NCBI GenBank assembly: GCA_945910425.1
Contig: CAMDYM010000005.1
Location: 1-56,794 of the forward strand
Direction: 5' to 3'
DNA: 56,794 nt
Source of the DNA: an uncultured Candidatus Melainabacteria bacterium
Lineage (GTDB): Bacteria > Cyanobacteriota > Vampirovibrionia > Gastranaerophilales > Gastranaerophilaceae
This document shows positions 1 through 56,794 of the stretch, one piece after another. A model generated the notes under the pieces. It had not been told where the DNA came from. It saw only the letters and a list, made by a program, of their open reading frames with translations, and did no database searches. The position numbers were made by a program, and so were the translations under genes. Position 1 is the stretch's first letter. Each line of letters begins with the position of its first letter.

Positions 1-166
1 GTTCGTCTTTCGCTTCGCTCATGCCTCTGCGCAGGGCGCAAAAAAAAAGTCACAATTCTGCGACTTGAACAATAATCTTGGGAGGAGATTTTGGGATAGT
101 TTGTACATGCATGATATGAAAAACATGTCAAATTGGTTACATTTAGTTCGTAAAAATTAACAAAAA
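1..166. other. Intergenic edge of window
   Basis: No gene can be supported here. The first 45 bases are locally GC-richer, with a small GCGC...GCGC palindrome (about 27-39), and resemble the spacer at 3760-3850. The rest is AT-rich and leads into the aroQ promoter. Confidence 0.5.
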
Positions 167-195
167 TTTACAAAACTCATTTTATGTGTTATAAT
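167..195 (+). promoter_or_regulatory. aroQ promoter, leaderless architecture
   Basis: TTTACA (167-172), a 17-base spacer, then TATAAT (190-195) preceded by TGT (extended -10). The -10 box ends six bases before the ATG at 202, so transcription should begin at or next to the start codon. There is no Shine-Dalgarno sequence. This also rules out the in-frame ATG at 184, which lies upstream of the -10 box. Confidence 0.7.
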
Positions 196-201
196 AATTA
201 C

Positions 202-657
202 ATGGAAAAAAATTTGAACATATTAATTATTAATGGTCCTAACCTTAACATGTTGGGAGTGAGAGAGCCTGAACAGTACGGTTCTAAATCCTATAAAGAC
301 TTAGAAATGGAACTGCACGAGTATTCCTTTGAACTCGGAATAAATATTGAAATCTTTCAGAGTAATTTTGAAGGTGAAATTATTGAAAAAATTCAATATG
401 CTCTAGGAAACTTTGACGGAATTATTCTAAACGCAGGCGCTTACACTCACACTAGTGTTGCAATACGTGATGCTCTAACATCAGTTAAAATCCCGACCGT
501 TGAAGTTCACATATCTAACATCTATAAACGTGAAGAATTTCGTCATAATTCAATGTTTGCAGATGTTTGCGTCGGTCAAATAACAGGCTTCAAAACCGAC
601 AGTTACAAACTCGGGCTTCAAGGACTTGTTAACTTTTTAACCAGCGCAAATGATTAA
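202..657 (+). CDS. aroQ: Type II 3-dehydroquinate dehydratase
   Basis: Cytoplasmic enzyme of the shikimate pathway that dehydrates 3-dehydroquinate to 3-dehydroshikimate. The 151-residue length fits type II enzymes. Visible signatures are the N-terminal NGPNLNMLGVREP block (residues 11-23) with the catalytic-loop Arg21 and Tyr26, NAGAYTHTS (77-85) for substrate binding, and EVHISN (101-106) with the catalytic His103. The start at 202 is chosen over an ATG six codons upstream because the promoter -10 box lies between the two. The gene appears to stand alone; the next gene converges on it with its stop immediately adjacent. Confidence 0.95.
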   Translation: MEKNLNILIINGPNLNMLGVREPEQYGSKSYKDLEMELHEYSFELGINIEIFQSNFEGEIIEKIQYALGNFDGIILNAGAYTHTSVAIRDALTSVKIPTVEVHISNIYKREEFRHNSMFADVCVGQITGFKTDSYKLGLQGLVNFLTSAND

Positions 658-1956
658 TTATTTTTTGATTGTAAGTTTTTCTTCAATATCTTTTCTTACC
701 TGATAATCTTTACCTGTACCGAGTTTCCGCGTTAAAAGCATAATCGCAGGAGCAAGTACTCCTAAAGCACCGATACATGCTCCAATATTTTTTAATACTG
801 CACCTTTTTTGTGTTTTCTTACTGTTTTCAAAAATTCGTCCAAAGTTTCACCTGAATTTTCAAACTGAGTAAGGAGTTTTTCAAGTTTTGACTGAACTCC
901 TCTTAATCCGTCAAGGTCAATATATCTTCTTGTATCAACTAAATCCGTACCTTTTAAAAGTTCAATAATATCAGACTTTTTAGCCATTTCAACCACAAGG
1001 TTTTTATTTTTAGGATTTACGGCAAACTTATAAATATCGACATCTGATTTATCAGCAGCCTTAAATGCATCTAAATGAGTCCTCAAAGAACCGTCTTTCA
1101 TTGCCTTTTGCAATTGTTCTCCAAAAATTACTCTTGCATCTAAATCAATTGATTTACCTTTCTTATCGGCATGTTTTTCAAGTGCTTTTGCAATCAACGG
1201 ACCTGCCGCATACATAAACGCCCAGAAACTTCCCTCTTTAATTACATAACCAAAAAAGTCCTGAGGATTTTTCGAATGTGAAAGTCTTTCACCCGTAATG
1301 ATTCCGTCAACAATCATAAGGTTTTTCACAGGATCAAAAATAAAATCCTGAACTCCGCCTGTAAATGTTGGAGTTGCCGAATTTTTATTTCCACCATGAA
1401 CTGATGAAAATGCCGCAGAAAACGGTACTTGTGAAGATTTTTGTTTAATAAAACTATCTTTTTTATTGTTTAAAATTTCTTTTTTAATCTGTTTTTCGGT
1501 GTAATTATGTCTAAACTTGGTTAAACCTAAGTACGAAATCGCAGTTAACGCGGTAGACAAACCAAACTTAGCCATATTTAAATTCTTAGCTAATTTTTGA
1601 TGAGAAGCCACTTTTTCAAGACTTTTTAAAATTTCTTTAGTAGGTGCAAATTCTTTTGCCGCTTCTAATATCTTAGGATTTTTCAAAATTCTGACATCAA
1701 CCATCGGGTCAATTTTGAATGGCTTATACATTGCAAAATCTAAAGCTATTTTATAACCCGGAATACCCCAAAGCCAAATTGCCTGAGTTCCGAATTCATC
1801 TATAAATCTGTCTTTCCCTTCCGCATTATCCCCCGACATATATGAAGCTGCCGTCAAACCGCAGCTGTTTGCAATATCTTTTATTGCCAGCGGAACTTTT
1901 GAACTGTTATTTCCTAATGTAGAGTAAATTGTACTTGCTGTTATTTTTGGTATCAT
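658..1956 (-). CDS. Unknown protein, 432 aa, probably membrane-associated
   Basis: I do not recognise a family. The protein is Lys-rich with hydrophobic stretches near residues 55-75, 130-145 and 235-255, and a good transmembrane candidate near the C terminus (about 390-412, ACIGALGVLAPAIMLL). A central Ser/Thr/Asn-rich linker around residues 175-200 contains TPTFTGG, similar to short F-x-G motifs in other unknown proteins of this window. AAGGAAA precedes the ATG. The long leader (1957-2190) contains a nested inverted repeat and a possible small ORF, which suggests post-transcriptional control. It is probably a lineage-specific protein. Confidence 0.75.
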   Translation of the reverse strand: MIPKITASTIYSTLGNNSSKVPLAIKDIANSCGLTAASYMSGDNAEGKDRFIDEFGTQAIWLWGIPGYKIALDFAMYKPFKIDPMVDVRILKNPKILEAAKEFAPTKEILKSLEKVASHQKLAKNLNMAKFGLSTALTAISYLGLTKFRHNYTEKQIKKEILNNKKDSFIKQKSSQVPFSAAFSSVHGGNKNSATPTFTGGVQDFIFDPVKNLMIVDGIITGERLSHSKNPQDFFGYVIKEGSFWAFMYAAGPLIAKALEKHADKKGKSIDLDARVIFGEQLQKAMKDGSLRTHLDAFKAADKSDVDIYKFAVNPKNKNLVVEMAKKSDIIELLKGTDLVDTRRYIDLDGLRGVQSKLEKLLTQFENSGETLDEFLKTVRKHKKGAVLKNIGACIGALGVLAPAIMLLTRKLGTGKDYQVRKDIEEKLTIKK

Positions 1957-2004
1957 TTTCCTTATCCTTCGGGGGTTTTAGTACCCATAAAAGCACACAA
2001 ACCC

Positions 2005-2080
2005 GCTCAACTTGTGTATTACAAGCCCCAAATTAAATTCATTAATTTCACGATTGGGGCATTCGCTTTTATAGTTGAGC
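2005..2080 (-). promoter_or_regulatory. Nested inverted repeat in leader of the 432-aa gene
   Basis: Outer arms GCTCAACT (2005-2012) and AGTTGAGC (2073-2080) enclose inner arms GCCCCAA (2025-2031) and TTGGGGC (2054-2060). Two 12-base strands form a symmetric internal loop and the apical loop is 22 bases. It lies 49-124 bases upstream of the downstream ATG on the minus strand. I do not recognise a known riboswitch class. An RNA structure acting in the leader is the inferred role. Confidence 0.5.
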
Positions 2081-2108
2081 TTCGTCGAATATTTCTATGT
2101 TTCATCAT
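2019..2108 (-). CDS. Possible 29-aa leader peptide
   Basis: A small basic ORF (starts MMKHRNIRRSS, ends NLIWGL) is preceded by AAAGGTGAAGG, a plausible ribosome-binding site. It lies upstream of the 432-aa gene and is written through most of the nested inverted repeat, so translating ribosomes would melt that structure. This fits a translation-sensing leader but could be chance. No homology is claimed. Confidence 0.3.
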   Translation of the reverse strand: MMKHRNIRRSSTIKANAPIVKLMNLIWGL

Positions 2109-2192
2109 TATTACCTTCACCTTTACTTTAATTTTCCTCAAAAATAATAATTGCCATTTTTACAATTAATATTTACCTTTTGTAACAAAAAA

Positions 2193-2220
2193 CAAGACCC
2201 TGTTTACTTCCAAGGTCTTG
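2193..2220 (-). terminator. Intrinsic terminator after the XRE gene
   Basis: CAAGACC (2193-2199) pairs with GGTCTTG (2214-2220). Read on the minus strand the stem is followed by a T6 run. It ends transcription from the XRE regulator before the leader of the next minus-strand gene. Confidence 0.6.
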
Positions 2221-2360
2221 CTTTAAGATTTATTTTTCGATGCGCAAATAACTTCTCGTTTATCTAAAACAAGCCTTTCAAGGTATATCTGCTACGTCGG
2301 TTTTGTAAAAATCTAATCATTATAAGAAACTTATAACATAAAATATAAATTTATGCAATA

Positions 2361-2681
2361 TTAAACATCAAGAGAACAATATATTTTATACAAAAGTTTA
2401 ATCTTATCAGCATTTTTAGAATTGATTAATTCTTCAAGTTTGTTTTGAGCATAATTAACTTCTTTATAACCGTCAAAATCAAAAAGGTCTTTTAATTCAA
2501 CATCCAAAGCTCTTGATATACCAACTAACAAGTCAAAAGAAGGATTTGTTCTGGAAAGTTCAAGTTTTGATATATGGTTAGTTGAATAATCAATCATTTC
2601 GGCTAACTGTTCTTGAGTAAGTCCTCTTTTTGCCCGTAATTCGGCAATTCGTTTACCTAACATAGTTAGTATTTCATTCAT
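2361..2681 (-). CDS. XRE-family HTH transcriptional regulator, 106 aa
   Basis: A small Cro/C1-type DNA-binding protein. Residues 7-62 form the five-helix HTH: LTQEQLAEMIDYSTNHISKLE carries the recognition helix, followed by NPSFDLLVGISRALDVEL. The C-terminal 40 residues are charged and helical and could dimerise; no enzyme or sensor domain is present. AAGGGG precedes the ATG. It is divergent from the GT2 gene, with about 120 bases between them, and is the obvious candidate to regulate that gene or itself, but no operator can be shown. Confidence 0.85.
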   Translation of the reverse strand: MNEILTMLGKRIAELRAKRGLTQEQLAEMIDYSTNHISKLELSRTNPSFDLLVGISRALDVELKDLFDFDGYKEVNYAQNKLEELINSKNADKIKLLYKIYCSLDV

Positions 2682-2799
2682 AATATTGCCCCTTTTCTAA
2701 TTATGCTATTAAGAATGTAAAGATTTATACATTGAGCTACATGATTAATTTTTTATCGTATATAATCATCATGCGATTACTCAGAAGGAGATTTACATT

Positions 2800-3639
2800 A
2801 TGGTAAAAGTTTCAATTATTGTACCGGTATATAATGTAGAAAAATATATTAGAAAGTGTTTAGACAGCTTAATCAATCAAACCCTTGACGACTTAGAATT
2901 TATATGTATAAACGACGGTTCTACGGATAAATCATTAGAACTATTAGAACAATATGCAAACACTGATAAGAGAATAAAAATATATAATCAAAAAAATGCA
3001 GGATTATCTGTAACTCGCAACAGAGGGATTGAAATTGCAACAGGAGAATATATTGCTTTTTGTGATTCAGATGATTGGGTTGATTTAGATTTTTACGAAA
3101 AGCTATACAATGCCGCAGAAAAAAACAGAGCTGACATTGCAGCCGCAAGTATAATCCGAGAAAAGGGAAATAAACAAGAAAAGTATTATGTGTTTAAAGA
3201 CACATATATATCAGAAGATTACTATGAAAAATTGAAAATTTGCGACATTCCGGAATATAACTACGTTTGGAATAAAATTTACAAAACTTCTGAATATAAA
3301 AAAGCAAATCTAAAATTTGAAGTTGGCCTCAATTATGAAGATATCGCATTCACACCACAAGCTTTATTTCATCTAAAAAGGCTTATAACAGTAATAGACA
3401 CAAGTTATCACTATTTAAATAGAGAAGATTCAATAGTACATAAAAAATGCAACAAACCTGACAGCAAAAAAACAATGAAAATAGCTGAAGATTTTTTACT
3501 TAGTAAAAATATTGATATAGAAAAACTTAAACCCAAAACCAAACGACTTAAAATATTTGGCTATACCATTATTAAAAAAACACAACGGAAATCCAATCCT
3601 TATGCAATAACCAGATTTAATAAACAAAAATATACATAA
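2800..3639 (+). CDS. Family 2 glycosyltransferase
   Basis: A GT-A fold, inverting family 2 enzyme expected to transfer a sugar from a nucleotide donor in surface polysaccharide or LPS assembly. The N-terminal VSIIVPVYNVEKYIRKCLDS strand-helix, the nucleotide-binding NDGSTD (38-43), NAGLSVTRNRG (66-76) and the metal-binding CDSDDW (88-93) are all clear. At 279 residues it has the catalytic domain plus a short basic tail and no membrane segment. AGAAGGAG is a strong ribosome-binding site. The gene is isolated, beside a regulator and a tRNA, and very AT-rich, so acquisition is possible. The acceptor cannot be predicted. Confidence 0.9.
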   Translation: MVKVSIIVPVYNVEKYIRKCLDSLINQTLDDLEFICINDGSTDKSLELLEQYANTDKRIKIYNQKNAGLSVTRNRGIEIATGEYIAFCDSDDWVDLDFYEKLYNAAEKNRADIAAASIIREKGNKQEKYYVFKDTYISEDYYEKLKICDIPEYNYVWNKIYKTSEYKKANLKFEVGLNYEDIAFTPQALFHLKRLITVIDTSYHYLNREDSIVHKKCNKPDSKKTMKIAEDFLLSKNIDIEKLKPKTKRLKIFGYTIIKKTQRKSNPYAITRFNKQKYT

Positions 3640-3886
3640 TATACCCCCTTATTAACTGTGACAACAGATGTAGTCCACTTTTATAAGAATTACTTTTTGT
3701 GAACATTTTGCTCTAATTATAAAAAAGCTCAATAGCTTACGTCTTAAAAATTACCCCTGTCTTGCTCGTTCGCGGTTAACGGCAATTCCGCGTTTTGCTT
3801 ATGTGTTTTACACAAACGCAAAAGCGCTCCAGCCTCAGCTCACTCGCGCCAAGCAAAAGATGTTCGTTGAGTGCTTACATAAAAAA
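3640..3886. other. Spacer with several small hairpins
   Basis: No ORF is supported. The second half is unusually GC-rich for the window and holds CGCGG (3771-3775)/CCGCG (3788-3792) and a nested hairpin, TTTTGC (3793-3798)/GCAAAA (3818-3823) enclosing TGTGT (3802-3806)/ACACA (3810-3814). The function is unknown. A decayed repeat next to the tRNA is possible. Confidence 0.4.
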
Positions 3887-3907
3887 ATAACACCCGTTGG
3901 GTGTTAT
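3887..3907 (-). terminator. Terminator of tRNA-Glu
   Basis: ATAACACCC (3887-3895) and GGGTGTTAT (3899-3907) with a 3-base loop, flanked by A7 and T7. It can act in both directions; on the minus strand it ends the tRNA transcript 8 bases after CCA. Confidence 0.8.
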
Positions 3908-3914
3908 TTTTTTA

Positions 3915-3990
3915 TGGTACCCCCAAGCGAATTCGAATCGCTGTCTACACCGTGAAAGGGTGTTGTCCTAGGCCTCTAGACGATGGGGGC
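3915..3990 (-). tRNA. tRNA-Glu (UUC)
   Basis: A 76-base cloverleaf including an encoded CCA. The acceptor stem is GCCCCCA/TGGGGGT (G-U closing pair), the T loop reads TTCGAAT, and the anticodon loop CTTTCAC has anticodon TTC at plus-strand 3954-3956. It is a single tRNA, not part of an array. Confidence 0.95.
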
Positions 3991-4064
3991 TAGTGCCATA
4001 TCGGCTTACGAAAGCTATTCTACATTAGACAAAATTAAATGTCAACCATTTGATTTGATTTTAA

Positions 4065-5114
4065 TTAATTTATGTTACTTCCTACCCCTGTAACTCGGAT
4101 TTCATCAATTATACACTTAATTTCAGGTGAAATATCATCGTCATTTTTAATATTTTTCTTAACGGATTTAGAAAATTCTACTTTTTTAAATTCGTGCAGT
4201 CCGCGGGTCTTAAAAACTTCTTCCAAAATTTTTACCCGTGGAGCATGCTCATTTAACATTTCCTGTTCCATTACAGAAATATTACTCAACTCATAATCTA
4301 AAGCCCGTTTTACAAGCGGCAGCGGTAATAAGTCTTCAAACTCGCCGCAATTTAAAAGATGGATTTTATCATTTGTTCTTAATTTCGGTTTTATTTGATT
4401 AAAATTTTCACCTGCATCATTATCTAGTAAAACAAAAATCGGCAATTTTAAGGTTTCATAGAGCCTGTAAAAAAGTTTAACTACCTGATTTTTACCGCCT
4501 GCTGACATTACAAAGACACCTTCTTTGTCAAAATCATATCCGCATCGCTTAGCAAACTCGGGCAACAAGGTTTCTTCTGTCGCGCCTTCTGCGATTACAA
4601 CCTTTTTCACTGGAAATCTTAAGGAATATCTGAATCTGTCTTCTTCAATATCTGTTGATTTTGCCAATACTTTTAACCACTTCAAATTCTTAACCGAATC
4701 ATCATCAACAAAATCTAAAATCGAAAAATAATTAATTTTATTTTTCAAGAGTTTTTCAACATCTTCACTAAAGTCAAAAACCGATTTTTCATAATCATAA
4801 AGCCTTTGATTTATAAGATAATTATCACAAACTTCTAACCCCAAAGCCTCGATCGAAGAATTAATAATAAATTCCGCCATATTCTTTAAACTCTCGTAAT
4901 CCATATTTTCTAAATCATGACGTTTAAATTTTGGTGAAATTAAATTAGATGTTAAAATATCGCAAAAAACACGAACATATTTAACCTCGGGTTCTTTAAA
5001 CCTTGTTAATCTGTCAATTGATATCAATAACTGTTCTTTTGTCAGCGGTTTAAATTTTAAATCGTTCAAAAATTTTCCTTCTTTTTTAAAATTTATTACA
5101 AAATATTTTTTCAC
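4065..5114 (-). CDS. Stand-alone OLD-type TOPRIM protein
   Basis: Residues about 168-260 form a TOPRIM fold: IAEGATEETLLPEFA supplies the acidic Glu176 and Glu180/181, and LLDNDAG supplies Asp231 and Asp233, the metal-binding arrangement of OLD-family nucleases. The N-terminal 165 residues are helical and I do not recognise them. There is no Walker ATPase domain and no helicase neighbour, unlike GajA/GajB or two-domain OLD proteins. The annotated GTG start lacks a well-spaced ribosome-binding site, and no Met exists until residue 71, so the start is uncertain. DNA nicking in repair or defence is inferred. Confidence 0.7.
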   Translation of the reverse strand: MKKYFVINFKKEGKFLNDLKFKPLTKEQLLISIDRLTRFKEPEVKYVRVFCDILTSNLISPKFKRHDLENMDYESLKNMAEFIINSSIEALGLEVCDNYLINQRLYDYEKSVFDFSEDVEKLLKNKINYFSILDFVDDDSVKNLKWLKVLAKSTDIEEDRFRYSLRFPVKKVVIAEGATEETLLPEFAKRCGYDFDKEGVFVMSAGGKNQVVKLFYRLYETLKLPIFVLLDNDAGENFNQIKPKLRTNDKIHLLNCGEFEDLLPLPLVKRALDYELSNISVMEQEMLNEHAPRVKILEEVFKTRGLHEFKKVEFSKSVKKNIKNDDDISPEIKCIIDEIRVTGVGSNIN

Positions 5115-5162
5115 CTGGCAATTTTTTTTACATTTGGTTTTTTATATAATTGTGGTGTAAGT

Positions 5163-6542
5163 ATGGTAGAAAAAATTAATTCTCTAATCCAACAATATAA
5201 TTATAACACAATTTGCAAAGTGAAAAACTCTGCAAACTCTTCAAATGTGCAAACAAATACTCTGCACCCGTCATTTACGGCAAACAGCCCTGCTAATGCA
5301 CCTGTTCAAAACCGAATTCAAATAAGAACAGAATTAAGCGGAAAAGAAGAAAAAGACAAATACAATAAAGTATTATCTAACTTAAATAAAAATGACAGGA
5401 AAGCAGCGGAAGTTTTACTAAAAAGCGGAATATTATTAAATTCAAATTCAAATGATAACAGCACTGTTCTTGATAATTTATACAAAATAATAACAGAAAA
5501 AAGAGCACAAGGGTTAGACGCAAAAACAATGTTAAAAGACACCGTTTTAACTCTAACTTACCCATATCTTATAACACAACAGTTCGGCGACATTCCTGCA
5601 TCTTATCAGGAAAAAGCAATCGAAGCAAACAACAAAGACAAAACAAACTTAATTGAAATTCAAAAAGGAATACAGGATATTAATGTTGAACATTCGGGAA
5701 CCTGTGTTGCCGCAAGCACAGAATTTAAGCTGGCAAAACAAATGCCCGCAGAATTTGCAAGATTTGCTCAGGAATTAAGTTCACCTAAAATGTCCGTTGA
5801 AAAAAATATCGGGCTTAAAAACCTTGCAGACAGTACACTTGATGCGATATGGCTGTTAAATGCGTTTGAGGTTCCGTTTGAAGCAAACAATTTCGATAAC
5901 GCTAAATTAACATTCGCGCCTGATGATAAAGCAATCATAAGAGCACAAATCCAAACAACAAATAAAGACCCGTATGAACGCTCACCGCTTGATGTTTTAA
6001 TGCAGTCAACATTTATGCAAATAGGCTCTCAGCAATCTTATAACAGCTTAACTGATAAACGTGCAGGTAAATTTAACCAAAGTGACAAAGGATTAATTGA
6101 ACTTGAAAAAACATTCACGGAATCTGTTGTTTTTGATAAAAGTATTTTATCAGTAACTTATCAAACGGTAGATGAAAACGCTCGTTTGATTGGTTACGAA
6201 ACAGATTTGGGAACCATGAAAAGACATCTTACCCAAGCACTTGATGAAGGGGAAAATGTCATTTTGGGCTATACCCAAACTGATGCAAATAATATAATCT
6301 TAAACGGTCACGAAATCACAATAGTCGGCTACAAACAGGATCATAATACAGGTAAAACAATATTTATCTGTAACGATACTGATGATAATATTTCCCGTCC
6401 GATAGAATATCCTGAAGATTATCTGTTACCGAAAATTCATCACGCAGCACTTCCTCAGCACATTGTGGAAAACGACTTGAACATCGTTCCAAACTGGGTT
6501 GAAGGTATTGAAATTTATAAACAGATGAAAAACGCTGCTTAA
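5163..6542 (+). CDS. Papain-like cysteine-peptidase-like protein, unknown role
   Basis: 459 residues. HSGTCVAAS places a candidate nucleophile at Cys181 at the start of a helix. GHEITIVGY gives His383, and the strand ending FICNDTDD gives Asn404/Asp405, the order Cys-His-Asn of papain-fold enzymes (C1, C39, C47 type). Between them are about 200 mostly helical residues, an unusually long insertion. The N-terminal 50 residues are Asn/Ser-rich and contain HPSFTAN; there is no signal peptide or membrane segment. A TATAAT lies 12 bases before the ATG. A secreted or effector-like peptidase is possible, but activity is inferred only from motif order. Confidence 0.5.
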   Translation: MVEKINSLIQQYNYNTICKVKNSANSSNVQTNTLHPSFTANSPANAPVQNRIQIRTELSGKEEKDKYNKVLSNLNKNDRKAAEVLLKSGILLNSNSNDNSTVLDNLYKIITEKRAQGLDAKTMLKDTVLTLTYPYLITQQFGDIPASYQEKAIEANNKDKTNLIEIQKGIQDINVEHSGTCVAASTEFKLAKQMPAEFARFAQELSSPKMSVEKNIGLKNLADSTLDAIWLLNAFEVPFEANNFDNAKLTFAPDDKAIIRAQIQTTNKDPYERSPLDVLMQSTFMQIGSQQSYNSLTDKRAGKFNQSDKGLIELEKTFTESVVFDKSILSVTYQTVDENARLIGYETDLGTMKRHLTQALDEGENVILGYTQTDANNIILNGHEITIVGYKQDHNTGKTIFICNDTDDNISRPIEYPEDYLLPKIHHAALPQHIVENDLNIVPNWVEGIEIYKQMKNAA

Positions 6543-6563
6543 AAGGTTTATTATTTAAGCTAT

Positions 6564-6584
6564 CTCATTAGCTGAGTTAATGAG
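6564..6584. other. Weak hairpin between converging genes
   Basis: CTCATTA (6564-6570) and TAATGAG (6578-6584) could form a 7-bp stem between the converging peptidase-like gene and rarA. There is no T run, so it is at best a poor terminator. Confidence 0.3.
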
Positions 6585-6623
6585 CTTCCGCCTTCTTCAC
6601 TTGATAAATTTTTATACTTATTG

Positions 6624-7859
6624 TCAATTTTGCGTATATTTTCTTCCGACAAGCTCATCAGGCAAAAACTGTTGTTCATAATCAGGCGCATCATGGGAAT
6701 ACACATAACCAACACCAAATCCGTAATTTTTTGCATCTTTGTAATGTGAATCTCTTAAATGCATTGGTGGAGGATAATCTTTTCCGTTTGTAATATCTGA
6801 AATAGCTTCATCAATAGCGCAAACCGTTTCATTCGATTTTGGAGCTTTTGCAACATATATTACAGCCTGCGCAAGCGGGATTCTGCCTTCAGGAAGCCCT
6901 AAAAGCTCAACCGCTTTATAAGCATTCATCGCAACATTTAAAGCGTTAGGGTCGGCATTTCCAACATCTTCTGCGGCACATGTAATCAATCGTCTTGCAA
7001 TAAATCTTGGGTCTTCACCCGCTACAATCATTTTGGCAAGATAATATATTGCAGCATCAGGATCAGACCCTCTCAAACTTTTTTGAAACGCAGAAGCGCA
7101 ATCATAATGCTCCTGACGGGAATATCTTGTATTTCGTTGCTGACAAATTTCTTCAATAGTCTTAACTTTCAAAATACGTTTGTTATCTTTCAAATCACTT
7201 GCAAAATAAGCGTTTTCAACAATATTTAGGGCATATCTTGCATCGCCCCTTGCAAGATTTATTATAAAATCCAAAACTCCGCTCTCGCATTCCATAAGCA
7301 TATAATTTGTTGCAAGATAGCTAAACCCACGCTTGATAATACTTGCCATGCTCTCATCATCAATAGAATTAAGCCTTATAACCTGCAACCTTGATAACAG
7401 CGCAGGAACTACCTGAAACGAAGGATTTTCGGTCGTTGAACCTATTAAAAACAAAGTTCCGTTTTCCAAATGCGGTAAAAGAGCATCTTGTTGGGTTTTT
7501 GAATAGCGGTGAATTTCATCAATAAACAGAATTGTTTTTTGCCCCGCGCGCAAATTTTCTTTTGCCTTATCAACAGCATCTTTAATATCTTTAACCCCTG
7601 ATGTGACAGCAGAAATCTCAATAAAAGCGGCATTTGTTTTTGTTGCAATAAGCCTTGCCAATGTAGTTTTTCCGCAACCCGGAGTTCCCCACAAAATAAG
7701 CGAAAAAAGCCTATTTGTTTTTAATAAATTCAACAACGGACTTCTGTCAGATATCACGTTACTTTGTCCCAGAAAGTCTTCTAAAGTTTTAGGACGTAAA
7801 ATTTCTGCCAAAGGAATTTGTTTGTTTTGATTTTCAAGTTCCGTAAATAAGTTGTTCAT
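6624..7859 (-). CDS. rarA: Replication-associated recombination protein A (RarA/MgsA)
   Basis: A cytoplasmic clamp-loader-like AAA+ ATPase acting at stalled replication forks. Visible are Walker A GTPGCGKT (residues 58-65), Walker B TILFIDEIH (109-117), sensor 1 GSTTENPSF, the arginine-finger region LLSRLQ, and the C-terminal tetramerisation domain ending GFGVGYVYSHD. The 411-aa length from the ATG at 7859 is normal. An upstream in-frame extension to 8003 is rejected because the promoter -10 box lies six bases before 7859 and the extra 48 residues do not match the family. Confidence 0.95.
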   Translation of the reverse strand: MNNLFTELENQNKQIPLAEILRPKTLEDFLGQSNVISDRSPLLNLLKTNRLFSLILWGTPGCGKTTLARLIATKTNAAFIEISAVTSGVKDIKDAVDKAKENLRAGQKTILFIDEIHRYSKTQQDALLPHLENGTLFLIGSTTENPSFQVVPALLSRLQVIRLNSIDDESMASIIKRGFSYLATNYMLMECESGVLDFIINLARGDARYALNIVENAYFASDLKDNKRILKVKTIEEICQQRNTRYSRQEHYDCASAFQKSLRGSDPDAAIYYLAKMIVAGEDPRFIARRLITCAAEDVGNADPNALNVAMNAYKAVELLGLPEGRIPLAQAVIYVAKAPKSNETVCAIDEAISDITNGKDYPPPMHLRDSHYKDAKNYGFGVGYVYSHDAPDYEQQFLPDELVGRKYTQN

Positions 7860-7865
7860 AGTATA

Positions 7866-7894
7866 ATTATAGCAGGGGTAAATATATATTACAA
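7866..7894 (-). promoter_or_regulatory. rarA promoter, leaderless architecture
   Basis: On the minus strand TTGTAA (plus 7889-7894), 17 bases, then TATAAT (plus 7866-7871), then exactly six bases to the rarA ATG. There is no ribosome-binding site in the six-base gap, so the mRNA is expected to begin at the start codon. Confidence 0.7.
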
Positions 7895-7920
7895 ATAATT
7901 GCCGCAAAAGGGGAAATAAA

Positions 7921-9144
7921 TTGAATAAGAGCTTTTGGATAACAATTTTTTCAACAATAATTTTAATAAGCGCGACATTTTTCATCTTCAAAAAAGATGT
8001 CAAAAATGACGAAGTTGTATTCTGGACACTTCAAATGAACGATTTTGCGCCATACATTACGGGAGTTATTAACGAGTTTGAAAAAGAAAACCCCGAAATT
8101 AAGATAAAATGGGTAGATGTGCCGTTCTCGGAAGGTGAAAAAAGAACACTGGCATCAGTCTTAAGTGACAATCCGCCCGATTTGGTTAACTTGAACCCTG
8201 ATTTTTCTGCAACCTTAGCACATAAAGGCGCTCTATATGAAATTCCGCAGGAACAAACATCTCAATTTAATAAAGAAATCCTCAATTCAATAAAGTACAA
8301 CGGAAAAATTTTTTCAATTCCGTGGTATGCCACAAGTGCTATTACAATTTATAATAAAGAAATATTAAATAAAGCAGGAATCCCGATTCCTAAAAACTAC
8401 TCTCAAATAGCGCAATATGCAAAAATCGTTAAAGCAAAAACAGGTGCGTATATTTTCTTACCTAATATCACAGAAAACGACACAATGCTGAAAATTTTGA
8501 ATAAATACGGAACAGCTTCATCAGATTTGATAGATTCGGAAAAATCCGCAGATGTTTTTGACATGTTTAAGTATATGTACACAAACAACCTGATACCGAA
8601 AGAAACCGTCACAATGACGCTTCAAGAATCGTTAGAAAAATACATGTCAGGAAATATTATGCTAATCACGGCAGGCGCAAATTTCTTGAACATGATAAAA
8701 GAAAACGCCCCGTCAACATACTCTAAAACGGACATTGCACCGCAAATAACAGGACAGTTAGGGCAAAACGACTTTTCTTTGATGAATTTTGTAATCCCGC
8801 TTCGAGCTAAACACAAAACAGAAGCACTAAAATTTGCATTGTTTTTAACAAACGAGAAAAACCAACTTGAACTTGCAAAATTAACAAATGTTCTTGCAGT
8901 AAATGAAAAAGCTTTGCAAAATGAATTTTACACAAAATACAAACCGAATGACTTAATGTCAAAAGCCCGCGTCATAAGCGCAAAACAATTAAATAAAATT
9001 CAACCGTCATACAAAACACAAAAAGGACAAAAAGAGATTAATAATATAATAAACTCATCTGTTCAAGAAATTCTGCTTGAAAAAGCATCAACAAAAGAAA
9101 TTCTTGACAAAACCGCAAAAAATTGGAAGGCAATAGAAGAATAG
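7921..9144 (+). CDS. Extracellular solute-binding protein, family 1
   Basis: A 407-aa binding protein of the MalE/UgpB type that presumably captures a sugar or oligosaccharide for an ABC importer. EVVFWTLQ at the mature start, the IxEFEKENPEIKIKWVDVPF segment and FSIPWYATSAITIYNKEILNKAGI are typical. The first 24 residues form a transmembrane or signal segment; no lipobox Cys is visible, so it is either signal-peptidase processed or membrane-tethered. The start is TTG with AAAAGGGG upstream. No permease or ATPase gene is adjacent; it is co-oriented with the dehydrogenase 9 bases downstream. Confidence 0.85.
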   Translation: MNKSFWITIFSTIILISATFFIFKKDVKNDEVVFWTLQMNDFAPYITGVINEFEKENPEIKIKWVDVPFSEGEKRTLASVLSDNPPDLVNLNPDFSATLAHKGALYEIPQEQTSQFNKEILNSIKYNGKIFSIPWYATSAITIYNKEILNKAGIPIPKNYSQIAQYAKIVKAKTGAYIFLPNITENDTMLKILNKYGTASSDLIDSEKSADVFDMFKYMYTNNLIPKETVTMTLQESLEKYMSGNIMLITAGANFLNMIKENAPSTYSKTDIAPQITGQLGQNDFSLMNFVIPLRAKHKTEALKFALFLTNEKNQLELAKLTNVLAVNEKALQNEFYTKYKPNDLMSKARVISAKQLNKIQPSYKTQKGQKEINNIINSSVQEILLEKASTKEILDKTAKNWKAIEE

Positions 9145-9153
9145 GAGAAAAGC

Positions 9154-10119
9154 ATGAAAGCAGTAGTTTTTGATAACGAATTAAAACTTGTAAACGATTA
9201 TAAAAAACCCGTTCCTCAAAAAGGAGAAGCTCTTGTAAGAGTAACCTTAGCGGGAATTTGCAACACTGATTACGAAATCACAAAAGGTTATATGGGTTAC
9301 GTTGGGATTTTAGGGCACGAAGCAGTCGGAATTGTGGAAGAAGTAAACGGTGAAGACCAATCACTTGTAGGTAAAAGAGTTGTACCGGAAATAAGTTACG
9401 GCTGCAAAGACCCGAATTGTGAATGGTGCGCTCAAAAGCTTTACCGTCACTGCCCGAACCGTCACACATTGGGAATCTGGAGAAAAGACGGCGTGTTCGC
9501 GCAATATTTTACAATGCCAACAGAAGTATTATTCGAAGTTCCAGATAATGTTCCCGATACTCAAGCTGTTTTTGTAGAACCGCTTGCAGCAGCCTTAGAA
9601 ATCACAGAACAACATCACATAAAACCGTTTGAAAAAGTTATCGTACTTGGTGACGGCAAATTAGGACTAATTACAGCATTAGCACTAAATGCGCAAAATC
9701 TTGATGTAACATTAGTCGGTAAACACCAAAATAAACTTGATATAGCAAAAGCTCAAGGAGTTAAAACATCATTACTTAATGATTTTCCGATAGAGAAAAA
9801 ATACAATGTTGTAGTTGAAGCAACAGGTTCAATTTCAGGGTTTGAAACAGCTTTAGCGCTAACCAAACCGCGCGGAGTACTGGTTCTAAAAAGTACGGTT
9901 GCCGCATCAAAAGAATTTAACTTAGCACCGATTGTAATTGATGAAATTACGGTCTTGGGTTCCCGCTGCGGACAATTCCCTGCCGCATTAAGACTATTAA
10001 AATCAGGAAAAGTTGATTTTTCTCCGCTGATTTCTGCAACCTACAGCATTGATGATGCACTTGAAGGATTTGAAAAAAATAAAGAAAAAGATACTCTGAA
10101 AGTTCTTTTAAAAGTTTAA
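9154..10119 (+). CDS. Zinc-dependent alcohol dehydrogenase (MDR family)
   Basis: A medium-chain dehydrogenase, 321 aa. The catalytic zinc site is Cys36, His55 and Glu56 (GICNTDYE, GHEAVG). Four structural-zinc cysteines sit at 84, 89, 92 and 100. The nucleotide-binding fold begins at VIVLGDGKLGLITALAL. AGGAG lies seven bases before the ATG. It follows the solute-binding protein with a 9-base gap, so both are probably one operon, suggesting oxidation of an imported sugar alcohol or similar polyol; the substrate is unknown. A strong terminator follows at once. Confidence 0.9.
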   Translation: MKAVVFDNELKLVNDYKKPVPQKGEALVRVTLAGICNTDYEITKGYMGYVGILGHEAVGIVEEVNGEDQSLVGKRVVPEISYGCKDPNCEWCAQKLYRHCPNRHTLGIWRKDGVFAQYFTMPTEVLFEVPDNVPDTQAVFVEPLAAALEITEQHHIKPFEKVIVLGDGKLGLITALALNAQNLDVTLVGKHQNKLDIAKAQGVKTSLLNDFPIEKKYNVVVEATGSISGFETALALTKPRGVLVLKSTVAASKEFNLAPIVIDEITVLGSRCGQFPAALRLLKSGKVDFSPLISATYSIDDALEGFEKNKEKDTLKVLLKV

Positions 10120-10120
10120 A

Positions 10121-10148
10121 AAAAAGCGGGTTACAAAACCCGCTTTTT
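10121..10148. terminator. Bidirectional intrinsic terminator
   Basis: AAAAAGCGGGTT (10121-10132) and AACCCGCTTTTT (10137-10148) with a 4-base loop, between the converging dehydrogenase and prepilin genes. A and T runs on the two sides let it serve both. Confidence 0.9.
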
Positions 10149-10150
10149 TA

Positions 10151-11062
10151 TTATTTATAATCTATATAATCAGTCCAGTAATTGTTAGAAGACGTCATTG
10201 CCCTGCCTCTTGCAGACTTACCGCAGCCGACACTTTCAACATCACAATAAGTACTTTTCATTACAGCAGCATTTTCAACAGGTTCAAAAAATGGACAATA
10301 ATCTAAAGCCGAACCTGAACCTTTTTCAAATGTTCTAATATTAGACCCCTCTTCATTTTCTTTAACATTAACTGACGGAACACTGTTAGATGCACCTTTT
10401 GCTGCAATCATCTCAATATTACAAGGAACAATTGTACCTATGTAATTATTAGCATTACCCGGATCATTATAAACAAAAGTTGCTAACTGCAATGGTGACA
10501 TTGGAATAAATGCAAATATGTCAACATTTTGTCTGTTAGGTTTGGCGTTTCCGTTAATATCGACACATATCATACTATTTTCACCATTAAATGTCCACAA
10601 TCTGCCTTTACTGTCAGTCCAAACTCCGCCATTATCACAAGGATCACCAGCCCCCAAAAGTCCGTTTGTTATATTAAAACGAAACTTACCACTTCCTGAA
10701 CGAACACCATAAAAAGCTCTTAATTCATTAGTAAGAGCACCACCTATATGGGTAGCATTACCCCTATATGGACCGCCGCCATTGAACATTGACATAAACT
10801 CCTGATACCATCTGTTATACCCGACACCGTTTGCATAAGTAGCCCAATCTCCGTGGCGTTCATTTAAAACCGTTGCAACAGCCTTTATATCACTATATGT
10901 AGCCCTAAACTGCTGTTCTAAAACTTTTCCGCGATAATTATAAGCAAGAGTCGGTATTGTAATCGCAGCAATTGAACCCAAAAGACCAATTGTTACAAGA
11001 ACTTCCGAAAGAGTAAACCCAAAACGTTTATTAAAATCAAACACTATCTTAATCATCCTCAT
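10151..11062 (-). CDS. Prepilin-like protein with type IV N-methylation signal
   Basis: 303 aa. The class III signal RFG|FTLSEVLVTIGLLGSIAAITIP has the prepilin-peptidase Gly, methylated Phe+1 and Glu+5, followed by a roughly 20-residue hydrophobic helix. The globular part is Gly/Asn-rich with several Cys. It contains DINGNAKPNRQNVDIF, a motif shared with the other two prepilin-like proteins here (remnant at 15149 and gene at 48790). Length suggests a minor pilin or pseudopilin rather than a major pilin. No assembly genes are adjacent; the nearest motor-like gene is at 40087. Confidence 0.85.
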   Translation of the reverse strand: MRMIKIVFDFNKRFGFTLSEVLVTIGLLGSIAAITIPTLAYNYRGKVLEQQFRATYSDIKAVATVLNERHGDWATYANGVGYNRWYQEFMSMFNGGGPYRGNATHIGGALTNELRAFYGVRSGSGKFRFNITNGLLGAGDPCDNGGVWTDSKGRLWTFNGENSMICVDINGNAKPNRQNVDIFAFIPMSPLQLATFVYNDPGNANNYIGTIVPCNIEMIAAKGASNSVPSVNVKENEEGSNIRTFEKGSGSALDYCPFFEPVENAAVMKSTYCDVESVGCGKSARGRAMTSSNNYWTDYIDYK

Positions 11063-11113
11063 AAAAGTAACTTTATATACTAATTATACCGTATTTTGAC
11101 AAGGTTGTCCACC

Positions 11114-11896
11114 CTAAATAATATTTGCAAAACTTAGAAAATACTCTTCAATAATATTCATCAACATCGGTAAAATCCACACCATAATCGCAGCACCCAA
11201 AACAGGTTTAAACAAGAAACTTAATTGGAAAACGTTTACCTGAGGCGCAGTTCTTGAAATTACACCCAGAATAATATCCTGTCCCAAAGTCGCAAGCAAA
11301 ATCGGTGACGCAATTTGTAATCCCATATACAAAGTATTTGACGACATTTTGATAAGCAAATCCATTTTGATAAGCTGTGCAAGCGGAACATGCGAAGCAT
11401 ACATCGGAAAGATTTCAAAACTCCTTAATAACGCCTTAAACAGCCAAAATATCCCGCCAAGGTTTATGAATATCAAAATTCCCATTAAAGAAATCATTTT
11501 TGTTAAAATAGACACCTGAGCAGATGTTGTAGGGTCTAACGCTGTAGCTGATGATAAACCCATTTGCATATTAATCATCTCAGCCCCGGAATCAATAGCA
11601 ATAGTTATCAATTGCGCCATATAACCAATCATAGCCCCAACCACAACGTTTAGCAAAAGCGACAACATAAACGAATCACATTGCGTAAAAACCTTTTCAG
11701 GAGATAAAAACGGCACAATAAATATAGTTATAATAAGCGCAAACGGAATCTTAACAAGTGTCGGAAAATCTTTTCTGTTAAAAATCGGACAAAACCTGAA
11801 AAAACCAATCATTCTTGCAAACACCAAGGCACCTGCCATAAGGTAGGTGTTAATCTTTGGAAACATTGCAAGTATTGATGAATAAATAGGCTCCAT
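11114..11896 (-). CDS. fliR: Flagellar/type III export gate protein FliR
   Basis: Inner-membrane component of the FliP5Q4R1 export gate. 260 aa, six or so transmembrane helices. Recognisable family segments are ARMIGFFRFCPIF near residue 30, the QMGLSSATALDPTTSAQ loop (about 112-128), FWLFKALLRSFEIFP, and the C-terminal APQVNVFQLSFLFKP. AGGAAG precedes the ATG. It is the last gene of the minus-strand run fliN/Y-O-P-Q-R, 4 bases after fliQ. No fused FlhB domain. Confidence 0.93.
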   Translation of the reverse strand: MEPIYSSILAMFPKINTYLMAGALVFARMIGFFRFCPIFNRKDFPTLVKIPFALIITIFIVPFLSPEKVFTQCDSFMLSLLLNVVVGAMIGYMAQLITIAIDSGAEMINMQMGLSSATALDPTTSAQVSILTKMISLMGILIFINLGGIFWLFKALLRSFEIFPMYASHVPLAQLIKMDLLIKMSSNTLYMGLQIASPILLATLGQDIILGVISRTAPQVNVFQLSFLFKPVLGAAIMVWILPMLMNIIEEYFLSFANII

Positions 11897-11900
11897 TTAA

Positions 11901-12389
11901 TTATCTTCCTAACATTTTTTTAGTTTCAACAAGATTTGGTTTTGGCATAGCTGTTTTTGGTGCCTGTGTATAACTTTCTTTTTTATAATTATCAATATAC
12001 GGAACCTTGCCAGGGTTCTTCATAATCTCATTTATCGAATCAACGCTTCTGAATCTGTCTTTCATCTCTCCCTCAAACGGAGTTGTGTATTTATGATAAT
12101 TTGAATCCAGGACAAAACTTTCCATTTTCGGAACCGTATTAAAAGCAAGCACCATACCCTCCTGGAACAAATTTGTCAAAAGTCTTATAAACCCGACTCC
12201 GCCGATAACAATGACAAGGAAAACCCCGAGAATTTTCGGAGCCGCCGCAATGGTTTGTTCCTGAACCTGAGTTACTGCCTGCAAAATACCTACAACTAAA
12301 CCAATACCTGCTGCGCATAATACACACGGCATTGAGATTGATAACATTATTAAAAAACCTTTAGCTAAATATTCTAATAAAACTTCCAC
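11901..12389 (-). CDS. fliQ: Export gate protein FliQ with long C-terminal tail
   Basis: Residues 1-95 are a normal FliQ: two transmembrane helices with GLVVGILQAVTQVQEQTI between them. Ordinary FliQ ends near residue 90, but this protein continues for about 67 more residues (KYTTPFEGEMKDRFRSVDS... to KKMLGR), hydrophilic, Pro/Lys-rich and likely cytosolic. The start codon is GTG with AAAGGAAA upstream. The tail's role is unknown; it is encoded cleanly before fliR, so it is not a simple frameshift into the next gene. Confidence 0.9.
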   Translation of the reverse strand: MEVLLEYLAKGFLIMLSISMPCVLCAAGIGLVVGILQAVTQVQEQTIAAAPKILGVFLVIVIGGVGFIRLLTNLFQEGMVLAFNTVPKMESFVLDSNYHKYTTPFEGEMKDRFRSVDSINEIMKNPGKVPYIDNYKKESYTQAPKTAMPKPNLVETKKMLGR

Positions 12390-12407
12390 AATTATTTTCC
12401 TTTCGGT

Positions 12408-13046
12408 TTAGTTGTAACTTGAAACAAGCCCTTGAATTATAAGTGCCCACCCGTCAACTGCAATAAATATCAGCAGTTTAAACGGCATCGATATGATTGT
12501 TGGTGATAACATAAACATACCAAGTGCCAAAAGAATGTTTGCGACAACCAAATCCAGAATAATAAACGGTACAAATATAATAAAACTTATTTCAAACGCC
12601 GTTTTTAATTCACTTATAATATAAGCCGGAGCAACTTCCCAAATTGAAAGTTCATCAGGGGATTTCGGCTTTGTTTTATGTGCTAATTCGACAAAAAATG
12701 TCAAATCGCTTTCTCTGGTTTGTTTTAGCATAAATTCTTTTAACGGTTTTGAGCCTTCCTGAATAGCCATAACCATATTTTGGTTCTTCTGATACGGAAC
12801 CGATCCCATTTGATACATTCTGTCAAATGTTGAACCCATTGTATAGAAAGTTAAAATTATAGATAATCCGATAATTACGATTGCGGGCGGAACCTGTTGT
12901 GTACCCATTGCAGTTTTTAACATTGAAAATACAACGACAAATCTCAAAAAACTTGTCATACAACAAAAAACAAACGGTAGTAATGAAAACATTGACATTA
13001 CTATCAGAAGTTGTAATACAGGGTTTAAATTTTGCAATGCATCCAT
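12408..13046 (-). CDS. fliP: Export gate protein FliP
   Basis: 212 aa, four transmembrane helices. TSFLRFVVVFSMLKTAMGTQQVPP (about 31-54) and the C-terminal SFIIFVPFIILDLVVANILLALGMFMLSP block are diagnostic of FliP/SctR. It starts directly with the first membrane helix and lacks the long cleavable signal of enterobacterial FliP, so by length it also resembles SctR of injectisomes. The fliO and SpoA-domain neighbours favour the flagellar type. AAGGAA precedes the ATG. Confidence 0.93.
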   Translation of the reverse strand: MDALQNLNPVLQLLIVMSMFSLLPFVFCCMTSFLRFVVVFSMLKTAMGTQQVPPAIVIIGLSIILTFYTMGSTFDRMYQMGSVPYQKNQNMVMAIQEGSKPLKEFMLKQTRESDLTFFVELAHKTKPKSPDELSIWEVAPAYIISELKTAFEISFIIFVPFIILDLVVANILLALGMFMLSPTIISMPFKLLIFIAVDGWALIIQGLVSSYN

Positions 13047-13060
13047 ATATTTATCATTCC

Positions 13061-13579
13061 TTATAATTCGTTAATTCTTTTAGCCATTTCACGCATCGGA
13101 GAACGCCCGTTCCTTGCAGGGGTTTTCGGGAAATCCATCGACATAACAGACCTGTCTTTTCTTCGCGGAGGACGGGTTCTGACAGATGCTGGCCGCATTT
13201 GAGGTGATGCCTGCGACATTTGAGGCTGAACCACGTCTTGAGGTAGAACCTGAGATTGAATTTGAGGTTCAATAGTTTTTTGCATCTCAAGAAGCGCATC
13301 AAATGACGACACCTCTTTACTCCCTTTACCCCCGTCAAGCTTTGATATAAGAGTTGTTCTATCTACATCTGACGCGATAAGAAATCTCTCGTTACCCGCC
13401 CTTACAACATGTAAAGTCTTTCGGGGATTAAGACTCATAGACTCTTCAACACTGAGAAATTTTGAATTGTCTTTACGAATACTTCCGTCCATAACTTTTT
13501 TATAGACAAACACCGCAAAACAGATTAACCCTGTCATTGCCATTGTATATACCGTAAAATTTGCTAAATATCCACCCAT
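13061..13579 (-). CDS. fliO: Flagellar export assembly protein FliO
   Basis: 172 aa. One N-terminal transmembrane helix (about 8-28) is followed by the small FliO beta domain: FLSVEESMSLNPRKTLHVVRAGNERFLIASDVDRTTLISKL. The remaining C-terminal part is low-complexity, Gln/Pro/Arg-rich (about 110-165). It helps FliP ring assembly in the family. GGGGAG precedes the ATG. It sits between the FliN/Y-type gene and fliP, the classic position. Confidence 0.85.
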   Translation of the reverse strand: MGGYLANFTVYTMAMTGLICFAVFVYKKVMDGSIRKDNSKFLSVEESMSLNPRKTLHVVRAGNERFLIASDVDRTTLISKLDGGKGSKEVSSFDALLEMQKTIEPQIQSQVLPQDVVQPQMSQASPQMRPASVRTRPPRRKDRSVMSMDFPKTPARNGRSPMREMAKRINEL

Positions 13580-13611
13580 AAGTTTTAAAATCTCCCCGTC
13601 TTAATTTAATT

Positions 13612-14802
13612 TTAGATATTTTCGTCTTCAAGTTCAAAATCGCTGTAATCAAATTCTTCATCTGATCCGCCTTCTTGCGGCGCTTCTTCTGATGAGAATT
13701 GTTCTTGTTCATCTTGAGAAGCAAACTCTTCAGCACCTTCGTTTTCAGTGTTCTCAACCGAAGCGGCAGATCTTGAAGCTCCACCTTCACCTTGAGCTAT
13801 TACGTTATTGATTTTAACTCCGTATCTGTCATTTACGATAACCAATGAACCCGAAGCAATCGGTTTACCTTCGACTTTTAAAGTTACATTGTTATCATAT
13901 AGTGAAGCTAAATCAACAACCAAGCCGTTTTCTATATCTTTTAATTCGCCAAGAGATATTTTTACAGTATCAAACTCTGCACTCATTTCAACTTCGATAC
14001 TGTCCCAAATATTACCGTGAGTTTCGCTCATCTCATCTCCTCCGTTGTCTATATCAGGTATTAATAAATCCATGTTCGGGTTAATATTTACATCCATATT
14101 TTCCCCGTTTATTGATAATTTTACAGATTTCAAGTCGCTGTCTTCAAAAACCACAACATCTTCTGATTCTAAGTTTTTGATATCATAAAGCGAGAATTTC
14201 GTTTTACCGACAAATACGCTTGCAAAAGTTTCACTGTTCGGAAAATTGTCTTCTGTAAACGCATTTCCCGCAGGTTGAAGTTCTTGAGCATTAACCAATA
14301 CTTGCGGTAATGTAATAATAAATTTTCCCGCAGAATGATTGTATTCTTCGACCTCTTTTATTATAAAAGTCAAATGTACCGTATCAAAGTTACTGCGCTT
14401 AATCTGCGTCGGGTCAGGCTCATTTATAATCGTTTTGATATGTTCAAACATAAAATCGTTAAACGAAGTTATCACCTTTGATTCAAGCTCGGAAATTTTA
14501 TTGATATTAAACTTGTGTTTAGTTTGTCCTAAAATTTTAGATAAAATTATATTGATAGCTTTATCGGTTAACCTGAAAAACATATCGTATTCTTTATCAA
14601 TCTTAATTTTAGTAACAAAACAAGACTCATTATCAAGCATACAATTAATATTTTTACTAAGTCCGATAAGTTCTAAACGAAAATTTTTGTCAAAAAACTC
14701 ATCACAAGACTCTTGAACGATAGTCGGGAAGGTATTTTTGTACCAGTCAAACTCTCTGTACAATTGCTTTGTGGATATTGAATTTTGAAGCTTATCTTCC
14801 AT
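13612..14802 (-). CDS. FliN/FliY-type switch protein with SpoA domain
   Basis: 396 aa from the ATG at 14802, chosen because AAGGGA lies 8 bases upstream; an in-frame GTG at 14844 has no proper site. Residues about 263-331 form a SpoA (FliN C-terminal) domain: DTVKISLGELKDIENGLVVDLASLYDNNVTLKVEGKPIASGSLVIVNDRYGVKI. The N-terminal 200 residues (with KYDMFFRLTDKAINIILSKILG) could be a CheC/FliM-middle-like domain, as in FliY or FliM. The tail after residue 340 is extremely acidic. It leads the export operon and would form the switch C-ring or sorting platform. Confidence 0.75.
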   Translation of the reverse strand: MEDKLQNSISTKQLYREFDWYKNTFPTIVQESCDEFFDKNFRLELIGLSKNINCMLDNESCFVTKIKIDKEYDMFFRLTDKAINIILSKILGQTKHKFNINKISELESKVITSFNDFMFEHIKTIINEPDPTQIKRSNFDTVHLTFIIKEVEEYNHSAGKFIITLPQVLVNAQELQPAGNAFTEDNFPNSETFASVFVGKTKFSLYDIKNLESEDVVVFEDSDLKSVKLSINGENMDVNINPNMDLLIPDIDNGGDEMSETHGNIWDSIEVEMSAEFDTVKISLGELKDIENGLVVDLASLYDNNVTLKVEGKPIASGSLVIVNDRYGVKINNVIAQGEGGASRSAASVENTENEGAEEFASQDEQEQFSSEEAPQEGGSDEEFDYSDFELEDENI

Positions 14803-14837
14803 AAAACTATCCCTTAATTTATCCCTTTGGAAATATT

Positions 14838-14866
14838 TAGACACACTTCCACACTTACAATATAAT
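14838..14866 (+). promoter_or_regulatory. Candidate plus-strand promoter
   Basis: TAGACA (14838-14843), 17 bases, TATAAT (14861-14866). It points away from the flagellar operon into the debris region and would drive the 40-aa ORF at 14931. A divergent minus-strand promoter (TTGATG at plus 14883-14888; TATTAT/TATATT at plus 14859-14867) overlaps it and probably serves the export operon. Confidence 0.5.
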
Positions 14867-14930
14867 ACAACAGTATTAATTACATCAATCTTTTAATGGA
14901 TTTTTTTGAAAAATCAAGGAGGGGGGGTAA

Positions 14931-15053
14931 ATGGATAAAGGGGTCAATATATATGGAGGTAGAAACAGGTTGGGCTTTCAGGTAGGTTGGGCTTTCAGCC
15001 CAACTCTTTTTATTTCAACATTATTCCTCTCTTATTGCATTAATTATTTTTAA
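14931..15053 (+). CDS. Possible 40-aa protein
   Basis: Begins MDKGVNIYGGRNRLGF and ends in a hydrophobic stretch (FISTLFLSYCINYF). A perfect AAGGAGG lies 8 bases upstream and a good promoter further up. However, a terminator-like hairpin sits in the middle of the ORF, and the downstream region is gene debris. It may be the surviving 5' end of a gene whose body was replaced. Confidence 0.3.
   Translation: MDKGVNIYGGRNRLGFQVGWAFSPTLFISTLFLSYCINYF
14986..15013 (+). terminator. Intrinsic terminator or hairpin repeat
   Basis: GTTGGGCT (14986-14993) and AGCCCAAC (14997-15004) with a 3-base loop, followed by TCTTTTTATTT. A second copy of AGGTTGGGCTTTCAGGT lies immediately upstream (14967-14983), and AGTAGGTTGGGCTTTT recurs near 20415, so it may belong to a dispersed repeat. 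Confidence 0.6.
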
Positions 15054-15070
15054 ATATTTCTTTAATTCTT

Positions 15071-15763
15071 TTGGAGTTGAAGTTCTCAAAATATCAACAA
15101 GTATATAAAAATTTTTATCTTTTAATAAGTAAATATAATGATACAATAACTGTTGCAAAGGTAAAAGAAACATATTCAATATTTTCACAAGCTGAAAAAC
15201 GCTGGGAAGACGATAATGAATGTGTTGGAGATGTTGCAGGATGTTTAACAAATTACAAAAGTTTTGATTATAAATTTGTTCAAGATTTAATAAAATATAT
15301 GAATGTTCAAGATACGGCATATCTTGGACAAAATAAATCAAATAAAATATGGTTAGCAGACATCCCCTCAAAAGCTTTAAACGGACAAAACAGCCAATGG
15401 CATGGAGTTCATAAAATCAATGATTATTTCAGTCATATTTTATTATCTAATGGGGTTTCAATAGCCTGTACTGTTGAAAATTACAGAACTTGCCTGAATT
15501 GTTATATGGATATCAATGCACAAAGTAAACCTAATAGAATTGGAGTTGACGTTTTCCCGTTTGCCGTTGGAGCATATAAAAACGGCTATTATAAAGGTAT
15601 TAACCCTTATTACTGTGAAGACTCCAGTCCTGGTAAAGATAAAGGATTATGCGCAACCCGTAACGGCAAAATCTGTTCTCCTGATGACGGAAGAAGTCCT
15701 ACAGCTTATATTCTAAAACATAACAAAGTTTTTGATATAAAAAAACTCGGATACCCAAAATAA
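15071..15763 (+). pseudogene. Decapitated prepilin-like gene
   Basis: From about 15149 the reading frame (VAKVKETYSIFSQAEKRW...) matches the part of these prepilins that normally follows the hydrophobic helix, and it carries the shared DINAQSKPNRIGVDVFPF motif. The expected N-terminal FTLAEVLITLG signal and helix are absent: the 26 residues before it are unrelated and have no ribosome-binding site. The body stays open for about 205 codons, so loss of the 5' end was recent or the fragment is expressed by other means. Compare the intact genes at 10151 and 48790. Confidence 0.7.
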
Positions 15764-15842
15764 CGCCTATATTCTTTTATTTTACACCGTGTACGAGATA
15801 TTGTGATTGAATGCCGGGTGAGGGTTGTATCAGCATTGACAG

Positions 15843-15863
15843 ACTCCGTGTCAAGCACGGAGT
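15843..15863. repeat. Short palindromic element
   Basis: ACTCCGTG (15843-15850), 5-base loop, CACGGAGT (15856-15863). A related palindrome, ACTCCGGG...CCCGGAGT, is at 53142-53163. There is no T run, so a terminator is unlikely. Two copies suggest a small dispersed palindromic repeat. Confidence 0.5.
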
Positions 15864-15907
15864 GACATTAAGTAATATATGAGTAATTCAACATAGAACC
15901 GAAAGAA

Positions 15908-16126
15908 TTGCTCTTAAAAAGCGTTCAAAACCTTGAACACGTTTTCATAATCCGACTTACTCCAACCTGCGAAATTCCTGTTTATGTCTGCCATAAATTG
16001 TGTGCTGTCGCAGACACCAAAGAAATGCGTATCGGCAAATTTGACCCTGACGCTGACCAAGTCGGAATATATAAACGCATGGGTACAAGCGATTATTATT
16101 TCAGATGGCTTGGAGATGAAGTGTAA
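15908..16126 (+). pseudogene. Gene fragment(s) of unknown origin
   Basis: From about 16000 to the stop at 16126 the plus strand reads as natural protein (ADTKEMRIGKFDPDADQVG to YYFRWLGDEV), whereas the first third does not. In contrast, 15917-15997 reads naturally on the minus strand (MADINRNFAGWSKSDYENVF). The simplest reading is two unrelated fragments joined, with no start site for either. I recognise neither family. Confidence 0.35.
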
Positions 16127-16128
16127 CA

Positions 16129-16728
16129 CTATTTTACGGATTTGAAAAACTCATTTGTAATAAGCTGTGAGTATCTGTCTTTATCATTTGCAGAAACCAA
16201 AATCTTATCGTTTCCGTTTTCATCTTTCACAACAGAAATCACTCCGCCGATTTCACCTATCGGAAGCTTTTTCAATCTTGCCGTAAACCTTACGTAAGGA
16301 ACCTCCTGCCCGTATGACTTCATCGTTCCGCGCTCGGTTACTCTAAACTCTTCAATTGCAGCTGATTGATATTTAATCTTACTAATCGCAGCTTTAATCC
16401 GCTCTTCCGCATCAGGTGCTTTTATATCCTCTTGGGTTAAAACTTTTTTCTTCCCGGAATCCACAACAACCATTTTTTGACCTGATGCTTTATGCTCAGC
16501 TAACACAGCGTTATAACCCAAAATGCCCGCAGCTTTTTCTATTTCAAACTCCTTATTAATCTTTGAAAAATCACCAATTTTCTGTGCCCGCTCAAGAACA
16601 ACATCTTTACTCGGGTTAATAAAATTCATAAACTGTTTTTGAATCCAATCTTTACCGCCCATAGCAACAAATCCGACTATTATAACAGTCAGAAAAACCG
16701 CTCGTGTAACGTTTTTTAAACAACCCAT
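16129..16728 (-). CDS. Unknown membrane-anchored or exported protein, 199 aa
   Basis: The N terminus MGCLKNVTRAVFLTVIIVGFVAMGG is a signal anchor (about residues 8-25). The remaining 170 residues are soluble, Lys-rich, alternating strands and helices, with no motif I recognise. AGAGGA precedes the ATG and a TATAAT lies on the minus strand at about 16761. It is divergent from mutS, sharing a palindromic ATATTATAATAT centre that could hold -10 boxes for both. A periplasm-facing lineage protein is the best guess. Confidence 0.7.
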   Translation of the reverse strand: MGCLKNVTRAVFLTVIIVGFVAMGGKDWIQKQFMNFINPSKDVVLERAQKIGDFSKINKEFEIEKAAGILGYNAVLAEHKASGQKMVVVDSGKKKVLTQEDIKAPDAEERIKAAISKIKYQSAAIEEFRVTERGTMKSYGQEVPYVRFTARLKKLPIGEIGGVISVVKDENGNDKILVSANDKDRYSQLITNEFFKSVK

Positions 16729-16766
16729 GTTGAAATCCTCTCGTTTTTATATAAGAATATTATAAT

Positions 16767-19346
16767 ATGAGCAAGACTGAAATCAATCACATAAATAGTT
16801 GGGAAGTTAATCCCGAAGATACAACACCTGTAATGAGGCAGTTTTTGAGTATCAAAAAAGAAAACCCGAAAATCCTTTTGTGGTACCGTTTGGGAGATTT
16901 TTATGAAACTTTCTTTGAAGATGCCGAGATTATGTCAAAAGAACTGGAATTAACCTTAACAGGTCGTGATGCAGGTCCAAAACTTGGCAGAATACCGCTT
17001 GCGGGGATTCCTGCTAAAGCTGCCGATGCATATTTGGAAAAACTTGTTCAAAAAAATTATAAAGTTGCCATCTGTGACCAATTAGAAGACCCAAAATTTG
17101 CAAAAGGTCTTGTTAAGCGCGGTATAACCCGTGTTATAACGGCAGGAACACTTACAGAAAGCAACCTTCTTAACCAAAAATCAAACAACTATATCTGCGC
17201 AATCTACAAAGACGAAAAAACGGAAACTTACGGATTTTCATACACAGATATTTCAACAGGCGAATTTAAGACAACACAAGCTCCGCTAAATATGATTATG
17301 GCAGAACTTGCCCGCCTTAACCCGTCAGAAATCGTTGCCCCCTCACAGCGTCAGGAAATTAAACCGTTCCAAATAGTACCTGATGAAGTAATTAATCTTC
17401 CTGATGAGATTACAAAAAGATACAACTGTTCAAAAATCCCATCTTCGGTATTTGAACCGACTTTTGCGGAAAATAATCTTAAAACCGTATTTAAAACCAA
17501 AAGTTTAGAAAGTTTCGGATACTCAAAGTATAAACTCGGATTTAGAGCAGCAGGAGCACTGCTTGCTTACGTTTGGGAAACCTTAAAAGGCAACATGCCA
17601 AAATTTGAAAGAATTGAACCTTATGAACTTTCAGAATACATGATTTTGGATGCTTCAACAAGAAAAAATCTTGAACTTACCGAAACCCTCAGAGAAAAAA
17701 ATAAATACGGTTCACTTTTGTGGTCAATAGACAAAACAAAAACCAACATGGGCGCAAGACTTTTAAAAAACTGGATTTGTCAGCCGTTAAAAAATGTTGA
17801 TGATATCTTAGCAAGGCAAAACGCCATAACAGAACTTGTTGAAAAAGAAAATGTCAGATATTCACTATCTGAAAGCCTTGAAAAAATATATGATATTCAA
17901 CGTCTTGCAACCCGTATGAGCAACGGTTCCGCTAACCCTAAAGATTTTGTAAGTTTAAAAGTATCGCTTACAATGCTTCCGTCTTTGCTTGATGATACAG
18001 AATCACTTGAACATGACATGTTCGCTTCAATTAGAGAATATCGCGAAGCTATCGAAGATTTTGTTAATCTGATTGATTACACAATCAAAGATGAACCGTC
18101 TGCATTGATAAAAGAAGGCGAAATAATAAAAGAAGGCGTCAGCGGTGAATTGGATTACTTTAGAGATTTGTTAAAAGGCGGTGAAGAGTGGCTGAAAAAA
18201 TTCACGGAAGAAGAAAAAGAACGCACAGGCATTAAAAACCTTAAAGTCGATTATAACAAAGTTTTCGGATTTTATATTGAAGTTACCAATTCAAATCTTA
18301 ATCAGGTTCCGCAAAGTTATGTCAGAAAACAAACCCTGACAGGTGCTGAAAGGTTTATTACAGATGAACTTAAAAAACATGAAAATGATGTTATGAACGC
18401 AAAATTCAAATCAACAGAGCTTGAATACAAAATTTTCACGGATTTTAGAGAATATTCAAAAGAATTTGTCACAAAAATTCGAAAAATCGCTGATTGCATA
18501 GCAAAAGCAGATGTCCTAAATTCACTTGCCGAAGTTGCTGTCGAAAACAATTACTGCAAACCGCAAATTGATGAGTCTTATGATTTTCTTGTTAAAAACG
18601 GACGTCACCCTGTTTTGGAAAAAATTCTTCCGCTTGGAGAGTACGTTGCAAACGACCTTGAATTAAAAGCCAATTCCTCAGAAACAACTCAATTTATGAT
18701 ACTTACAGGTCCGAATATGGCAGGTAAATCAACTTACATGCGCCAAAACGCGCTTATCGCAATCCTTGCCCAGATAGGTTCCTGGGTACCTGCCGATAGC
18801 GCTAAAATCGGGGTTATAGATAAAGTATTTACAAGAGTCGGTGCAAGTGATGATTTGACACTGGGGCAATCAACATTTATGGTCGAAATGATTGAAACAT
18901 CTTTCATACTAAACTCCGCAACAGACAGAAGTTTTATCTTACTTGATGAAATCGGACGCGGAACAAGTACATACGACGGTGTTGCAATCGCTTGGTCTGT
19001 TGCAGAATTTCTTGCAACAAAAATTAAAGCAAGATGTATTTTTGCAACTCACTACCACGAACTTAACGTAATGACAAAAAATTATCCGCAAATCAAGAAC
19101 TTTAGAATTACTGTTGCCGAACAAAACGGAGAGATAGAATTTTTAAGAAAAATTGTTCAAGGCGGAACAAGCAAAAGTTACGGTATTCAAGTTGCAAAAA
19201 TGGCAGGGCTTCCGAAAGCTGTTATTAAGCGTTCTGAAGATCTGATGTTAAAAATGCAAAAAGATTTTTCAAATAACCTTGCAACAAGAAAGAAAATGAG
19301 TAATAATGAAGATGATGTTCCGCAATTATCATTGTTCGGAATGTAA
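16767..19346 (+). CDS. mutS: DNA mismatch repair protein MutS
   Basis: 859 aa, normal MutS1 length. The N-terminal mismatch-recognition motif GDFYETF with the Phe-x-Glu pair is present near residue 38. The ATPase has Walker A GPNMAGKST (648-656), TRVGASDDLTLGQSTFMVEM, Walker B LLDEIGRGTSTYDG, and FATHYHEL. The C terminus ends with a short acidic segment and LSLFGM. The start codon directly follows a TATAAT box and no ribosome-binding site exists, so the mRNA is leaderless or nearly so; the next in-frame ATG is codon 23. No mutL nearby. Confidence 0.97.
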   Translation: MSKTEINHINSWEVNPEDTTPVMRQFLSIKKENPKILLWYRLGDFYETFFEDAEIMSKELELTLTGRDAGPKLGRIPLAGIPAKAADAYLEKLVQKNYKVAICDQLEDPKFAKGLVKRGITRVITAGTLTESNLLNQKSNNYICAIYKDEKTETYGFSYTDISTGEFKTTQAPLNMIMAELARLNPSEIVAPSQRQEIKPFQIVPDEVINLPDEITKRYNCSKIPSSVFEPTFAENNLKTVFKTKSLESFGYSKYKLGFRAAGALLAYVWETLKGNMPKFERIEPYELSEYMILDASTRKNLELTETLREKNKYGSLLWSIDKTKTNMGARLLKNWICQPLKNVDDILARQNAITELVEKENVRYSLSESLEKIYDIQRLATRMSNGSANPKDFVSLKVSLTMLPSLLDDTESLEHDMFASIREYREAIEDFVNLIDYTIKDEPSALIKEGEIIKEGVSGELDYFRDLLKGGEEWLKKFTEEEKERTGIKNLKVDYNKVFGFYIEVTNSNLNQVPQSYVRKQTLTGAERFITDELKKHENDVMNAKFKSTELEYKIFTDFREYSKEFVTKIRKIADCIAKADVLNSLAEVAVENNYCKPQIDESYDFLVKNGRHPVLEKILPLGEYVANDLELKANSSETTQFMILTGPNMAGKSTYMRQNALIAILAQIGSWVPADSAKIGVIDKVFTRVGASDDLTLGQSTFMVEMIETSFILNSATDRSFILLDEIGRGTSTYDGVAIAWSVAEFLATKIKARCIFATHYHELNVMTKNYPQIKNFRITVAEQNGEIEFLRKIVQGGTSKSYGIQVAKMAGLPKAVIKRSEDLMLKMQKDFSNNLATRKKMSNNEDDVPQLSLFGM

Positions 19347-19413
19347 AAATTCTTAACATATAGGCAAAAATATTTGTCTTTATGTTTTATAAAGATAAGG
19401 AGTGTGTACAAAA

Positions 19414-19656
19414 ATGATAAGACCGGTAGGCATAGATGCTCCGACCAACATTTTGGATGAATTATATGACTCAACAAGAAGAAAAATCCAGGATGTAGTA
19501 ACAAATTCTTATGATGATATTGATAATGTAATACCTAACGATATTATTGATATAGATTTTTCAAAAGAAAATGATAAGAAAAAAACTACAACTCAACCAA
19601 ATTTTATAAAAAGAAACATTGAAAAAATAAAAAAATTCTTCGTTTCTAAAAAATAG
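19414..19656 (+). CDS. Small unknown protein, 80 aa
   Basis: Charged, acidic in the middle (DDIDNVIPNDIIDIDF) and strongly basic at the end (IKRNIEKIKKFFVSKK). The ATG at 19414 is used because AAGGAG lies upstream; an in-frame GTG at 19402 overlaps that site. It is followed 13 bases later by the next gene with the same AAGGAGTGTACA leader, so the two form an operon. No family recognised. Confidence 0.65.
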   Translation: MIRPVGIDAPTNILDELYDSTRRKIQDVVTNSYDDIDNVIPNDIIDIDFSKENDKKKTTTQPNFIKRNIEKIKKFFVSKK

Positions 19657-19669
19657 CAAGGAGTGTACA

Positions 19670-20395
19670 ATGATAAATAATGTAGGTACAGAAAGATTTA
19701 AAACACTTAACTCATTTGGAAATTCAGTTAATAATATCCGAAAATTTCCGGCTCAAACTGATCCAATCATCGCACCTTCAAATGACACGCAAATTGATGA
19801 TTCATTTACACTTAATGAAAAGAAAGTAAATGACTTTAAATCACGCTTAAAAGATAAAAACTGGGAAAAGAAATTTAATCCTGAATTTCAAACAGTTCGA
19901 ATGAAACAAAAAAAAGTAAACGACGGTTTGGAATATTCAATTTCTGCTGACGGAACAGTTACGGAAACAGGATTACGGGTTCAGCCTTCTGTAATTTTAG
20001 TAGAAGATAAAGATGCGCTTGAGTTATACAATAAAAAAGCAAATCCTAAATCATTAAAAGACAGAATTGCCGATGTTTGGAAATTTATTTCTCATACAGG
20101 AAAAATGATCGGAGCAACAGTTAAAGGTCTTGTTTACGGCGCAGGAGCAGGCATTGCATTACTTGGCGGTTCTTGGCTGTTTAATTCTTTACCGAAAGCC
20201 TTTGCAAAAGAAGGACCGTCCTTGTGGAAAACAATCAGCCAACCGCTTAAACACATCAGCAAATCTGGTAAGATTATTGCAGGTGTAGGTAGTGCTTTAG
20301 TACTTGCATATCATATTATCGCAGGTAAACTTGATGCAAACCAAAGAACTGCTGTAATTGACCATAAAATGCATTCAGGACACAGAGATAAATAA
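19670..20395 (+). CDS. Unknown protein with C-terminal membrane segments, 241 aa
   Basis: The N-terminal 125 residues are polar, with an N-terminal LNSFGNSVNN segment. The second half has two hydrophobic helices, VKGLVYGAGAGIALLGGSWLF (about 148-168) and KIIAGVGSALVLAYHIIAG (about 202-220), enough for a membrane hairpin. AAGGAG is six bases before the ATG. It is co-transcribed with the 80-aa gene upstream. No family recognised; its style fits the lineage-specific proteins elsewhere in the window. Confidence 0.7.
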   Translation: MINNVGTERFKTLNSFGNSVNNIRKFPAQTDPIIAPSNDTQIDDSFTLNEKKVNDFKSRLKDKNWEKKFNPEFQTVRMKQKKVNDGLEYSISADGTVTETGLRVQPSVILVEDKDALELYNKKANPKSLKDRIADVWKFISHTGKMIGATVKGLVYGAGAGIALLGGSWLFNSLPKAFAKEGPSLWKTISQPLKHISKSGKIIAGVGSALVLAYHIIAGKLDANQRTAVIDHKMHSGHRDK

Positions 20396-20452
20396 AATTA
20401 ATTATTTAATTAGTTAAGTAGGTTGGGCTTTTGGTTATATCAATTTACTTAA

Positions 20453-22600
20453 TTAGCTCTGGAATAATTGGAATGCCTTTTGAACACCGTTTGAAATCAT
20501 ACTCTTAACAGATTCATATTCAGTTGTTAAGGCAGAGATTTCAGCATCAAGTTTTTTTGATTTCAAATCAATAGAATCTTCTTTGTATGTTAATTCAGCC
20601 TTTTTAGCTTTAAACTCTGCTTCTGCTCTTGCTATCGCATCAGTATCGGCAACTTCAACAATATAACCTGTATCATTATATCTTGATTGGTAATAATATC
20701 CGTCACCTTCATTCAAAGAACTCATTGAATATCTGCCGTCTTTTATCATGCTTTCAAGATATTCGCTGTCATCAATCGCAACATCTTCTCTCCAGCCGTG
20801 AGCTAAGATATTATTATATAATTCATCATAAAAATCTGCTGATTTTGATTTTATATCATTAACTGCATCTCCATCATTTTGGAACATATAATAATAGTTA
20901 AGATTATCTGTTACATAAACAGATTGTTCAACACTTTTTCCGACAACATAATCAGAATTTGCCATATTTAAGTAGTTATCATAATATGTTAAGAATGAAG
21001 ATAACATATTAGATAAACTTAAGGCTACATATTGCTTATCTGAATCCGTACCAATTGTGTTATAATTGATTGCATTTTGGTATGCTGTGTTATCAATAAA
21101 TGAATTCGATGTATTGCTGCCAATCTCAGTTACACGGTTAAACTGTCTTTTTGTCATATTATAAGCAAATTTTAGTGCCTCAGATGATGCTTCATCAATA
21201 TTAAAACCTTTGCCAAATAAATCTTCACTCGGAGAGTATCCAAAGACTTTGGCAATAGAATCTAACATTTTTTCTACATCTTGCTTGAAATTATTTATAT
21301 CTTCTGCATTGCCACCATTTTTATTAGAAACAAGTACGACACTACCAGCAAGAATATCACCAATAGTCATATCAGCAACTTTACCTTTGTCTTTCTCTAA
21401 CACGCCGTTTACGACAACAGAATAGCCTTGGAAATCTATTTTTTTACCGTCTGATTGATTAACATTGAATTTACTTGTATCAATAGAAATAATTTTTTCT
21501 TCACCGGTGGCAAGTTTACCAGAATACTTATTTTTAAATGCAATTTGGTCAGCATCTACAAAATTTTTCAATTCTGCATAAGCAGCATCAACTGTAGCAT
21601 AACCGTCAAAAGCTGTACCTGTAGGACTATCTGATGCTGATATTGCTGTTAATTCTTTAAATTTTGACTCTTCAAAATCACCTTTTGCAAGAACTTCTGC
21701 AGCTTTTATAAGTTTATTATATTTTAAAAGTTCTGCATTATAATTATTTAGATTTGTATTATAAGTATTTTTCTCTTCCTGAGTAGCATTTTCTGCAGGC
21801 TCACTCGGTTTATTCTTCAGGTCATAAGTATTTTTTTGAGATTTAAAATAGCTTACAATATCATCAGTCATAACATGTTTTGCAAGTAATTGTGAATATT
21901 GAGTGTATTCTTTATTTTTTCTATCATATTCAACTTTATTGATTTGACCATCTTTTAAAGTAAGAGCGGTCCAATCAATCAATTGTTGACCGATTTGTTC
22001 ACTCATAATCAACTCAGGTAACTGCATAGCATCAACTACGGATTTATTCTTAGGTTGAGCACCAATACCTGCTAACGGGTTCCATTGAACACCTGAACCT
22101 TCCCCGCCATCAGAAACTGTTGCATCCTCAAAAGAAACTCCGCCTGAAACTTTTTCAGCTTTAAAATCATATCGTGTAATAGAATCAGCGGTTTCTTTTG
22201 TTACCAAACCACCGGGAACCATTGCTTGAATAAATTTATCTCTTTGTTCCTGAGAACCGATTCCGCCTGCTTTTGATAACCCTGCGGCTCTTGCTGCTGC
22301 GGCGTACTCAGAATTTAACACAATCGCACCTGAAGGAGTTGTAATCATATAAGGATCATAATCGTTAACCGCAGACGGCATCATTAACAAACTGTAAGTT
22401 AAGCCGTAATCTGCGTCTACAGTATCATTTGACCACATTAATTTTGTAGCATTCATAGCATTGGCGTAATCGTTAGAAACCGCAGCCAACTGATTTGTAA
22501 TACTCAACTTCTGTTGAGCCAAATCTGTTGATTTGTATTCACAATCAGCTTTTCGTGCTGTTATACATAAAAATCTAGCTTGTGAAGCTGCCAATCCCAT
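20453..22600 (-). CDS. Large protein resembling a flagellar-type axial export substrate
   Basis: 715 aa. The conserved-looking N terminus MGLAASQARFLCITARKADCE leads into a helical segment to about residue 60. The C terminus (KLDAEISALTTEYESVKSMISNGVQKAFQLFQS) is a second amphipathic helix. Helical ends flanking a long Asp/Asn/Ser-rich, Tyr-rich middle is the plan of flagellar axial proteins, which leave unfolded through the FlhB/FliPQR gate encoded in this window. There is no Sec signal peptide. AAAGGA precedes the ATG. No named family assigned; hook-associated or needle-tip-like roles are inference. Confidence 0.5.
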   Translation of the reverse strand: MGLAASQARFLCITARKADCEYKSTDLAQQKLSITNQLAAVSNDYANAMNATKLMWSNDTVDADYGLTYSLLMMPSAVNDYDPYMITTPSGAIVLNSEYAAAARAAGLSKAGGIGSQEQRDKFIQAMVPGGLVTKETADSITRYDFKAEKVSGGVSFEDATVSDGGEGSGVQWNPLAGIGAQPKNKSVVDAMQLPELIMSEQIGQQLIDWTALTLKDGQINKVEYDRKNKEYTQYSQLLAKHVMTDDIVSYFKSQKNTYDLKNKPSEPAENATQEEKNTYNTNLNNYNAELLKYNKLIKAAEVLAKGDFEESKFKELTAISASDSPTGTAFDGYATVDAAYAELKNFVDADQIAFKNKYSGKLATGEEKIISIDTSKFNVNQSDGKKIDFQGYSVVVNGVLEKDKGKVADMTIGDILAGSVVLVSNKNGGNAEDINNFKQDVEKMLDSIAKVFGYSPSEDLFGKGFNIDEASSEALKFAYNMTKRQFNRVTEIGSNTSNSFIDNTAYQNAINYNTIGTDSDKQYVALSLSNMLSSFLTYYDNYLNMANSDYVVGKSVEQSVYVTDNLNYYYMFQNDGDAVNDIKSKSADFYDELYNNILAHGWREDVAIDDSEYLESMIKDGRYSMSSLNEGDGYYYQSRYNDTGYIVEVADTDAIARAEAEFKAKKAELTYKEDSIDLKSKKLDAEISALTTEYESVKSMISNGVQKAFQLFQS

Positions 22601-22697
22601 GTTTTCGTAATCCTTTCATTCTATTGCTTATCCATGGTTACGGCATTTTTCTCTAAATCTTTAGATTTTTGGAAGAATTTATTAACAATTCGTTACA

Positions 22698-23285
22698 TTA
22701 CTCTTTAACATTAATATACGTATAAGCATTCAAATCCATTGAACCAAAAATTAACTTTATTTTATTATCACCTTCAGGAATCCATTTTGCAAATGTAATC
22801 GTATCCTCACCAAAATCATCATCGGTTTCAACTGCAAGAACTTGAGCCATTAAATATTGAGATTGATAAAACTTTAAAAACACTTCATTTCCGTTTTTTT
22901 CTGCTTGAATCTGATAATGCCCGATAGGAAGAACATCTTCTCCGATTTTCAATTCGACAGGTAAACTTATAACCGGATGTGTATCGTCTTTTTTTGATTC
23001 ATCATTTTGATTAATCACTTCTGTTTCATTCCCCTGATGAAACTCTTCGCCTTTTGGAATTTGCCATTTTTTAAAACGATTTGTCCACTTGTTTTTTTTA
23101 TCTTTCAAACTTTCAATCGCCTTATCAAAGTCTTCATCCGATACACTTTTGTCCTGACCGTAGTAAGTTTGGCTTGCACCCCAATTATCCCACAAATCAC
23201 CAGTTGATGGCATATCAGCATCATCTGCCAACACAGGCAAAGTAAGACAAAAACTAAACATTAATACAGCTAAAATTTTCTTCAT
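22698..23285 (-). CDS. Exported protein of unknown function, 195 aa
   Basis: A clear Sec signal peptide, MKKILAVLMFSFCLTLPVLA|DD, gives a mature periplasmic protein of about 175 residues. Its N-terminal part is charged (KSLKDKKNKW), the rest is beta-rich (VELKIGEDVLPIGHYQIQAEK). No catalytic motif seen. No ribosome-binding site is present; TATGAT (plus 23292-23297) ends six bases before the ATG with TTTACT 16 bases further up (plus 23314-23319), so this may be another leaderless gene. Confidence 0.75.
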   Translation of the reverse strand: MKKILAVLMFSFCLTLPVLADDADMPSTGDLWDNWGASQTYYGQDKSVSDEDFDKAIESLKDKKNKWTNRFKKWQIPKGEEFHQGNETEVINQNDESKKDDTHPVISLPVELKIGEDVLPIGHYQIQAEKNGNEVFLKFYQSQYLMAQVLAVETDDDFGEDTITFAKWIPEGDNKIKLIFGSMDLNAYTYINVKE

Positions 23286-23342
23286 ACAATAATCATAATG
23301 AATTTACCCCAAAAGTAAACCCGACAAATATATGAAAATTAA

Positions 23343-24686
23343 TTACTCAACATTAACTTCTTGTTTTTGCTCTTCTTCTTTTACAATAAGCAGTTTAGTA
23401 ATTCTTGCCCCGTCAATTTCTTTAACGGTAAACGTAAATTCACCATACTTAACAACATCATCAAGCTGAGCAAGACGTCCCAGTTCTTTAACCACAAGAC
23501 CTGCAATTGTATCAACATCTTCATCATCCAGTTTTTCATCAGGAATATCAAAATAATCTGCTAATTCATCAAGTCTTAACATTCCGTTTGCAAGATAATG
23601 ATTTGGCTTTAATTCTTTTATATCAAACTCTGCTTCTTCATCAAACTCATCTTGAACATCACCGAAAATTTCTTCAAAAACGTCTTCCAAGGTTATAATA
23701 CCTGAAGTTCCGCCAAATTCATCAACAACAACAGCCATCTGGCTTTTGTTTTTCTTAAATTCTCTTACAAGATTATCAAGTGTCATTGTTTCAGGAACAA
23801 GCAGGATTTTTCTTTGAAGAGATTCAACAGAAGTTTCTTTATCGTCAACTGATAACGAATACAAATCTTTTACGTGAATTAACCCCGTAATATGGTCTAT
23901 ATCTGTATCATAAACAGGATATCTTGTATATTGATTATCTTTTGCGAGTTTATTCAACTCATCAAACGGCATATCAATCGGTACACAAACCATATCAGTA
24001 CGAGGAATCATAACTTCTCTTGCTGTTAAATCCGAGAAGTTAAACATGTTATGAAGCATATCTTTTTCTGTTTCGTTAAGGACACCTTCATCATAACTTG
24101 TATCAACAAGTAAGTCTAAATCTTCAATTGTATGAACAACTCTTGCAGAATTAACAGGGATTCTGAAAAGTTTCAAAATACTGTTACAAGCAACATTCAA
24201 AGTCCAAACAAACGGTTTTGATATCGTCATAAAAATATCCATAGGCTTTGCAACATAAAGTGAAATTTTTTCAGGATATTGAAGCGCAATACACTTTGGA
24301 ACCTGTTCGCCTATAACAACATGTAAAAAAGTCATCACAAAGAATGCAACAACCGCTGTTACAGGAGCGATATAAGCCTGAGCAGACGGAAACTCATTAA
24401 GCAAAGGTTTCAACATCATCTCAACAGTCGGAGAACCAAACCAACCAATACCGATACTTGCAATAGTAACACCAACCTGTACGGCAGCAATAAAGAAATT
24501 CATATCCTCAAGTGCCTTTAGTGCAAGTTTTGCATCGACATTACCGTCTTTAGTAAGTTGTTCAATCTTAGTTTTTCTTGCTCGGACAATGGCAAATTCA
24601 GCAGCTACAAAAAAGCCGTTAATCAATAATAGTATAAAAACTACCAACCAATTGGAAACAATTATTCCCAGACTCGACTCACTCAT
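23343..24686 (-). CDS. CorC/HlyC-family CNNM-like membrane protein
   Basis: 447 aa. DUF21/CNNM transmembrane domain at about 10-190 (FFVAAEFAIVRARKTKIEQL, VTIASIGIGWFG, HVVIGEQVPK), a CBS pair at about 205-325 (MIPRTDMVCV; VVVDEFGGTSGIITLEDVFEEIFGDVQDEFDEE), and the CorC_HlyC C-terminal domain. Family members bind ATP/AMP at the CBS pair and are linked to Mg2+ efflux. It acts in the inner membrane. It is the last host gene before the phage-like cluster and is intact. AAGG precedes the ATG. Confidence 0.93.
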   Translation of the reverse strand: MSESSLGIIVSNWLVVFILLLINGFFVAAEFAIVRARKTKIEQLTKDGNVDAKLALKALEDMNFFIAAVQVGVTIASIGIGWFGSPTVEMMLKPLLNEFPSAQAYIAPVTAVVAFFVMTFLHVVIGEQVPKCIALQYPEKISLYVAKPMDIFMTISKPFVWTLNVACNSILKLFRIPVNSARVVHTIEDLDLLVDTSYDEGVLNETEKDMLHNMFNFSDLTAREVMIPRTDMVCVPIDMPFDELNKLAKDNQYTRYPVYDTDIDHITGLIHVKDLYSLSVDDKETSVESLQRKILLVPETMTLDNLVREFKKNKSQMAVVVDEFGGTSGIITLEDVFEEIFGDVQDEFDEEAEFDIKELKPNHYLANGMLRLDELADYFDIPDEKLDDEDVDTIAGLVVKELGRLAQLDDVVKYGEFTFTVKEIDGARITKLLIVKEEEQKQEVNVE

Positions 24687-24819
24687 CCTTTATTTTCCCT
24701 TTGTTTTACTGGTTTAATTATAGTATCAGCACAAAAAAAATGCAAGTCTAACTCTGCTACAACAAATAACGACTTGGCAGAATTGAGATTTTTTATAAAT
24801 AATCACTTAATATATTTTA

Positions 24820-24873
24820 AAAACTCCTAAAATACCTAAAACTAGTAGTCTGTGGGTCAATTTTAGGAGTTTT
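24820..24873 (-). terminator. Terminator of the phage-like operon
   Basis: AAAACTCCTAAAAT (24820-24833) and ATTTTAGGAGTTTT (24860-24873), a perfect 14-bp stem with a 26-base loop. On the minus strand it is followed by a short T run, directly after the last phage-like gene. The long loop is unusual for a simple terminator. Confidence 0.6.
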
Positions 24874-24891
24874 GACTGTTATTTTTACGGT

Positions 24892-26220
24892 TTAGTCTTC
24901 TTCGATAAATATATGATTTCCGTTTTTAGTTATCCAACGACCCTTTTTGCCGTTTGTATTATTTTTTTGTTTTTTTGGTTTTAACGCTTCTACTTCTTTT
25001 TTAGTCGGTAATCCGATTTTTCCTATTTGTGCATGTATTTCTTGTTTATTAGTTTCATAATCTTCTGGGGACATATCCTCAAATTCTTCCATTGTATAAA
25101 TTTTTCTACTATTTGTTTTGGGATTTTTGTAATCCTCATAATTATTAGGAGAAACATCTTCGTAAACCCGACCTTTCAACACCCCCGGTTGCGCATCTTC
25201 TACCGATTGTGCGTAAAAATCATTTACGGCTTCTTCTATTTTATCCATTGAATGATATGTTGCTCCTAATAATTCTGTGGTCAACTGAGAATTTAGCCAC
25301 TTGGCAGGGTTGTTTTTTTCTAAATAATCATACATAATAATATTGGGTTCTAACTTGAGCGCTCGGTTTTGGTTCGAGTATGCAGGGTTAGAGCCTACTT
25401 CTTTTATTTGATAAAAATCATACCCTGTTTGATTTGAATTTTTTCTGATTATATATTCAAATTCTTTATTCTTATAGGTATTATATAATTTATTGAAATA
25501 ATCCGAATCTAAACGAAAAGGTTTATCATTACTGTATGTATTACTTTTGGCTGTTTTAATTTGTTCGGGAATTTTCGGTATCATTTTAGAATTATGCAAT
25601 TTAATTTCACCAGATTGAGAACCGGGAATATTTATTTGCCCGAGAAAAGATGAATCAATTTTTCTATCTTGTAAATAATTTTTATAATAATTCTTACTCA
25701 TCGCTCTTAATTTTTTCATCTCATCTAATGACATATTATTTCCTGTTTGAAAATTCTCTAAAATTTTAGCATGATTAAGTTTTTGCAAATAACTTATAGA
25801 TGTACCTGTCAATCCTCCGATACCAAAACCAAAGACAGCATCTTGTATTGAACTTGCCAAAATATTTTTATCTTCCAGCAACCCTCTGCCTGCACCAAAA
25901 ATTGAGGAGGCAAGCGCTCCGTCTATCGCACCTGTTAATGTATCTTGGACTATCTTTTTACCAAACTTTTTCTCCAATGCGGCAAGCCCTACTTTTCCAG
26001 CGACTCTTGTTCCGGCGCCTACGGCTCCTATAGGCGCAAGCATCGCAGCGGCTTCAATCGACGCACCTAAAACACTTTTACCGACAGTCCGATAAAACTG
26101 TGCATCAGCTTGCTTGTTATACTCATTTCCCGCTTGTTTTATTAATCTTGTTTTTTCTTCAGGAGTTAAATTATTATTTTCAAGTTCTTTTCTCAACTCT
26201 TCAAATATATCGCGTTCCAT
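24892..26220 (-). CDS. Phage structural or internal protein, 442 aa (unknown)
   Basis: The N-terminal 150 residues are Ala/Gly-rich with hydrophobic helices (SIEAAAMLAPIGAVGAGTRVAGKVGLAA; ASSIFGAGRGLL; DAVFGFGIGGLTGTS), typical of virion ejection proteins that insert in membranes. The middle is polar with no motif. Near the C terminus MEEFEDMSPEDYETNKQEIHAQ resembles the end of the scaffold-like protein of the same cluster. The tail KGRWITKNGNHIFIEED is a short W-x-T-x-NG-x-H motif. It is the last gene of the operon. Function is inferred from position and composition. Confidence 0.55.
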   Translation of the reverse strand: MERDIFEELRKELENNNLTPEEKTRLIKQAGNEYNKQADAQFYRTVGKSVLGASIEAAAMLAPIGAVGAGTRVAGKVGLAALEKKFGKKIVQDTLTGAIDGALASSIFGAGRGLLEDKNILASSIQDAVFGFGIGGLTGTSISYLQKLNHAKILENFQTGNNMSLDEMKKLRAMSKNYYKNYLQDRKIDSSFLGQINIPGSQSGEIKLHNSKMIPKIPEQIKTAKSNTYSNDKPFRLDSDYFNKLYNTYKNKEFEYIIRKNSNQTGYDFYQIKEVGSNPAYSNQNRALKLEPNIIMYDYLEKNNPAKWLNSQLTTELLGATYHSMDKIEEAVNDFYAQSVEDAQPGVLKGRVYEDVSPNNYEDYKNPKTNSRKIYTMEEFEDMSPEDYETNKQEIHAQIGKIGLPTKKEVEALKPKKQKNNTNGKKGRWITKNGNHIFIEED

Positions 26221-26239
26221 TTTATTTTCCTTTCTTTAC

Positions 26240-26470
26240 TTATTTTGAAATAATCAAACAATCATAAATTTTATCAATCTTGTCTTTCATCTCAAAAAAC
26301 TGTCCTTTTAAATCATCTAAACTATTCAATGTTGCAAACCGTTTTTCAACATCTCTTATTATTTCCCTGTGCTTCTTTTCAAGCTGCTCGGGCGTTACAA
26401 CAATCCTTTCCTGAATCAAAAACACCAAAACCACAACAATTATCGGTGCATAATATATAAATTGTTCCAT
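26240..26470 (-). CDS. Small phage protein: one membrane helix plus coiled coil
   Basis: 76 aa from the ATG at 26470, chosen because AAAGGAGAAAATTTAAA precedes it; an ATG ten codons upstream has no such site. Residues 3-22 (FIYYAPIIVVVLVFLIQE) form a membrane helix, the rest is a charged coiled coil (HREIIRDVEKRFATL... DKIDKIYD). This layout fits a Rz-like spanin or a small phage membrane protein of lysis modules, but no diagnostic motif is present. Confidence 0.6.
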   Translation of the reverse strand: MEQFIYYAPIIVVVLVFLIQERIVVTPEQLEKKHREIIRDVEKRFATLNSLDDLKGQFFEMKDKIDKIYDCLIISK

Positions 26471-26528
26471 TTTAAATTTTCTCCTTTCAAAACTTTGCAA
26501 GTGGTAAATATTCTTTTTACATTTACCC

Positions 26529-27818
26529 CTATAAAACTATCGGCCAATAAAAATCAACAAGATAACTTGCAGCATCAAACGGGTGCGACAGAAACTTAAG
26601 CTCTTTTATCTGCTTAATTTGAGTGTATGTCGGCACATCTATTTTTGAAGACCCTTCAAGATAGCGAAGATTATAAATGTTATATAAAAGCTTTTCACAT
26701 TTTGGCGAAACGTATAAACCGACTTCACCGTTTGCATTACGAACTTTAGCGTTAAAAGCGGCAACACGATTTTTTATCGGCGGATTAAAAGATTTTATCT
26801 TGATTTCGACCTCATATCCGTAAGATTCAAGTGTTTTTTTGATAATTACATAATTCGTATATTCACTAGTACAGCTTCTGTTATCACCTGAAGCGTCACC
26901 GTTCACAATAATTTTTCCTTTATGTTCGGGATATCTGTTATAAAATTCCTCGCAAGTTTTGGCAGTTGTTGTATTTTCTAAAACTAACTCATCAAAATAA
27001 AAAACCTTATCATCTGTTTTATGCGCCAAAACCCAAGCCATAGGATCAACGTTAAAGTCACAACTGAGATGAACGTCCAAATCTTTTTGATATTTAATCT
27101 CTCGGACATTTTCATTTGTGAAATCCTTTACTACCAAATTTGTTGAATAATCACCTGTTTTTCCCATCACAAAAATATCATAGTAACTTTTATCATAAAG
27201 TTTTTTCAATTCATCACAAAACCCTTCGGGCAGATGTATATTTTGAGTCGTCGGCGCACAAATAACCCTATAATTTGGCGCAGGGTTTTCAAAAAAAGTT
27301 TTATATATCCAGCCTTTTTGGAGTTCGGGGTTTGTGTGACCAAAAATCCTGTAAGTAAAATTTTTCCATGTTTTTTTCTTTTTCTGGCGCATTCTGGCTA
27401 ATAACATTTTAAAAGTTTCATAAGGAACATCAGACATCTCTTCAATTTCAACAAACCCCAAGTTCAAGGATTTCAACTTATTAGGCTCATCAAAATGTCT
27501 GAAAAGAATCTCCGAGCCGTTTTTAAAAACCAGTTTTTGCTCGGCACTAACCCATTTATAATCAACTTTATCAATAAACCCGATACTGTCTAAATGCTCA
27601 AAATAAGTTTTCAATGTAGTGTCACGCACTAAAGTATAAGTCTGAGCACCAACCAACCCCGTAACGCCCGGGAATTTCAATGCAAGCAAAACCCCGAGCA
27701 AGGCTCCGGCAAATGTTTTGCCGGAGCCGTACCCGCCTTGATATACCGCGACATCAAGAGAATATTTGTGAGGTATTTCTAAAAACTTTCGCTGAGCATC
27801 CAATAATTTATATTTCAT
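26529..27818 (-). CDS. terL: Phage terminase large subunit
   Basis: 429 aa from the ATG at 27818 (AGAGGT upstream); an extension to 27881 overlaps the portal gene and lacks a site. The packaging ATPase has Walker A GGYGSGKT (28-35) and Walker B LGFVEIEEMSD. The RNase H-like nuclease has DFNVDPMAWVLAH and VNGDASGDNR. Length and layout fit short terminases of podovirus or PBSX type. It powers DNA packaging through the portal encoded 25 bases upstream. No frameshift or missing motif. Confidence 0.92.
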   Translation of the reverse strand: MKYKLLDAQRKFLEIPHKYSLDVAVYQGGYGSGKTFAGALLGVLLALKFPGVTGLVGAQTYTLVRDTTLKTYFEHLDSIGFIDKVDYKWVSAEQKLVFKNGSEILFRHFDEPNKLKSLNLGFVEIEEMSDVPYETFKMLLARMRQKKKKTWKNFTYRIFGHTNPELQKGWIYKTFFENPAPNYRVICAPTTQNIHLPEGFCDELKKLYDKSYYDIFVMGKTGDYSTNLVVKDFTNENVREIKYQKDLDVHLSCDFNVDPMAWVLAHKTDDKVFYFDELVLENTTTAKTCEEFYNRYPEHKGKIIVNGDASGDNRSCTSEYTNYVIIKKTLESYGYEVEIKIKSFNPPIKNRVAAFNAKVRNANGEVGLYVSPKCEKLLYNIYNLRYLEGSSKIDVPTYTQIKQIKELKFLSHPFDAASYLVDFYWPIVL

Positions 27819-27843
27819 ATTTAGCACCTCTTTTGAAAGCTTT

Positions 27844-29523
27844 TTACTTTTTAACCACTTGAGTTTGAGCAGCATTTTCATCCGTCAAAAAATTATTTGC
27901 ATTCTCAATCCCGTATTGTTCCATTGCGAATTTGAAACACTCAAGCCAATCAATGCGCTGCGCAACAGTATCAATTTTTGTAAATGATTGAATAACTTCA
28001 AATAATTCTTTTAACTTTGATTTTCTTTCAAAAGTTGCCTTCCTGTCACCGTATCGATAAACATAATTAGCGTTTCTTACATTGTCATCAACTTCAACAA
28101 AGAAAATTTTTCCTCTGTTGTTTGTCATAATCGACTCTTTACCAAGTTTGAAGTTTGAGATAATCTCGGCTGTTTTTTCAACCATAGGAACAATAACCTT
28201 ACGGTTTATTGCCTCAAGAAGCATATTTAAACGAGCTTCCTGCCCATTAACCGAATAATTAATCTCGGTTGCTGTTCTGTCAAGATTTTGAACATTTCCT
28301 GCCATATTTTTAAATATTCCGGTAGCACTTTCAACAGTTGTTTTAAAGTAATTAAGGAAATCCCAGCCTTGCATCGCTTTGTCAAACGAAATCGGCGTTG
28401 GTACAGATGTCATCAAAGATGCATCATATTCAATAATTTTACCCGGACGAACTTCCTGTTGACCTTTAAAACAGCCTTTTGGCGCTAAATACGGAGGGTT
28501 CATCATCAATGCTAGTGCATCTAATTGTTTATTCAAAATTGTTGAAGAAATATTATTCAAAATCAACGCAACCCTTAACGGAGAAATTCCGCGTCCTGTT
28601 GAAGGACATTCAATAATATTTGCGTGGATAAACGGATTAATTATAAACGGATTATCTTCAAATCTTATCAAAACACTTCTTCCAGCAATAACAATCAACT
28701 TGTTTTTTAAGACTTCACCTGTTTCAAGCTCAATATCTCCCCAGTATTCAAGTACTTCAATTTTTCTTTCCGAAACTGTTTTATTAGAATTTTTGTAACT
28801 CTTTCCTGCCACCACTCCTTTCAAGACTTCCAATTTTTCTTCGTTTAACATATTATTTGACTTGTTTGACCTAATTTCATCTAACGTTTGATATGTTCTG
28901 TAAATTTTCGGGCAGCTGTCCCAATTAGAAGCTTCCGTTCTGTCAAATACAAAGTCTTCGTATCCGATAAATCTGACTTTTGCGTTATCGTAAATCATTT
29001 TATCTTCCACAACAAAAGTATCTGTAGTATTTTTTAAAATTTGTTCATCCAAACTCAACGCGCGACGGGTTTTTCTAAATTTTGTTTCCCAACCCACAAA
29101 TAATGTAACCTCTCCTGTTTCAACAACCGAATCAATGATTTTTTCCATTTCATCTTCAATATTCATTGCTTCAAAGGTTTTAACAAGCATGGCTTTTTGC
29201 ATATTGGCAAATTTTTGTGTTTCAAAATCAGTTCCCTCAACATCAAACATTCCATCAGGATGAGAATAAAGATTTTGCACAATATGAGATTTTAAAGTCT
29301 GCGCCAGTTCATATATATCCGGAAGCTGAATCCTGCAATCCCAACCGTTAACGGCAGGAATATCAGAACTGTAAATTGCATGTTTTATAAGCCTGTTATC
29401 AGACAATTGTGAGCTTCTTTCGTTTTCGTAATAATCATATTTACTTATGATATTACTTGTCAAAAACTGTTCTTCGATATAATTTATCGAAGTTTTGTCT
29501 TCTTTTTTTATTATATTATTCAT
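27844..29523 (-). CDS. Phage portal protein (podovirus type)
   Basis: 559 aa. The dodecameric head vertex through which DNA passes. Recognisable features are the N-terminal helical wing (LPDIYELAQTLKSHIVQNL), the stem/clip region NPFIHANIIECPSTGRGISPLRVALILNN, NPPYLAPKGCF, and the C-terminal NLDRTATEINYSVNGQEARLN helix typical of P22/T7-type head-tail connectors. CGAGGT precedes the ATG. It sits between the GNAT gene (3-base gap) and terL. Confidence 0.85.
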   Translation of the reverse strand: MNNIIKKEDKTSINYIEEQFLTSNIISKYDYYENERSSQLSDNRLIKHAIYSSDIPAVNGWDCRIQLPDIYELAQTLKSHIVQNLYSHPDGMFDVEGTDFETQKFANMQKAMLVKTFEAMNIEDEMEKIIDSVVETGEVTLFVGWETKFRKTRRALSLDEQILKNTTDTFVVEDKMIYDNAKVRFIGYEDFVFDRTEASNWDSCPKIYRTYQTLDEIRSNKSNNMLNEEKLEVLKGVVAGKSYKNSNKTVSERKIEVLEYWGDIELETGEVLKNKLIVIAGRSVLIRFEDNPFIINPFIHANIIECPSTGRGISPLRVALILNNISSTILNKQLDALALMMNPPYLAPKGCFKGQQEVRPGKIIEYDASLMTSVPTPISFDKAMQGWDFLNYFKTTVESATGIFKNMAGNVQNLDRTATEINYSVNGQEARLNMLLEAINRKVIVPMVEKTAEIISNFKLGKESIMTNNRGKIFFVEVDDNVRNANYVYRYGDRKATFERKSKLKELFEVIQSFTKIDTVAQRIDWLECFKFAMEQYGIENANNFLTDENAAQTQVVKK

Positions 29524-29526
29524 TTT

Positions 29527-30045
29527 TTACCTCGTTTTGTAGTAGTAATCCCTGTATAGCGAATAAACCTCTATATCCTGAGGTTTTCCGCATCTCAGCG
29601 TTTCATTTTTCAGCGTTGCTTCATAAACAAATCCGCTGTTTTTTAACAAAGTCCGAACCCTGTGATTTTCAGGATAAATCTGTGCTTTAATCTTGTATAA
29701 ACCTAATTCATCAAAACACTTCTTTAAAAAAATCTTTGCGCTATATCGGGTAAAACTTCCCCAAGCACATCTGTCAAAACATGTTGTTAATTCCGCAGAG
29801 TATAAGTATTTTTCATTTCCCGTAAAATTATCCAGATACACAAATCCCATGAATTTGCCGTCAATATCCGTGATAACCCGAAAATACGTTGATTTTTCGT
29901 TAATAAGAATGGTTATATTACATAAGAAAGGAGGCGAAAAATCATCCCAGATGTACTTATAATACTTGCGAAAACATCTTTCAACATCAGGCATATAGCG
30001 CAAAGTTAGAAGATAATTTGCACTAAGGTTTATGAATTTACACAT
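29527..30045 (-). CDS. GNAT-type acetyltransferase of phage
   Basis: 172 aa. The C-terminal half is a GNAT fold: AKIFLKKCFDELGLYKIKAQIYPENHRVRTLLKNSGFVYEATLKN is the classic motif B (acetyl-CoA-side strand, Asn, then xxLLKNxGF). The acetyl-CoA P-loop Arg/Gln-x-x-Gly-x-Gly/Ala is weak here (CFDRCAWGSFTRYSAK). Small GNAT genes often sit beside portal genes in podoviruses; their substrate is not established. It overlaps the upstream 117-aa gene by 8 bases, so the two are translationally coupled. Confidence 0.75.
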   Translation of the reverse strand: MCKFINLSANYLLTLRYMPDVERCFRKYYKYIWDDFSPPFLCNITILINEKSTYFRVITDIDGKFMGFVYLDNFTGNEKYLYSAELTTCFDRCAWGSFTRYSAKIFLKKCFDELGLYKIKAQIYPENHRVRTLLKNSGFVYEATLKNETLRCGKPQDIEVYSLYRDYYYKTR

Positions 30046-30391
30046 TTTTAACTTTTATAAATTTTATGTAATTATTACCGTTCACAAATGAGTCCGTTTC
30101 GCCTTTGAGAAGGCTTTCACGCTCAGAATATTTTGTTCCCAAAAATCCTTCAGCCTGAACTCCTGTAATATAAGACTTTGTTTTACTGATTTTGTTAATT
30201 ATTTCAAAAACCGCTTCTTTTGAAAATAAAAGCTCAGATGGAACTTTTTTGATATCTGTTATATAATTTGTCTTAACAGACTTGTTTGACTCTACTGATT
30301 TAATAAACTCTTTTTCAATTTTTGTTTTCATAAGCTTATTATAGGCAGTGTCATTTAATAATAATCTTTCTATTTCTTTATTTTCTTTCAT
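30038..30391 (-). CDS. Unknown phage protein, 117 aa
   Basis: Lys-rich, helical N-terminal half (residues 1-40), then a mixed region with KSYITGVQAEGFLGTKYSERESLLKGETDSF. No family recognised. Position between TerS and the GNAT/portal genes suggests a packaging accessory or head protein. It overlaps the GNAT start by 8 bases and follows TerS by 19 bases. Confidence 0.6.
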   Translation of the reverse strand: MKENKEIERLLLNDTAYNKLMKTKIEKEFIKSVESNKSVKTNYITDIKKVPSELLFSKEAVFEIINKISKTKSYITGVQAEGFLGTKYSERESLLKGETDSFVNGNNYIKFIKVKNV

Positions 30392-30410
30392 TGAAAATAC
30401 CTTTCATAAA

Positions 30411-30845
30411 TTAAATTTTGTCATCATCAAGATTTGAAATAGTAATAATTTTAGCTTCTTTATACTCATCTTCGCTTTTTGAATTAGAAAATCCAAGGTA
30501 TTTACAAAGACTTTCCAAAGCCTTTAACCCTGCTGAGGAATCTCTTAATTTAACTTTCCCCGTCGGGTTTCCTTCTTTATCAAGAATGTCTTCTGTTTCA
30601 AGCGAAAACTCGGCTATTTGTAAAAGTTTTTGAATAACATAACCTTTCTGCACGCTTAAAGAATCAATTTGTAACTTTAATTGCGATTTTATGGCATGGA
30701 TTATGTAATCTTTTTGTAAAAGTTCATTTGCAAATGCATTTAAATCTTTGCACTTGTAACCTGCTTTTTTTGCTGACAATTCACCGTCAAGCGTCATTAT
30801 ATACTCGTTTACAAACCTTTTTTGTTGTTGTGTTAATTGTTTCAT
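30411..30845 (-). CDS. terS: Phage terminase small subunit
   Basis: 144 aa. The N terminus TQQQKRFVNEYIMTLDGELSAKKAGYKCKD is the Terminase_2-type HTH for recognising the packaging site; the following YIIHAIKSQLKLQI helix and the central oligomerisation segment fit the family, as does the acidic C terminus (DLDDDKI). A TATAAT lies 15 bases upstream of the ATG on the minus strand and no ribosome-binding site is visible, hinting at an internal promoter with a very short leader. Confidence 0.85.
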   Translation of the reverse strand: MKQLTQQQKRFVNEYIMTLDGELSAKKAGYKCKDLNAFANELLQKDYIIHAIKSQLKLQIDSLSVQKGYVIQKLLQIAEFSLETEDILDKEGNPTGKVKLRDSSAGLKALESLCKYLGFSNSKSEDEYKEAKIITISNLDDDKI

Positions 30846-30868
30846 CTTGTTACATTTCTTATTATAAT

Positions 30869-30970
30869 TTGTTTTTTTCTCAAATAATTTGTATAATGAA
30901 CATGCTATTTATATTTCGGCTAGTGTAAATCTTAACAGGGGGGAATGAAAACGACTTCCTGTTTTTTTTT
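30869..30970 (+). ncRNA. Candidate small RNA on the strand opposite the phage genes
   Basis: A plus-strand promoter TTGTTT (30869-30874), 17 bases, TATAAT (30892-30897), is followed by an intrinsic terminator: AACAGGGG (30934-30941) pairs with TTCCTGTT (30956-30963, two G-U pairs), then a T8 run. The predicted RNA runs from about 30904 to 30970, about 65 bases. All genes around it are on the minus strand, so this terminator has no coding gene to end. Confidence 0.4.
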
Positions 30971-30973
30971 GCC

Positions 30974-31612
30974 CTAATTTCTGAAAAGATTTATTACGGG
31001 AGCATTTCCGGTTGATGCCGCAGTCTTTGAACGCAAGTTTGCAAGCGCTTCTTTGTACATGCTCATCCAATATGAAAATCTGTAATATTGAGGATTACCT
31101 TTTAACCTTAAGCATGTTCCGTAAACCAATAACTGCTCGGCAAACGGTTCAGGAATGAGTGAAAAATCCGTCGCGTTTTCAAGTTCAAACTTTTCGTTAT
31201 TTGAAGTATCACTTGCACAAAATCTTGTGTAATAAATAATATCAACCGTTACATCCTTATCAAATTCAGGTAATAATAACTTATCCGAGAAAGATGAATA
31301 TGTACCTGATTTTGCAGATTTTGACAAAAACGGTTCAAAATCCTCAGTAAAATCATACCGCTTTCCATCGATAAACAAGTATTTTATTCTTCCGTTTACA
31401 CTGTTTGTAACTTCTGTTGTATGTGCAGGAAGCTTAATTTTTGTTCGTCTGAGTAAAAAATTCCAACCTTCGGCATTACAAATTTCTTTGTTGATAATAT
31501 TTAAGATATTCATAATTCTTTTATGGTCGTTTTTTACAAGCTCGGCAAATGCATTTACTTTTTTGTAATTTAACTCAAGCAAACATCTGTTTATTAGTTC
31601 TAAATAATTCAT
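30974..31612 (-). CDS. Head-tail adaptor (P22 gp4-like)
   Basis: 212 aa from the ATG at 31612, chosen because AAAAAAGGAG lies a few bases upstream; an ATG 21 codons earlier has none. MNYLELINRCLLELNY and later IINKEICNAEGWNFLLRR match the start of podovirus tail-accessory proteins that dock under the portal; the C terminus FAEQLLVYGTCLRLKGNPQYYRF is also typical. It would close the portal after packaging and seat the tail hub. Confidence 0.65.
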   Translation of the reverse strand: MNYLELINRCLLELNYKKVNAFAELVKNDHKRIMNILNIINKEICNAEGWNFLLRRTKIKLPAHTTEVTNSVNGRIKYLFIDGKRYDFTEDFEPFLSKSAKSGTYSSFSDKLLLPEFDKDVTVDIIYYTRFCASDTSNNEKFELENATDFSLIPEPFAEQLLVYGTCLRLKGNPQYYRFSYWMSMYKEALANLRSKTAASTGNAPVINLFRN

Positions 31613-31684
31613 AGTATCTCCTTTTTTCGAAAAGTTCGGATAAGAGAAAAGTCTTACCCGAACTTTACCTGACAATTTGTCGGG

Positions 31685-32362
31685 TTACTTGATTAAGCCT
31701 TGTCTTAATTGTTCCATTATGGCTTTTTCGTTTTGAGTAAATTCCTCACCACTCATATTACCGATATCCTCACGAGTAAAGATCCTATTCATATTACCGT
31801 CATAAGAACCGTTTTGAGCGTAAGACGTCAATTTTTTCTTTGCGGCTGCGTTCTCGTCATTCAATGTCTTTTCGTATGCGGATTTTTTCAAATATTTATC
31901 AACCGCAGAATTTTCCAATTTTTCTACAAGCTGAGATATTTGAACTATTTCATCTTTGTCCATATTTAAACCCTTGATATAATTCAAGACATCAACTCTT
32001 CCCTCACCGTCAAAAAATCCCGGACGTTCTTGATTGAACATCTCCATTGGACTTTGAGATGGTAAAGCCTGTTGAACAGACGAATCAGGAACAACCTCGC
32101 CGGTTTTTAGTGAATTTTTGTAGTTGTTAATCTGTTGAGCCTTCCGAGCTAATTGTACCAGCAAATATTGTCCTTGTTCTTGTGATATTACACCTTGACC
32201 AACAAGATTTTTCAATTTTTGAAAATCTGCGCCAATTGCCTGTTCTGCCTGATAAAACATATCATTATATCCCGTTTGCGGGTTTTGTTGCGGACTCACG
32301 GTCTGCGATGAAAAAGCATTTTGTAATTGCGGTGGAACTGCACCACCCGGTTGATTTTGCAT
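31685..32362 (-). CDS. Scaffold-like phage protein
   Basis: 225 aa, Gln/Asn-rich with a disordered N terminus (QPGGAVPPQLQNAFSSQTVSPQQNPQTGY), helical middle and a charged C terminus. Position close to the capsid gene and this composition suggest an internal scaffold. The C-terminal RIFTREDIGNMSGEEFTQNEKAIMEQL resembles a motif near the end of the 442-aa protein at 24892, so both may be recruited to the capsid interior by the same signal. No direct family match can be claimed. Confidence 0.55.
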   Translation of the reverse strand: MQNQPGGAVPPQLQNAFSSQTVSPQQNPQTGYNDMFYQAEQAIGADFQKLKNLVGQGVISQEQGQYLLVQLARKAQQINNYKNSLKTGEVVPDSSVQQALPSQSPMEMFNQERPGFFDGEGRVDVLNYIKGLNMDKDEIVQISQLVEKLENSAVDKYLKKSAYEKTLNDENAAAKKKLTSYAQNGSYDGNMNRIFTREDIGNMSGEEFTQNEKAIMEQLRQGLIK

Positions 32363-32367
32363 AAAAC

Positions 32368-32616
32368 TTATTCTCCTTCTTTATTTGGCATATTTTGCAT
32401 GTATTGTACGGAAATTTCTATTACATCATCTATAAAGCTTGACAAAAGTATTGATATAATGTTTTTTACAAAAGTCGGGAAAGGTAAATTTTTTAAAATA
32501 TAATCTATTGCAAGTTTCTTTTTTGCTTGACCTTGCCCGCTTCCTAATTGAGTTTCCGCTATTTTTACAGCTTTTTTTGCCAATTCTTTTATTTGTATTT
32601 TTACATTTTTAAACAT
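32368..32616 (-). CDS. Holin-like small protein
   Basis: 82 aa. KAVKIAETQLGSGQGQAKKKLAIDYILKNL resembles the conserved C-terminal helix of LL-H-type holins (x-E-x-x-x-G-x-G-x-x-K-K-x-x-A). FVKNIISILLSSFIDDVIEISV is a weak amphipathic membrane helix. No clear N-terminal transmembrane segment is seen, unlike classic members. With the amidase at 35262 it could form the lysis module, although the two genes are separated by head and tail genes. Confidence 0.4.
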   Translation of the reverse strand: MFKNVKIQIKELAKKAVKIAETQLGSGQGQAKKKLAIDYILKNLPFPTFVKNIISILLSSFIDDVIEISVQYMQNMPNKEGE

Positions 32617-32698
32617 AAAAAACCTCTTCTTATTTAATAAAATGTACCCTCAAACACTACTCTTGGGATGAGAGTACATTTAAAAAGCTAAAATTTGA

Positions 32699-33667
32699 CT
32701 AAACTGTCGGCTCAGTTGGTTGAGTCGGTTCAGTAGTTGTTGTTGGTTCGGTAGATGTTGTTGGAGTTGTTGGATTTGTCGGGGTTGTTGGGGTTGTAAC
32801 AACTTCTTCTTCTGAAGCAGAAACAATCATTTTAGCTAAAGCTTTAGGCTGAACGGTTTTAGCACCGTACAGGTATAAACCTCTGACTAAATCAGAGAAA
32901 CTGTCTTTATCTCTAAGACTTTCAATTTTTGCAAGTTGAGAAGCAAATGTAATAGCATCGTTTGTACCTGCAAGAACGTAGTATTTTCCGTCTACATCAG
33001 TTAAGTTTGTACTGACTAATACGTCCATGCCTGCAATTCTTCCGATTGCACCTTCTCTTAAGGTTTCATCGGCAACTTTATATGCTGAAATAAATTCAGG
33101 ACTTTGTAATAAGTAAGCTTCAATATCAGGATTGATTACAACCCAAGGTCGAACGCCTGCGTATACTGCATCTGAATTTTTCAAAGCTAATGCAAGTTTT
33201 ACAAAGTTTGAATAAATTGTTTTTGTATCCAATGTAACAGGAGAAGTTTCTGAACCTACGGTATTAACTTCGGTTACATCGGTATGAAGTCCTAAAAGGT
33301 ACGAATCCTGAACTACTTCAATTGCTTTTTTAGCGTTTGTCAAATGAGCTTCCATGATATCTGAATTTGCTTGAACCGCAGATGCATCATCAATCTTAAA
33401 CGCAAAGAACTTTTTCTGATCAATAACTAAATCCTGAGAAGTTGGAGTTAGAGATGAATATGATAAATTATCACTTGTTAAAGTTGAAACCGTTACAGCT
33501 GCAGGTGTAATAATTTTTACTGTATCACCCTGATTTTTAATTTCGCCTTCCCAATTTTTGTTAACACACTGCATCATAACGCAGTTTTTTTCTAACATTT
33601 GATTCAATTTTTTACTCCACACTTGTGGAATAAATGCTGAATAACTTGATTTTGCTGTTTCTGACAT
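32699..33667 (-). CDS. Major capsid protein with Thr/Pro-rich tail
   Basis: 322 aa, the likely HK97-fold coat protein. AFIPQVWSKKLNQMLEKNCVMMQCVNKNWEGEIKNQGDTVKI is the usual N-terminal arm of P22-like coat proteins; KKFFAFKIDD, RPWVVINPDIEAYLL and AGMDVLVSTNL are the E-loop, spine and A-domain-like parts. Residues about 290-322 are almost only Thr, Pro, Ser and Glu, from short tandem repeats in the DNA (32701-32800). The tail is not needed for the fold and probably lies on the capsid surface. Confidence 0.85.
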   Translation of the reverse strand: MSETAKSSYSAFIPQVWSKKLNQMLEKNCVMMQCVNKNWEGEIKNQGDTVKIITPAAVTVSTLTSDNLSYSSLTPTSQDLVIDQKKFFAFKIDDASAVQANSDIMEAHLTNAKKAIEVVQDSYLLGLHTDVTEVNTVGSETSPVTLDTKTIYSNFVKLALALKNSDAVYAGVRPWVVINPDIEAYLLQSPEFISAYKVADETLREGAIGRIAGMDVLVSTNLTDVDGKYYVLAGTNDAITFASQLAKIESLRDKDSFSDLVRGLYLYGAKTVQPKALAKMIVSASEEEVVTTPTTPTNPTTPTTSTEPTTTTEPTQPTEPTV

Positions 33668-33725
33668 TTTCTTTTCCTTTCCTTTTCAAAAACTGTAAAC
33701 AAACATAAGTGGTGATGGTTTTTAT

Positions 33726-35249
33726 TTAATCATCATTATAAATTTCTCTGAATTGAAGCCCGATGATTGCGCAATTATCTTCAATCTCTCGACCTTCTAC
33801 ACAAATTTGTATTGAGTAATTACTTCCGCAAATTTCAGCTTTTTCCATAGCACTTGAAGATATAGGCCAAACGGGAACTTCCGAGTCATTAGAGTTCCAG
33901 CAATATTGAGGATTACCTGTTTCATCATCTTCAGGTGCCCACATAAAATGGGTATAATGTCTTGCGTAAATTAACTCTTTATCATCTCCGTACTCGCTAT
34001 CGTAATCCTTGTACAAAGAAAAATTAAACTTGTTATCATATAAATCATCCAATACAAAATAAAATTCATCTATAATCTTGCGATGAAGAACATTCCCCAA
34101 AGATAAGAACGGTGACTTCCACATAAAATCAATCGGTTTGCCGTTAAATGTTGTCCCGTAAAATTCACGATAAATTTTACCTTCATTATCGGCTGTAACA
34201 ACATAAGAATTAAACATACAAGCTGTTGTTATTTTTTGCGGCACAACCCTTTTATACCAAGCTCTGTTTACATAATCGTTTACCCAGATAGTTTTATAAT
34301 ACGAACTATCTAAATACGGGAAAAAATATAACACTTGATTTTTATTTTGATTATGAAGAGCAAATACATTTTTCATACGTGAAGTATCAAAATTATTAAA
34401 TTCTTCCCTGATATTAACCGAGATTTCAGAACCTAATCTTATCTGATTCAATTCTCCGACTTGTTCCAGTGCATAAATTCCATTACTTAAAAAGAACTGT
34501 TTGTTATCAACATTGATAATCGAACCTTTTGCAATAGTTCCTTTATCCGCAAAAAGAGTAATAGAAAAATCAGACGGATTTGAACCTGTCAATAAATAAA
34601 CTCTTTCATGCTTATACACCGCAAGATAGTCTTTATAAGTATGCATAGCAGTAATATCTGCCGTATCAGTGTGAAAATCATTAATATAACCCGCATCATC
34701 TGCCGTTGTAAAATCATTATATGTACCTAATGCGGAATAATATATCGTAGAATCTTTCGCGCACCAGACTCTCCCTTTATAAACAGTTATACAATCAGGA
34801 TATAAAGCATTTCCACTGCTATCTTTCAAATTACAATCAACAACTTCATAAGCTTCGTTATTTTTAACATAAAACATCGCATCTGATTCTGTAGAAATAA
34901 GAAGTCCTCTTATAAACGGAGCAAACAAAACACGTTTTCCAGTTAATGTTTTTTCGAGTAAAGTTAAACTGTCATCAAATGTTGAATAAACATAAATTTT
35001 ACCTGAAATTGTTGTAATAACAAGCTTACAAATATCATCAGACTCAATTTCACACATGCCTGTAATTTCTTCGGCGACAGGCAATTGAACAAGAAGAGTA
35101 TTTCCTTTTTGTTTAATAATACCCTTATTATTATAAACTTCTACATTCTTTGAATCTGCCCAAAATATCGTCTTCGGATTCAATCCCAATTCTGTTTTTG
35201 TGGAAGCCTGATTAACTCCACCGGATAAATCAAAATAATTAACATCCAT
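33726..35249 (-). CDS. Podovirus tail hub / stabilisation protein (P22 gp10-like)
   Basis: 507 aa, almost all beta strand, with the typical start DLSGGVNQASTKTELGLNP and repeated blade-like units (ITTISGKIYVYSTFDDS; CITVYKGRVWCAKDSTIYYSALGTYNDFT; YLAVYKHERVYLLTGSNPSDFSI; KQFFLSNGIYALEQVG), consistent with a beta-propeller tail hub. It would bind under the adaptor. The C-terminal third is less typical and could carry host contact. It sits 12 bases after the amidase gene. No separate fibre gene follows. Confidence 0.7.
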   Translation of the reverse strand: MDVNYFDLSGGVNQASTKTELGLNPKTIFWADSKNVEVYNNKGIIKQKGNTLLVQLPVAEEITGMCEIESDDICKLVITTISGKIYVYSTFDDSLTLLEKTLTGKRVLFAPFIRGLLISTESDAMFYVKNNEAYEVVDCNLKDSSGNALYPDCITVYKGRVWCAKDSTIYYSALGTYNDFTTADDAGYINDFHTDTADITAMHTYKDYLAVYKHERVYLLTGSNPSDFSITLFADKGTIAKGSIINVDNKQFFLSNGIYALEQVGELNQIRLGSEISVNIREEFNNFDTSRMKNVFALHNQNKNQVLYFFPYLDSSYYKTIWVNDYVNRAWYKRVVPQKITTACMFNSYVVTADNEGKIYREFYGTTFNGKPIDFMWKSPFLSLGNVLHRKIIDEFYFVLDDLYDNKFNFSLYKDYDSEYGDDKELIYARHYTHFMWAPEDDETGNPQYCWNSNDSEVPVWPISSSAMEKAEICGSNYSIQICVEGREIEDNCAIIGLQFREIYNDD

Positions 35250-35261
35250 AATAATAACCTC

Positions 35262-35753
35262 TTATAATTTTTCTCTGTACCAACGAACTTTTGTTCTGAT
35301 AAAGCTTCCTACATCTTCTTTTGCAACCCAAGGATACGGAGGAAGATAAATTATATCTATTTTTCCGCTGCTTGTTGTTTTAGGATTAGCTCTGCCAAAC
35401 TCATAATGAGTTAAAACTGTCTGGGAATTAACTCCGAGATTATACTTTTGACAAAGCTCGGCACATAATCTCATACAAGCCTCAAACTGAACTTTACCGA
35501 TTGGAAAATTCCCGACAACAGATTTTGATTTAAAGCCGAACATAGCGCACATACAAACCCCTATAGAGCCGGTATTACCGCCGCCTGTATGCGCGGCATA
35601 ATTTCCGTCATTACAATTATTGTTATCTTCAGGTTTGTATTTTCCTTTATGTATCTGCCCGTCAACATCAACAAGATAATGATAAAATTGTTTTTCAAAG
35701 TCACCGGGGTAATACCTGCCGGCACTCCAGTGTAAAATAATTCTTTTAACCAT
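35262..35753 (-). CDS. N-acetylmuramoyl-L-alanine amidase (endolysin)
   Basis: 163 aa, Amidase_2/PGRP fold similar to T7 lysozyme. Zinc ligands are His8 (ILHWSAG), His116 (LTHYEFG) and Asp133 (GKIDI). FYHYLVDVDGQIHKGK and YAAHTGGGNTGSIGVCM are family hallmarks. It cleaves the bond between MurNAc and the stem peptide. No signal peptide, so release needs a holin-like partner (32368 is the candidate). It is the second gene of the cluster. Confidence 0.9.
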   Translation of the reverse strand: MVKRIILHWSAGRYYPGDFEKQFYHYLVDVDGQIHKGKYKPEDNNNCNDGNYAAHTGGGNTGSIGVCMCAMFGFKSKSVVGNFPIGKVQFEACMRLCAELCQKYNLGVNSQTVLTHYEFGRANPKTTSSGKIDIIYLPPYPWVAKEDVGSFIRTKVRWYREKL

Positions 35754-35767
35754 AAACGATTATTACC

Positions 35768-35971
35768 TCATTTCACTTTCCATCTCGGGTGTGAAGCCAT
35801 ATATTTAGCTACAGCATTCACACGGTTTCTGGCATTTAAACCAATTAGAATTGAGGAAATGTGCGTCTGAACCGTTCGTTTGGAAATATTCAATTTTAAT
35901 GCTATTTCTTTATCCGTGAATCCGCGAGCAAGCAGAGTCAATATCTCTAATTTTCTCGGCGACAATTTCAT
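35768..35971 (-). CDS. Stand-alone LuxR/GerE-type HTH regulator
   Basis: 67 aa from the ATG at 35971; GTG at 35974 is the only in-frame alternative. The whole protein is one GerE domain: LSPRKLEILTLLARGFTDKEIALKLNISKRTVQTHISSILIGLNARNRVNAVAKYMAS. No receiver or ligand domain. It is the first gene of the phage-like operon and its ATG overlaps the TGA of a 10-codon ORF (TGATG), so translation is probably coupled. AAAGG lies upstream. It may control the operon itself. Confidence 0.9.
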   Translation of the reverse strand: MKLSPRKLEILTLLARGFTDKEIALKLNISKRTVQTHISSILIGLNARNRVNAVAKYMASHPRWKVK

Positions 35972-36003
35972 CACTCGACCTTTAATCTTTTAATATATTC
36001 CAT
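35971..36003 (-). CDS. 10-codon leader ORF coupled to the HTH gene
   Basis: ATG-GAA-TAT... encodes MEYIKRLKVE and stops with TGA inside TGATG, the start of the LuxR-type gene. CGGAGG lies upstream. Between that site and this ORF is a second ATG directly followed by TAA, a start-stop pair. Such arrangements can regulate initiation at the downstream gene; translation is not proven. Confidence 0.4.
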   Translation of the reverse strand: MEYIKRLKVE

Positions 36004-36047
36004 ATTACATTGAACCTCCGTATTAAAATTTAATAATAATTCCGCTT

Positions 36048-36080
36048 AAAAAAAGTGGAGGAGTGCCTTAGCTCCCCTCC
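36048..36080 (-). terminator. Intrinsic terminator in the leader of the phage-like operon
   Basis: On the minus strand GGAGGGG (plus 36074-36080) pairs with CTCCTCC (plus 36057-36063), then AC and a T7 run (plus 36048-36054). It stands 77 bases before the HTH gene, so transcription from further up would stop here unless antiterminated. A -10-like TATAAT is 43 bases upstream of the stem (plus 36123-36128). Confidence 0.6.
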
Positions 36081-36302
36081 GGGAGTTATAGATAGTAAAT
36101 TAATGCAGAGTAGGGGATAAATATTATAAGTTAAACCCTATAGAAAATTTTGAATAGCAAAACATTTTTGATTTCCTCTTCTTCGACTACTGTTTAGATA
36201 AATACACACATATCATCATCAACCCGTAACCCGCCAAAAGCTCTCTATTTCTGAGTTATTCATCTCTCAACCGATTACTCTTTAAGTATATAGGATTTTT
36301 TA
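36081..36302. other. Long leader region without a gene
   Basis: No ORF supported. On the minus strand it contains TATAAT at plus 36123-36128 and TATATACTT at about 36283-36291, which could start transcripts running toward the phage-like cluster; neither has a clear -35 box. A CTCCC/GGGAG mini-hairpin is at 36072-36085. Confidence 0.4.
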
Positions 36303-36408
36303 ATAAAAAAAAGTCCGCAGTTATACTTACGTAAAAATACGGACTTGACAACCCTTAAAAATAACTTACAACAAGCATTTTCAGCATGCTAAATTTGAAA
36401 ATTCGTCA
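36303..36408 (-). ncRNA. Candidate small RNA divergent from the sensor kinase
   Basis: A promoter TTGGCA (plus 36438-36443), 17 bases, TAAAAT (plus 36415-36420) predicts a start near 36408. The transcript ends at a strong terminator: AAGTCCG/CGGACTT (plus 36311-36317 and 36340-36346) then T8 (plus 36303-36310). About 105 bases, no ORF, with GCAT...ATGC near the 5' end. No gene on this strand would otherwise use the terminator. Confidence 0.5.
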
Positions 36409-36414
36409 TCTTGC

Positions 36415-36464
36415 ATTTTATAGAAATTTTAATAACTTGCCAAAATTTTTACTCAATTTACAAT
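36415..36464. promoter_or_regulatory. Overlapping divergent promoters sharing a palindromic -35
   Basis: Plus strand: TTGCCA (36437-36442), 16 bases, TACAAT (36459-36464), six bases, ATG of the kinase (leaderless). Minus strand: TTGGCA (36438-36443), 17 bases, TAAAAT (36415-36420). The -35 boxes are two faces of TTGCCAA, so polymerase binding in the two directions should be mutually exclusive. Confidence 0.55.
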
Positions 36465-36470
36465 AAAATT

Positions 36471-38189
36471 ATGGGAAACATTTTACTTATTTCAGAAAAT
36501 GATTCTATTTTAGACAGATATAAAAACTTGTTAAATAAAATTCCTTTCAAGTTTAATTCCTGCTGCAATCAAACATCGGTTTTGGATTTAATAGAAGTTG
36601 AACCACCAGATGTTTTTTTGATTGATGAAAAAATCGAATCTTTAAATTTAAATCTTACAATCAAAAAGATAAAATCTCAGCTTGATAATGCCCAAATTTT
36701 ACTGATTTCTGACGGTTCTGTTACAGATGAAGATACAACAAAATATATTTCAGGTTTTATCTTAAATACGTTTTCTGATGAATTAATACTTTCAACAATA
36801 AATTCTCATATTAAAACAAAAGAAAAATTAGACATTTTATCGGGCAAAAACAAAGACTTGGCTGACAGCTTATACAGACTGAATGTTTTATATAATACAA
36901 GTTCTCAATTTGCGGGAACACTTGATATTAAAGAACTTCTGAATTACATGACAGAAGGACTTGATAAATCTCTAAGCTTTGATTTAGCCTGCACTATATC
37001 ATTCGGGTTTGAAAATGAACCTGTTTTGATAGTTAATTCACTTTACGACATCTCGGAAGAACTTATGAGCGCATTAAAACTTCGTGCAATACTTAATTAC
37101 AAATCACTTTTTGAAAACTCAACTCCGCCGTTTGAAATCAACGACAATGAATTAAAAATAATCAAAAATATTAAAAATCCGAATAACAAATTTACCTTCA
37201 CGATTTTTCAATACGATAATATGTTTGCTCCGATTGATTTAGGAGATAACTTTTTTGGGTGTATCGAAATTTTTAAAGAAAACTCTTTTTCAACGGATGA
37301 CGCAACATATTTTCAAACGATTGTACAACAAGTATCGTTGCCGTTAAAAAGCGCAGGATTATACAAAGAAATTATCGAAAAAAACGAAGAACTTGAAAAA
37401 CTTGAACGCGTTAAATCAGAATTTATTTCAATCGTATCACATGAATTAAGAACACCGCTAACCCCGATTAAAAATGCATTAAGTATCCTTTCAAGCGGAA
37501 GATGCGGGACTTTAGGCGAAAACGCCGTAAAATTTATTGATATGGCAAAAAGAAATGTCGAAAATCTTACAAATATAATTAACGATATTCTTGATATCAA
37601 TAAAATCGAAGCAGGGAAAATGGATTTTAATTACAAATTAATGAATATTCACTCTGTTATTGAAAACGTTAAAACCAATTTTGATTGTGTTGCAAAAGAA
37701 CATGAAATAATTTTCAACGCCAAAGAACAAGAAAACCTTCCTGATATTTACGCAGACTCTCAACGTCTTGGTCAGGTGTTAACCAATCTTGTATCAAACG
37801 CAATAAAATTCACTCCGCGCGGCAAATCAATAACAATTCAATCCGAATTAAAAAATGCAAACGAGATAAGCACAAATCCGTATTTTGAAAAAGAATTAAA
37901 AACCTTAAACGGGAACTACATCGTAGTAAGCGTAATAGACGAAGGAATAGGAATTAAAGAAGAGAATTTACTAAAAGCATTTGATAAATTTACTCAAATC
38001 GAAAACTCGCTATCCCGTAAAGTTGGTGGAACAGGCTTAGGTTTACCGATTGCAAAACAGCTTATAAAAGCACATAAAGGCACTATTTGGTGTGACAGTG
38101 AAGAAGAAAAAGGCTCAAGCTTCCACTTTGCACTTCCTGTTATGACAGAAGCCCTTGAGGCCCAAGAAATCCATAGGAAAATATTATGA
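36471..38189 (+). CDS. Sensor histidine kinase with degenerate receiver and GAF domains
   Basis: 572 aa from the ATG at 36471; an upstream ATG (36411) precedes the promoter -10 box. Residues 1-115 are receiver-like: Asp52 of LIDEK is kept, but the acidic pair is Ser-Glu and the conserved Lys is Asn99, so it is probably a pseudo-receiver. A GAF-like domain spans about 135-295. HisKA has His324 in SHELRTPL; the HATPase has DEGIGIKEENL and GGTGLGLPIAKQ. No membrane helix, so it senses inside the cell. It overlaps dxr by 4 bases (ATGA). Confidence 0.9.
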   Translation: MGNILLISENDSILDRYKNLLNKIPFKFNSCCNQTSVLDLIEVEPPDVFLIDEKIESLNLNLTIKKIKSQLDNAQILLISDGSVTDEDTTKYISGFILNTFSDELILSTINSHIKTKEKLDILSGKNKDLADSLYRLNVLYNTSSQFAGTLDIKELLNYMTEGLDKSLSFDLACTISFGFENEPVLIVNSLYDISEELMSALKLRAILNYKSLFENSTPPFEINDNELKIIKNIKNPNNKFTFTIFQYDNMFAPIDLGDNFFGCIEIFKENSFSTDDATYFQTIVQQVSLPLKSAGLYKEIIEKNEELEKLERVKSEFISIVSHELRTPLTPIKNALSILSSGRCGTLGENAVKFIDMAKRNVENLTNIINDILDINKIEAGKMDFNYKLMNIHSVIENVKTNFDCVAKEHEIIFNAKEQENLPDIYADSQRLGQVLTNLVSNAIKFTPRGKSITIQSELKNANEISTNPYFEKELKTLNGNYIVVSVIDEGIGIKEENLLKAFDKFTQIENSLSRKVGGTGLGLPIAKQLIKAHKGTIWCDSEEEKGSSFHFALPVMTEALEAQEIHRKIL

Positions 38190-39313
38190 ATATAAAACGA
38201 AAAATAAGTATATTAGGTTCAACAGGTTCAATAGGAACCCAAGCGCTTGAAGTCATAGAAAAACTTCAGGATAAATTTGAAATAATAGCACTTGCAGGCG
38301 GAAATAATGTTGAACTTTTAAAACAGCAAGCCTTGAAATTCAAACCTAAATACATATGTACCAATAAAGAAATAAAAATTGACGGAATAAAAACACTTCA
38401 CGGTACAGAAGGGTTAGAAGAAATCTGTTCAAACAAAGAAAATGATATAATCCTTGTTGCCGTATCAGGTAAAATCGGATTAAAACCAACCCTGAAAGCA
38501 ATAGAAAACGGAATAGATATCGCACTTGCCAACAAAGAAACACTTGTTATGGCAGGGGATATTGTCATGAGCGCAGCGAAAAATGCCGGAGTAAAGATTA
38601 TTCCTGTTGATAGCGAACACTGCGCAATCCACCAATGCATAAAAGATATCACGCAGGTTGAAAAACTTATTATAACAGCAAGCGGCGGACCGTTTTTACA
38701 TAAAACAGTCGAAGATATGAAAAACGCAACGGTAGATGAAGCTCTTGCCCACCCTCGTTGGAACATGGGCAGAAAAATTACCGTTGACTCTGCAACTTTA
38801 ATAAATAAAGGTTTGGAAATAATTGAAGCACATCATCTTTTCAACATGCCTTATGATAAAATTGATGTTGTTGTTCACCCGCAAAGTATTGTGCATTCGG
38901 CAATTGAATACAAAGACGGAAGCGTAATCGCACAACTTGGCTTACCAAGTATGCATATTCCTATTCAATACGCAATCTCGTATCCTGAGCGCTTTGAGGG
39001 AATTAAATCTAAAAGTTTCAGTTTTTCAGAAATTGCACGACTTGATTTTGAAAAACCCGATTATATCAAATTCCCGGGGGTAAAAATGGCATATCAAGCG
39101 GGCAGAGGGGGAGGAAGTGCAACTGTATGTTTTAACGCCGCAAATGAAGAAGCAGTTTTTGCTTTCCTAAACGGTAAAATCAAGCTTTATGACATCTATT
39201 CAATAGTTGAAAAAATGATGTCATCTCATACAGTTGTTAAAACGCCGTCAATCGATGAAATTTTTGCGATAGATGAAGAAATAAGAATAAAAACAAGAGA
39301 ATTAATAAAATAA
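38186..39313 (+). CDS. dxr: 1-deoxy-D-xylulose 5-phosphate reductoisomerase (IspC)
   Basis: 375 aa, the second step of the MEP isoprenoid pathway, NADPH and Mg2+/Mn2+ dependent. LGSTGSIGTQALEVI binds NADPH, VDSEHCAIHQC holds the metal Asp and Glu, TASGGPF and HPRWNMGRKITVDSATLINKGLE form the active site. The ATG overlaps the kinase stop (ATGA), so expression is translationally coupled to a signalling protein, an unusual partner for dxr. No other MEP gene is adjacent. Confidence 0.96.
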   Translation: MNIKRKISILGSTGSIGTQALEVIEKLQDKFEIIALAGGNNVELLKQQALKFKPKYICTNKEIKIDGIKTLHGTEGLEEICSNKENDIILVAVSGKIGLKPTLKAIENGIDIALANKETLVMAGDIVMSAAKNAGVKIIPVDSEHCAIHQCIKDITQVEKLIITASGGPFLHKTVEDMKNATVDEALAHPRWNMGRKITVDSATLINKGLEIIEAHHLFNMPYDKIDVVVHPQSIVHSAIEYKDGSVIAQLGLPSMHIPIQYAISYPERFEGIKSKSFSFSEIARLDFEKPDYIKFPGVKMAYQAGRGGGSATVCFNAANEEAVFAFLNGKIKLYDIYSIVEKMMSSHTVVKTPSIDEIFAIDEEIRIKTRELIK

Positions 39314-39342
39314 TTTAAACCTACATTTACCCCTTTAGCCCT

Positions 39343-39555
39343 TTACCCCTTTTTCGGATAAAAAAACATTTGATAATTCAACACATCAAGAATAATATCA
39401 ACTTCCTGGGCGTTTAGCGTATTATTTTTTAATTTTTGTGATAAATTTTGGACAGTATAATGCTTGTTTTTTGCTCTTGAAATCTCTTGAGCTAACTGTG
39501 TCAACGTCACATCACAATCTATCGTCAATTTTCTTATTTCATTACATAAACTCAT
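39343..39555 (-). CDS. Small HTH-like protein, 70 aa
   Basis: LTQLAQEISRAKNKHYTVQNLSQKLKNNTLNAQEVDIILDVLNYQMFFY resembles a compact Cro/C1-like HTH of the type seen beside phage or plasmid genes: helix 2-turn-helix 3 at LAQEI...TVQNLSQKL. There is no second domain. It converges on dxr and is divergent from the response regulator 156 bases away. The target is unknown. Confidence 0.6.
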   Translation of the reverse strand: MSLCNEIRKLTIDCDVTLTQLAQEISRAKNKHYTVQNLSQKLKNNTLNAQEVDIILDVLNYQMFFYPKKG

Positions 39556-39646
39556 AACCTAAGAATACCTTAGATTAATTTAAAATTCAAATAATTATTT
39601 AAAAGAGGTATTAGTTATGCAAAATACAAATAACTTATAAGTAATC

Positions 39647-39675
39647 TTGCCCCTGCCTAAAAACTGTGCTATACT
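39647..39675 (+). promoter_or_regulatory. Promoter of the response regulator/ATPase operon
   Basis: TTGCCC (39647-39652), 17 bases, TATACT (39670-39675) preceded by TGC (extended -10). The predicted start near 39682 gives a leader of about 30 bases, which carries GGGGAT before the ATG at 39712. Confidence 0.65.
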
Positions 39676-39711
39676 GTAAATACGATATATTTTTACTGAT
39701 TAGGGGATAGT

Positions 39712-40083
39712 ATGAAGAAAATTCTTATTGTTGATGATGAACAAGATATTGTTGAAAGTTTGAAATTTGTTTTAGAAAGCTGCGGTTACACCTGTTATTG
39801 TGCTTATAACGGGGAAGACGGCTTAAAACTTGCAAGAGAAATCGTTCCTGATTTAATCATTCTTGATGTTATGATGCCAAGAATTAACGGTTACAAAATC
39901 AGCCGTTTATTAAAATTTGATGCGAAATACAAAAACATCCCTATTCTTATGGTAACAGCTCGTTCTCAAGAAGAAGACAAGCTCATCGGTGAGGAAACAG
40001 GCGCAAATGAATACATCACAAAACCGTTTGACCTTGACGATGTTGTAAAAACCGTTCAAAAATATTTAGGGGCAGAAGTTTAG
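39712..40083 (+). CDS. Single-domain response regulator
   Basis: 123 aa, a receiver domain alone. The phosphorylation site Asp52 (LIILDVMMP), acidic pair Asp8-Asp9, Thr82 and Lys104 (ITKPFD) are all present, so it should be phosphorylatable. With no output domain it must act by protein contact, like CheY or PilG/PilH. It is 3 bases from the PilB/GspE-like gene, which suggests that this ATPase is the partner. Confidence 0.95.
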   Translation: MKKILIVDDEQDIVESLKFVLESCGYTCYCAYNGEDGLKLAREIVPDLIILDVMMPRINGYKISRLLKFDAKYKNIPILMVTARSQEEDKLIGEETGANEYITKPFDLDDVVKTVQKYLGAEV

Positions 40084-40086
40084 AAT

Positions 40087-41469
40087 ATGAATATCATCAC
40101 AAACAAAACACTTGAAACATTAAAATACGATTTAGTCAGAGAAGGACTTGTTCAATACGAAGTTGTTGAACAAGCCGAAGAAATTGCTGCTGCTCAAAAT
40201 ATTAATATTGGACAAGCTTTAATTAATTCAGGATTTCTAACAGAAGAACAGTTGATTAAATTCTTAGAATCAAAACTTCACACCCCGTACGTTAACCTTG
40301 ATGATTACGATTTAGACAGAAAATGTCTTAAATATATCAATTTTTCAGATGCCAGAAGATATAAAATTATTCCGCTGTTTAAAATTGAAAACACCTTAAC
40401 GGTTGCAATGGCTGACCCGAGGGATTTGTTTGCAATAGATAAGATTATGGAAAGCGCAGAATGCGAAATTGACCCTGTTTTATCTTCTGAAGAAAGTATC
40501 CTGAAAAAAATCGATGAATACTATAAAATTGATGTGACTGTCGGAAACATTTCAACCGACTCAAACACAGGCTATGACTGGCAGGACGAATTACATAGCG
40601 AAGACTTGAGCGATAATCATATCCAAAAAATTATCCGTGCAATCCTAAAACAAGCAATATTAGAAGATATTCATGAAGTAACTTTCCAGGGTGAAGAAGA
40701 AGGTTTAGGCGTTAACTTTAAAAAACAAGGAGAACTCACCAACAAAGGACTTATTCCGACAGCTCTGGTGTCTTCTTTTGCCGCAAAATTAAAAACACTG
40801 TCAGAACTTGATCCATCAGTTTCAGAAGTTCCGCAACTTGGGAAATTATGCTTCAAGGTAGATGATATAATCGTTCTTGCAAGCGTTTCAACTTTCCCAA
40901 CAATTATGGGAGAAAGAATTTTCCTAAAAATCTACAAACCGCCGACTCCGATTGATAAAATTATCACATCAAAATCAGAGTTAACCGAAGTTAAGCAAGC
41001 ACTTGAAAAACCGGGAATAATCCTTGTCTGCGGCTCTTCTCTAAGCGGGAAAACTCACGTCATTTATTCGCTGTTACTGGAAGCTGCAAAATCTAAATCA
41101 AAAAATATTATGACACTTGAAAGTATCTCAAAATATGAGCTTACAGGTGTTAATCAATGCGAATTTAATGAAAACGTAGGCTTTAATATGGACAAAGCCG
41201 CTCGATTTATAGAATTTCAAGACCCGCAAATAATTTATCTTGAAGGTATTAAATCTAAAGACTCCTTTGATTATTTTTCATCACTTGTATATAACGATAA
41301 AACAATTATCATGGAATTTCTTGCAAATAATATGGAAGATTTACGTACAAAAATGTCTTTTTCAGACTTTGATACCCTAAAATCAATTATAAGCTGCATG
41401 GTATTTATCCACTCAAAAAACAGTGTAGAAGTCTTTAACCGCGAGACTTTACAAAAATATTTAGGCTAG
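40087..41469 (+). CDS. Degenerate PilB/GspE-like ATPase
   Basis: 460 aa. An N-terminal T2SSE-N (MshEN-like) domain (about 10-145: IGQALINSGFLTEEQLIKFLESKL, PLFKIENTLTVAMADP) precedes an ATPase core with Walker A GSSLSGKT (316-323). The Asp box (expected SDIHIEP) reads EDIHEVTFQ, the Walker B region reads DPQIIYLEGIKS without the invariant Arg-Asp, the His box histidines are missing, and there is no four-Cys zinc motif. MshEN domains bind c-di-GMP in relatives. Probably a regulatory or non-catalytic pilus/secretion motor paralogue, controlled with the response regulator upstream. Confidence 0.8.
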   Translation: MNIITNKTLETLKYDLVREGLVQYEVVEQAEEIAAAQNINIGQALINSGFLTEEQLIKFLESKLHTPYVNLDDYDLDRKCLKYINFSDARRYKIIPLFKIENTLTVAMADPRDLFAIDKIMESAECEIDPVLSSEESILKKIDEYYKIDVTVGNISTDSNTGYDWQDELHSEDLSDNHIQKIIRAILKQAILEDIHEVTFQGEEEGLGVNFKKQGELTNKGLIPTALVSSFAAKLKTLSELDPSVSEVPQLGKLCFKVDDIIVLASVSTFPTIMGERIFLKIYKPPTPIDKIITSKSELTEVKQALEKPGIILVCGSSLSGKTHVIYSLLLEAAKSKSKNIMTLESISKYELTGVNQCEFNENVGFNMDKAARFIEFQDPQIIYLEGIKSKDSFDYFSSLVYNDKTIIMEFLANNMEDLRTKMSFSDFDTLKSIISCMVFIHSKNSVEVFNRETLQKYLG

Positions 41470-41483
41470 GGGAATCAAAGTCT

Positions 41484-41514
41484 ATAAGACAATAAGTTGA
41501 TAAGACGATAAGTT
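41484..41514. repeat. 15-base tandem repeat
   Basis: ATAAGACAATAAGTT (41484-41498) and ATAAGACGATAAGTT (41500-41514), separated by one base and differing at one position, just downstream of the ATPase stop. No function evident. Confidence 0.6.
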
Positions 41515-41566
41515 CTTTACAGCTTTATTTTTTTCAACGCCATTGAGAGAGGGTATCTGATGGAAT

Positions 41567-41716
41567 AAAAAAAATCCCCGCTTTTGGCGGGGTGAAAATC
41601 TTTTCTAGGAATTAGGAATAGGAATAACGTTCTCTCTTTACTTTATTTAAACGGATTTTTGAAATCTCTCTTCTTGTTCTCTTAATATCTCTCGTGTTTA
41701 TTCAATGCTCTCATAT
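41567..41716 (-). ncRNA. Candidate small RNA, about 150 bases
   Basis: Minus-strand promoter TTGCTG (plus 41746-41751), 17 bases, TATACT (plus 41723-41728). Predicted start near 41716. It ends at a strong terminator: CCCCGC/GCGGGG (plus 41576-41581 and 41587-41592) then T8 (plus 41567-41574). The RNA is purine-rich, with several GAGAGA runs. A 10-codon ORF (starts MRALNK) opens at about the start site. No other minus-strand gene could use this terminator. The flanking spacer to 41838 holds no other gene. Confidence 0.5.
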
Positions 41717-41838
41717 ATATAAAGTATATACTAGCTTATATATTTCAGCAACAGTTGTTTTTGTTACATTTCTTAATCTTAATAAGAAAAACTAACAAAA
41801 ATATCAATGAGGGGTTTTAAAAAAAAAAAGGAGGCATA

Positions 41839-42261
41839 ATGAATATAGTAAATAACATTTCACCCGCATTTAAAGGTTTTTACGTACACGATGAAAATAT
41901 GACCAGAACACAAAAAAATATAAGTAATTCAGTACTTAACGCAATAACATACAGTGATGAATACTTGGCAGCAGATGAAAATAATATTGACGTATATATA
42001 ACACCTGCAAACAAAAACGGCAACGCTATATGTGTTCGATATATGGACAAAGAAAACGGCTACTATTTCAGAGGTAAAAATAATAAACTTGTTCAGACAA
42101 CAGTCTCTGCAGGTGCAGCATTAAGCTTAGCTGACAAAATTACTTCACAATTAAAAGATATCCTCTCAGGTAATTTCGGTTTCCGCGGATATGATGATAA
42201 AATGTTTCAAAACACAAATTCAGACCTTGCAAAAATCAGACCTGAATTATACGAAGACTAA
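41839..42261 (+). CDS. Unknown protein, 140 aa, with N-terminal AFKG motif
   Basis: Starts MNIVNNISPAFKGFYVHDENMTRTQ; the rest is a mixed alpha/beta soluble domain. No signal peptide or membrane segment. AAAAGGAGGC is an excellent ribosome-binding site, implying high expression. The short SPAFKGF segment resembles HPSFTAN (gene 5163), SVSFGNE (gene at 55855) and NSFGNS (gene 19670). No family recognised. A bidirectional terminator follows. Confidence 0.7.
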   Translation: MNIVNNISPAFKGFYVHDENMTRTQKNISNSVLNAITYSDEYLAADENNIDVYITPANKNGNAICVRYMDKENGYYFRGKNNKLVQTTVSAGAALSLADKITSQLKDILSGNFGFRGYDDKMFQNTNSDLAKIRPELYED

Positions 42262-42276
42262 ATAACAAATAATAAC

Positions 42277-42307
42277 AAAAAGAGGAACCTTAAAGGTTCC
42301 TCTTTTT
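42277..42307. terminator. Bidirectional intrinsic terminator
   Basis: AAAAAGAGGAACCTT (42277-42291) and AAGGTTCCTCTTTTT (42293-42307), a 15-bp near-perfect palindrome between the converging 140-aa gene and fabZ. Confidence 0.9.
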
Positions 42308-42321
42308 GCTTTAAATTAAAA

Positions 42322-42774
42322 CTATGTTAAAGCAAATGTCATATCAGCTTCAACACAAACTTTACCGTCAACTCTTCCAATACCATGAGCTTTACAGATA
42401 GGTCCTTTGATTTTTGTTAATTCGATTTCCATATCGAATCTGTCACCCGGTCTTACGATATTTTTAAATCTTACACCGTCAACACCTGCATATAGTGCCA
42501 ATTTACCTTTATTTTGAGGTAAAGACAACAACACAGGAGCTGAGCATTGAGCCAATGCTTCAAGCTGTAATACACCCGGCATAATAGGATTACCCGGGAA
42601 ATGACCTTGGAAAAATCCTTCATTCATAGTCATGTTTTTGTAACCTTTTGAGTATTTACCGGGAATACATTCAGTAATTCTGTCAACTAATAAAAACGGA
42701 TATCTATGAGGAAGCATTTCCATAATTTGTTGAATATCCATAGATATTACTTCTTCTTTAATTTCTTCTGTCAT
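42322..42774 (-). CDS. fabZ: 3-hydroxyacyl-ACP dehydratase FabZ
   Basis: 150 aa. A hot-dog-fold dehydratase of fatty-acid elongation. LPHRYPFLLVDRI, catalytic His58 in GHFPGNPIMPG and Glu72 in QLEALAQ are all present. AAGGAG precedes the ATG. It is last in the lpxD-lpxC-fabZ run, 10 bases after lpxC, coupling supply of hydroxyacyl-ACP to lipid A and to membrane fatty acids. Confidence 0.96.
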   Translation of the reverse strand: MTEEIKEEVISMDIQQIMEMLPHRYPFLLVDRITECIPGKYSKGYKNMTMNEGFFQGHFPGNPIMPGVLQLEALAQCSAPVLLSLPQNKGKLALYAGVDGVRFKNIVRPGDRFDMEIELTKIKGPICKAHGIGRVDGKVCVEADMTFALT

Positions 42775-42784
42775 TTTTCTCTCC

Positions 42785-43603
42785 TTATATTTCTATTAAC
42801 TTATCTTTCAACATTTTTGCAGTTTTAACATGGACAGCATGCCCTGCTTCTTTGGCAAGGATATGGCATCTTAAATTCAGCGGATTAACACCTGTTAAGT
42901 ATAAATCACCGATTAAATCAAGAATTTTATGCTTAATCTGTTCATTTTCGGAACGAAGTTCTGTTGTATAACCTCCATCATCAGTGAATCCTACGGTATT
43001 TTCCTGAGTAACCCCTTGTGCAAACCCAAGCATTTGATATTTTTTCAAATCCTTGTAGAATCCAAAAGTTCTTGCTTCAATAATTTCATACTTGTTACGC
43101 GGGTTATAATTCACAAAACGTCTTGTCACATCAGGATGATTATAATTTACAGCGTATGATATAAATAAATCATCACTTGGCAGAATAACAAGACTTGTTT
43201 TGCCGTTTAAATAATAAACAGGCTCTGACACGGTATAAAACTTTTCTTTAGCAAAGAAAGGTTTATCCGTACCGGCTTCTTTTATAGCTTCAACCCATTT
43301 TAAAGAACTTCCGTCAAGGATTGGTACTTCATCTTCGGTCATACAAATATCAACAGAATCCACATGACAAAACGCCAAAGCCGCTGATAAGTGTTCAGTA
43401 AGCATTGCGCGGGCTTTTTTAGTACCCATAACAACACAATGGTCAGTTGATACAACATTATCAACATCGGCTACAAAAGAATCTTTATCTTTAACAAAGT
43501 ATCTAATCTTGCCTGAATTTGAAGGAAACAAAGTTACTTCACACGGTTTATTTTTCATCAAACCGTTACCGACAAGTTTTACCTCTTTCTTTAAAGTAAC
43601 CAT
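42785..43603 (-). CDS. lpxC: UDP-3-O-acyl-N-acetylglucosamine deacetylase LpxC
   Basis: 272 aa, the zinc enzyme of the committed step of lipid A synthesis, somewhat shorter than the usual 300. Zinc ligands are His71 (TEHLSAALAF), His225 and Asp229 (HKILDLIGD); His255 (AGHAV) is the catalytic His. DEVPILDGSS and ARTFGF are family blocks. The start overlaps the ribosome-binding region in the lpxD tail, with two bases between the genes, so translation is coupled. It is not fused to FabZ, unlike in Bacteroidetes. Confidence 0.95.
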   Translation of the reverse strand: MVTLKKEVKLVGNGLMKNKPCEVTLFPSNSGKIRYFVKDKDSFVADVDNVVSTDHCVVMGTKKARAMLTEHLSAALAFCHVDSVDICMTEDEVPILDGSSLKWVEAIKEAGTDKPFFAKEKFYTVSEPVYYLNGKTSLVILPSDDLFISYAVNYNHPDVTRRFVNYNPRNKYEIIEARTFGFYKDLKKYQMLGFAQGVTQENTVGFTDDGGYTTELRSENEQIKHKILDLIGDLYLTGVNPLNLRCHILAKEAGHAVHVKTAKMLKDKLIEI

Positions 43604-43605
43604 TC

Positions 43606-44715
43606 TTAGCTGTTAACCTCAACTTCACTGTGAGCTTCTTCAAAAGATTTTAACATTGGTTCAAATTTTCTGAACTTAGCAAAAATTTCTTGAGCATCTT
43701 TCATAACTTTCAATTGTTTAATAAATTCTTTTCTTGGAACAGCAGGAGCACCAACTACAATTGATTTTTCAGGGAAGCTCTTTGTAACACCTGCTTTAGC
43801 GGCAATAAGAGTATCACTGCCGATTGAAATATGATCAGCCAGTCCTGCCTGACCTGCAATAACAACTCTGTCCCCGATTACACAACTTCCGGCAATACCG
43901 ACTTGTGAAACAATTAAACATCCTTTACCAACACGGCAATTGTGACCAATCATAACCAAATCATCAATTTTGGTATTATCACCAATTGTTGTATTTTCAA
44001 TTGTACCACGGTCAATAGTAGTATTTGCACCGATTTCAACATTATTACCGATAACAACGGAACCGATTGACGGAATTTTGAAAATAACCTGTTCAACATC
44101 ATTTTCTTTAACTTCACCGTCTTTTCTTGCTTGTTCAAGGTTGCTCGGGTTTTCAGTAACAAAACTAAATCCGTCTGCACCTAAAGAAACACCATGGTGT
44201 AAGATTACATCGTTACCGACTTGAACTCTATCACCTATATTAACTCCCGGGTGGAAGAAGCAATTATTACCGATTTTAGCATTGCTTCCAATGTATGAAT
44301 TAGCTAAAACTTTAGTATTATCACCGATAACAGCATTAGGAGAAACAACAACATTAGGTCCGATACAAACATTTTGACCTAATTTTGCAGAAGAATCAAC
44401 AACTGCTGTCGGGTGAATATCTTTATTCACAACAGGTGCAACGTAAAACAGATTTAATAATTTCATCATTGCAAGTCTTGGTCTTTCAACTTCGATTGTT
44501 GTAAACCCGTCTATTTGGACACCTAACGGAACTAATGCAGCTTTAGCTTTTGAAGTTGCAAGATTAGCAATCTCTTCTTCACCTAAAGCAAGCGCCAAAG
44601 TATGTTCATCACTTAGGACAGGCGGTGCGATATGTGTAATTTCAGGACTTTCAACCTTAGTTAACATACCTCCGACAATTTGTGTAATTTCTTCTACTGT
44701 AAATGATCTCATCAT
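43606..44715 (-). CDS. lpxD: UDP-3-O-acylglucosamine N-acyltransferase LpxD
   Basis: 369 aa. An N-terminal uridine-binding domain (about 1-100) is followed by a left-handed beta-helix of hexapeptide repeats ([27 protein letters not shown]...) and a C-terminal helical tail. [21 protein letters not shown] contains the catalytic-loop His. It N-acylates the product of LpxC. AAGGAG precedes the ATG; the gene lies 37 bases after rfaE2. First of the lpxD-lpxC-fabZ run. Confidence 0.95.
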
Positions 44716-44752
44716 TTTTCTCCTTATTAATTATATCTTTAAGTTTCAATTT

Positions 44753-45268
44753 TCAATTATTTTCTATTGGCTTGATTGTTTCGCTTTCGCTCACAATGAC
44801 GTCACCTTTCATTTTTTCAATAGTATTAGTTGTTGATTTACCCTCAACAAAAGTAATAAATTCAACTCTTGTATTATTTTTTCTCATAATATCAGCCTCA
44901 GGCAGGGTTTCCATAGTATAATCCGCACCTTTTGTATAAACATCAGGCTTGATTTCATCAAGTAAATTACGTGGAGAATCCTCATCAAACATTACCACAT
45001 AATCAACACAAGATAATGCACATAAAATTTCTGCTCTGTCTGATTCATTATTGATTGGGCGAGTCGGACCTTTTATTGAGCGGACTGATTTATCAGAATT
45101 TAAAAGCACAACGCTATAATCTGCAAAAGATTTTGTTTTTTGTAAATATCTTACATGCCCGACATGCAGGATATCAAAACAGCCGTTAGTAGCAACAACC
45201 GTTTTTCCGCTTTTTTGCAGATTATGAATAAAACTTGCAACATTTTCCCGTCTTAAAAGCTGACCCAT
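44753..45268 (-). CDS. rfaE2: D-glycero-beta-D-manno-heptose 1-phosphate adenylyltransferase (HldE C-domain type)
   Basis: 171 aa. A stand-alone nucleotidyltransferase: GCFDILHVGHVRYL carries the HxGH motif (His35, His38), followed by VVLLNSDKSVRSIKGPTRPIN and KPDVYTKGADY. It activates heptose 1-phosphate for LPS inner core or other heptosylated glycans. The kinase domain usual in the bifunctional HldE is absent. AGAGGGAT and a TATAAT lie upstream. It leads into lpxD, so outer-membrane functions are clustered. Confidence 0.93.
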   Translation of the reverse strand: MGQLLRRENVASFIHNLQKSGKTVVATNGCFDILHVGHVRYLQKTKSFADYSVVLLNSDKSVRSIKGPTRPINNESDRAEILCALSCVDYVVMFDEDSPRNLLDEIKPDVYTKGADYTMETLPEADIMRKNNTRVEFITFVEGKSTTNTIEKMKGDVIVSESETIKPIENN

Positions 45269-45343
45269 AAAATATCCCTCTATCTTTTAAATTATACAAT
45301 AAAAACGACTTAAACACCCCAATTATTAACAAAAAGTAATATA

Positions 45344-45374
45344 AAGCCCCCGCTTAGTTATCAGACGAGGGCTT
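45344..45374. terminator. Hairpin downstream of the 54-aa gene
   Basis: AAGCCC-C-CG (45344-45352) pairs with CG-A-GGGCTT (45366-45374), 8 bp with one mismatch. It probably ends the small minus-strand gene before the rfaE2 promoter. Confidence 0.5.
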
Positions 45375-45383
45375 AATTCTTGC

Positions 45384-45548
45384 TTACTTAACAATTGTAT
45401 CTAAATATTCCAATTGTTTTTCAAAAGCTTCTTCATCGATTTCAACTTTTCCGTATTTTTCCAGAAATTCACCGACCGTACAAACATCTGAAAAAATTCC
45501 GCCCGATGAATCGCACACATTTCTAATCATCAAATCACTTATATTCAT
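45384..45548 (-). CDS. Small unknown protein, 54 aa
   Basis: MNISDLMIRNVCDSSGGIFS then an acidic, helical C-terminal half (EFLEKYGKVEIDEEAFEKQLEYLDTIVK). AAGGAGAAAATT precedes the ATG, codon use matches the neighbours, and a terminator-like hairpin follows, which together make it a real gene. The two Cys are 11 residues apart. No family recognised; it is not obviously linked to asd or rfaE2. Confidence 0.7.
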   Translation of the reverse strand: MNISDLMIRNVCDSSGGIFSDVCTVGEFLEKYGKVEIDEEAFEKQLEYLDTIVK

Positions 45549-45629
45549 AATTTTCTCCTTTTTCTGACATAATAAAGAAAGCTAAAAATAATAATTGATT
45601 AATTTTTAGAAATTGTTAACAAAAGTTAA

Positions 45630-46649
45630 CTAATACAATTCCATTTCTATAACTTTTTGACAAATCCTTACGGTATTTAAAGCTGCACCAATTCTAAGGT
45701 TATCCGCAACACACCATAAAGAAATTCCGTTATCAAACGCTAAATTCTTTCTGATTCTGCCCACAAATACAGGATCAACCCCGTCAGCATCTCGAGTTGT
45801 CGGATAATCAAAATTATCAGGATTATCAATAACCGTAATACCGTATGCATTTTTCAGAATTTCACGCACTTCATCAGGTGTAACTTCTTGTTCAAACTCA
45901 ATATCGACAGCTTCCGAATGTCCCCTAAATACAGGAACTCTTGCTGCCGTACAAGAAATTTTTACACTTTCATCAAGGTGAAGAATTTTTCTGGTTTCGT
46001 TAACAACTTTCATTTCTTCTTTTGTGTAACCGTTGTCACAAAATACATCAATTTGCGGAATAATATTAAATGAAATAGGTTTTTTGAAACATTTATTCTC
46101 AAAAACTTCACCATTCAAATTTGCTTTAGTATCATCGCGCAATTCATTTATTGCCGCAAGCCCTGCCCCTGATACAGATTGGTAAGTAGACACAATAAGT
46201 CTTTTAATACCAAACTTTTTCAACGGTTCCAAAACAAGCATCAATTGAGATGTTGAACAGTTAGGATTTGCAATAACACCTTTATGAAGGCGTAAATCTT
46301 CATTATTTACTCCGGCAATAACAAGCGGAACAGCTTTTTCCATTCTAAATGCTGATGAATTATCAATCAAAACTCCGCCGCGTTTTACTATCTCAGGTGC
46401 AAATTTTTGAGAAGTTGAACCGCCTGCTGAAGCCAACACGATATTTACACCGTCAAAGCTTTCAGGTTTTGCCTCTTCAACAGTGTATTCCTTTCCTTGA
46501 AATTCAAGCTTTGTTCCTGCACTTTTGGCACTTGATAAAAACTTTATTGTATTAAACTCTATCTTTAATTCATCAACGATTTTTGTAATTTCTCTTCCAA
46601 CAACACCTGTTGCGCCTAAAATAGCAATGTTTGCTTTCTGTTTTGACAT
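45630..46649 (-). CDS. asd: Aspartate-semialdehyde dehydrogenase
   Basis: 339 aa. It reduces aspartyl phosphate to the semialdehyde for lysine/DAP, threonine and methionine synthesis. LGATGVVGREI binds NADPH, Cys131 in NPNCSTSQ is the nucleophile, STYQSVSGAG and VPVFRGHSEAV are conserved blocks. AGAGGA precedes the ATG. It appears monocistronic. Confidence 0.96.
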   Translation of the reverse strand: MSKQKANIAILGATGVVGREITKIVDELKIEFNTIKFLSSAKSAGTKLEFQGKEYTVEEAKPESFDGVNIVLASAGGSTSQKFAPEIVKRGGVLIDNSSAFRMEKAVPLVIAGVNNEDLRLHKGVIANPNCSTSQLMLVLEPLKKFGIKRLIVSTYQSVSGAGLAAINELRDDTKANLNGEVFENKCFKKPISFNIIPQIDVFCDNGYTKEEMKVVNETRKILHLDESVKISCTAARVPVFRGHSEAVDIEFEQEVTPDEVREILKNAYGITVIDNPDNFDYPTTRDADGVDPVFVGRIRKNLAFDNGISLWCVADNLRIGAALNTVRICQKVIEMELY

Positions 46650-46791
46650 AATATTTATATTTCCTCTTTTAAATGTGCAAAATTAATCATACTACAACAA
46701 TAACGTTTTTACAAATATTACATTTTGTTAATAAAAGATTTTAATCAAGCAATTTTTATTTTTAGATGTTTTTAAGCAAGTGAGGTAGAAT

Positions 46792-48465
46792 ATGATAAAC
46801 TTACCAAACATAAAACAAACTGCATTAATAAATAAATCAGGTATGATTAAACAACCTGCTTCTAACGGTTCTAATAATCAAACAACGACACAGGCTCCAA
46901 AATATACAACTAACATTTACCCGACAGTAACCAAGCCTGTATATACTCAAACAGTATCAGACCCGAAACTTACACATACAAGTTGGCTTTATGTCAATGA
47001 CGTTCACGGTAAAATGACCAATATGGAACGAATTTACAATATTTCTCAGGAATTTGACAGATTACCCGCACATTACCTGACAAAAAATTTCTTCAAAAAC
47101 AGTACCGATAAAGTTTCAAAATTTAAAGTATCATCAGGTGACATTATTTTAGGCGCAAATTATACACACAATAAAGTAGCTAACCAATTTATGAACTGGA
47201 GCGGATTTATCGCATCAGCACTCGGAAACCACGAACTTGATGTAACAAACCCTAAAAAAATGGCAGAACTTTTAGATAACGCAAATTACAAACTGCTTGC
47301 AATAAATGTTGCTGTTGATAAAAATTCACCTGTATACGGTAAAATCGACAAATCAACAATCGTTGAAAAAGACGGTATTAAATACGGACTTATAGGTATC
47401 GCACCGCCTGACATGACAGAACGTGTTAAAATGAATGACACGTTAAAGGATTTTACTATCTCAACTACTGATGAAACAATAAAACTTGTTCAAGACGAAG
47501 TTAAACAACTTGAAGCAAAAGGCATTAAACATATTGCTATTCTATCCCATGGCGGAACAAAACTTGATAAACGACTTGCCCAAGAAACCGAAGGTATTGA
47601 TATGATTTTCGGCGCCCATACCCACGATTTAATTCAGGGAATTGAAGAAGGCAAAAACCTATTCTATTCAAAACGCGGTGAGCCTGTAATTATTACCCAG
47701 GCAGGAAAAGACGGTGAAAATCTCGGCATCTTAAACGTTGATTTTGACCAAAACGGTGTTATTAAAAAAGCTCAAAATAACATAATTAAAACCCGCGAAT
47801 TTAACAGACCTTTATTTATCAAAGATTCAGTAGAAGATATCTTAGGTAAACCCGAAAAAATAGGAAGAGTAGCAAAAGCTGTTCCTCCGCCTAAAAACAG
47901 ACTAATTGAAAACAATCCACACGGAAACCTAATAGCTGATGCTATGAGAAACGAACTGGGAACCGATATAGGTATTCTTAATGCGGGAAATATCCGCGGA
48001 AGTTTCTCCCAAGGTCCGATTGATACAAGGTTAATTTCCGATATTACCCCGTTTGAAGATAAAATGATGATTCTAAATCTTTCAGAAAAACAAATCGTTG
48101 ATTCAATAAAAGTAGGCTTAAAATCATTAACCAAAAGTTCAAACAAACCCGGAATCCTGCTTGTTTCAGGCTTAAAATACAAAGCAAATAAAAAAGGTGA
48201 ACTTTTGGAAATAGAATTTATCGACAAAAACAACCAATCACACAAGATTGACGTAAATAACCCTTCAGCAGATAAAAAATACACTGTAGCAGCCGATGAT
48301 TTTTATGCAACAGGCGGTGACGGTTACTTAGAAAGCAACAAAAATCCTGATTTCGTCTTACAAAAATTTGATTTAGACAAAAACAAGCTTGCTTGTGATT
48401 ACATCAAAAAATTAGACCAGCCGATAGAAATTACAGACGACCATAGGGTACAAATCGTAGATTAG
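46792..48465 (+). CDS. 5'-nucleotidase/UshA-like metallophosphatase without signal peptide
   Basis: 557 aa. Residues about 65-345 are a calcineurin-like phosphoesterase (NDVHG, SGDIILG, GNHEL, LSHGG, GAHTHD: the five metal-binding blocks). About 365-555 is the 5'-nucleotidase C domain (NPHGNLIADAMRNELG, NAGNIRG, TPFEDKMMIL, DDFYATGGDGY). Relatives are periplasmic or surface enzymes, but this N terminus is a polar Asn/Thr/Pro-rich stretch with no hydrophobic core. GAGGT precedes the ATG. It is either cytosolic or leaves by a non-Sec route. Confidence 0.9.
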   Translation: MINLPNIKQTALINKSGMIKQPASNGSNNQTTTQAPKYTTNIYPTVTKPVYTQTVSDPKLTHTSWLYVNDVHGKMTNMERIYNISQEFDRLPAHYLTKNFFKNSTDKVSKFKVSSGDIILGANYTHNKVANQFMNWSGFIASALGNHELDVTNPKKMAELLDNANYKLLAINVAVDKNSPVYGKIDKSTIVEKDGIKYGLIGIAPPDMTERVKMNDTLKDFTISTTDETIKLVQDEVKQLEAKGIKHIAILSHGGTKLDKRLAQETEGIDMIFGAHTHDLIQGIEEGKNLFYSKRGEPVIITQAGKDGENLGILNVDFDQNGVIKKAQNNIIKTREFNRPLFIKDSVEDILGKPEKIGRVAKAVPPPKNRLIENNPHGNLIADAMRNELGTDIGILNAGNIRGSFSQGPIDTRLISDITPFEDKMMILNLSEKQIVDSIKVGLKSLTKSSNKPGILLVSGLKYKANKKGELLEIEFIDKNNQSHKIDVNNPSADKKYTVAADDFYATGGDGYLESNKNPDFVLQKFDLDKNKLACDYIKKLDQPIEITDDHRVQIVD

Positions 48466-48482
48466 GCAGACTGCTTTATTTT

Positions 48483-48701
48483 TTATAAAATAAACGTCAA
48501 TAAATCTCTTAAGTCGATGTTTAAAGCCTCTGCTATTCTTAAAAGAGTTGAATATTTAGGGTCAATTGTTCCGCATTCTATTCGGCTTATTGTGCGTGTT
48601 GTCAAGCCCGTTTTTAACGCCAAATCTAACTGGGAAATACCGTTTTTACCGCGTTGGTATTTAATTTTATACCCTAACTTCAAAAAATCTTCTTTATCCA
48701 T
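48483..48701 (-). CDS. XRE-family HTH regulator, 72 aa
   Basis: A single Cro/C1 HTH: KIKYQRGKNGISQLDLALKTGLTTRTISRIECGTIDPKYSTLLRIAEALNIDLRDLL. It is divergent from the prepilin gene at 48790 with an 88-base shared spacer that contains that gene's promoter, so it may regulate it. No ribosome-binding site is visible; a TATTAT ends six bases before its ATG, which fits the leaderless pattern. Confidence 0.88.
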   Translation of the reverse strand: MDKEDFLKLGYKIKYQRGKNGISQLDLALKTGLTTRTISRIECGTIDPKYSTLLRIAEALNIDLRDLLTFIL

Positions 48702-48718
48702 TTTTCAATAATATATTA

Positions 48719-48747
48719 TTGACAAAAGATATGCGATATATTATATT
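48719..48747 (+). promoter_or_regulatory. Promoter of the prepilin gene
   Basis: A consensus TTGACA (48719-48724), 17 bases, TATATT (48742-48747). It overlaps the upstream region of the divergent XRE gene. The spacer around it is rich in TATATTAT-type palindromic runs that could serve as XRE operators. Confidence 0.7.
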
Positions 48748-48789
48748 TCTATTATTAGACATAAAGTATATATTATAGTAAGGAAGATT

Positions 48790-49458
48790 ATGAAAAAAGC
48801 ATTCACTTTAGCTGAGGTATTAATCACACTCGGAATAATTGGTGTTGTTGCAGCAATGACAATACCGACATTAATTTCGACCCACCAGAAAAAAGCGACA
48901 GTAACAAAACTTCAACGAGCGATTTCAATTTTAAATCAAGCTTATAGGTTATCATACGACGATAACGGGGAAGCTTCTGCTCAAGAGGCTAAAGATATGG
49001 GAGCAGAAAAATACTTTAAGCAATACTGGGAACCATATATAAAAGTTGCCCGTTACTGTAAGGAATATAATGACTGCGGTTATGACAAATCTGCTCCGTT
49101 TCACACTCTTTCTGGAACATATTACGGACTGGCAGTAAATTCGAGCAGGGCAAAATTTTATACACTCGACGGATTTTTATATATTGTACTTGTTGACCAA
49201 GGCTCGACTAACATAACGGCAGCCACCCAAATATATTTGGATCTAAACGGCGGTCAAAAACCAAATATCCTCGGTCGGGATGTATTTATTTTAAACAGAA
49301 TTATTGACGAAAAAAAGGGAGGTTCTGTTCAACCTTATTGCTATGGTTCAAGTAATGCTTACGTTAATAACAACTGTACAAGAACATCAGGCGGTTGCTG
49401 TGCCGAAAAAATCCGCCGTGCAGGCTGGGAAATCGACAAAAGCTATCCGTGGAAGTAA
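48790..49458 (+). CDS. Prepilin-like protein with type IV N-methylation signal
   Basis: 222 aa. Begins MKKAFTLAEVLITLGIIGVVAAMTIPTLI with a very short leader, so cleavage is predicted after Ala4 (an Ala rather than Gly at -1 is tolerated less often) before Phe+1, with Glu+5. The helix is followed by a Cys-rich globular domain containing DLNGGQKPNILGRDVF, the motif shared with the proteins at 10151 and 15149. TAAGGA precedes the ATG. Probably a minor pilin or pseudopilin. Confidence 0.88.
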   Translation: MKKAFTLAEVLITLGIIGVVAAMTIPTLISTHQKKATVTKLQRAISILNQAYRLSYDDNGEASAQEAKDMGAEKYFKQYWEPYIKVARYCKEYNDCGYDKSAPFHTLSGTYYGLAVNSSRAKFYTLDGFLYIVLVDQGSTNITAATQIYLDLNGGQKPNILGRDVFILNRIIDEKKGGSVQPYCYGSSNAYVNNNCTRTSGGCCAEKIRRAGWEIDKSYPWK

Positions 49459-49548
49459 ATCAGAACTTCTGAACTACCATGCCAACTTTTTAATTTGTCG
49501 ATCTAGTAAAGCCGACCTACAATCTTACTAAAAATTTACCCCTATTCC

Positions 49549-50214
49549 CTAATATCCGTACTGTTCGTGAGCGTTTAAGTATTCTCTTACCGTATTTAGT
49601 GAAGATTGTACAATACGTGTAACACGCGAAGGTGAAAGCCCAATTTGTGTTGCAATATCTTTTACCTGCATATTTCTATAGAACCTGTACTCAACAACAG
49701 TTCTTTCTTTTGGCGGCAACTTAGAAATCGCAGTTCTTATCATTTTACCCATTTCCGTAAGTTCAGCATTTTCATCAGGCATAGCATGAGGATCTTTTAC
49801 AAAATCAAACGGCGAATCATTATCACTTGCAGCAGCAGCAAGCCCGTCAATTGACAGGATTGTTTCGTAAATTGCTTCACGAACTTTAGCCTGTTTCATA
49901 TCCATTCCGTCTACTGCTTCATCTTCATCATATTCTTCTTCGCTTTTGTGTTTTAGTGAATACCATTTATATCTTATTCGTAATTCATTTCTTATAGCCC
50001 AACGTACAGCAGTTGCAATATATGCCGAATTATATTTTTCAAGCTGTTCCGGGGTTTTATTTTTTATCATAACCTGAATTGCAATAATACCAATTGAAAG
50101 CAGTTCTTCGTATTCGACCATATGTGACGGAATACGTCTATGCTCGACTCTTGCGACTTTTTGCACTATATCTATATAATGTTGTAAATTTCTTTTATCT
50201 TCTGCTCTTGTCAT
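49549..50214 (-). CDS. Sigma-70 family factor, FliA-like
   Basis: 221 aa from the ATG at 50214; an in-frame TTG at 50229 is the alternative. Region 2 (YEELLSIGIIAIQVMIKN... YIATAVRWAIRNELR) and region 4 (LPPKERTVVEYRFYRNMQVKDIATQIGLSPSRVTRIVQSSLNTVREYL) are clear; the middle is acidic. The layout is that of FliA/WhiG/SigF group 3 factors. It follows flhB by 30 bases, supporting a role in flagellar or export-system gene expression. Confidence 0.85.
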   Translation of the reverse strand: MTRAEDKRNLQHYIDIVQKVARVEHRRIPSHMVEYEELLSIGIIAIQVMIKNKTPEQLEKYNSAYIATAVRWAIRNELRIRYKWYSLKHKSEEEYDEDEAVDGMDMKQAKVREAIYETILSIDGLAAAASDNDSPFDFVKDPHAMPDENAELTEMGKMIRTAISKLPPKERTVVEYRFYRNMQVKDIATQIGLSPSRVTRIVQSSLNTVREYLNAHEQYGY

Positions 50215-50244
50215 AATTTTACAGATCAATAATACTACAATATA

Positions 50245-51321
50245 TTAATTTAGCGGTCGTTTATTTGATGTATTTTTCATCTTATAAACAAACATTAATA
50301 TTTCCGCAACAGCCTTGTAAAGTTCAGGCGGAATCGGCTGATTGATATCGACCATTCTAAACAAAGCCCTTGCAACAGGCGGATTTTCGATAACAGGAAC
50401 ATTATGTTCTTTTGCGATATTGATAATTTTTTTTGCGATAAGCTCGGTACCTTTTGCTATAAGCATAGGAGAATCCATTTCTTCTGCGACATATTTTAAA
50501 GCGCATGCAAAATGTGTCGGGTTAGTTACAACAAAATCTGCTGTCGGAACAGCATCCATTGCCCCTTGTTGAAGCATCTGCATACGTCTTTGACGAAGCT
50601 GTGCTTTAACCTGCGGATCACCTTCAGAGTTTTTGTATTCATCTTTAATTTCTTTAAATGACATTTTCTGGTCTTTCAAAAACTTCCACTTCGTAACCCC
50701 GTAATCCGCCGCCGCAATTACCAAAAATGCGATACAAGCTTTAAAGATAAACTCTGTGATAAGCTTACCAAACTCAATCATAACAGCAAAATTGTTATCA
50801 ACAGAGGCAAGCATCAAAATACTTTCAATATGGTCTTTATAGACCATCCAACCTATATAACCTAAAATAATAACCTTAACTATGTTTTTAAAAAGTTCAA
50901 AAAGCGTCTTGATAGACATAATATTTTTGAAATATTTAGTCGGGTTAAGTTTATCTAATTTTGGCATCAAAGGAGCAGTCGCAATCAATGGTCCGACCTG
51001 AATAAAATCGGCAAGAACTGCTACAAACCACGCAACGGCAAGAATCGGTCCGATAATTAACGCAGCACCCTTTATTGCAACAATAAGGATATAGGTATAC
51101 CCGATTTTATCCACATGGGCATTTGGAATCTGCTCATACAAAAGCGTAAAAACCTGTACAATCTGGTCCCAGATAAAAGGTGCCAAACCAAAGATTACGG
51201 AAAACAAAACAAGCAGCGAAACAGCCGTTGAAAAGTCCTTAGACTTAACAACCTGACCTTCTTTTCTTGCCTGCTCGAGCTTTCGAGGGGTGGCGTCAAA
51301 CTGCTTATCTTCATCACCCAT
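50245..51321 (-). CDS. flhB: Export gate protein FlhB
   Basis: 358 aa. Four transmembrane helices in residues 25-210 and a cytosolic domain with the self-cleavage site NPTH (266-269). The N terminus DKQFDATPRKLEQARKEGQVVKSKD is characteristic. It switches substrate specificity of the gate formed with FliP, FliQ and FliR (11-13 kb). AAAGGAAC precedes the ATG and an extended -10 TGCTATAAT lies about 35 bases upstream. Operon with the sigma factor. Confidence 0.95.
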   Translation of the reverse strand: MGDEDKQFDATPRKLEQARKEGQVVKSKDFSTAVSLLVLFSVIFGLAPFIWDQIVQVFTLLYEQIPNAHVDKIGYTYILIVAIKGAALIIGPILAVAWFVAVLADFIQVGPLIATAPLMPKLDKLNPTKYFKNIMSIKTLFELFKNIVKVIILGYIGWMVYKDHIESILMLASVDNNFAVMIEFGKLITEFIFKACIAFLVIAAADYGVTKWKFLKDQKMSFKEIKDEYKNSEGDPQVKAQLRQRRMQMLQQGAMDAVPTADFVVTNPTHFACALKYVAEEMDSPMLIAKGTELIAKKIINIAKEHNVPVIENPPVARALFRMVDINQPIPPELYKAVAEILMFVYKMKNTSNKRPLN

Positions 51322-51391
51322 GACAGATAGTTCCTTTCCGAGTGATTACATTATAGCATGATTTTTAATATATTGGTTAAAATTTACCCCT

Positions 51392-52045
51392 TTACCCCGC
51401 TACGATTTTTACACCGCTGCTTGTGCCTAAACGAACAGCACCTGCTTTAATCATCGCTAAAGCCGCTTCCTTATCACGGATTCCGCCTGATGCTTTAACC
51501 TGCAATCCTGCATCTTTTACAGTATTAAACATTAATTCAACATCTTCAGTCTTTGCTCCGACTCCGTTTTTCACAAAACCGGTTGAAGTTTTAACAAAAT
51601 CAGCTCCGCCTTTTACTGCGCACTCACAAGCATAAATTATATCATCATGCGTTAACAAATCCGTTTCAATAATAACTTTTAAATTATGCCCACCGCATGC
51701 TGATTTAATCATTTTAATTTCTTCAACAAGAAAATCTGTATCGCGCTCTTTAACTTTAGTCACATTAATTACCATATCAATTTCATCAGCGCCATCTCTA
51801 ACAGCGTTGATTGTTTCAAAAATCTTAGTTTCTGTAGTATTTGCACCCAAAGGAAACCCGATAACCGTAACGATTTTTACATCCGTACCTTTTAAATAAT
51901 CCTTTGCAAACTTTACATAAGACGGATTTATACATACACCCAAAAATTTATGTTCTTTTGCTTCATTAAAAAGTTTTACAAAATCAGCCTTCACAGCATC
52001 TTGTTTTAATAAAGTATGTTCAATATATTTGTTAAGATTATCCAT
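51392..52045 (-). CDS. deoC: Deoxyribose-phosphate aldolase
   Basis: 217 aa TIM-barrel class I aldolase, splitting 2-deoxyribose 5-phosphate into glyceraldehyde 3-phosphate and acetaldehyde. IEHTLLK at the start, VIGFPLG, EIDMVINV and the Schiff-base Lys152 in DFVKTSTGF are all seen; KASGGIRD is the phosphate site. GAGGGGGAG precedes the ATG. Stand-alone; no other deo gene nearby. Confidence 0.96.
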   Translation of the reverse strand: MDNLNKYIEHTLLKQDAVKADFVKLFNEAKEHKFLGVCINPSYVKFAKDYLKGTDVKIVTVIGFPLGANTTETKIFETINAVRDGADEIDMVINVTKVKERDTDFLVEEIKMIKSACGGHNLKVIIETDLLTHDDIIYACECAVKGGADFVKTSTGFVKNGVGAKTEDVELMFNTVKDAGLQVKASGGIRDKEAALAMIKAGAVRLGTSSGVKIVAG

Positions 52046-52158
52046 AACTCCCCCTCTTCTTATATAAATAATTATAATAAAAATATTAACAAAATACTAG
52101 CAAAAAAGTTTTTTCTCATGTATTATATGTTCTATATCAGAAAATACATGGAAAAAGT

Positions 52159-53019
52159 ATGGAACTATTAATTGGAAAAGAATTAAGCCCGAATGATAAA
52201 ATCTTTAAACCGGATTTTAACTCAAAGTCGGGAAGGGAATTACTGGCTTTCTATCTTCAAACAAAATTCAGACAGATATTTTTATACGATAAAAAACAGC
52301 CGATTCCTCTGATAAATAACATTAACCCTGATTTTATCAACAGATTTTCAAAACGTTTAATAAACAACCCATCAAAACGACTCTTGATAGGTGTAACAGG
52401 CGAATCCGCCTCAGGCAAATCGACTATCTGCCACGAAATTAAAAACGTAATCGAGCAGCTTTCCATGCCTGTAACCGTTTTAAGTACCGATAACTATTTC
52501 AATGACATTTCAGCTCTGATAAACAAATACGGCACATTTGATAACCTAAGAGATAACGGTTATGACGTTGATGCCCCGACAAGTTTCCAACTTGATATCC
52601 TGCATTCTGATTTAGAAGATTTATCCGACGGTCTTGATATTAAAGCTCCAATGTACCTTCCTAACGGAACGGGAGTTTCCATGCCAAAAGCGATTGATGT
52701 TCTTTCACAAAAAATTATCGTAGTAGAAGGTATCGCAACAATGTATGAAGGCGTCAAAGACGTATTTGACATAAAAATTTATGTTGAAACAGAAAACGAG
52801 TTAAGAAAAAGCCGTTTTATGAATAGAGCAGTTGAAGAGCGCAACCAAAGCGAAGAAAATGCACACAAGCATTGGAATTATATAACTGAAGCAGGCGAAA
52901 AATACGTTAAACCGTTCAGAAAAGAAGCTGATTTGGTAATCAACGGCAATTCAGACTTAAAATACTTTGCTCAAATGCTTGAATATATCCACGAAATTAC
53001 AAATAATTTTGAACAATAG
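52159..53019 (+). CDS. Uridine kinase-like P-loop kinase
   Basis: 286 aa. Residues 75-280 are a PRK/uridine-kinase fold: Walker A GESASGKST (81-89), STDNYFND with the substrate-side Asp, a lid region DAPTSFQLDIL and VVEGIATMYEG. The N-terminal 70 residues are an extra module not found in Udk. A 7-codon upstream ORF (ATG at 52148, stop 52171) overlaps its start in another frame, and there is no ribosome-binding site. The substrate (uridine, pantothenate or phosphoribulose type) is not determined. Confidence 0.8.
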   Translation: MELLIGKELSPNDKIFKPDFNSKSGRELLAFYLQTKFRQIFLYDKKQPIPLINNINPDFINRFSKRLINNPSKRLLIGVTGESASGKSTICHEIKNVIEQLSMPVTVLSTDNYFNDISALINKYGTFDNLRDNGYDVDAPTSFQLDILHSDLEDLSDGLDIKAPMYLPNGTGVSMPKAIDVLSQKIIVVEGIATMYEGVKDVFDIKIYVETENELRKSRFMNRAVEERNQSEENAHKHWNYITEAGEKYVKPFRKEADLVINGNSDLKYFAQMLEYIHEITNNFEQ

Positions 53020-53141
53020 GTCTATTTAACGTTTTAATTACCCATTTGAACTTATAAATTATAAGATTCTAAAACCAGTTTAGGATGCCTGAATTTTAAC
53101 GAACTTATCTTCTTTTTCAGTTTTACCATAAACATTAATAG

Positions 53142-53163
53142 ACTCCGGGGCATAGCCCGGAGT
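53142..53163. repeat. Short palindromic element
   Basis: ACTCCGGG (53142-53149), 6-base loop, CCCGGAGT (53156-53163). Related to the element at 15843-15863. The rest of 53020-53201 holds no gene; a TTATAAATTATAA palindrome lies near 53050. Confidence 0.5.
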
Positions 53164-53201
53164 TATATAAACAGTAAAATACTTATTTCTAATGCTGTTT
53201 T

Positions 53202-53486
53202 TTATTTCTTAAACATTCTGTGAAAGATTCTTACCGGCAAAGATGGTCTATCAAACATATGCATCATTTGTTCTGTTCTTTTAATACGATTTGCATTATG
53301 TTTATATGCCGCATAAAGATTTTTTACGACTTTGACAGGATTATGAGTAGACGGTCCTGATTCTCTTACCAATATATTATAATAATTTTCACTTCCCATA
53401 GGATACTTTCCTTTAGCACCACGGGTTATGTAATATCTATCGGCAACTGCACATCTTGCAGCAGAAATCATCCTAAAAATTTTCAT
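53202..53486 (-). CDS. Small basic unknown protein, 94 aa
   Basis: Strongly cationic, helical, with ISAARCAVADRYYITRGAKGKYPMGSENYYNILVR and RPSLPVRIFHRMFKK. No membrane segment or signal peptide. AAAGGC precedes the ATG. It is preceded by the terminator of the acyl-CoA synthetase gene, so it is transcribed separately. Charge suggests nucleic-acid or membrane-surface binding, but nothing more can be supported. Confidence 0.6.
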   Translation of the reverse strand: MKIFRMISAARCAVADRYYITRGAKGKYPMGSENYYNILVRESGPSTHNPVKVVKNLYAAYKHNANRIKRTEQMMHMFDRPSLPVRIFHRMFKK

Positions 53487-53534
53487 TTTACAAGCCTTTC
53501 TATTTATATTTCTTATGGGGTATTGAAGTAAAAA

Positions 53535-53559
53535 CCCGATTTCCGCAATGGGAATCGGG
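53535..53559 (-). terminator. Terminator of the acyl-CoA synthetase gene
   Basis: CCCGATTTCC (53535-53544) and GGGAATCGGG (53550-53559), 10-bp stem with one G-T pair and a 5-base loop, followed on the minus strand by TTTTAC. Confidence 0.7.
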
Positions 53560-53577
53560 CTATAAATTACTTAAAAA

Positions 53578-55740
53578 TTAGTGGCAGCAAGAGCAAGAAC
53601 CGCATTCACATGCAATAGCTTGTTTTGCTTCTTCTAATCTTACTTTGATACGTCCGTCAACTGCGATACCTTCACCTGTTTTTTCTGAGATTAACAACGG
53701 GTTGATATCAAGTTCGTCAATGAAACTGAAATCGTGAACTAATTGAGATAATCTCAACAATGTTTCTTCGATTTGTTCCATTTGAGCAGGAGTTGTACCA
53801 CGAGCACCTTCTAACAATTTGTATGCTTTGACTGATTTAATCATTTCTTTAGCATCAATATCAGTTAGAGGAGCAATTCTGAATGTTACGTCTTTCATAA
53901 CTTCGATAAATACACCGCCTAAACCGAACATCATCATCGGACCGTATTGAGGGTCTGTTGCGATACCGCAAACCATTTCACGGTTGCCTTTAACCATTTC
54001 TTGAATAATTACACCTTCAAGACCGTCGATAAGTCCTTTTTCTGTTAATTTAGCGATTAAGTCTTTGTATTCGGCTCTTAGTTGTTCTTCAGAACCGATA
54101 TTAACTCTTACACCGCCAACGTCAGTTTTGTGAGATGTTGTTTTTGAAGTCATCTTCATAACAACAGGGTATCCGATTGAATTACCAACTTCTACAACTT
54201 CGTCTTCGTTTGTTGCAAAACCTGATTTACATACTCTGATTCCGTATGCATCAAGTACGTCAATAGATTCACGAGTTGTTAATTGAGCACGACCTTCTGA
54301 AAGTGATTGTCTGATAATTTGTTTTGCTTTTTCTCTATCAACATCAAATACAGGGATTTGACCTTCAGGTCTTTCCATCCATTTTCTTTGTTGGTTAAGT
54401 CTGTTAAATCCGTCAGCAGCTTCTTCTGCGTACATAAAGAACGGCATATTAACATCCATATCTGAAAGTTTTGAGAAGAACTCTGATTTTGTCATAAATA
54501 CACCGATAACAGGTTTTTCAGGGTATTGAGATTTGATTTCCATAACAGCTTTAGCAACATCAATATCTTTCAAACCTAAGAACGGTAAGTAAATAACCAT
54601 AATCATATCAACGTTAGGGTCAGCAATAACTGTTTTTAATGTTTCTTTATAGTGTTCGATAGGAGCTGAAGCAATCATATCGATAGGGTTTTTAACAGAC
54701 GCAGCTGATGGTAAGAAACTTCTTAAAGTTTCTTTAGTTGAATCTGTAATTTGAGCCATTTGCATACCGTATTCACAAACAGCATCGGTTGCCATGATAC
54801 CCGGACCGCCTGAGTTTGTGATAATTGCAACTCTGTCACCTTTTGGAATAGGGCAGTTCGCAAAAACTTTAGCTGTTGCAAATAAGTTTTTCAAAGAATA
54901 TTCTCTGATTACACCTGATTGGTTTAATAAAGCGTTAGCAGCTTTATCAGCTCCTGCTAAAGATCCTGTGTGAGAAGAAGCTGCTGAAGCACCTGCAGCT
55001 GATCTGCCTGCTTTCAAAGCTAAAACAGGTTTTTTCTTAGAAATTCTTGAAGCTAATTTTCTGAAGTTTGAAGGATTTTGAATAGATTCCATATAAAGTA
55101 GAATTTGTTCAACATCTTCTTCATTTTCCCAGTATTCCAAAGCTGTTTCAGCGTTAACATCAGCTTGGTTACCGATAGAAATAAATTGGGCAAACCCAAG
55201 GTTAAGGTCTTTTAAGATATTCAAAATACCGCCGCCTAAAGCACCTGATTGAGAAACGAAACCGATATGTCCGCGTTCAGGAAGTGATTCTGCGAAACAT
55301 CCGTCCATTCTAACTTCAGGATCTGTATTTACAACACCCAAGCAGTTAGGACCAACGCATCTCATACCGTATTCTCTAACTTTAGCTAACAATGCTTTTT
55401 CAGCTTCTGCACCTTCTTTGCCTGTTTCTTTGAAACCTGCTGTGATAATACATAAACCTTTAATACCTTTTTCGTGGCATTGGTCAATTGTAGATAAAAC
55501 AAATTTAGCGTTAACAACGATAATAGCTAAATCTACTTCACCCGGGATTTCAAGAACTGAAGTATAAGCTTGCAATCCTTCAATAATTCCGCCTTTAGGG
55601 TTTACAGGGTAGATTTTACCGTTGAAATTGTATTCTTGTAATCTTTTCATAATGTCAGAGCCGATTGTGTGTTCTTTTGTTGAAGCACCAACTACAGCGA
55701 TTGACTTTGGTTTCATAATTTTGTCTAAATTACTGTTCAT
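53578..55740 (-). CDS. ADP-forming acetyl/acyl-CoA synthetase, fused subunits
   Basis: 720 aa from the ATG at 55740 (GAAAGGA upstream; the in-frame ATG at 55779 is 5' of that site). It contains CoA-binding (IAVVGASTKEHTIG), two CoA-ligase domains with the phospho-His loop SSHTGSLAG, and a C-terminal ATP-grasp (beta subunit) with MKMTSKTTSHKTDVGGVRV. It converts acyl-CoA, ADP and phosphate to acid and ATP, a fermentative energy step common in anaerobes. The last ten residues, CECGSCSCCH, are an unusual Cys-rich tail. Confidence 0.92.
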   Translation of the reverse strand: MNSNLDKIMKPKSIAVVGASTKEHTIGSDIMKRLQEYNFNGKIYPVNPKGGIIEGLQAYTSVLEIPGEVDLAIIVVNAKFVLSTIDQCHEKGIKGLCIITAGFKETGKEGAEAEKALLAKVREYGMRCVGPNCLGVVNTDPEVRMDGCFAESLPERGHIGFVSQSGALGGGILNILKDLNLGFAQFISIGNQADVNAETALEYWENEEDVEQILLYMESIQNPSNFRKLASRISKKKPVLALKAGRSAAGASAASSHTGSLAGADKAANALLNQSGVIREYSLKNLFATAKVFANCPIPKGDRVAIITNSGGPGIMATDAVCEYGMQMAQITDSTKETLRSFLPSAASVKNPIDMIASAPIEHYKETLKTVIADPNVDMIMVIYLPFLGLKDIDVAKAVMEIKSQYPEKPVIGVFMTKSEFFSKLSDMDVNMPFFMYAEEAADGFNRLNQQRKWMERPEGQIPVFDVDREKAKQIIRQSLSEGRAQLTTRESIDVLDAYGIRVCKSGFATNEDEVVEVGNSIGYPVVMKMTSKTTSHKTDVGGVRVNIGSEEQLRAEYKDLIAKLTEKGLIDGLEGVIIQEMVKGNREMVCGIATDPQYGPMMMFGLGGVFIEVMKDVTFRIAPLTDIDAKEMIKSVKAYKLLEGARGTTPAQMEQIEETLLRLSQLVHDFSFIDELDINPLLISEKTGEGIAVDGRIKVRLEEAKQAIACECGSCSCCH

Positions 55741-55819
55741 TTTTCGTCCTTTCTTTTGTTTTATACCAATATTATACACAAAACAGGAATTTTAATTAAA
55801 TTTATTTGAATAAATATTA

Positions 55820-55851
55820 AAAAATCCATACATCTGAATGCATGGATTTTT
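55820..55851. terminator. Intrinsic terminator
   Basis: AAAAATCCATACAT (55820-55833) pairs with ATGCATGGATTTTT (55838-55851), one internal mismatch, 4-base loop. It ends the radical SAM operon before the acyl-CoA synthetase promoter. Confidence 0.85.
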
Positions 55852-55854
55852 GTA

Positions 55855-56109
55855 TTATTTTTTGATTATTCTTTTTAAATTTTTCAAAAATTTTGAAAAA
55901 TATCCTTCCGGTTTAACTTTTTTTACATGTTTTTCACCAACAAGCGTAATTTTAGGCTCCCCGCCTTCATAAAAATCTATTCTTGCCATACGGAAATCAC
56001 CCGTTTCCTGCCAGTATTTTACAAGTTTTCGTATAGCTTCTCGTTCTGCTGTATCGTGATTGTATACAGGAGGTTTTTCATTCCCAAAAGAAACAGAATT
56101 AACCCTCAT
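55855..56109 (-). CDS. Small unknown protein coupled to the radical SAM gene, 84 aa
   Basis: From the ATG at 56109, which overlaps the stop of the radical SAM gene (TAATG); GGAGG lies 6 bases upstream inside that gene. It starts MRVNSVSFGNEKPP, then EREAIRKLVKYWQETGDFRMARIDFYEGGEPKITL and a basic tail. The VSFGN motif resembles short N-terminal F motifs in other unknown proteins here. It may be a partner or substrate of the enzyme. Confidence 0.65.
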   Translation of the reverse strand: MRVNSVSFGNEKPPVYNHDTAEREAIRKLVKYWQETGDFRMARIDFYEGGEPKITLVGEKHVKKVKPEGYFSKFLKNLKRIIKK

Positions 56110-56723
56110 TAGTAGCCTCCTTGAATCCACTCGCGAACTCTTAATTCTGCACCAAGTTCATTTGCAATTTGGCGGCATTTTTCAACATCAAGCCTTCTTC
56201 CTTTATACCCGTCAACGATAGATGCTACTGTTTTAATCCCCGCATCAGATGAACATTTGATAAACTTTTTCACTTCCTCATATACACCCCTAAATTTTGG
56301 CTGGGAAAGCTCGTCATATTCTTCACTTGTTGAGGCGTTTAAGCTTACCGAAAACTCATCAACTAAACCTACAAGCTCAGGTACTACATTCTTTTTATAA
56401 ATAAAATTAGCATGCCCGTTAGTATTTACTCTGATTTTAGCGTTCGGATAGTTATCTTTAATATATTTTGCAACCTGACGCAAAATTTCAAACTTCAGCA
56501 TCGGCTCGCCATACCCGCAAAAAACTACACCTTTTGATATATCAAATTTTTGCAGTTGTTCGATAACATCTTCTGCGGTAAAATCTTCATTATCAAGCCA
56601 CAATTCCTGACCGCATACGTCATCTTTATCTTGTCTTAGACAAAATATACATTCGTTTGTACAACGGTTAGTTAAATTTATATAAACTTTTTTTTCTAAT
56701 TCATAAACTAAAATATTTGACAT
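56109..56723 (-). CDS. Radical SAM protein, TatD-associated type
   Basis: 204 aa. The iron-sulphur motif CTNECIFC (Cys21, Cys25, Cys28) is followed by FCGYGEPMLK (GGE-like motif), RVNTNGHANF and VSLNAS. The short length and NLTNRCTNECIFCLR start fit the TatD-linked radical SAM family, usually next to tatD; the neighbour upstream lies outside the window. AAAGGGA precedes the ATG. The reaction is unknown. It is followed by a translationally coupled 84-aa gene. Confidence 0.85.
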   Translation of the reverse strand: MSNILVYELEKKVYINLTNRCTNECIFCLRQDKDDVCGQELWLDNEDFTAEDVIEQLQKFDISKGVVFCGYGEPMLKFEILRQVAKYIKDNYPNAKIRVNTNGHANFIYKKNVVPELVGLVDEFSVSLNASTSEEYDELSQPKFRGVYEEVKKFIKCSSDAGIKTVASIVDGYKGRRLDVEKCRQIANELGAELRVREWIQGGY

Positions 56724-56794
56724 ACTATCCCTTTCAATAGGAATATTATCATATACTCAAAAGTTTTTTACAAGAGGTTTTGATATTTATAAAC

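Follow-up and report, generated by a model that had tools for sequence, protein, structure and literature searches.

Gene transfer agents (GTAs) are delimited by criteria that include particle proteins derived from caudoviricetes, full endogenisation (often at several loci) and mostly vertical inheritance; in addition, they package mostly random host DNA, cannot package their own whole genome and deliver the DNA to cells (PMC9662315). Three lineages are recognised, whose TerLs are very divergent, with 14-20% identity among them (PMC9662315). A podovirus-like type has also been published, although the first-pass annotation of the DNA described here had held that no described GTA is of this type: FpGTA of Faecalibacterium, which is most likely podovirus-like, has a 10.5-kb cluster with TerS, TerL, portal, scaffold and capsid genes, and has been found by experiment to package host DNA fragments of 8.4-8.9 kb (PMC12946183). 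Protein toxins are associated with phage particles in other ways, as far as the available text of the reports describes them. MuF toxins of temperate phages are MuF-domain fusions, in which a toxin domain is attached to a head protein whose gene is close to those of portal and terminase, with small neighbouring ORFs proposed as immunity genes (PMC5576092). Polyvalent proteins of phages and conjugative elements, which have PBECR and LPD3 domains, are predicted to be packaged in the virion and injected (PMC5512222). The Bxa family of Bacteroides comprises prophage-encoded polymorphic toxins, with an ADP-ribosyltransferase, and immunity proteins of a gut bacterium (PMC11699363).

The cluster described here lies in the window, i.e. 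the whole stretch of DNA analysed (56,794 nucleotides, from an uncultured Candidatus Melainabacteria bacterium of the Gastranaerophilaceae). Its 14 ORFs, all open, tightly packed and on the minus strand, span positions 35974 down to 24892 (Table 1), which bears out the first-pass reading of an intact one-strand particle cluster. The portal and TerL genes overlap at 27844-27881, and so do the GNAT gene and the 117-aa ORF. The earlier identification of TerS, TerL, portal, capsid, amidase and holin is solid by PHROG and Pfam family matches, which derive the particle from a caudoviricete. The presumed tail hub matches a virion structural PHROG; the presumed adaptor is left with a weak tail-tube match below the cut-off. 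No receptor-binding protein was identified for the particle, and family searches with the 117-aa protein gave no good match. Control genes, said to be missing, are present: the first gene encodes a LuxR/GerE-type HTH protein, a candidate regulator by its domain, recognised in 28 of the 36 genus loci (dN/dS 0.359), and a divergent histidine kinase gene adjoins the cluster. The GNAT acetyltransferase gene inside the cluster had gone without mention. Another ORF, f715 (window 20453-22600), is a doubtful candidate for a further particle gene: it lies downstream of TerL in many species and matches nothing in family searches.

Table 1. Features of the particle cluster and its flank. Genus tallies are hand-compiled from lists of matches in 36 loci of at least 12 kb fetched around capsid matches, the capsid being found in 36/36 by construction.
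Feature	Position	Strand	Evidence
LuxR/GerE-type HTH protein, 68 aa; first gene of the cluster	35768..35974	-	GerE 7.6e-17
N-acetylmuramoyl-L-alanine amidase (lysis or entry)	35262..35753	-	Amidase_2 6e-14; phrog_5867 endolysin 8.6e-31
Tail hub / virion structural protein, 507 aa	33726..35249	-	phrog_3287 1.3e-17; 36/36 genus loci
Major capsid protein	32699..33667	-	phrog_267 6.2e-51
Holin, LLH type	32368..32616	-	phrog_6918 3.3e-10; 35/36 genus loci
p225, probable scaffolding protein	31685..32362	-	conserved C-terminus (25-sequence alignment)
Docking-like motif, p225 C-terminus	31688..31789	-	HMM of 57 unique p225 C-termini
Tail tube / adaptor-like protein	30974..31675	-	Pfam Tube 0.0027, below cut-off; 36/36 genus loci
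Terminase small subunit (TerS)	30411..30845	-	Terminase_2 2.7e-17; phrog_51 1.6e-19
Conserved protein, 117 aa	30038..30391	-	35/36 genus loci
GNAT acetyltransferase inside the cluster	29527..30045	-	Acetyltransf_3 7.2e-8; 36/36 genus loci
Portal, short-tailed phage type	27844..29523	-	SU10_portal 3e-19; phrog_332 3.7e-31; solved portal 9k09 8.2e-10
Terminase large subunit (TerL)	26529..27881	-	Terminase_3 2.4e-20; phrog_2 2.8e-33
Small BhlA-holin-like membrane protein	26240..26500	-	Holin_BhlA 0.029, below cut-off; 23/36 genus loci
Polymorphic-toxin-like effector	24892..26220	-	region-by-region identity, tag alignment, polymorphic in genus
Swapped middle (putative toxin) domain of the effector, residues 161-280	25381..25740	-	
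C-terminal tag of the effector: scaffold-like motif + terminal segment	24895..25155	-	row of alignment A3
Histidine kinase gene, flanking, divergent from the cluster	36411..38189	+	HisKA, HATPase_c
Host dxr, marks the fixed location	38186..39313	+	DXP reductoisomerase domains

Like FpGTA, the cluster belongs to a gut bacterium and combines TerS, TerL, portal and capsid genes with that of a probable scaffold, the particle being predicted here from its genes. On the other hand, the two hosts belong to different phyla, FpGTA has some structural and lysis genes in a second operon, and toxin-like cargo or a tag is not described in the available part of the FpGTA report (PMC12946183). With RcGTA and BaGTA it has in common the domesticated caudoviricete head, vertical descent with the host and, sometimes, several loci (PMC9662315), while its gene content is that of a short-tailed particle, its host is of another bacterial lineage and it appears to be linked to tagged effectors. 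So far as the literature search shows, it would be the second podovirus-like domesticated particle after FpGTA.

The capsid gene is present in 45 of 46 genus genomes, which rules out a patchy, strain-specific presence, and TerL in 35 of 36 (one partial, one split in two pieces); the cluster is mostly single copy. In 28 of the 46 genomes no more than 10 kb separates dxr from the capsid gene, with the kinase alongside, adjoining the cluster in the dxr-linked loci, so the proposed synteny holds on this side; at the opposite end, corC comes next in the clade to which the window belongs. The corC-side flank varies among clades, and other genera carry the cluster at other host sites. In 12 other genera of the family, the recognised genes keep the same relative order in 20/20 fetched loci, some genes being unrecognised and TerL absent from the fetched stretch in three. 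Endogenisation is seen both in the dxr-linked site and in split loci: in the genomes G002, G004, G012 and G016, capsid and TerL are on separate contigs, each with its own neighbours, and f715 accompanies TerL in the clade with the split cluster. From these split clusters, the whole of its own locus is likely not packageable in some species. The counts from loci L031-L110 and from the G genomes are not independent because the two sets partly overlap.

The cluster tree and the rpoB tree have 10 of 22 splits in common (shuffled mean 0.24), with a Mantel r of 0.78 (0/2000 permutations), in the 25 of 46 genomes that have rpoB and four named cluster genes; rpoB and dxr, as a yardstick, have 6 of 14 splits in common, so that the cluster follows rpoB as well as dxr does. 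TerL alone gives 5 of 13 splits and r 0.52 (0/2000 permutations, 16 genomes). A phylogeny of TerL relatives was built from matches of at least 380 residues, taking every fourth row of the group of at least 74% identity and 45 of the 47 rows below 60%. When only pairs with dS 0.15-1.5 are retained, TerL is the most constrained cluster gene (median dN/dS 0.059), comparable with host dxr (0.092). The medians of capsid and amidase are 0.101 and 0.165, and TerL, capsid, TerS and portal are all close to host genes. The Walker A, Walker B and nuclease motifs of TerL are present in 151/151 relatives of at least 74% identity, as scanned by alignment columns and by patterns in relaxed form. The sequences themselves thus show that the location is fixed, that descent is vertical, that selection is purifying and that the TerL motifs are intact. 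The first-pass annotation had offered two readings, of which a domesticated particle is favoured by the near-universal presence, synteny, low dN/dS and congruent trees; a prophage that lost one end is ruled out because the cluster is nearly universal, descends vertically and has its genes intact.

The features of a temperate prophage (tyrosine integrase, near-identical flanking repeats and a replication match) are all absent in the searches made. PF00589 has no match on the window's contig, C5, its matches above the cut-off being on other contigs (C22, C69, C2 and C56), and family searches gave no convincing match to replication genes inside the cluster; both agree with the earlier annotation, for the integrase as regards the tyrosine type on this contig. 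Direct repeats at 22500-39500 fall into at least 60 families, and among the 20 largest, which have 71-83% identity, there is no near-identical flanking repeat of the att kind. As for a full phage in a close relative, only a related prophage-like contig of 40 kb was found, contig 51 of the genus member G002, with integrase-like and DnaB-like ORFs as judged by eye. Since its TerL is only 55% identical to that of the cluster, this is a cousin of the element rather than the element itself.

The last gene of the cluster, formerly taken for an internal protein, is variable cargo and not core; toxin-like cargo had been overlooked. Its product has a hydrophobic glycine-rich N-terminus, a swapped middle domain and a tagged C-terminus. 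Compared with the gene at this locus in the nearest species, the middle (residues 161-280) is 15-22% identical, whereas residues 1-160 are 42-92% and residues 281-440 are 58-85% identical. The middle has a weak LPD3 match (residues 166-249, E 0.007, below the cut-off), and the effector has no MuF match. The gene has a dN/dS of 0.534 (8 pairs) and its family is polymorphic in the genus. It looks like a polymorphic-toxin effector and is putatively toxic. The tag is itself a row of alignment A3, with which a search of the host's own genome recovers it at E 9.7e-28, and it resembles the end of p225. The latter is probably the scaffold, from its position and relatives; it has no Pfam, NCBIfam or solved-structure match, and the solved-structure search with the p225 and effector alignments returned only unrelated proteins, at E 0.012 or worse. 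All non-p225 matches of the p225 C-terminus profile are cargo-type ORFs.

The tag, about 80 residues and mostly C-terminal, is present on 57 non-redundant proteins (62 ORFs minus five p225-like ones), mostly away from the cluster, and presumably serves as a trafficking module. Among them are matches to DUF6973 (18), PBECR1 (4), Lipase_3 (4), Mbeg1-like (4), GH108 (3) and LPD3 (3), some proteins matching two, and a MuF domain occurs in one; a shared module thus joins diverse toxin-like domains, as in polymorphic toxins. MuF toxins resemble this system in the tie of toxin to head protein and in the small ORFs nearby, whereas the module here is a tag, the cluster is domesticated and most effectors are encoded elsewhere in the genome. 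Polyvalent proteins also have PBECR and LPD3 domains, whereas the effectors here are shorter, have one common tag and, in some cases, immunity-like neighbours. The Bxa toxins, likewise polymorphic and from a gut bacterium, are on a prophage, and a domesticated particle is not described in the available text (PMC11699363). Small membrane or secreted neighbours are modestly enriched (38/59 versus 84/199, p = 0.003). In a possible pairing of muramidase and inhibitor, an LprI-like ORF adjoins 5/5 GH108-like ORFs, although few of these loci are independent, since the profiles were seeded with two of them, one is a duplicate and two are orthologous; there is also an exception, a GH108-like ORF in L409 that has no LprI-like neighbour, and two LprI-like ORFs of the genus g29 lie away from GH108.

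From these data, the cluster is held, at somewhat better than even confidence, to encode a vertically inherited, domesticated, short-tailed GTA-like particle of Gastranaerophilaceae that also carries polymorphic effectors. The LuxR-type regulator and the neighbouring kinase would turn the cluster on in some cells, and p225 would scaffold the capsid around the portal. Effectors, both cluster-borne and dispersed, might enter the procapsid via the tag that resembles the p225 C-terminus, whereupon TerS and TerL would fill the head with DNA, probably host chromosome fragments because the element has no replication genes. The producer would be lysed by holin and amidase, and the particle would bind related cells and eject into them both DNA and effectors of the muramidase, lipase, RNase-like and DUF6973 kinds. 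A recipient that has the cognate immunity protein would survive and could keep the DNA, and others would be harmed. The wider proposal is more tentative and its probability is put below even: that the DNA-filled particle is a family-wide organ that delivers interchangeable antibacterial proteins along with DNA and to which the tag addresses effectors genome-wide, immunity genes deciding which recipients profit, i.e. kin-selective gene transfer. On this proposal, a tagged arsenal of like kind appears to serve an unrelated long-tailed particle in the genus g29.

Internal lysozymes are often carried by phages. The cluster might be a plain GTA, with the tagged proteins as ordinary, species-variable enzymes of ejection, entry or lysis that have no part in antagonism. 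PHROGs indeed labels some tagged proteins endolysin or tail lysozyme, the core cluster alone has the GTA traits that can be tested by sequence, and 9 of the 46 genus genomes have no effector-grade tag, only p225-grade matches. However, the domain swap at one fixed locus, the RNase-like (PBECR1) and lipase domains and the dispersed copies fit conflict better than entry; among the strong tag places listed, 97/117 have neither capsid nor TerL within 15 kb. A plain GTA is therefore regarded as unlikely.

The tag might instead have nothing to do with the particle, another machine loading or exporting the tagged proteins and the likeness to p225 being an old shared motif. The majority of strong tag places lie at a distance from the cluster. 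Among order genomes an effector-grade tag is found in 109/157 with a strong capsid match, which speaks for a tie to the particle, and also in 37/226 without, as raw, hand-compiled genome counts that ignore shared ancestry, with at most 14 candidates scored per genome. The genus g29, which is without this capsid, has tagged genes inside another phage head cluster, unrelated and long-tailed; the scaffold-like protein there has a tag motif match in 0/5 tested. An origin of the tag from the scaffold is thus not found for g29, and scaffold mimicry cannot explain all docking. Of 13 viral loci of other types in which the capsid was recognised, only 6 have a protein, one or two ORFs upstream of it, that ends in a tag-like match (E < 0.05), and the match is strong in two of the six; in the phages most closely related to the cluster (TerL 52-57%), the motif is found in 0/1 tested (L143). 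An unrelated tag is nevertheless improbable, since tagged genes occur inside the podovirus-like cluster in many species as well as inside the second head cluster of g29, and profile matches between tag and p225 reach E 1e-16.

Still more doubtful is a pure toxin-injection particle, in which the DNA would be mere ballast for ejection pressure and gene transfer would play no part in upkeep. It would suit the large tag repertoires of some genomes (up to at least 14 places), but not the strong constraint on TerL with its motifs kept, nor the genus genomes without an effector-grade tag. A still mobile defective prophage or phage satellite, acquired repeatedly, would suit the varying corC-side flank, the other host sites and the G002 contig, but is highly improbable given the mostly single-copy, near-universal presence, the congruence with rpoB, the lack of a tyrosine integrase on the contig and of a near-identical flanking repeat among the 20 largest families, and the contigs of at most 33.8 kb on which the 36 viral loci with a p225-type scaffold are found.

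If the domesticated, effector-carrying particle is real, it would be a new lineage of domesticated particles across a family of common, largely uncultured gut bacteria, and its tag would be a simple addressing rule for particle-borne protein toxins. DNA delivery coupled to toxin/immunity pairs would confine the benefit to kin, which is a testable idea on what repays bacteria for the cost of gene transfer agents, and the cluster may serve both as a gene-sharing particle and as a weapon between bacteria.

Reading of the open reading frames in the window bears out the first-pass annotation, which had described an intact, tightly spaced, one-strand particle cluster between host genes: fourteen genes, all open and closely packed, run on the minus strand from 35974 to 24892, with corC as the host neighbour at one end and a histidine kinase gene plus dxr at the other. 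TerL, portal, capsid, TerS, amidase and holin are assigned firmly by profile match, and the tail tube and tail hub less securely by the same means.

Genes of the particle cluster in their order, followed by other genes discussed. Recognition counts refer to 36 genus loci of at least 12 kb that were picked by capsid match; dN/dS values are medians; dxr, corC, kinase and f195 serve as yardsticks.
Feature	Window position	Strand	Recognised (of 36)	dN/dS
LuxR/GerE-type HTH		minus	28	0.359
Amidase		minus	35	0.165
Tail hub		minus	36	0.157
Capsid		minus		0.101
Holin		minus	35	0.249
p225	31685-32362	minus	36	0.276
Tail tube-like		minus	36	0.181
TerS		minus	36	0.118
117-aa unknown		minus	35	0.279
GNAT acetyltransferase (retained inside the cluster)	29527-30045	minus	36	0.241
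Portal		minus	36	0.123
TerL		minus	29	0.059
Small BhlA-like membrane protein		minus	23	0.138
442-aa variable protein	24892-26220	minus
f715	20453-22600
dxr				0.092
corC				0.093
Kinase				0.110
f195				0.245

Patchy, strain-specific presence, which would have spoken against a domesticated particle, is not what is seen in the window's genus, where capsid is present in 45 of 46 genomes and TerL in 35 of 36; one genome, G007, has neither. Synteny with the kinase/dxr flank is found as well, dxr being present in 46/46 genus genomes and lying <10 kb from the capsid gene in 28; among the other 17 capsid genomes, some loci are cut short by the end of a contig, and others come from a clade with a split cluster. 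TerL lies apart from the head genes in G002, G004, G012 and G016, and probably also in G017 and G030; the small membrane protein and f715 stay with TerL where seen. In loci of one clade (L235-L239, L060, L071 and L075), TerL is away from the head genes and follows, by eye, an alanyl-tRNA synthetase-like gene. The cluster also extends to distant members: recognised genes are collinear in 20/20 fetched loci from 12 other genera of the family, with some genes unrecognised and no TerL within the fetched stretch in three, and capsid matches at E ≤ 1e-40 occur in 157 of 383 sampled genomes of the order. In more distant families, some cluster genes are at separate loci. In the named genome collection, 47 of the 80 retained relatives are titled Melainabacteria, Gastranaerophilales or Cyanobacteria, and most of the rest merely as bacteria; three loci titled Muribaculaceae or Fusobacterium (L032, L080, L083) contain the cluster and are probably mislabelled or misbinned contigs. 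The f715 protein (715 aa, beginning MGLAASQARFL), for which family searches gave no match, is encoded downstream of the cluster in many species, at differing host sites. One locus (L059, G031:C12) has a tandem double copy of TerL and adjoining cargo genes, either a real duplication or an assembly effect.

The check on dN/dS of terL, capsid and portal proposed earlier came out in favour of selection for function, with TerL below, and capsid and portal slightly above, both dxr and corC. Over 25 genomes, 10/22 splits of a seven-gene cluster tree without TerL recur in the rpoB tree (Mantel r 0.78; none of 2000 permutations), where label shuffling gives a mean of 0.24 common splits and a maximum of 2. 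The cluster tree shares 12/22 splits with dxr, and rpoB and dxr share 6/14 (17 genomes, r 0.61); TerL alone shares 5/13 with rpoB (16 genomes, r 0.52, 0 of 2000). Walker and nuclease motifs are found, with relaxed patterns, in 151/151 TerL relatives. In a quick TerL tree of 102 rows, with groups set by identity to the window's TerL and some long branches flagged, a branch with support 74 sets apart the rows ≥74% identical, and another, with support 93, those <60% identical. TerLs 52-57% identical to that of the cluster are present on viral contigs as long as 47.6 kb, and published phages give 26-30% among the top-ranked matches. A 40-kb contig of G002 (C51; TerL 55% identical) has integrase-like and DnaB-like ORFs, judged by eye; it and C41 are two phage-like contigs (L381-L384) with TerL at this identity. 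The particle is very probably domesticated.

The gene at the downstream end of the cluster had been proposed as an internal protein. It is indeed an open gene of the cluster, but domain-wise comparison with its same-place counterpart in the nearest species (L031; TerL 95-96% identical) places it outside the particle core, as variable cargo. Over residues 1-160, in steps of 40, identity is 92, 62, 80 and 42%; it falls to 15-22% over residues 161-280 and returns to 58-85% from 281 to 440. Judged from sequence, this low-identity middle between conserved ends is the layout of a polymorphic toxin in which one domain has been exchanged. Its N-terminal part is found in further genus members joined to different middles, and its C-terminus can be aligned with those of unrelated proteins that other species have inserted either between the portal and TerL genes or behind TerL. 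Its dN/dS is 0.534 (8 pairs), and its only Pfam match is a weak, below-cut-off one to LPD3 (E 0.007).

This C-terminal module, or tag, combines a motif of approximately the form FTREDIGxMSxEEFxxNExxI with either of two endings behind it. Apart from p225 proteins themselves, a profile made from 57 unique p225 C-termini matches nothing but cargo-type ORFs at E < 1e-3. The tag alignment, which includes the window's own effector, finds matches in 46/46 genus genomes, the best being merely p225-grade (worse than 1e-13) in nine (G003, G005, G006, G010, G022, G027, G060, G064 and G066), four of which are <90% complete or near that. Of the 117 strong tag places listed, 20 share a contig with capsid or TerL at a distance of ≤15 kb and 97 do not, although for some of the latter fragmentation of the genomes could hide shorter distances. 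The window's genome has three effector loci: the window gene, one truncated at the end of a contig, and a GH108 gene split over two ORFs. G007 retains one tagged ORF, and an adjoining ORF in another frame resembles, by eye, the remainder of the same gene. Across the order, an effector-grade tag (E < 1e-13) is found in 109/157 genomes with a strong capsid match versus 37/226 without, with no more than 14 candidates per genome scored and no correction for shared ancestry. An array in L315 (G103:C50) has four tagged effectors, three with near-identical N-termini and differing middle domains; in some effectors (L225, L232, L307, L314, L411-L413) the tag is near the N-terminus instead.

Among 57 non-redundant tagged proteins, some of which match two families, Pfam recognises DUF6973 (18), PBECR1, Lipase_3 and Mbeg1-like (4 each), GH108 and LPD3 (3 each) and MuF (1). 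The nearest toxin relatives are MuF toxins, polyvalent proteins and Bxa (PMC5576092, PMC5512222, PMC11699363). An LprI-like (lysozyme-inhibitor-like) ORF stands beside 5/5 GH108-like ORFs, with 8 LprI-like among 3767 ORFs; two of these five loci seeded the profiles, one copies a seed and two are mutual orthologues. Three of the eight have no GH108 nearby, both LprI-like ORFs of the genus g29 (L406, L408) are away from GH108, and a sixth GH108-like ORF, in g29 locus L409, has no LprI-like ORF within the locus. Small secreted or membrane neighbours accompany 38/59 tagged genes versus 84/199 controls (p = 0.003). That the particle carries effectors is given a slightly better than even chance.

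Scaffolds can bind coat via their C-terminus. In 13 other-type viral loci with a recognised capsid (threshold E < 0.05), a protein encoded one or two ORFs ahead of the capsid ends in a tag-like match in six, strongly in L334 (6e-10) and L336 (3e-7), where a single ORF intervenes in each, and less so in L188 (4e-4), L190 (0.003), L185 (0.01) and L142 (0.023). No such match was found upstream of capsid in the other seven (L138, L140, L141, L143, L180, L181 and L183), L140 and L141 apparently being one sequence; L330, in which the capsid is cut, likewise has one (4e-11). No further tagged proteins were seen in these viral loci. Because of these tag-like ends in 6/13 loci and L330, the reading that p225 would be a scaffold whose end the effectors copy has support, with strong cases few and on partial contigs.

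Eight tag-bearing genomes without a strong capsid match were inspected, six from g29 and two from g31. In the g29 genomes (G135, G136, G197, G143, G184 and G113; L405-L410), tagged genes are inside a different phage-derived cluster, long-tailed and with an HK97-type capsid. In L406 this cluster encodes a terminase, a tail tube protein, a capsid (Phage_capsid 3e-27) and a protein with a weak, below-cut-off scaffold match (PF06810, 1.8e-6), with 55-95% identical relatives in four other loci; portal is found in 5/6 stretches and a DUF2460 tail gene in 4/6. Five g29 scaffold-like proteins gave no match to the tag. In one of the two g31 genomes the tagged gene adjoins a TerL of the window-cluster type (L411), and L412 shows the end of another.

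Early reports of tailless or short-tailed BaGTA particles conflict with later ones, according to a published account (PMC9662315). Within the open PMC literature, no paper was found that joins 'gene transfer agent' with 'Gastranaerophilales', and the titles and abstract openings listed for gene transfer agents with polymorphic toxins, with immunity protein, toxin and capsid together, or with related subjects mention no such system. The cluster is somewhat more likely than not to be a gene transfer agent in the strict sense. The g29 long-tailed cluster may be another domesticated particle, and tags would accompany phage head genes more generally, since they occur with this second head cluster and beside TerL in g31.
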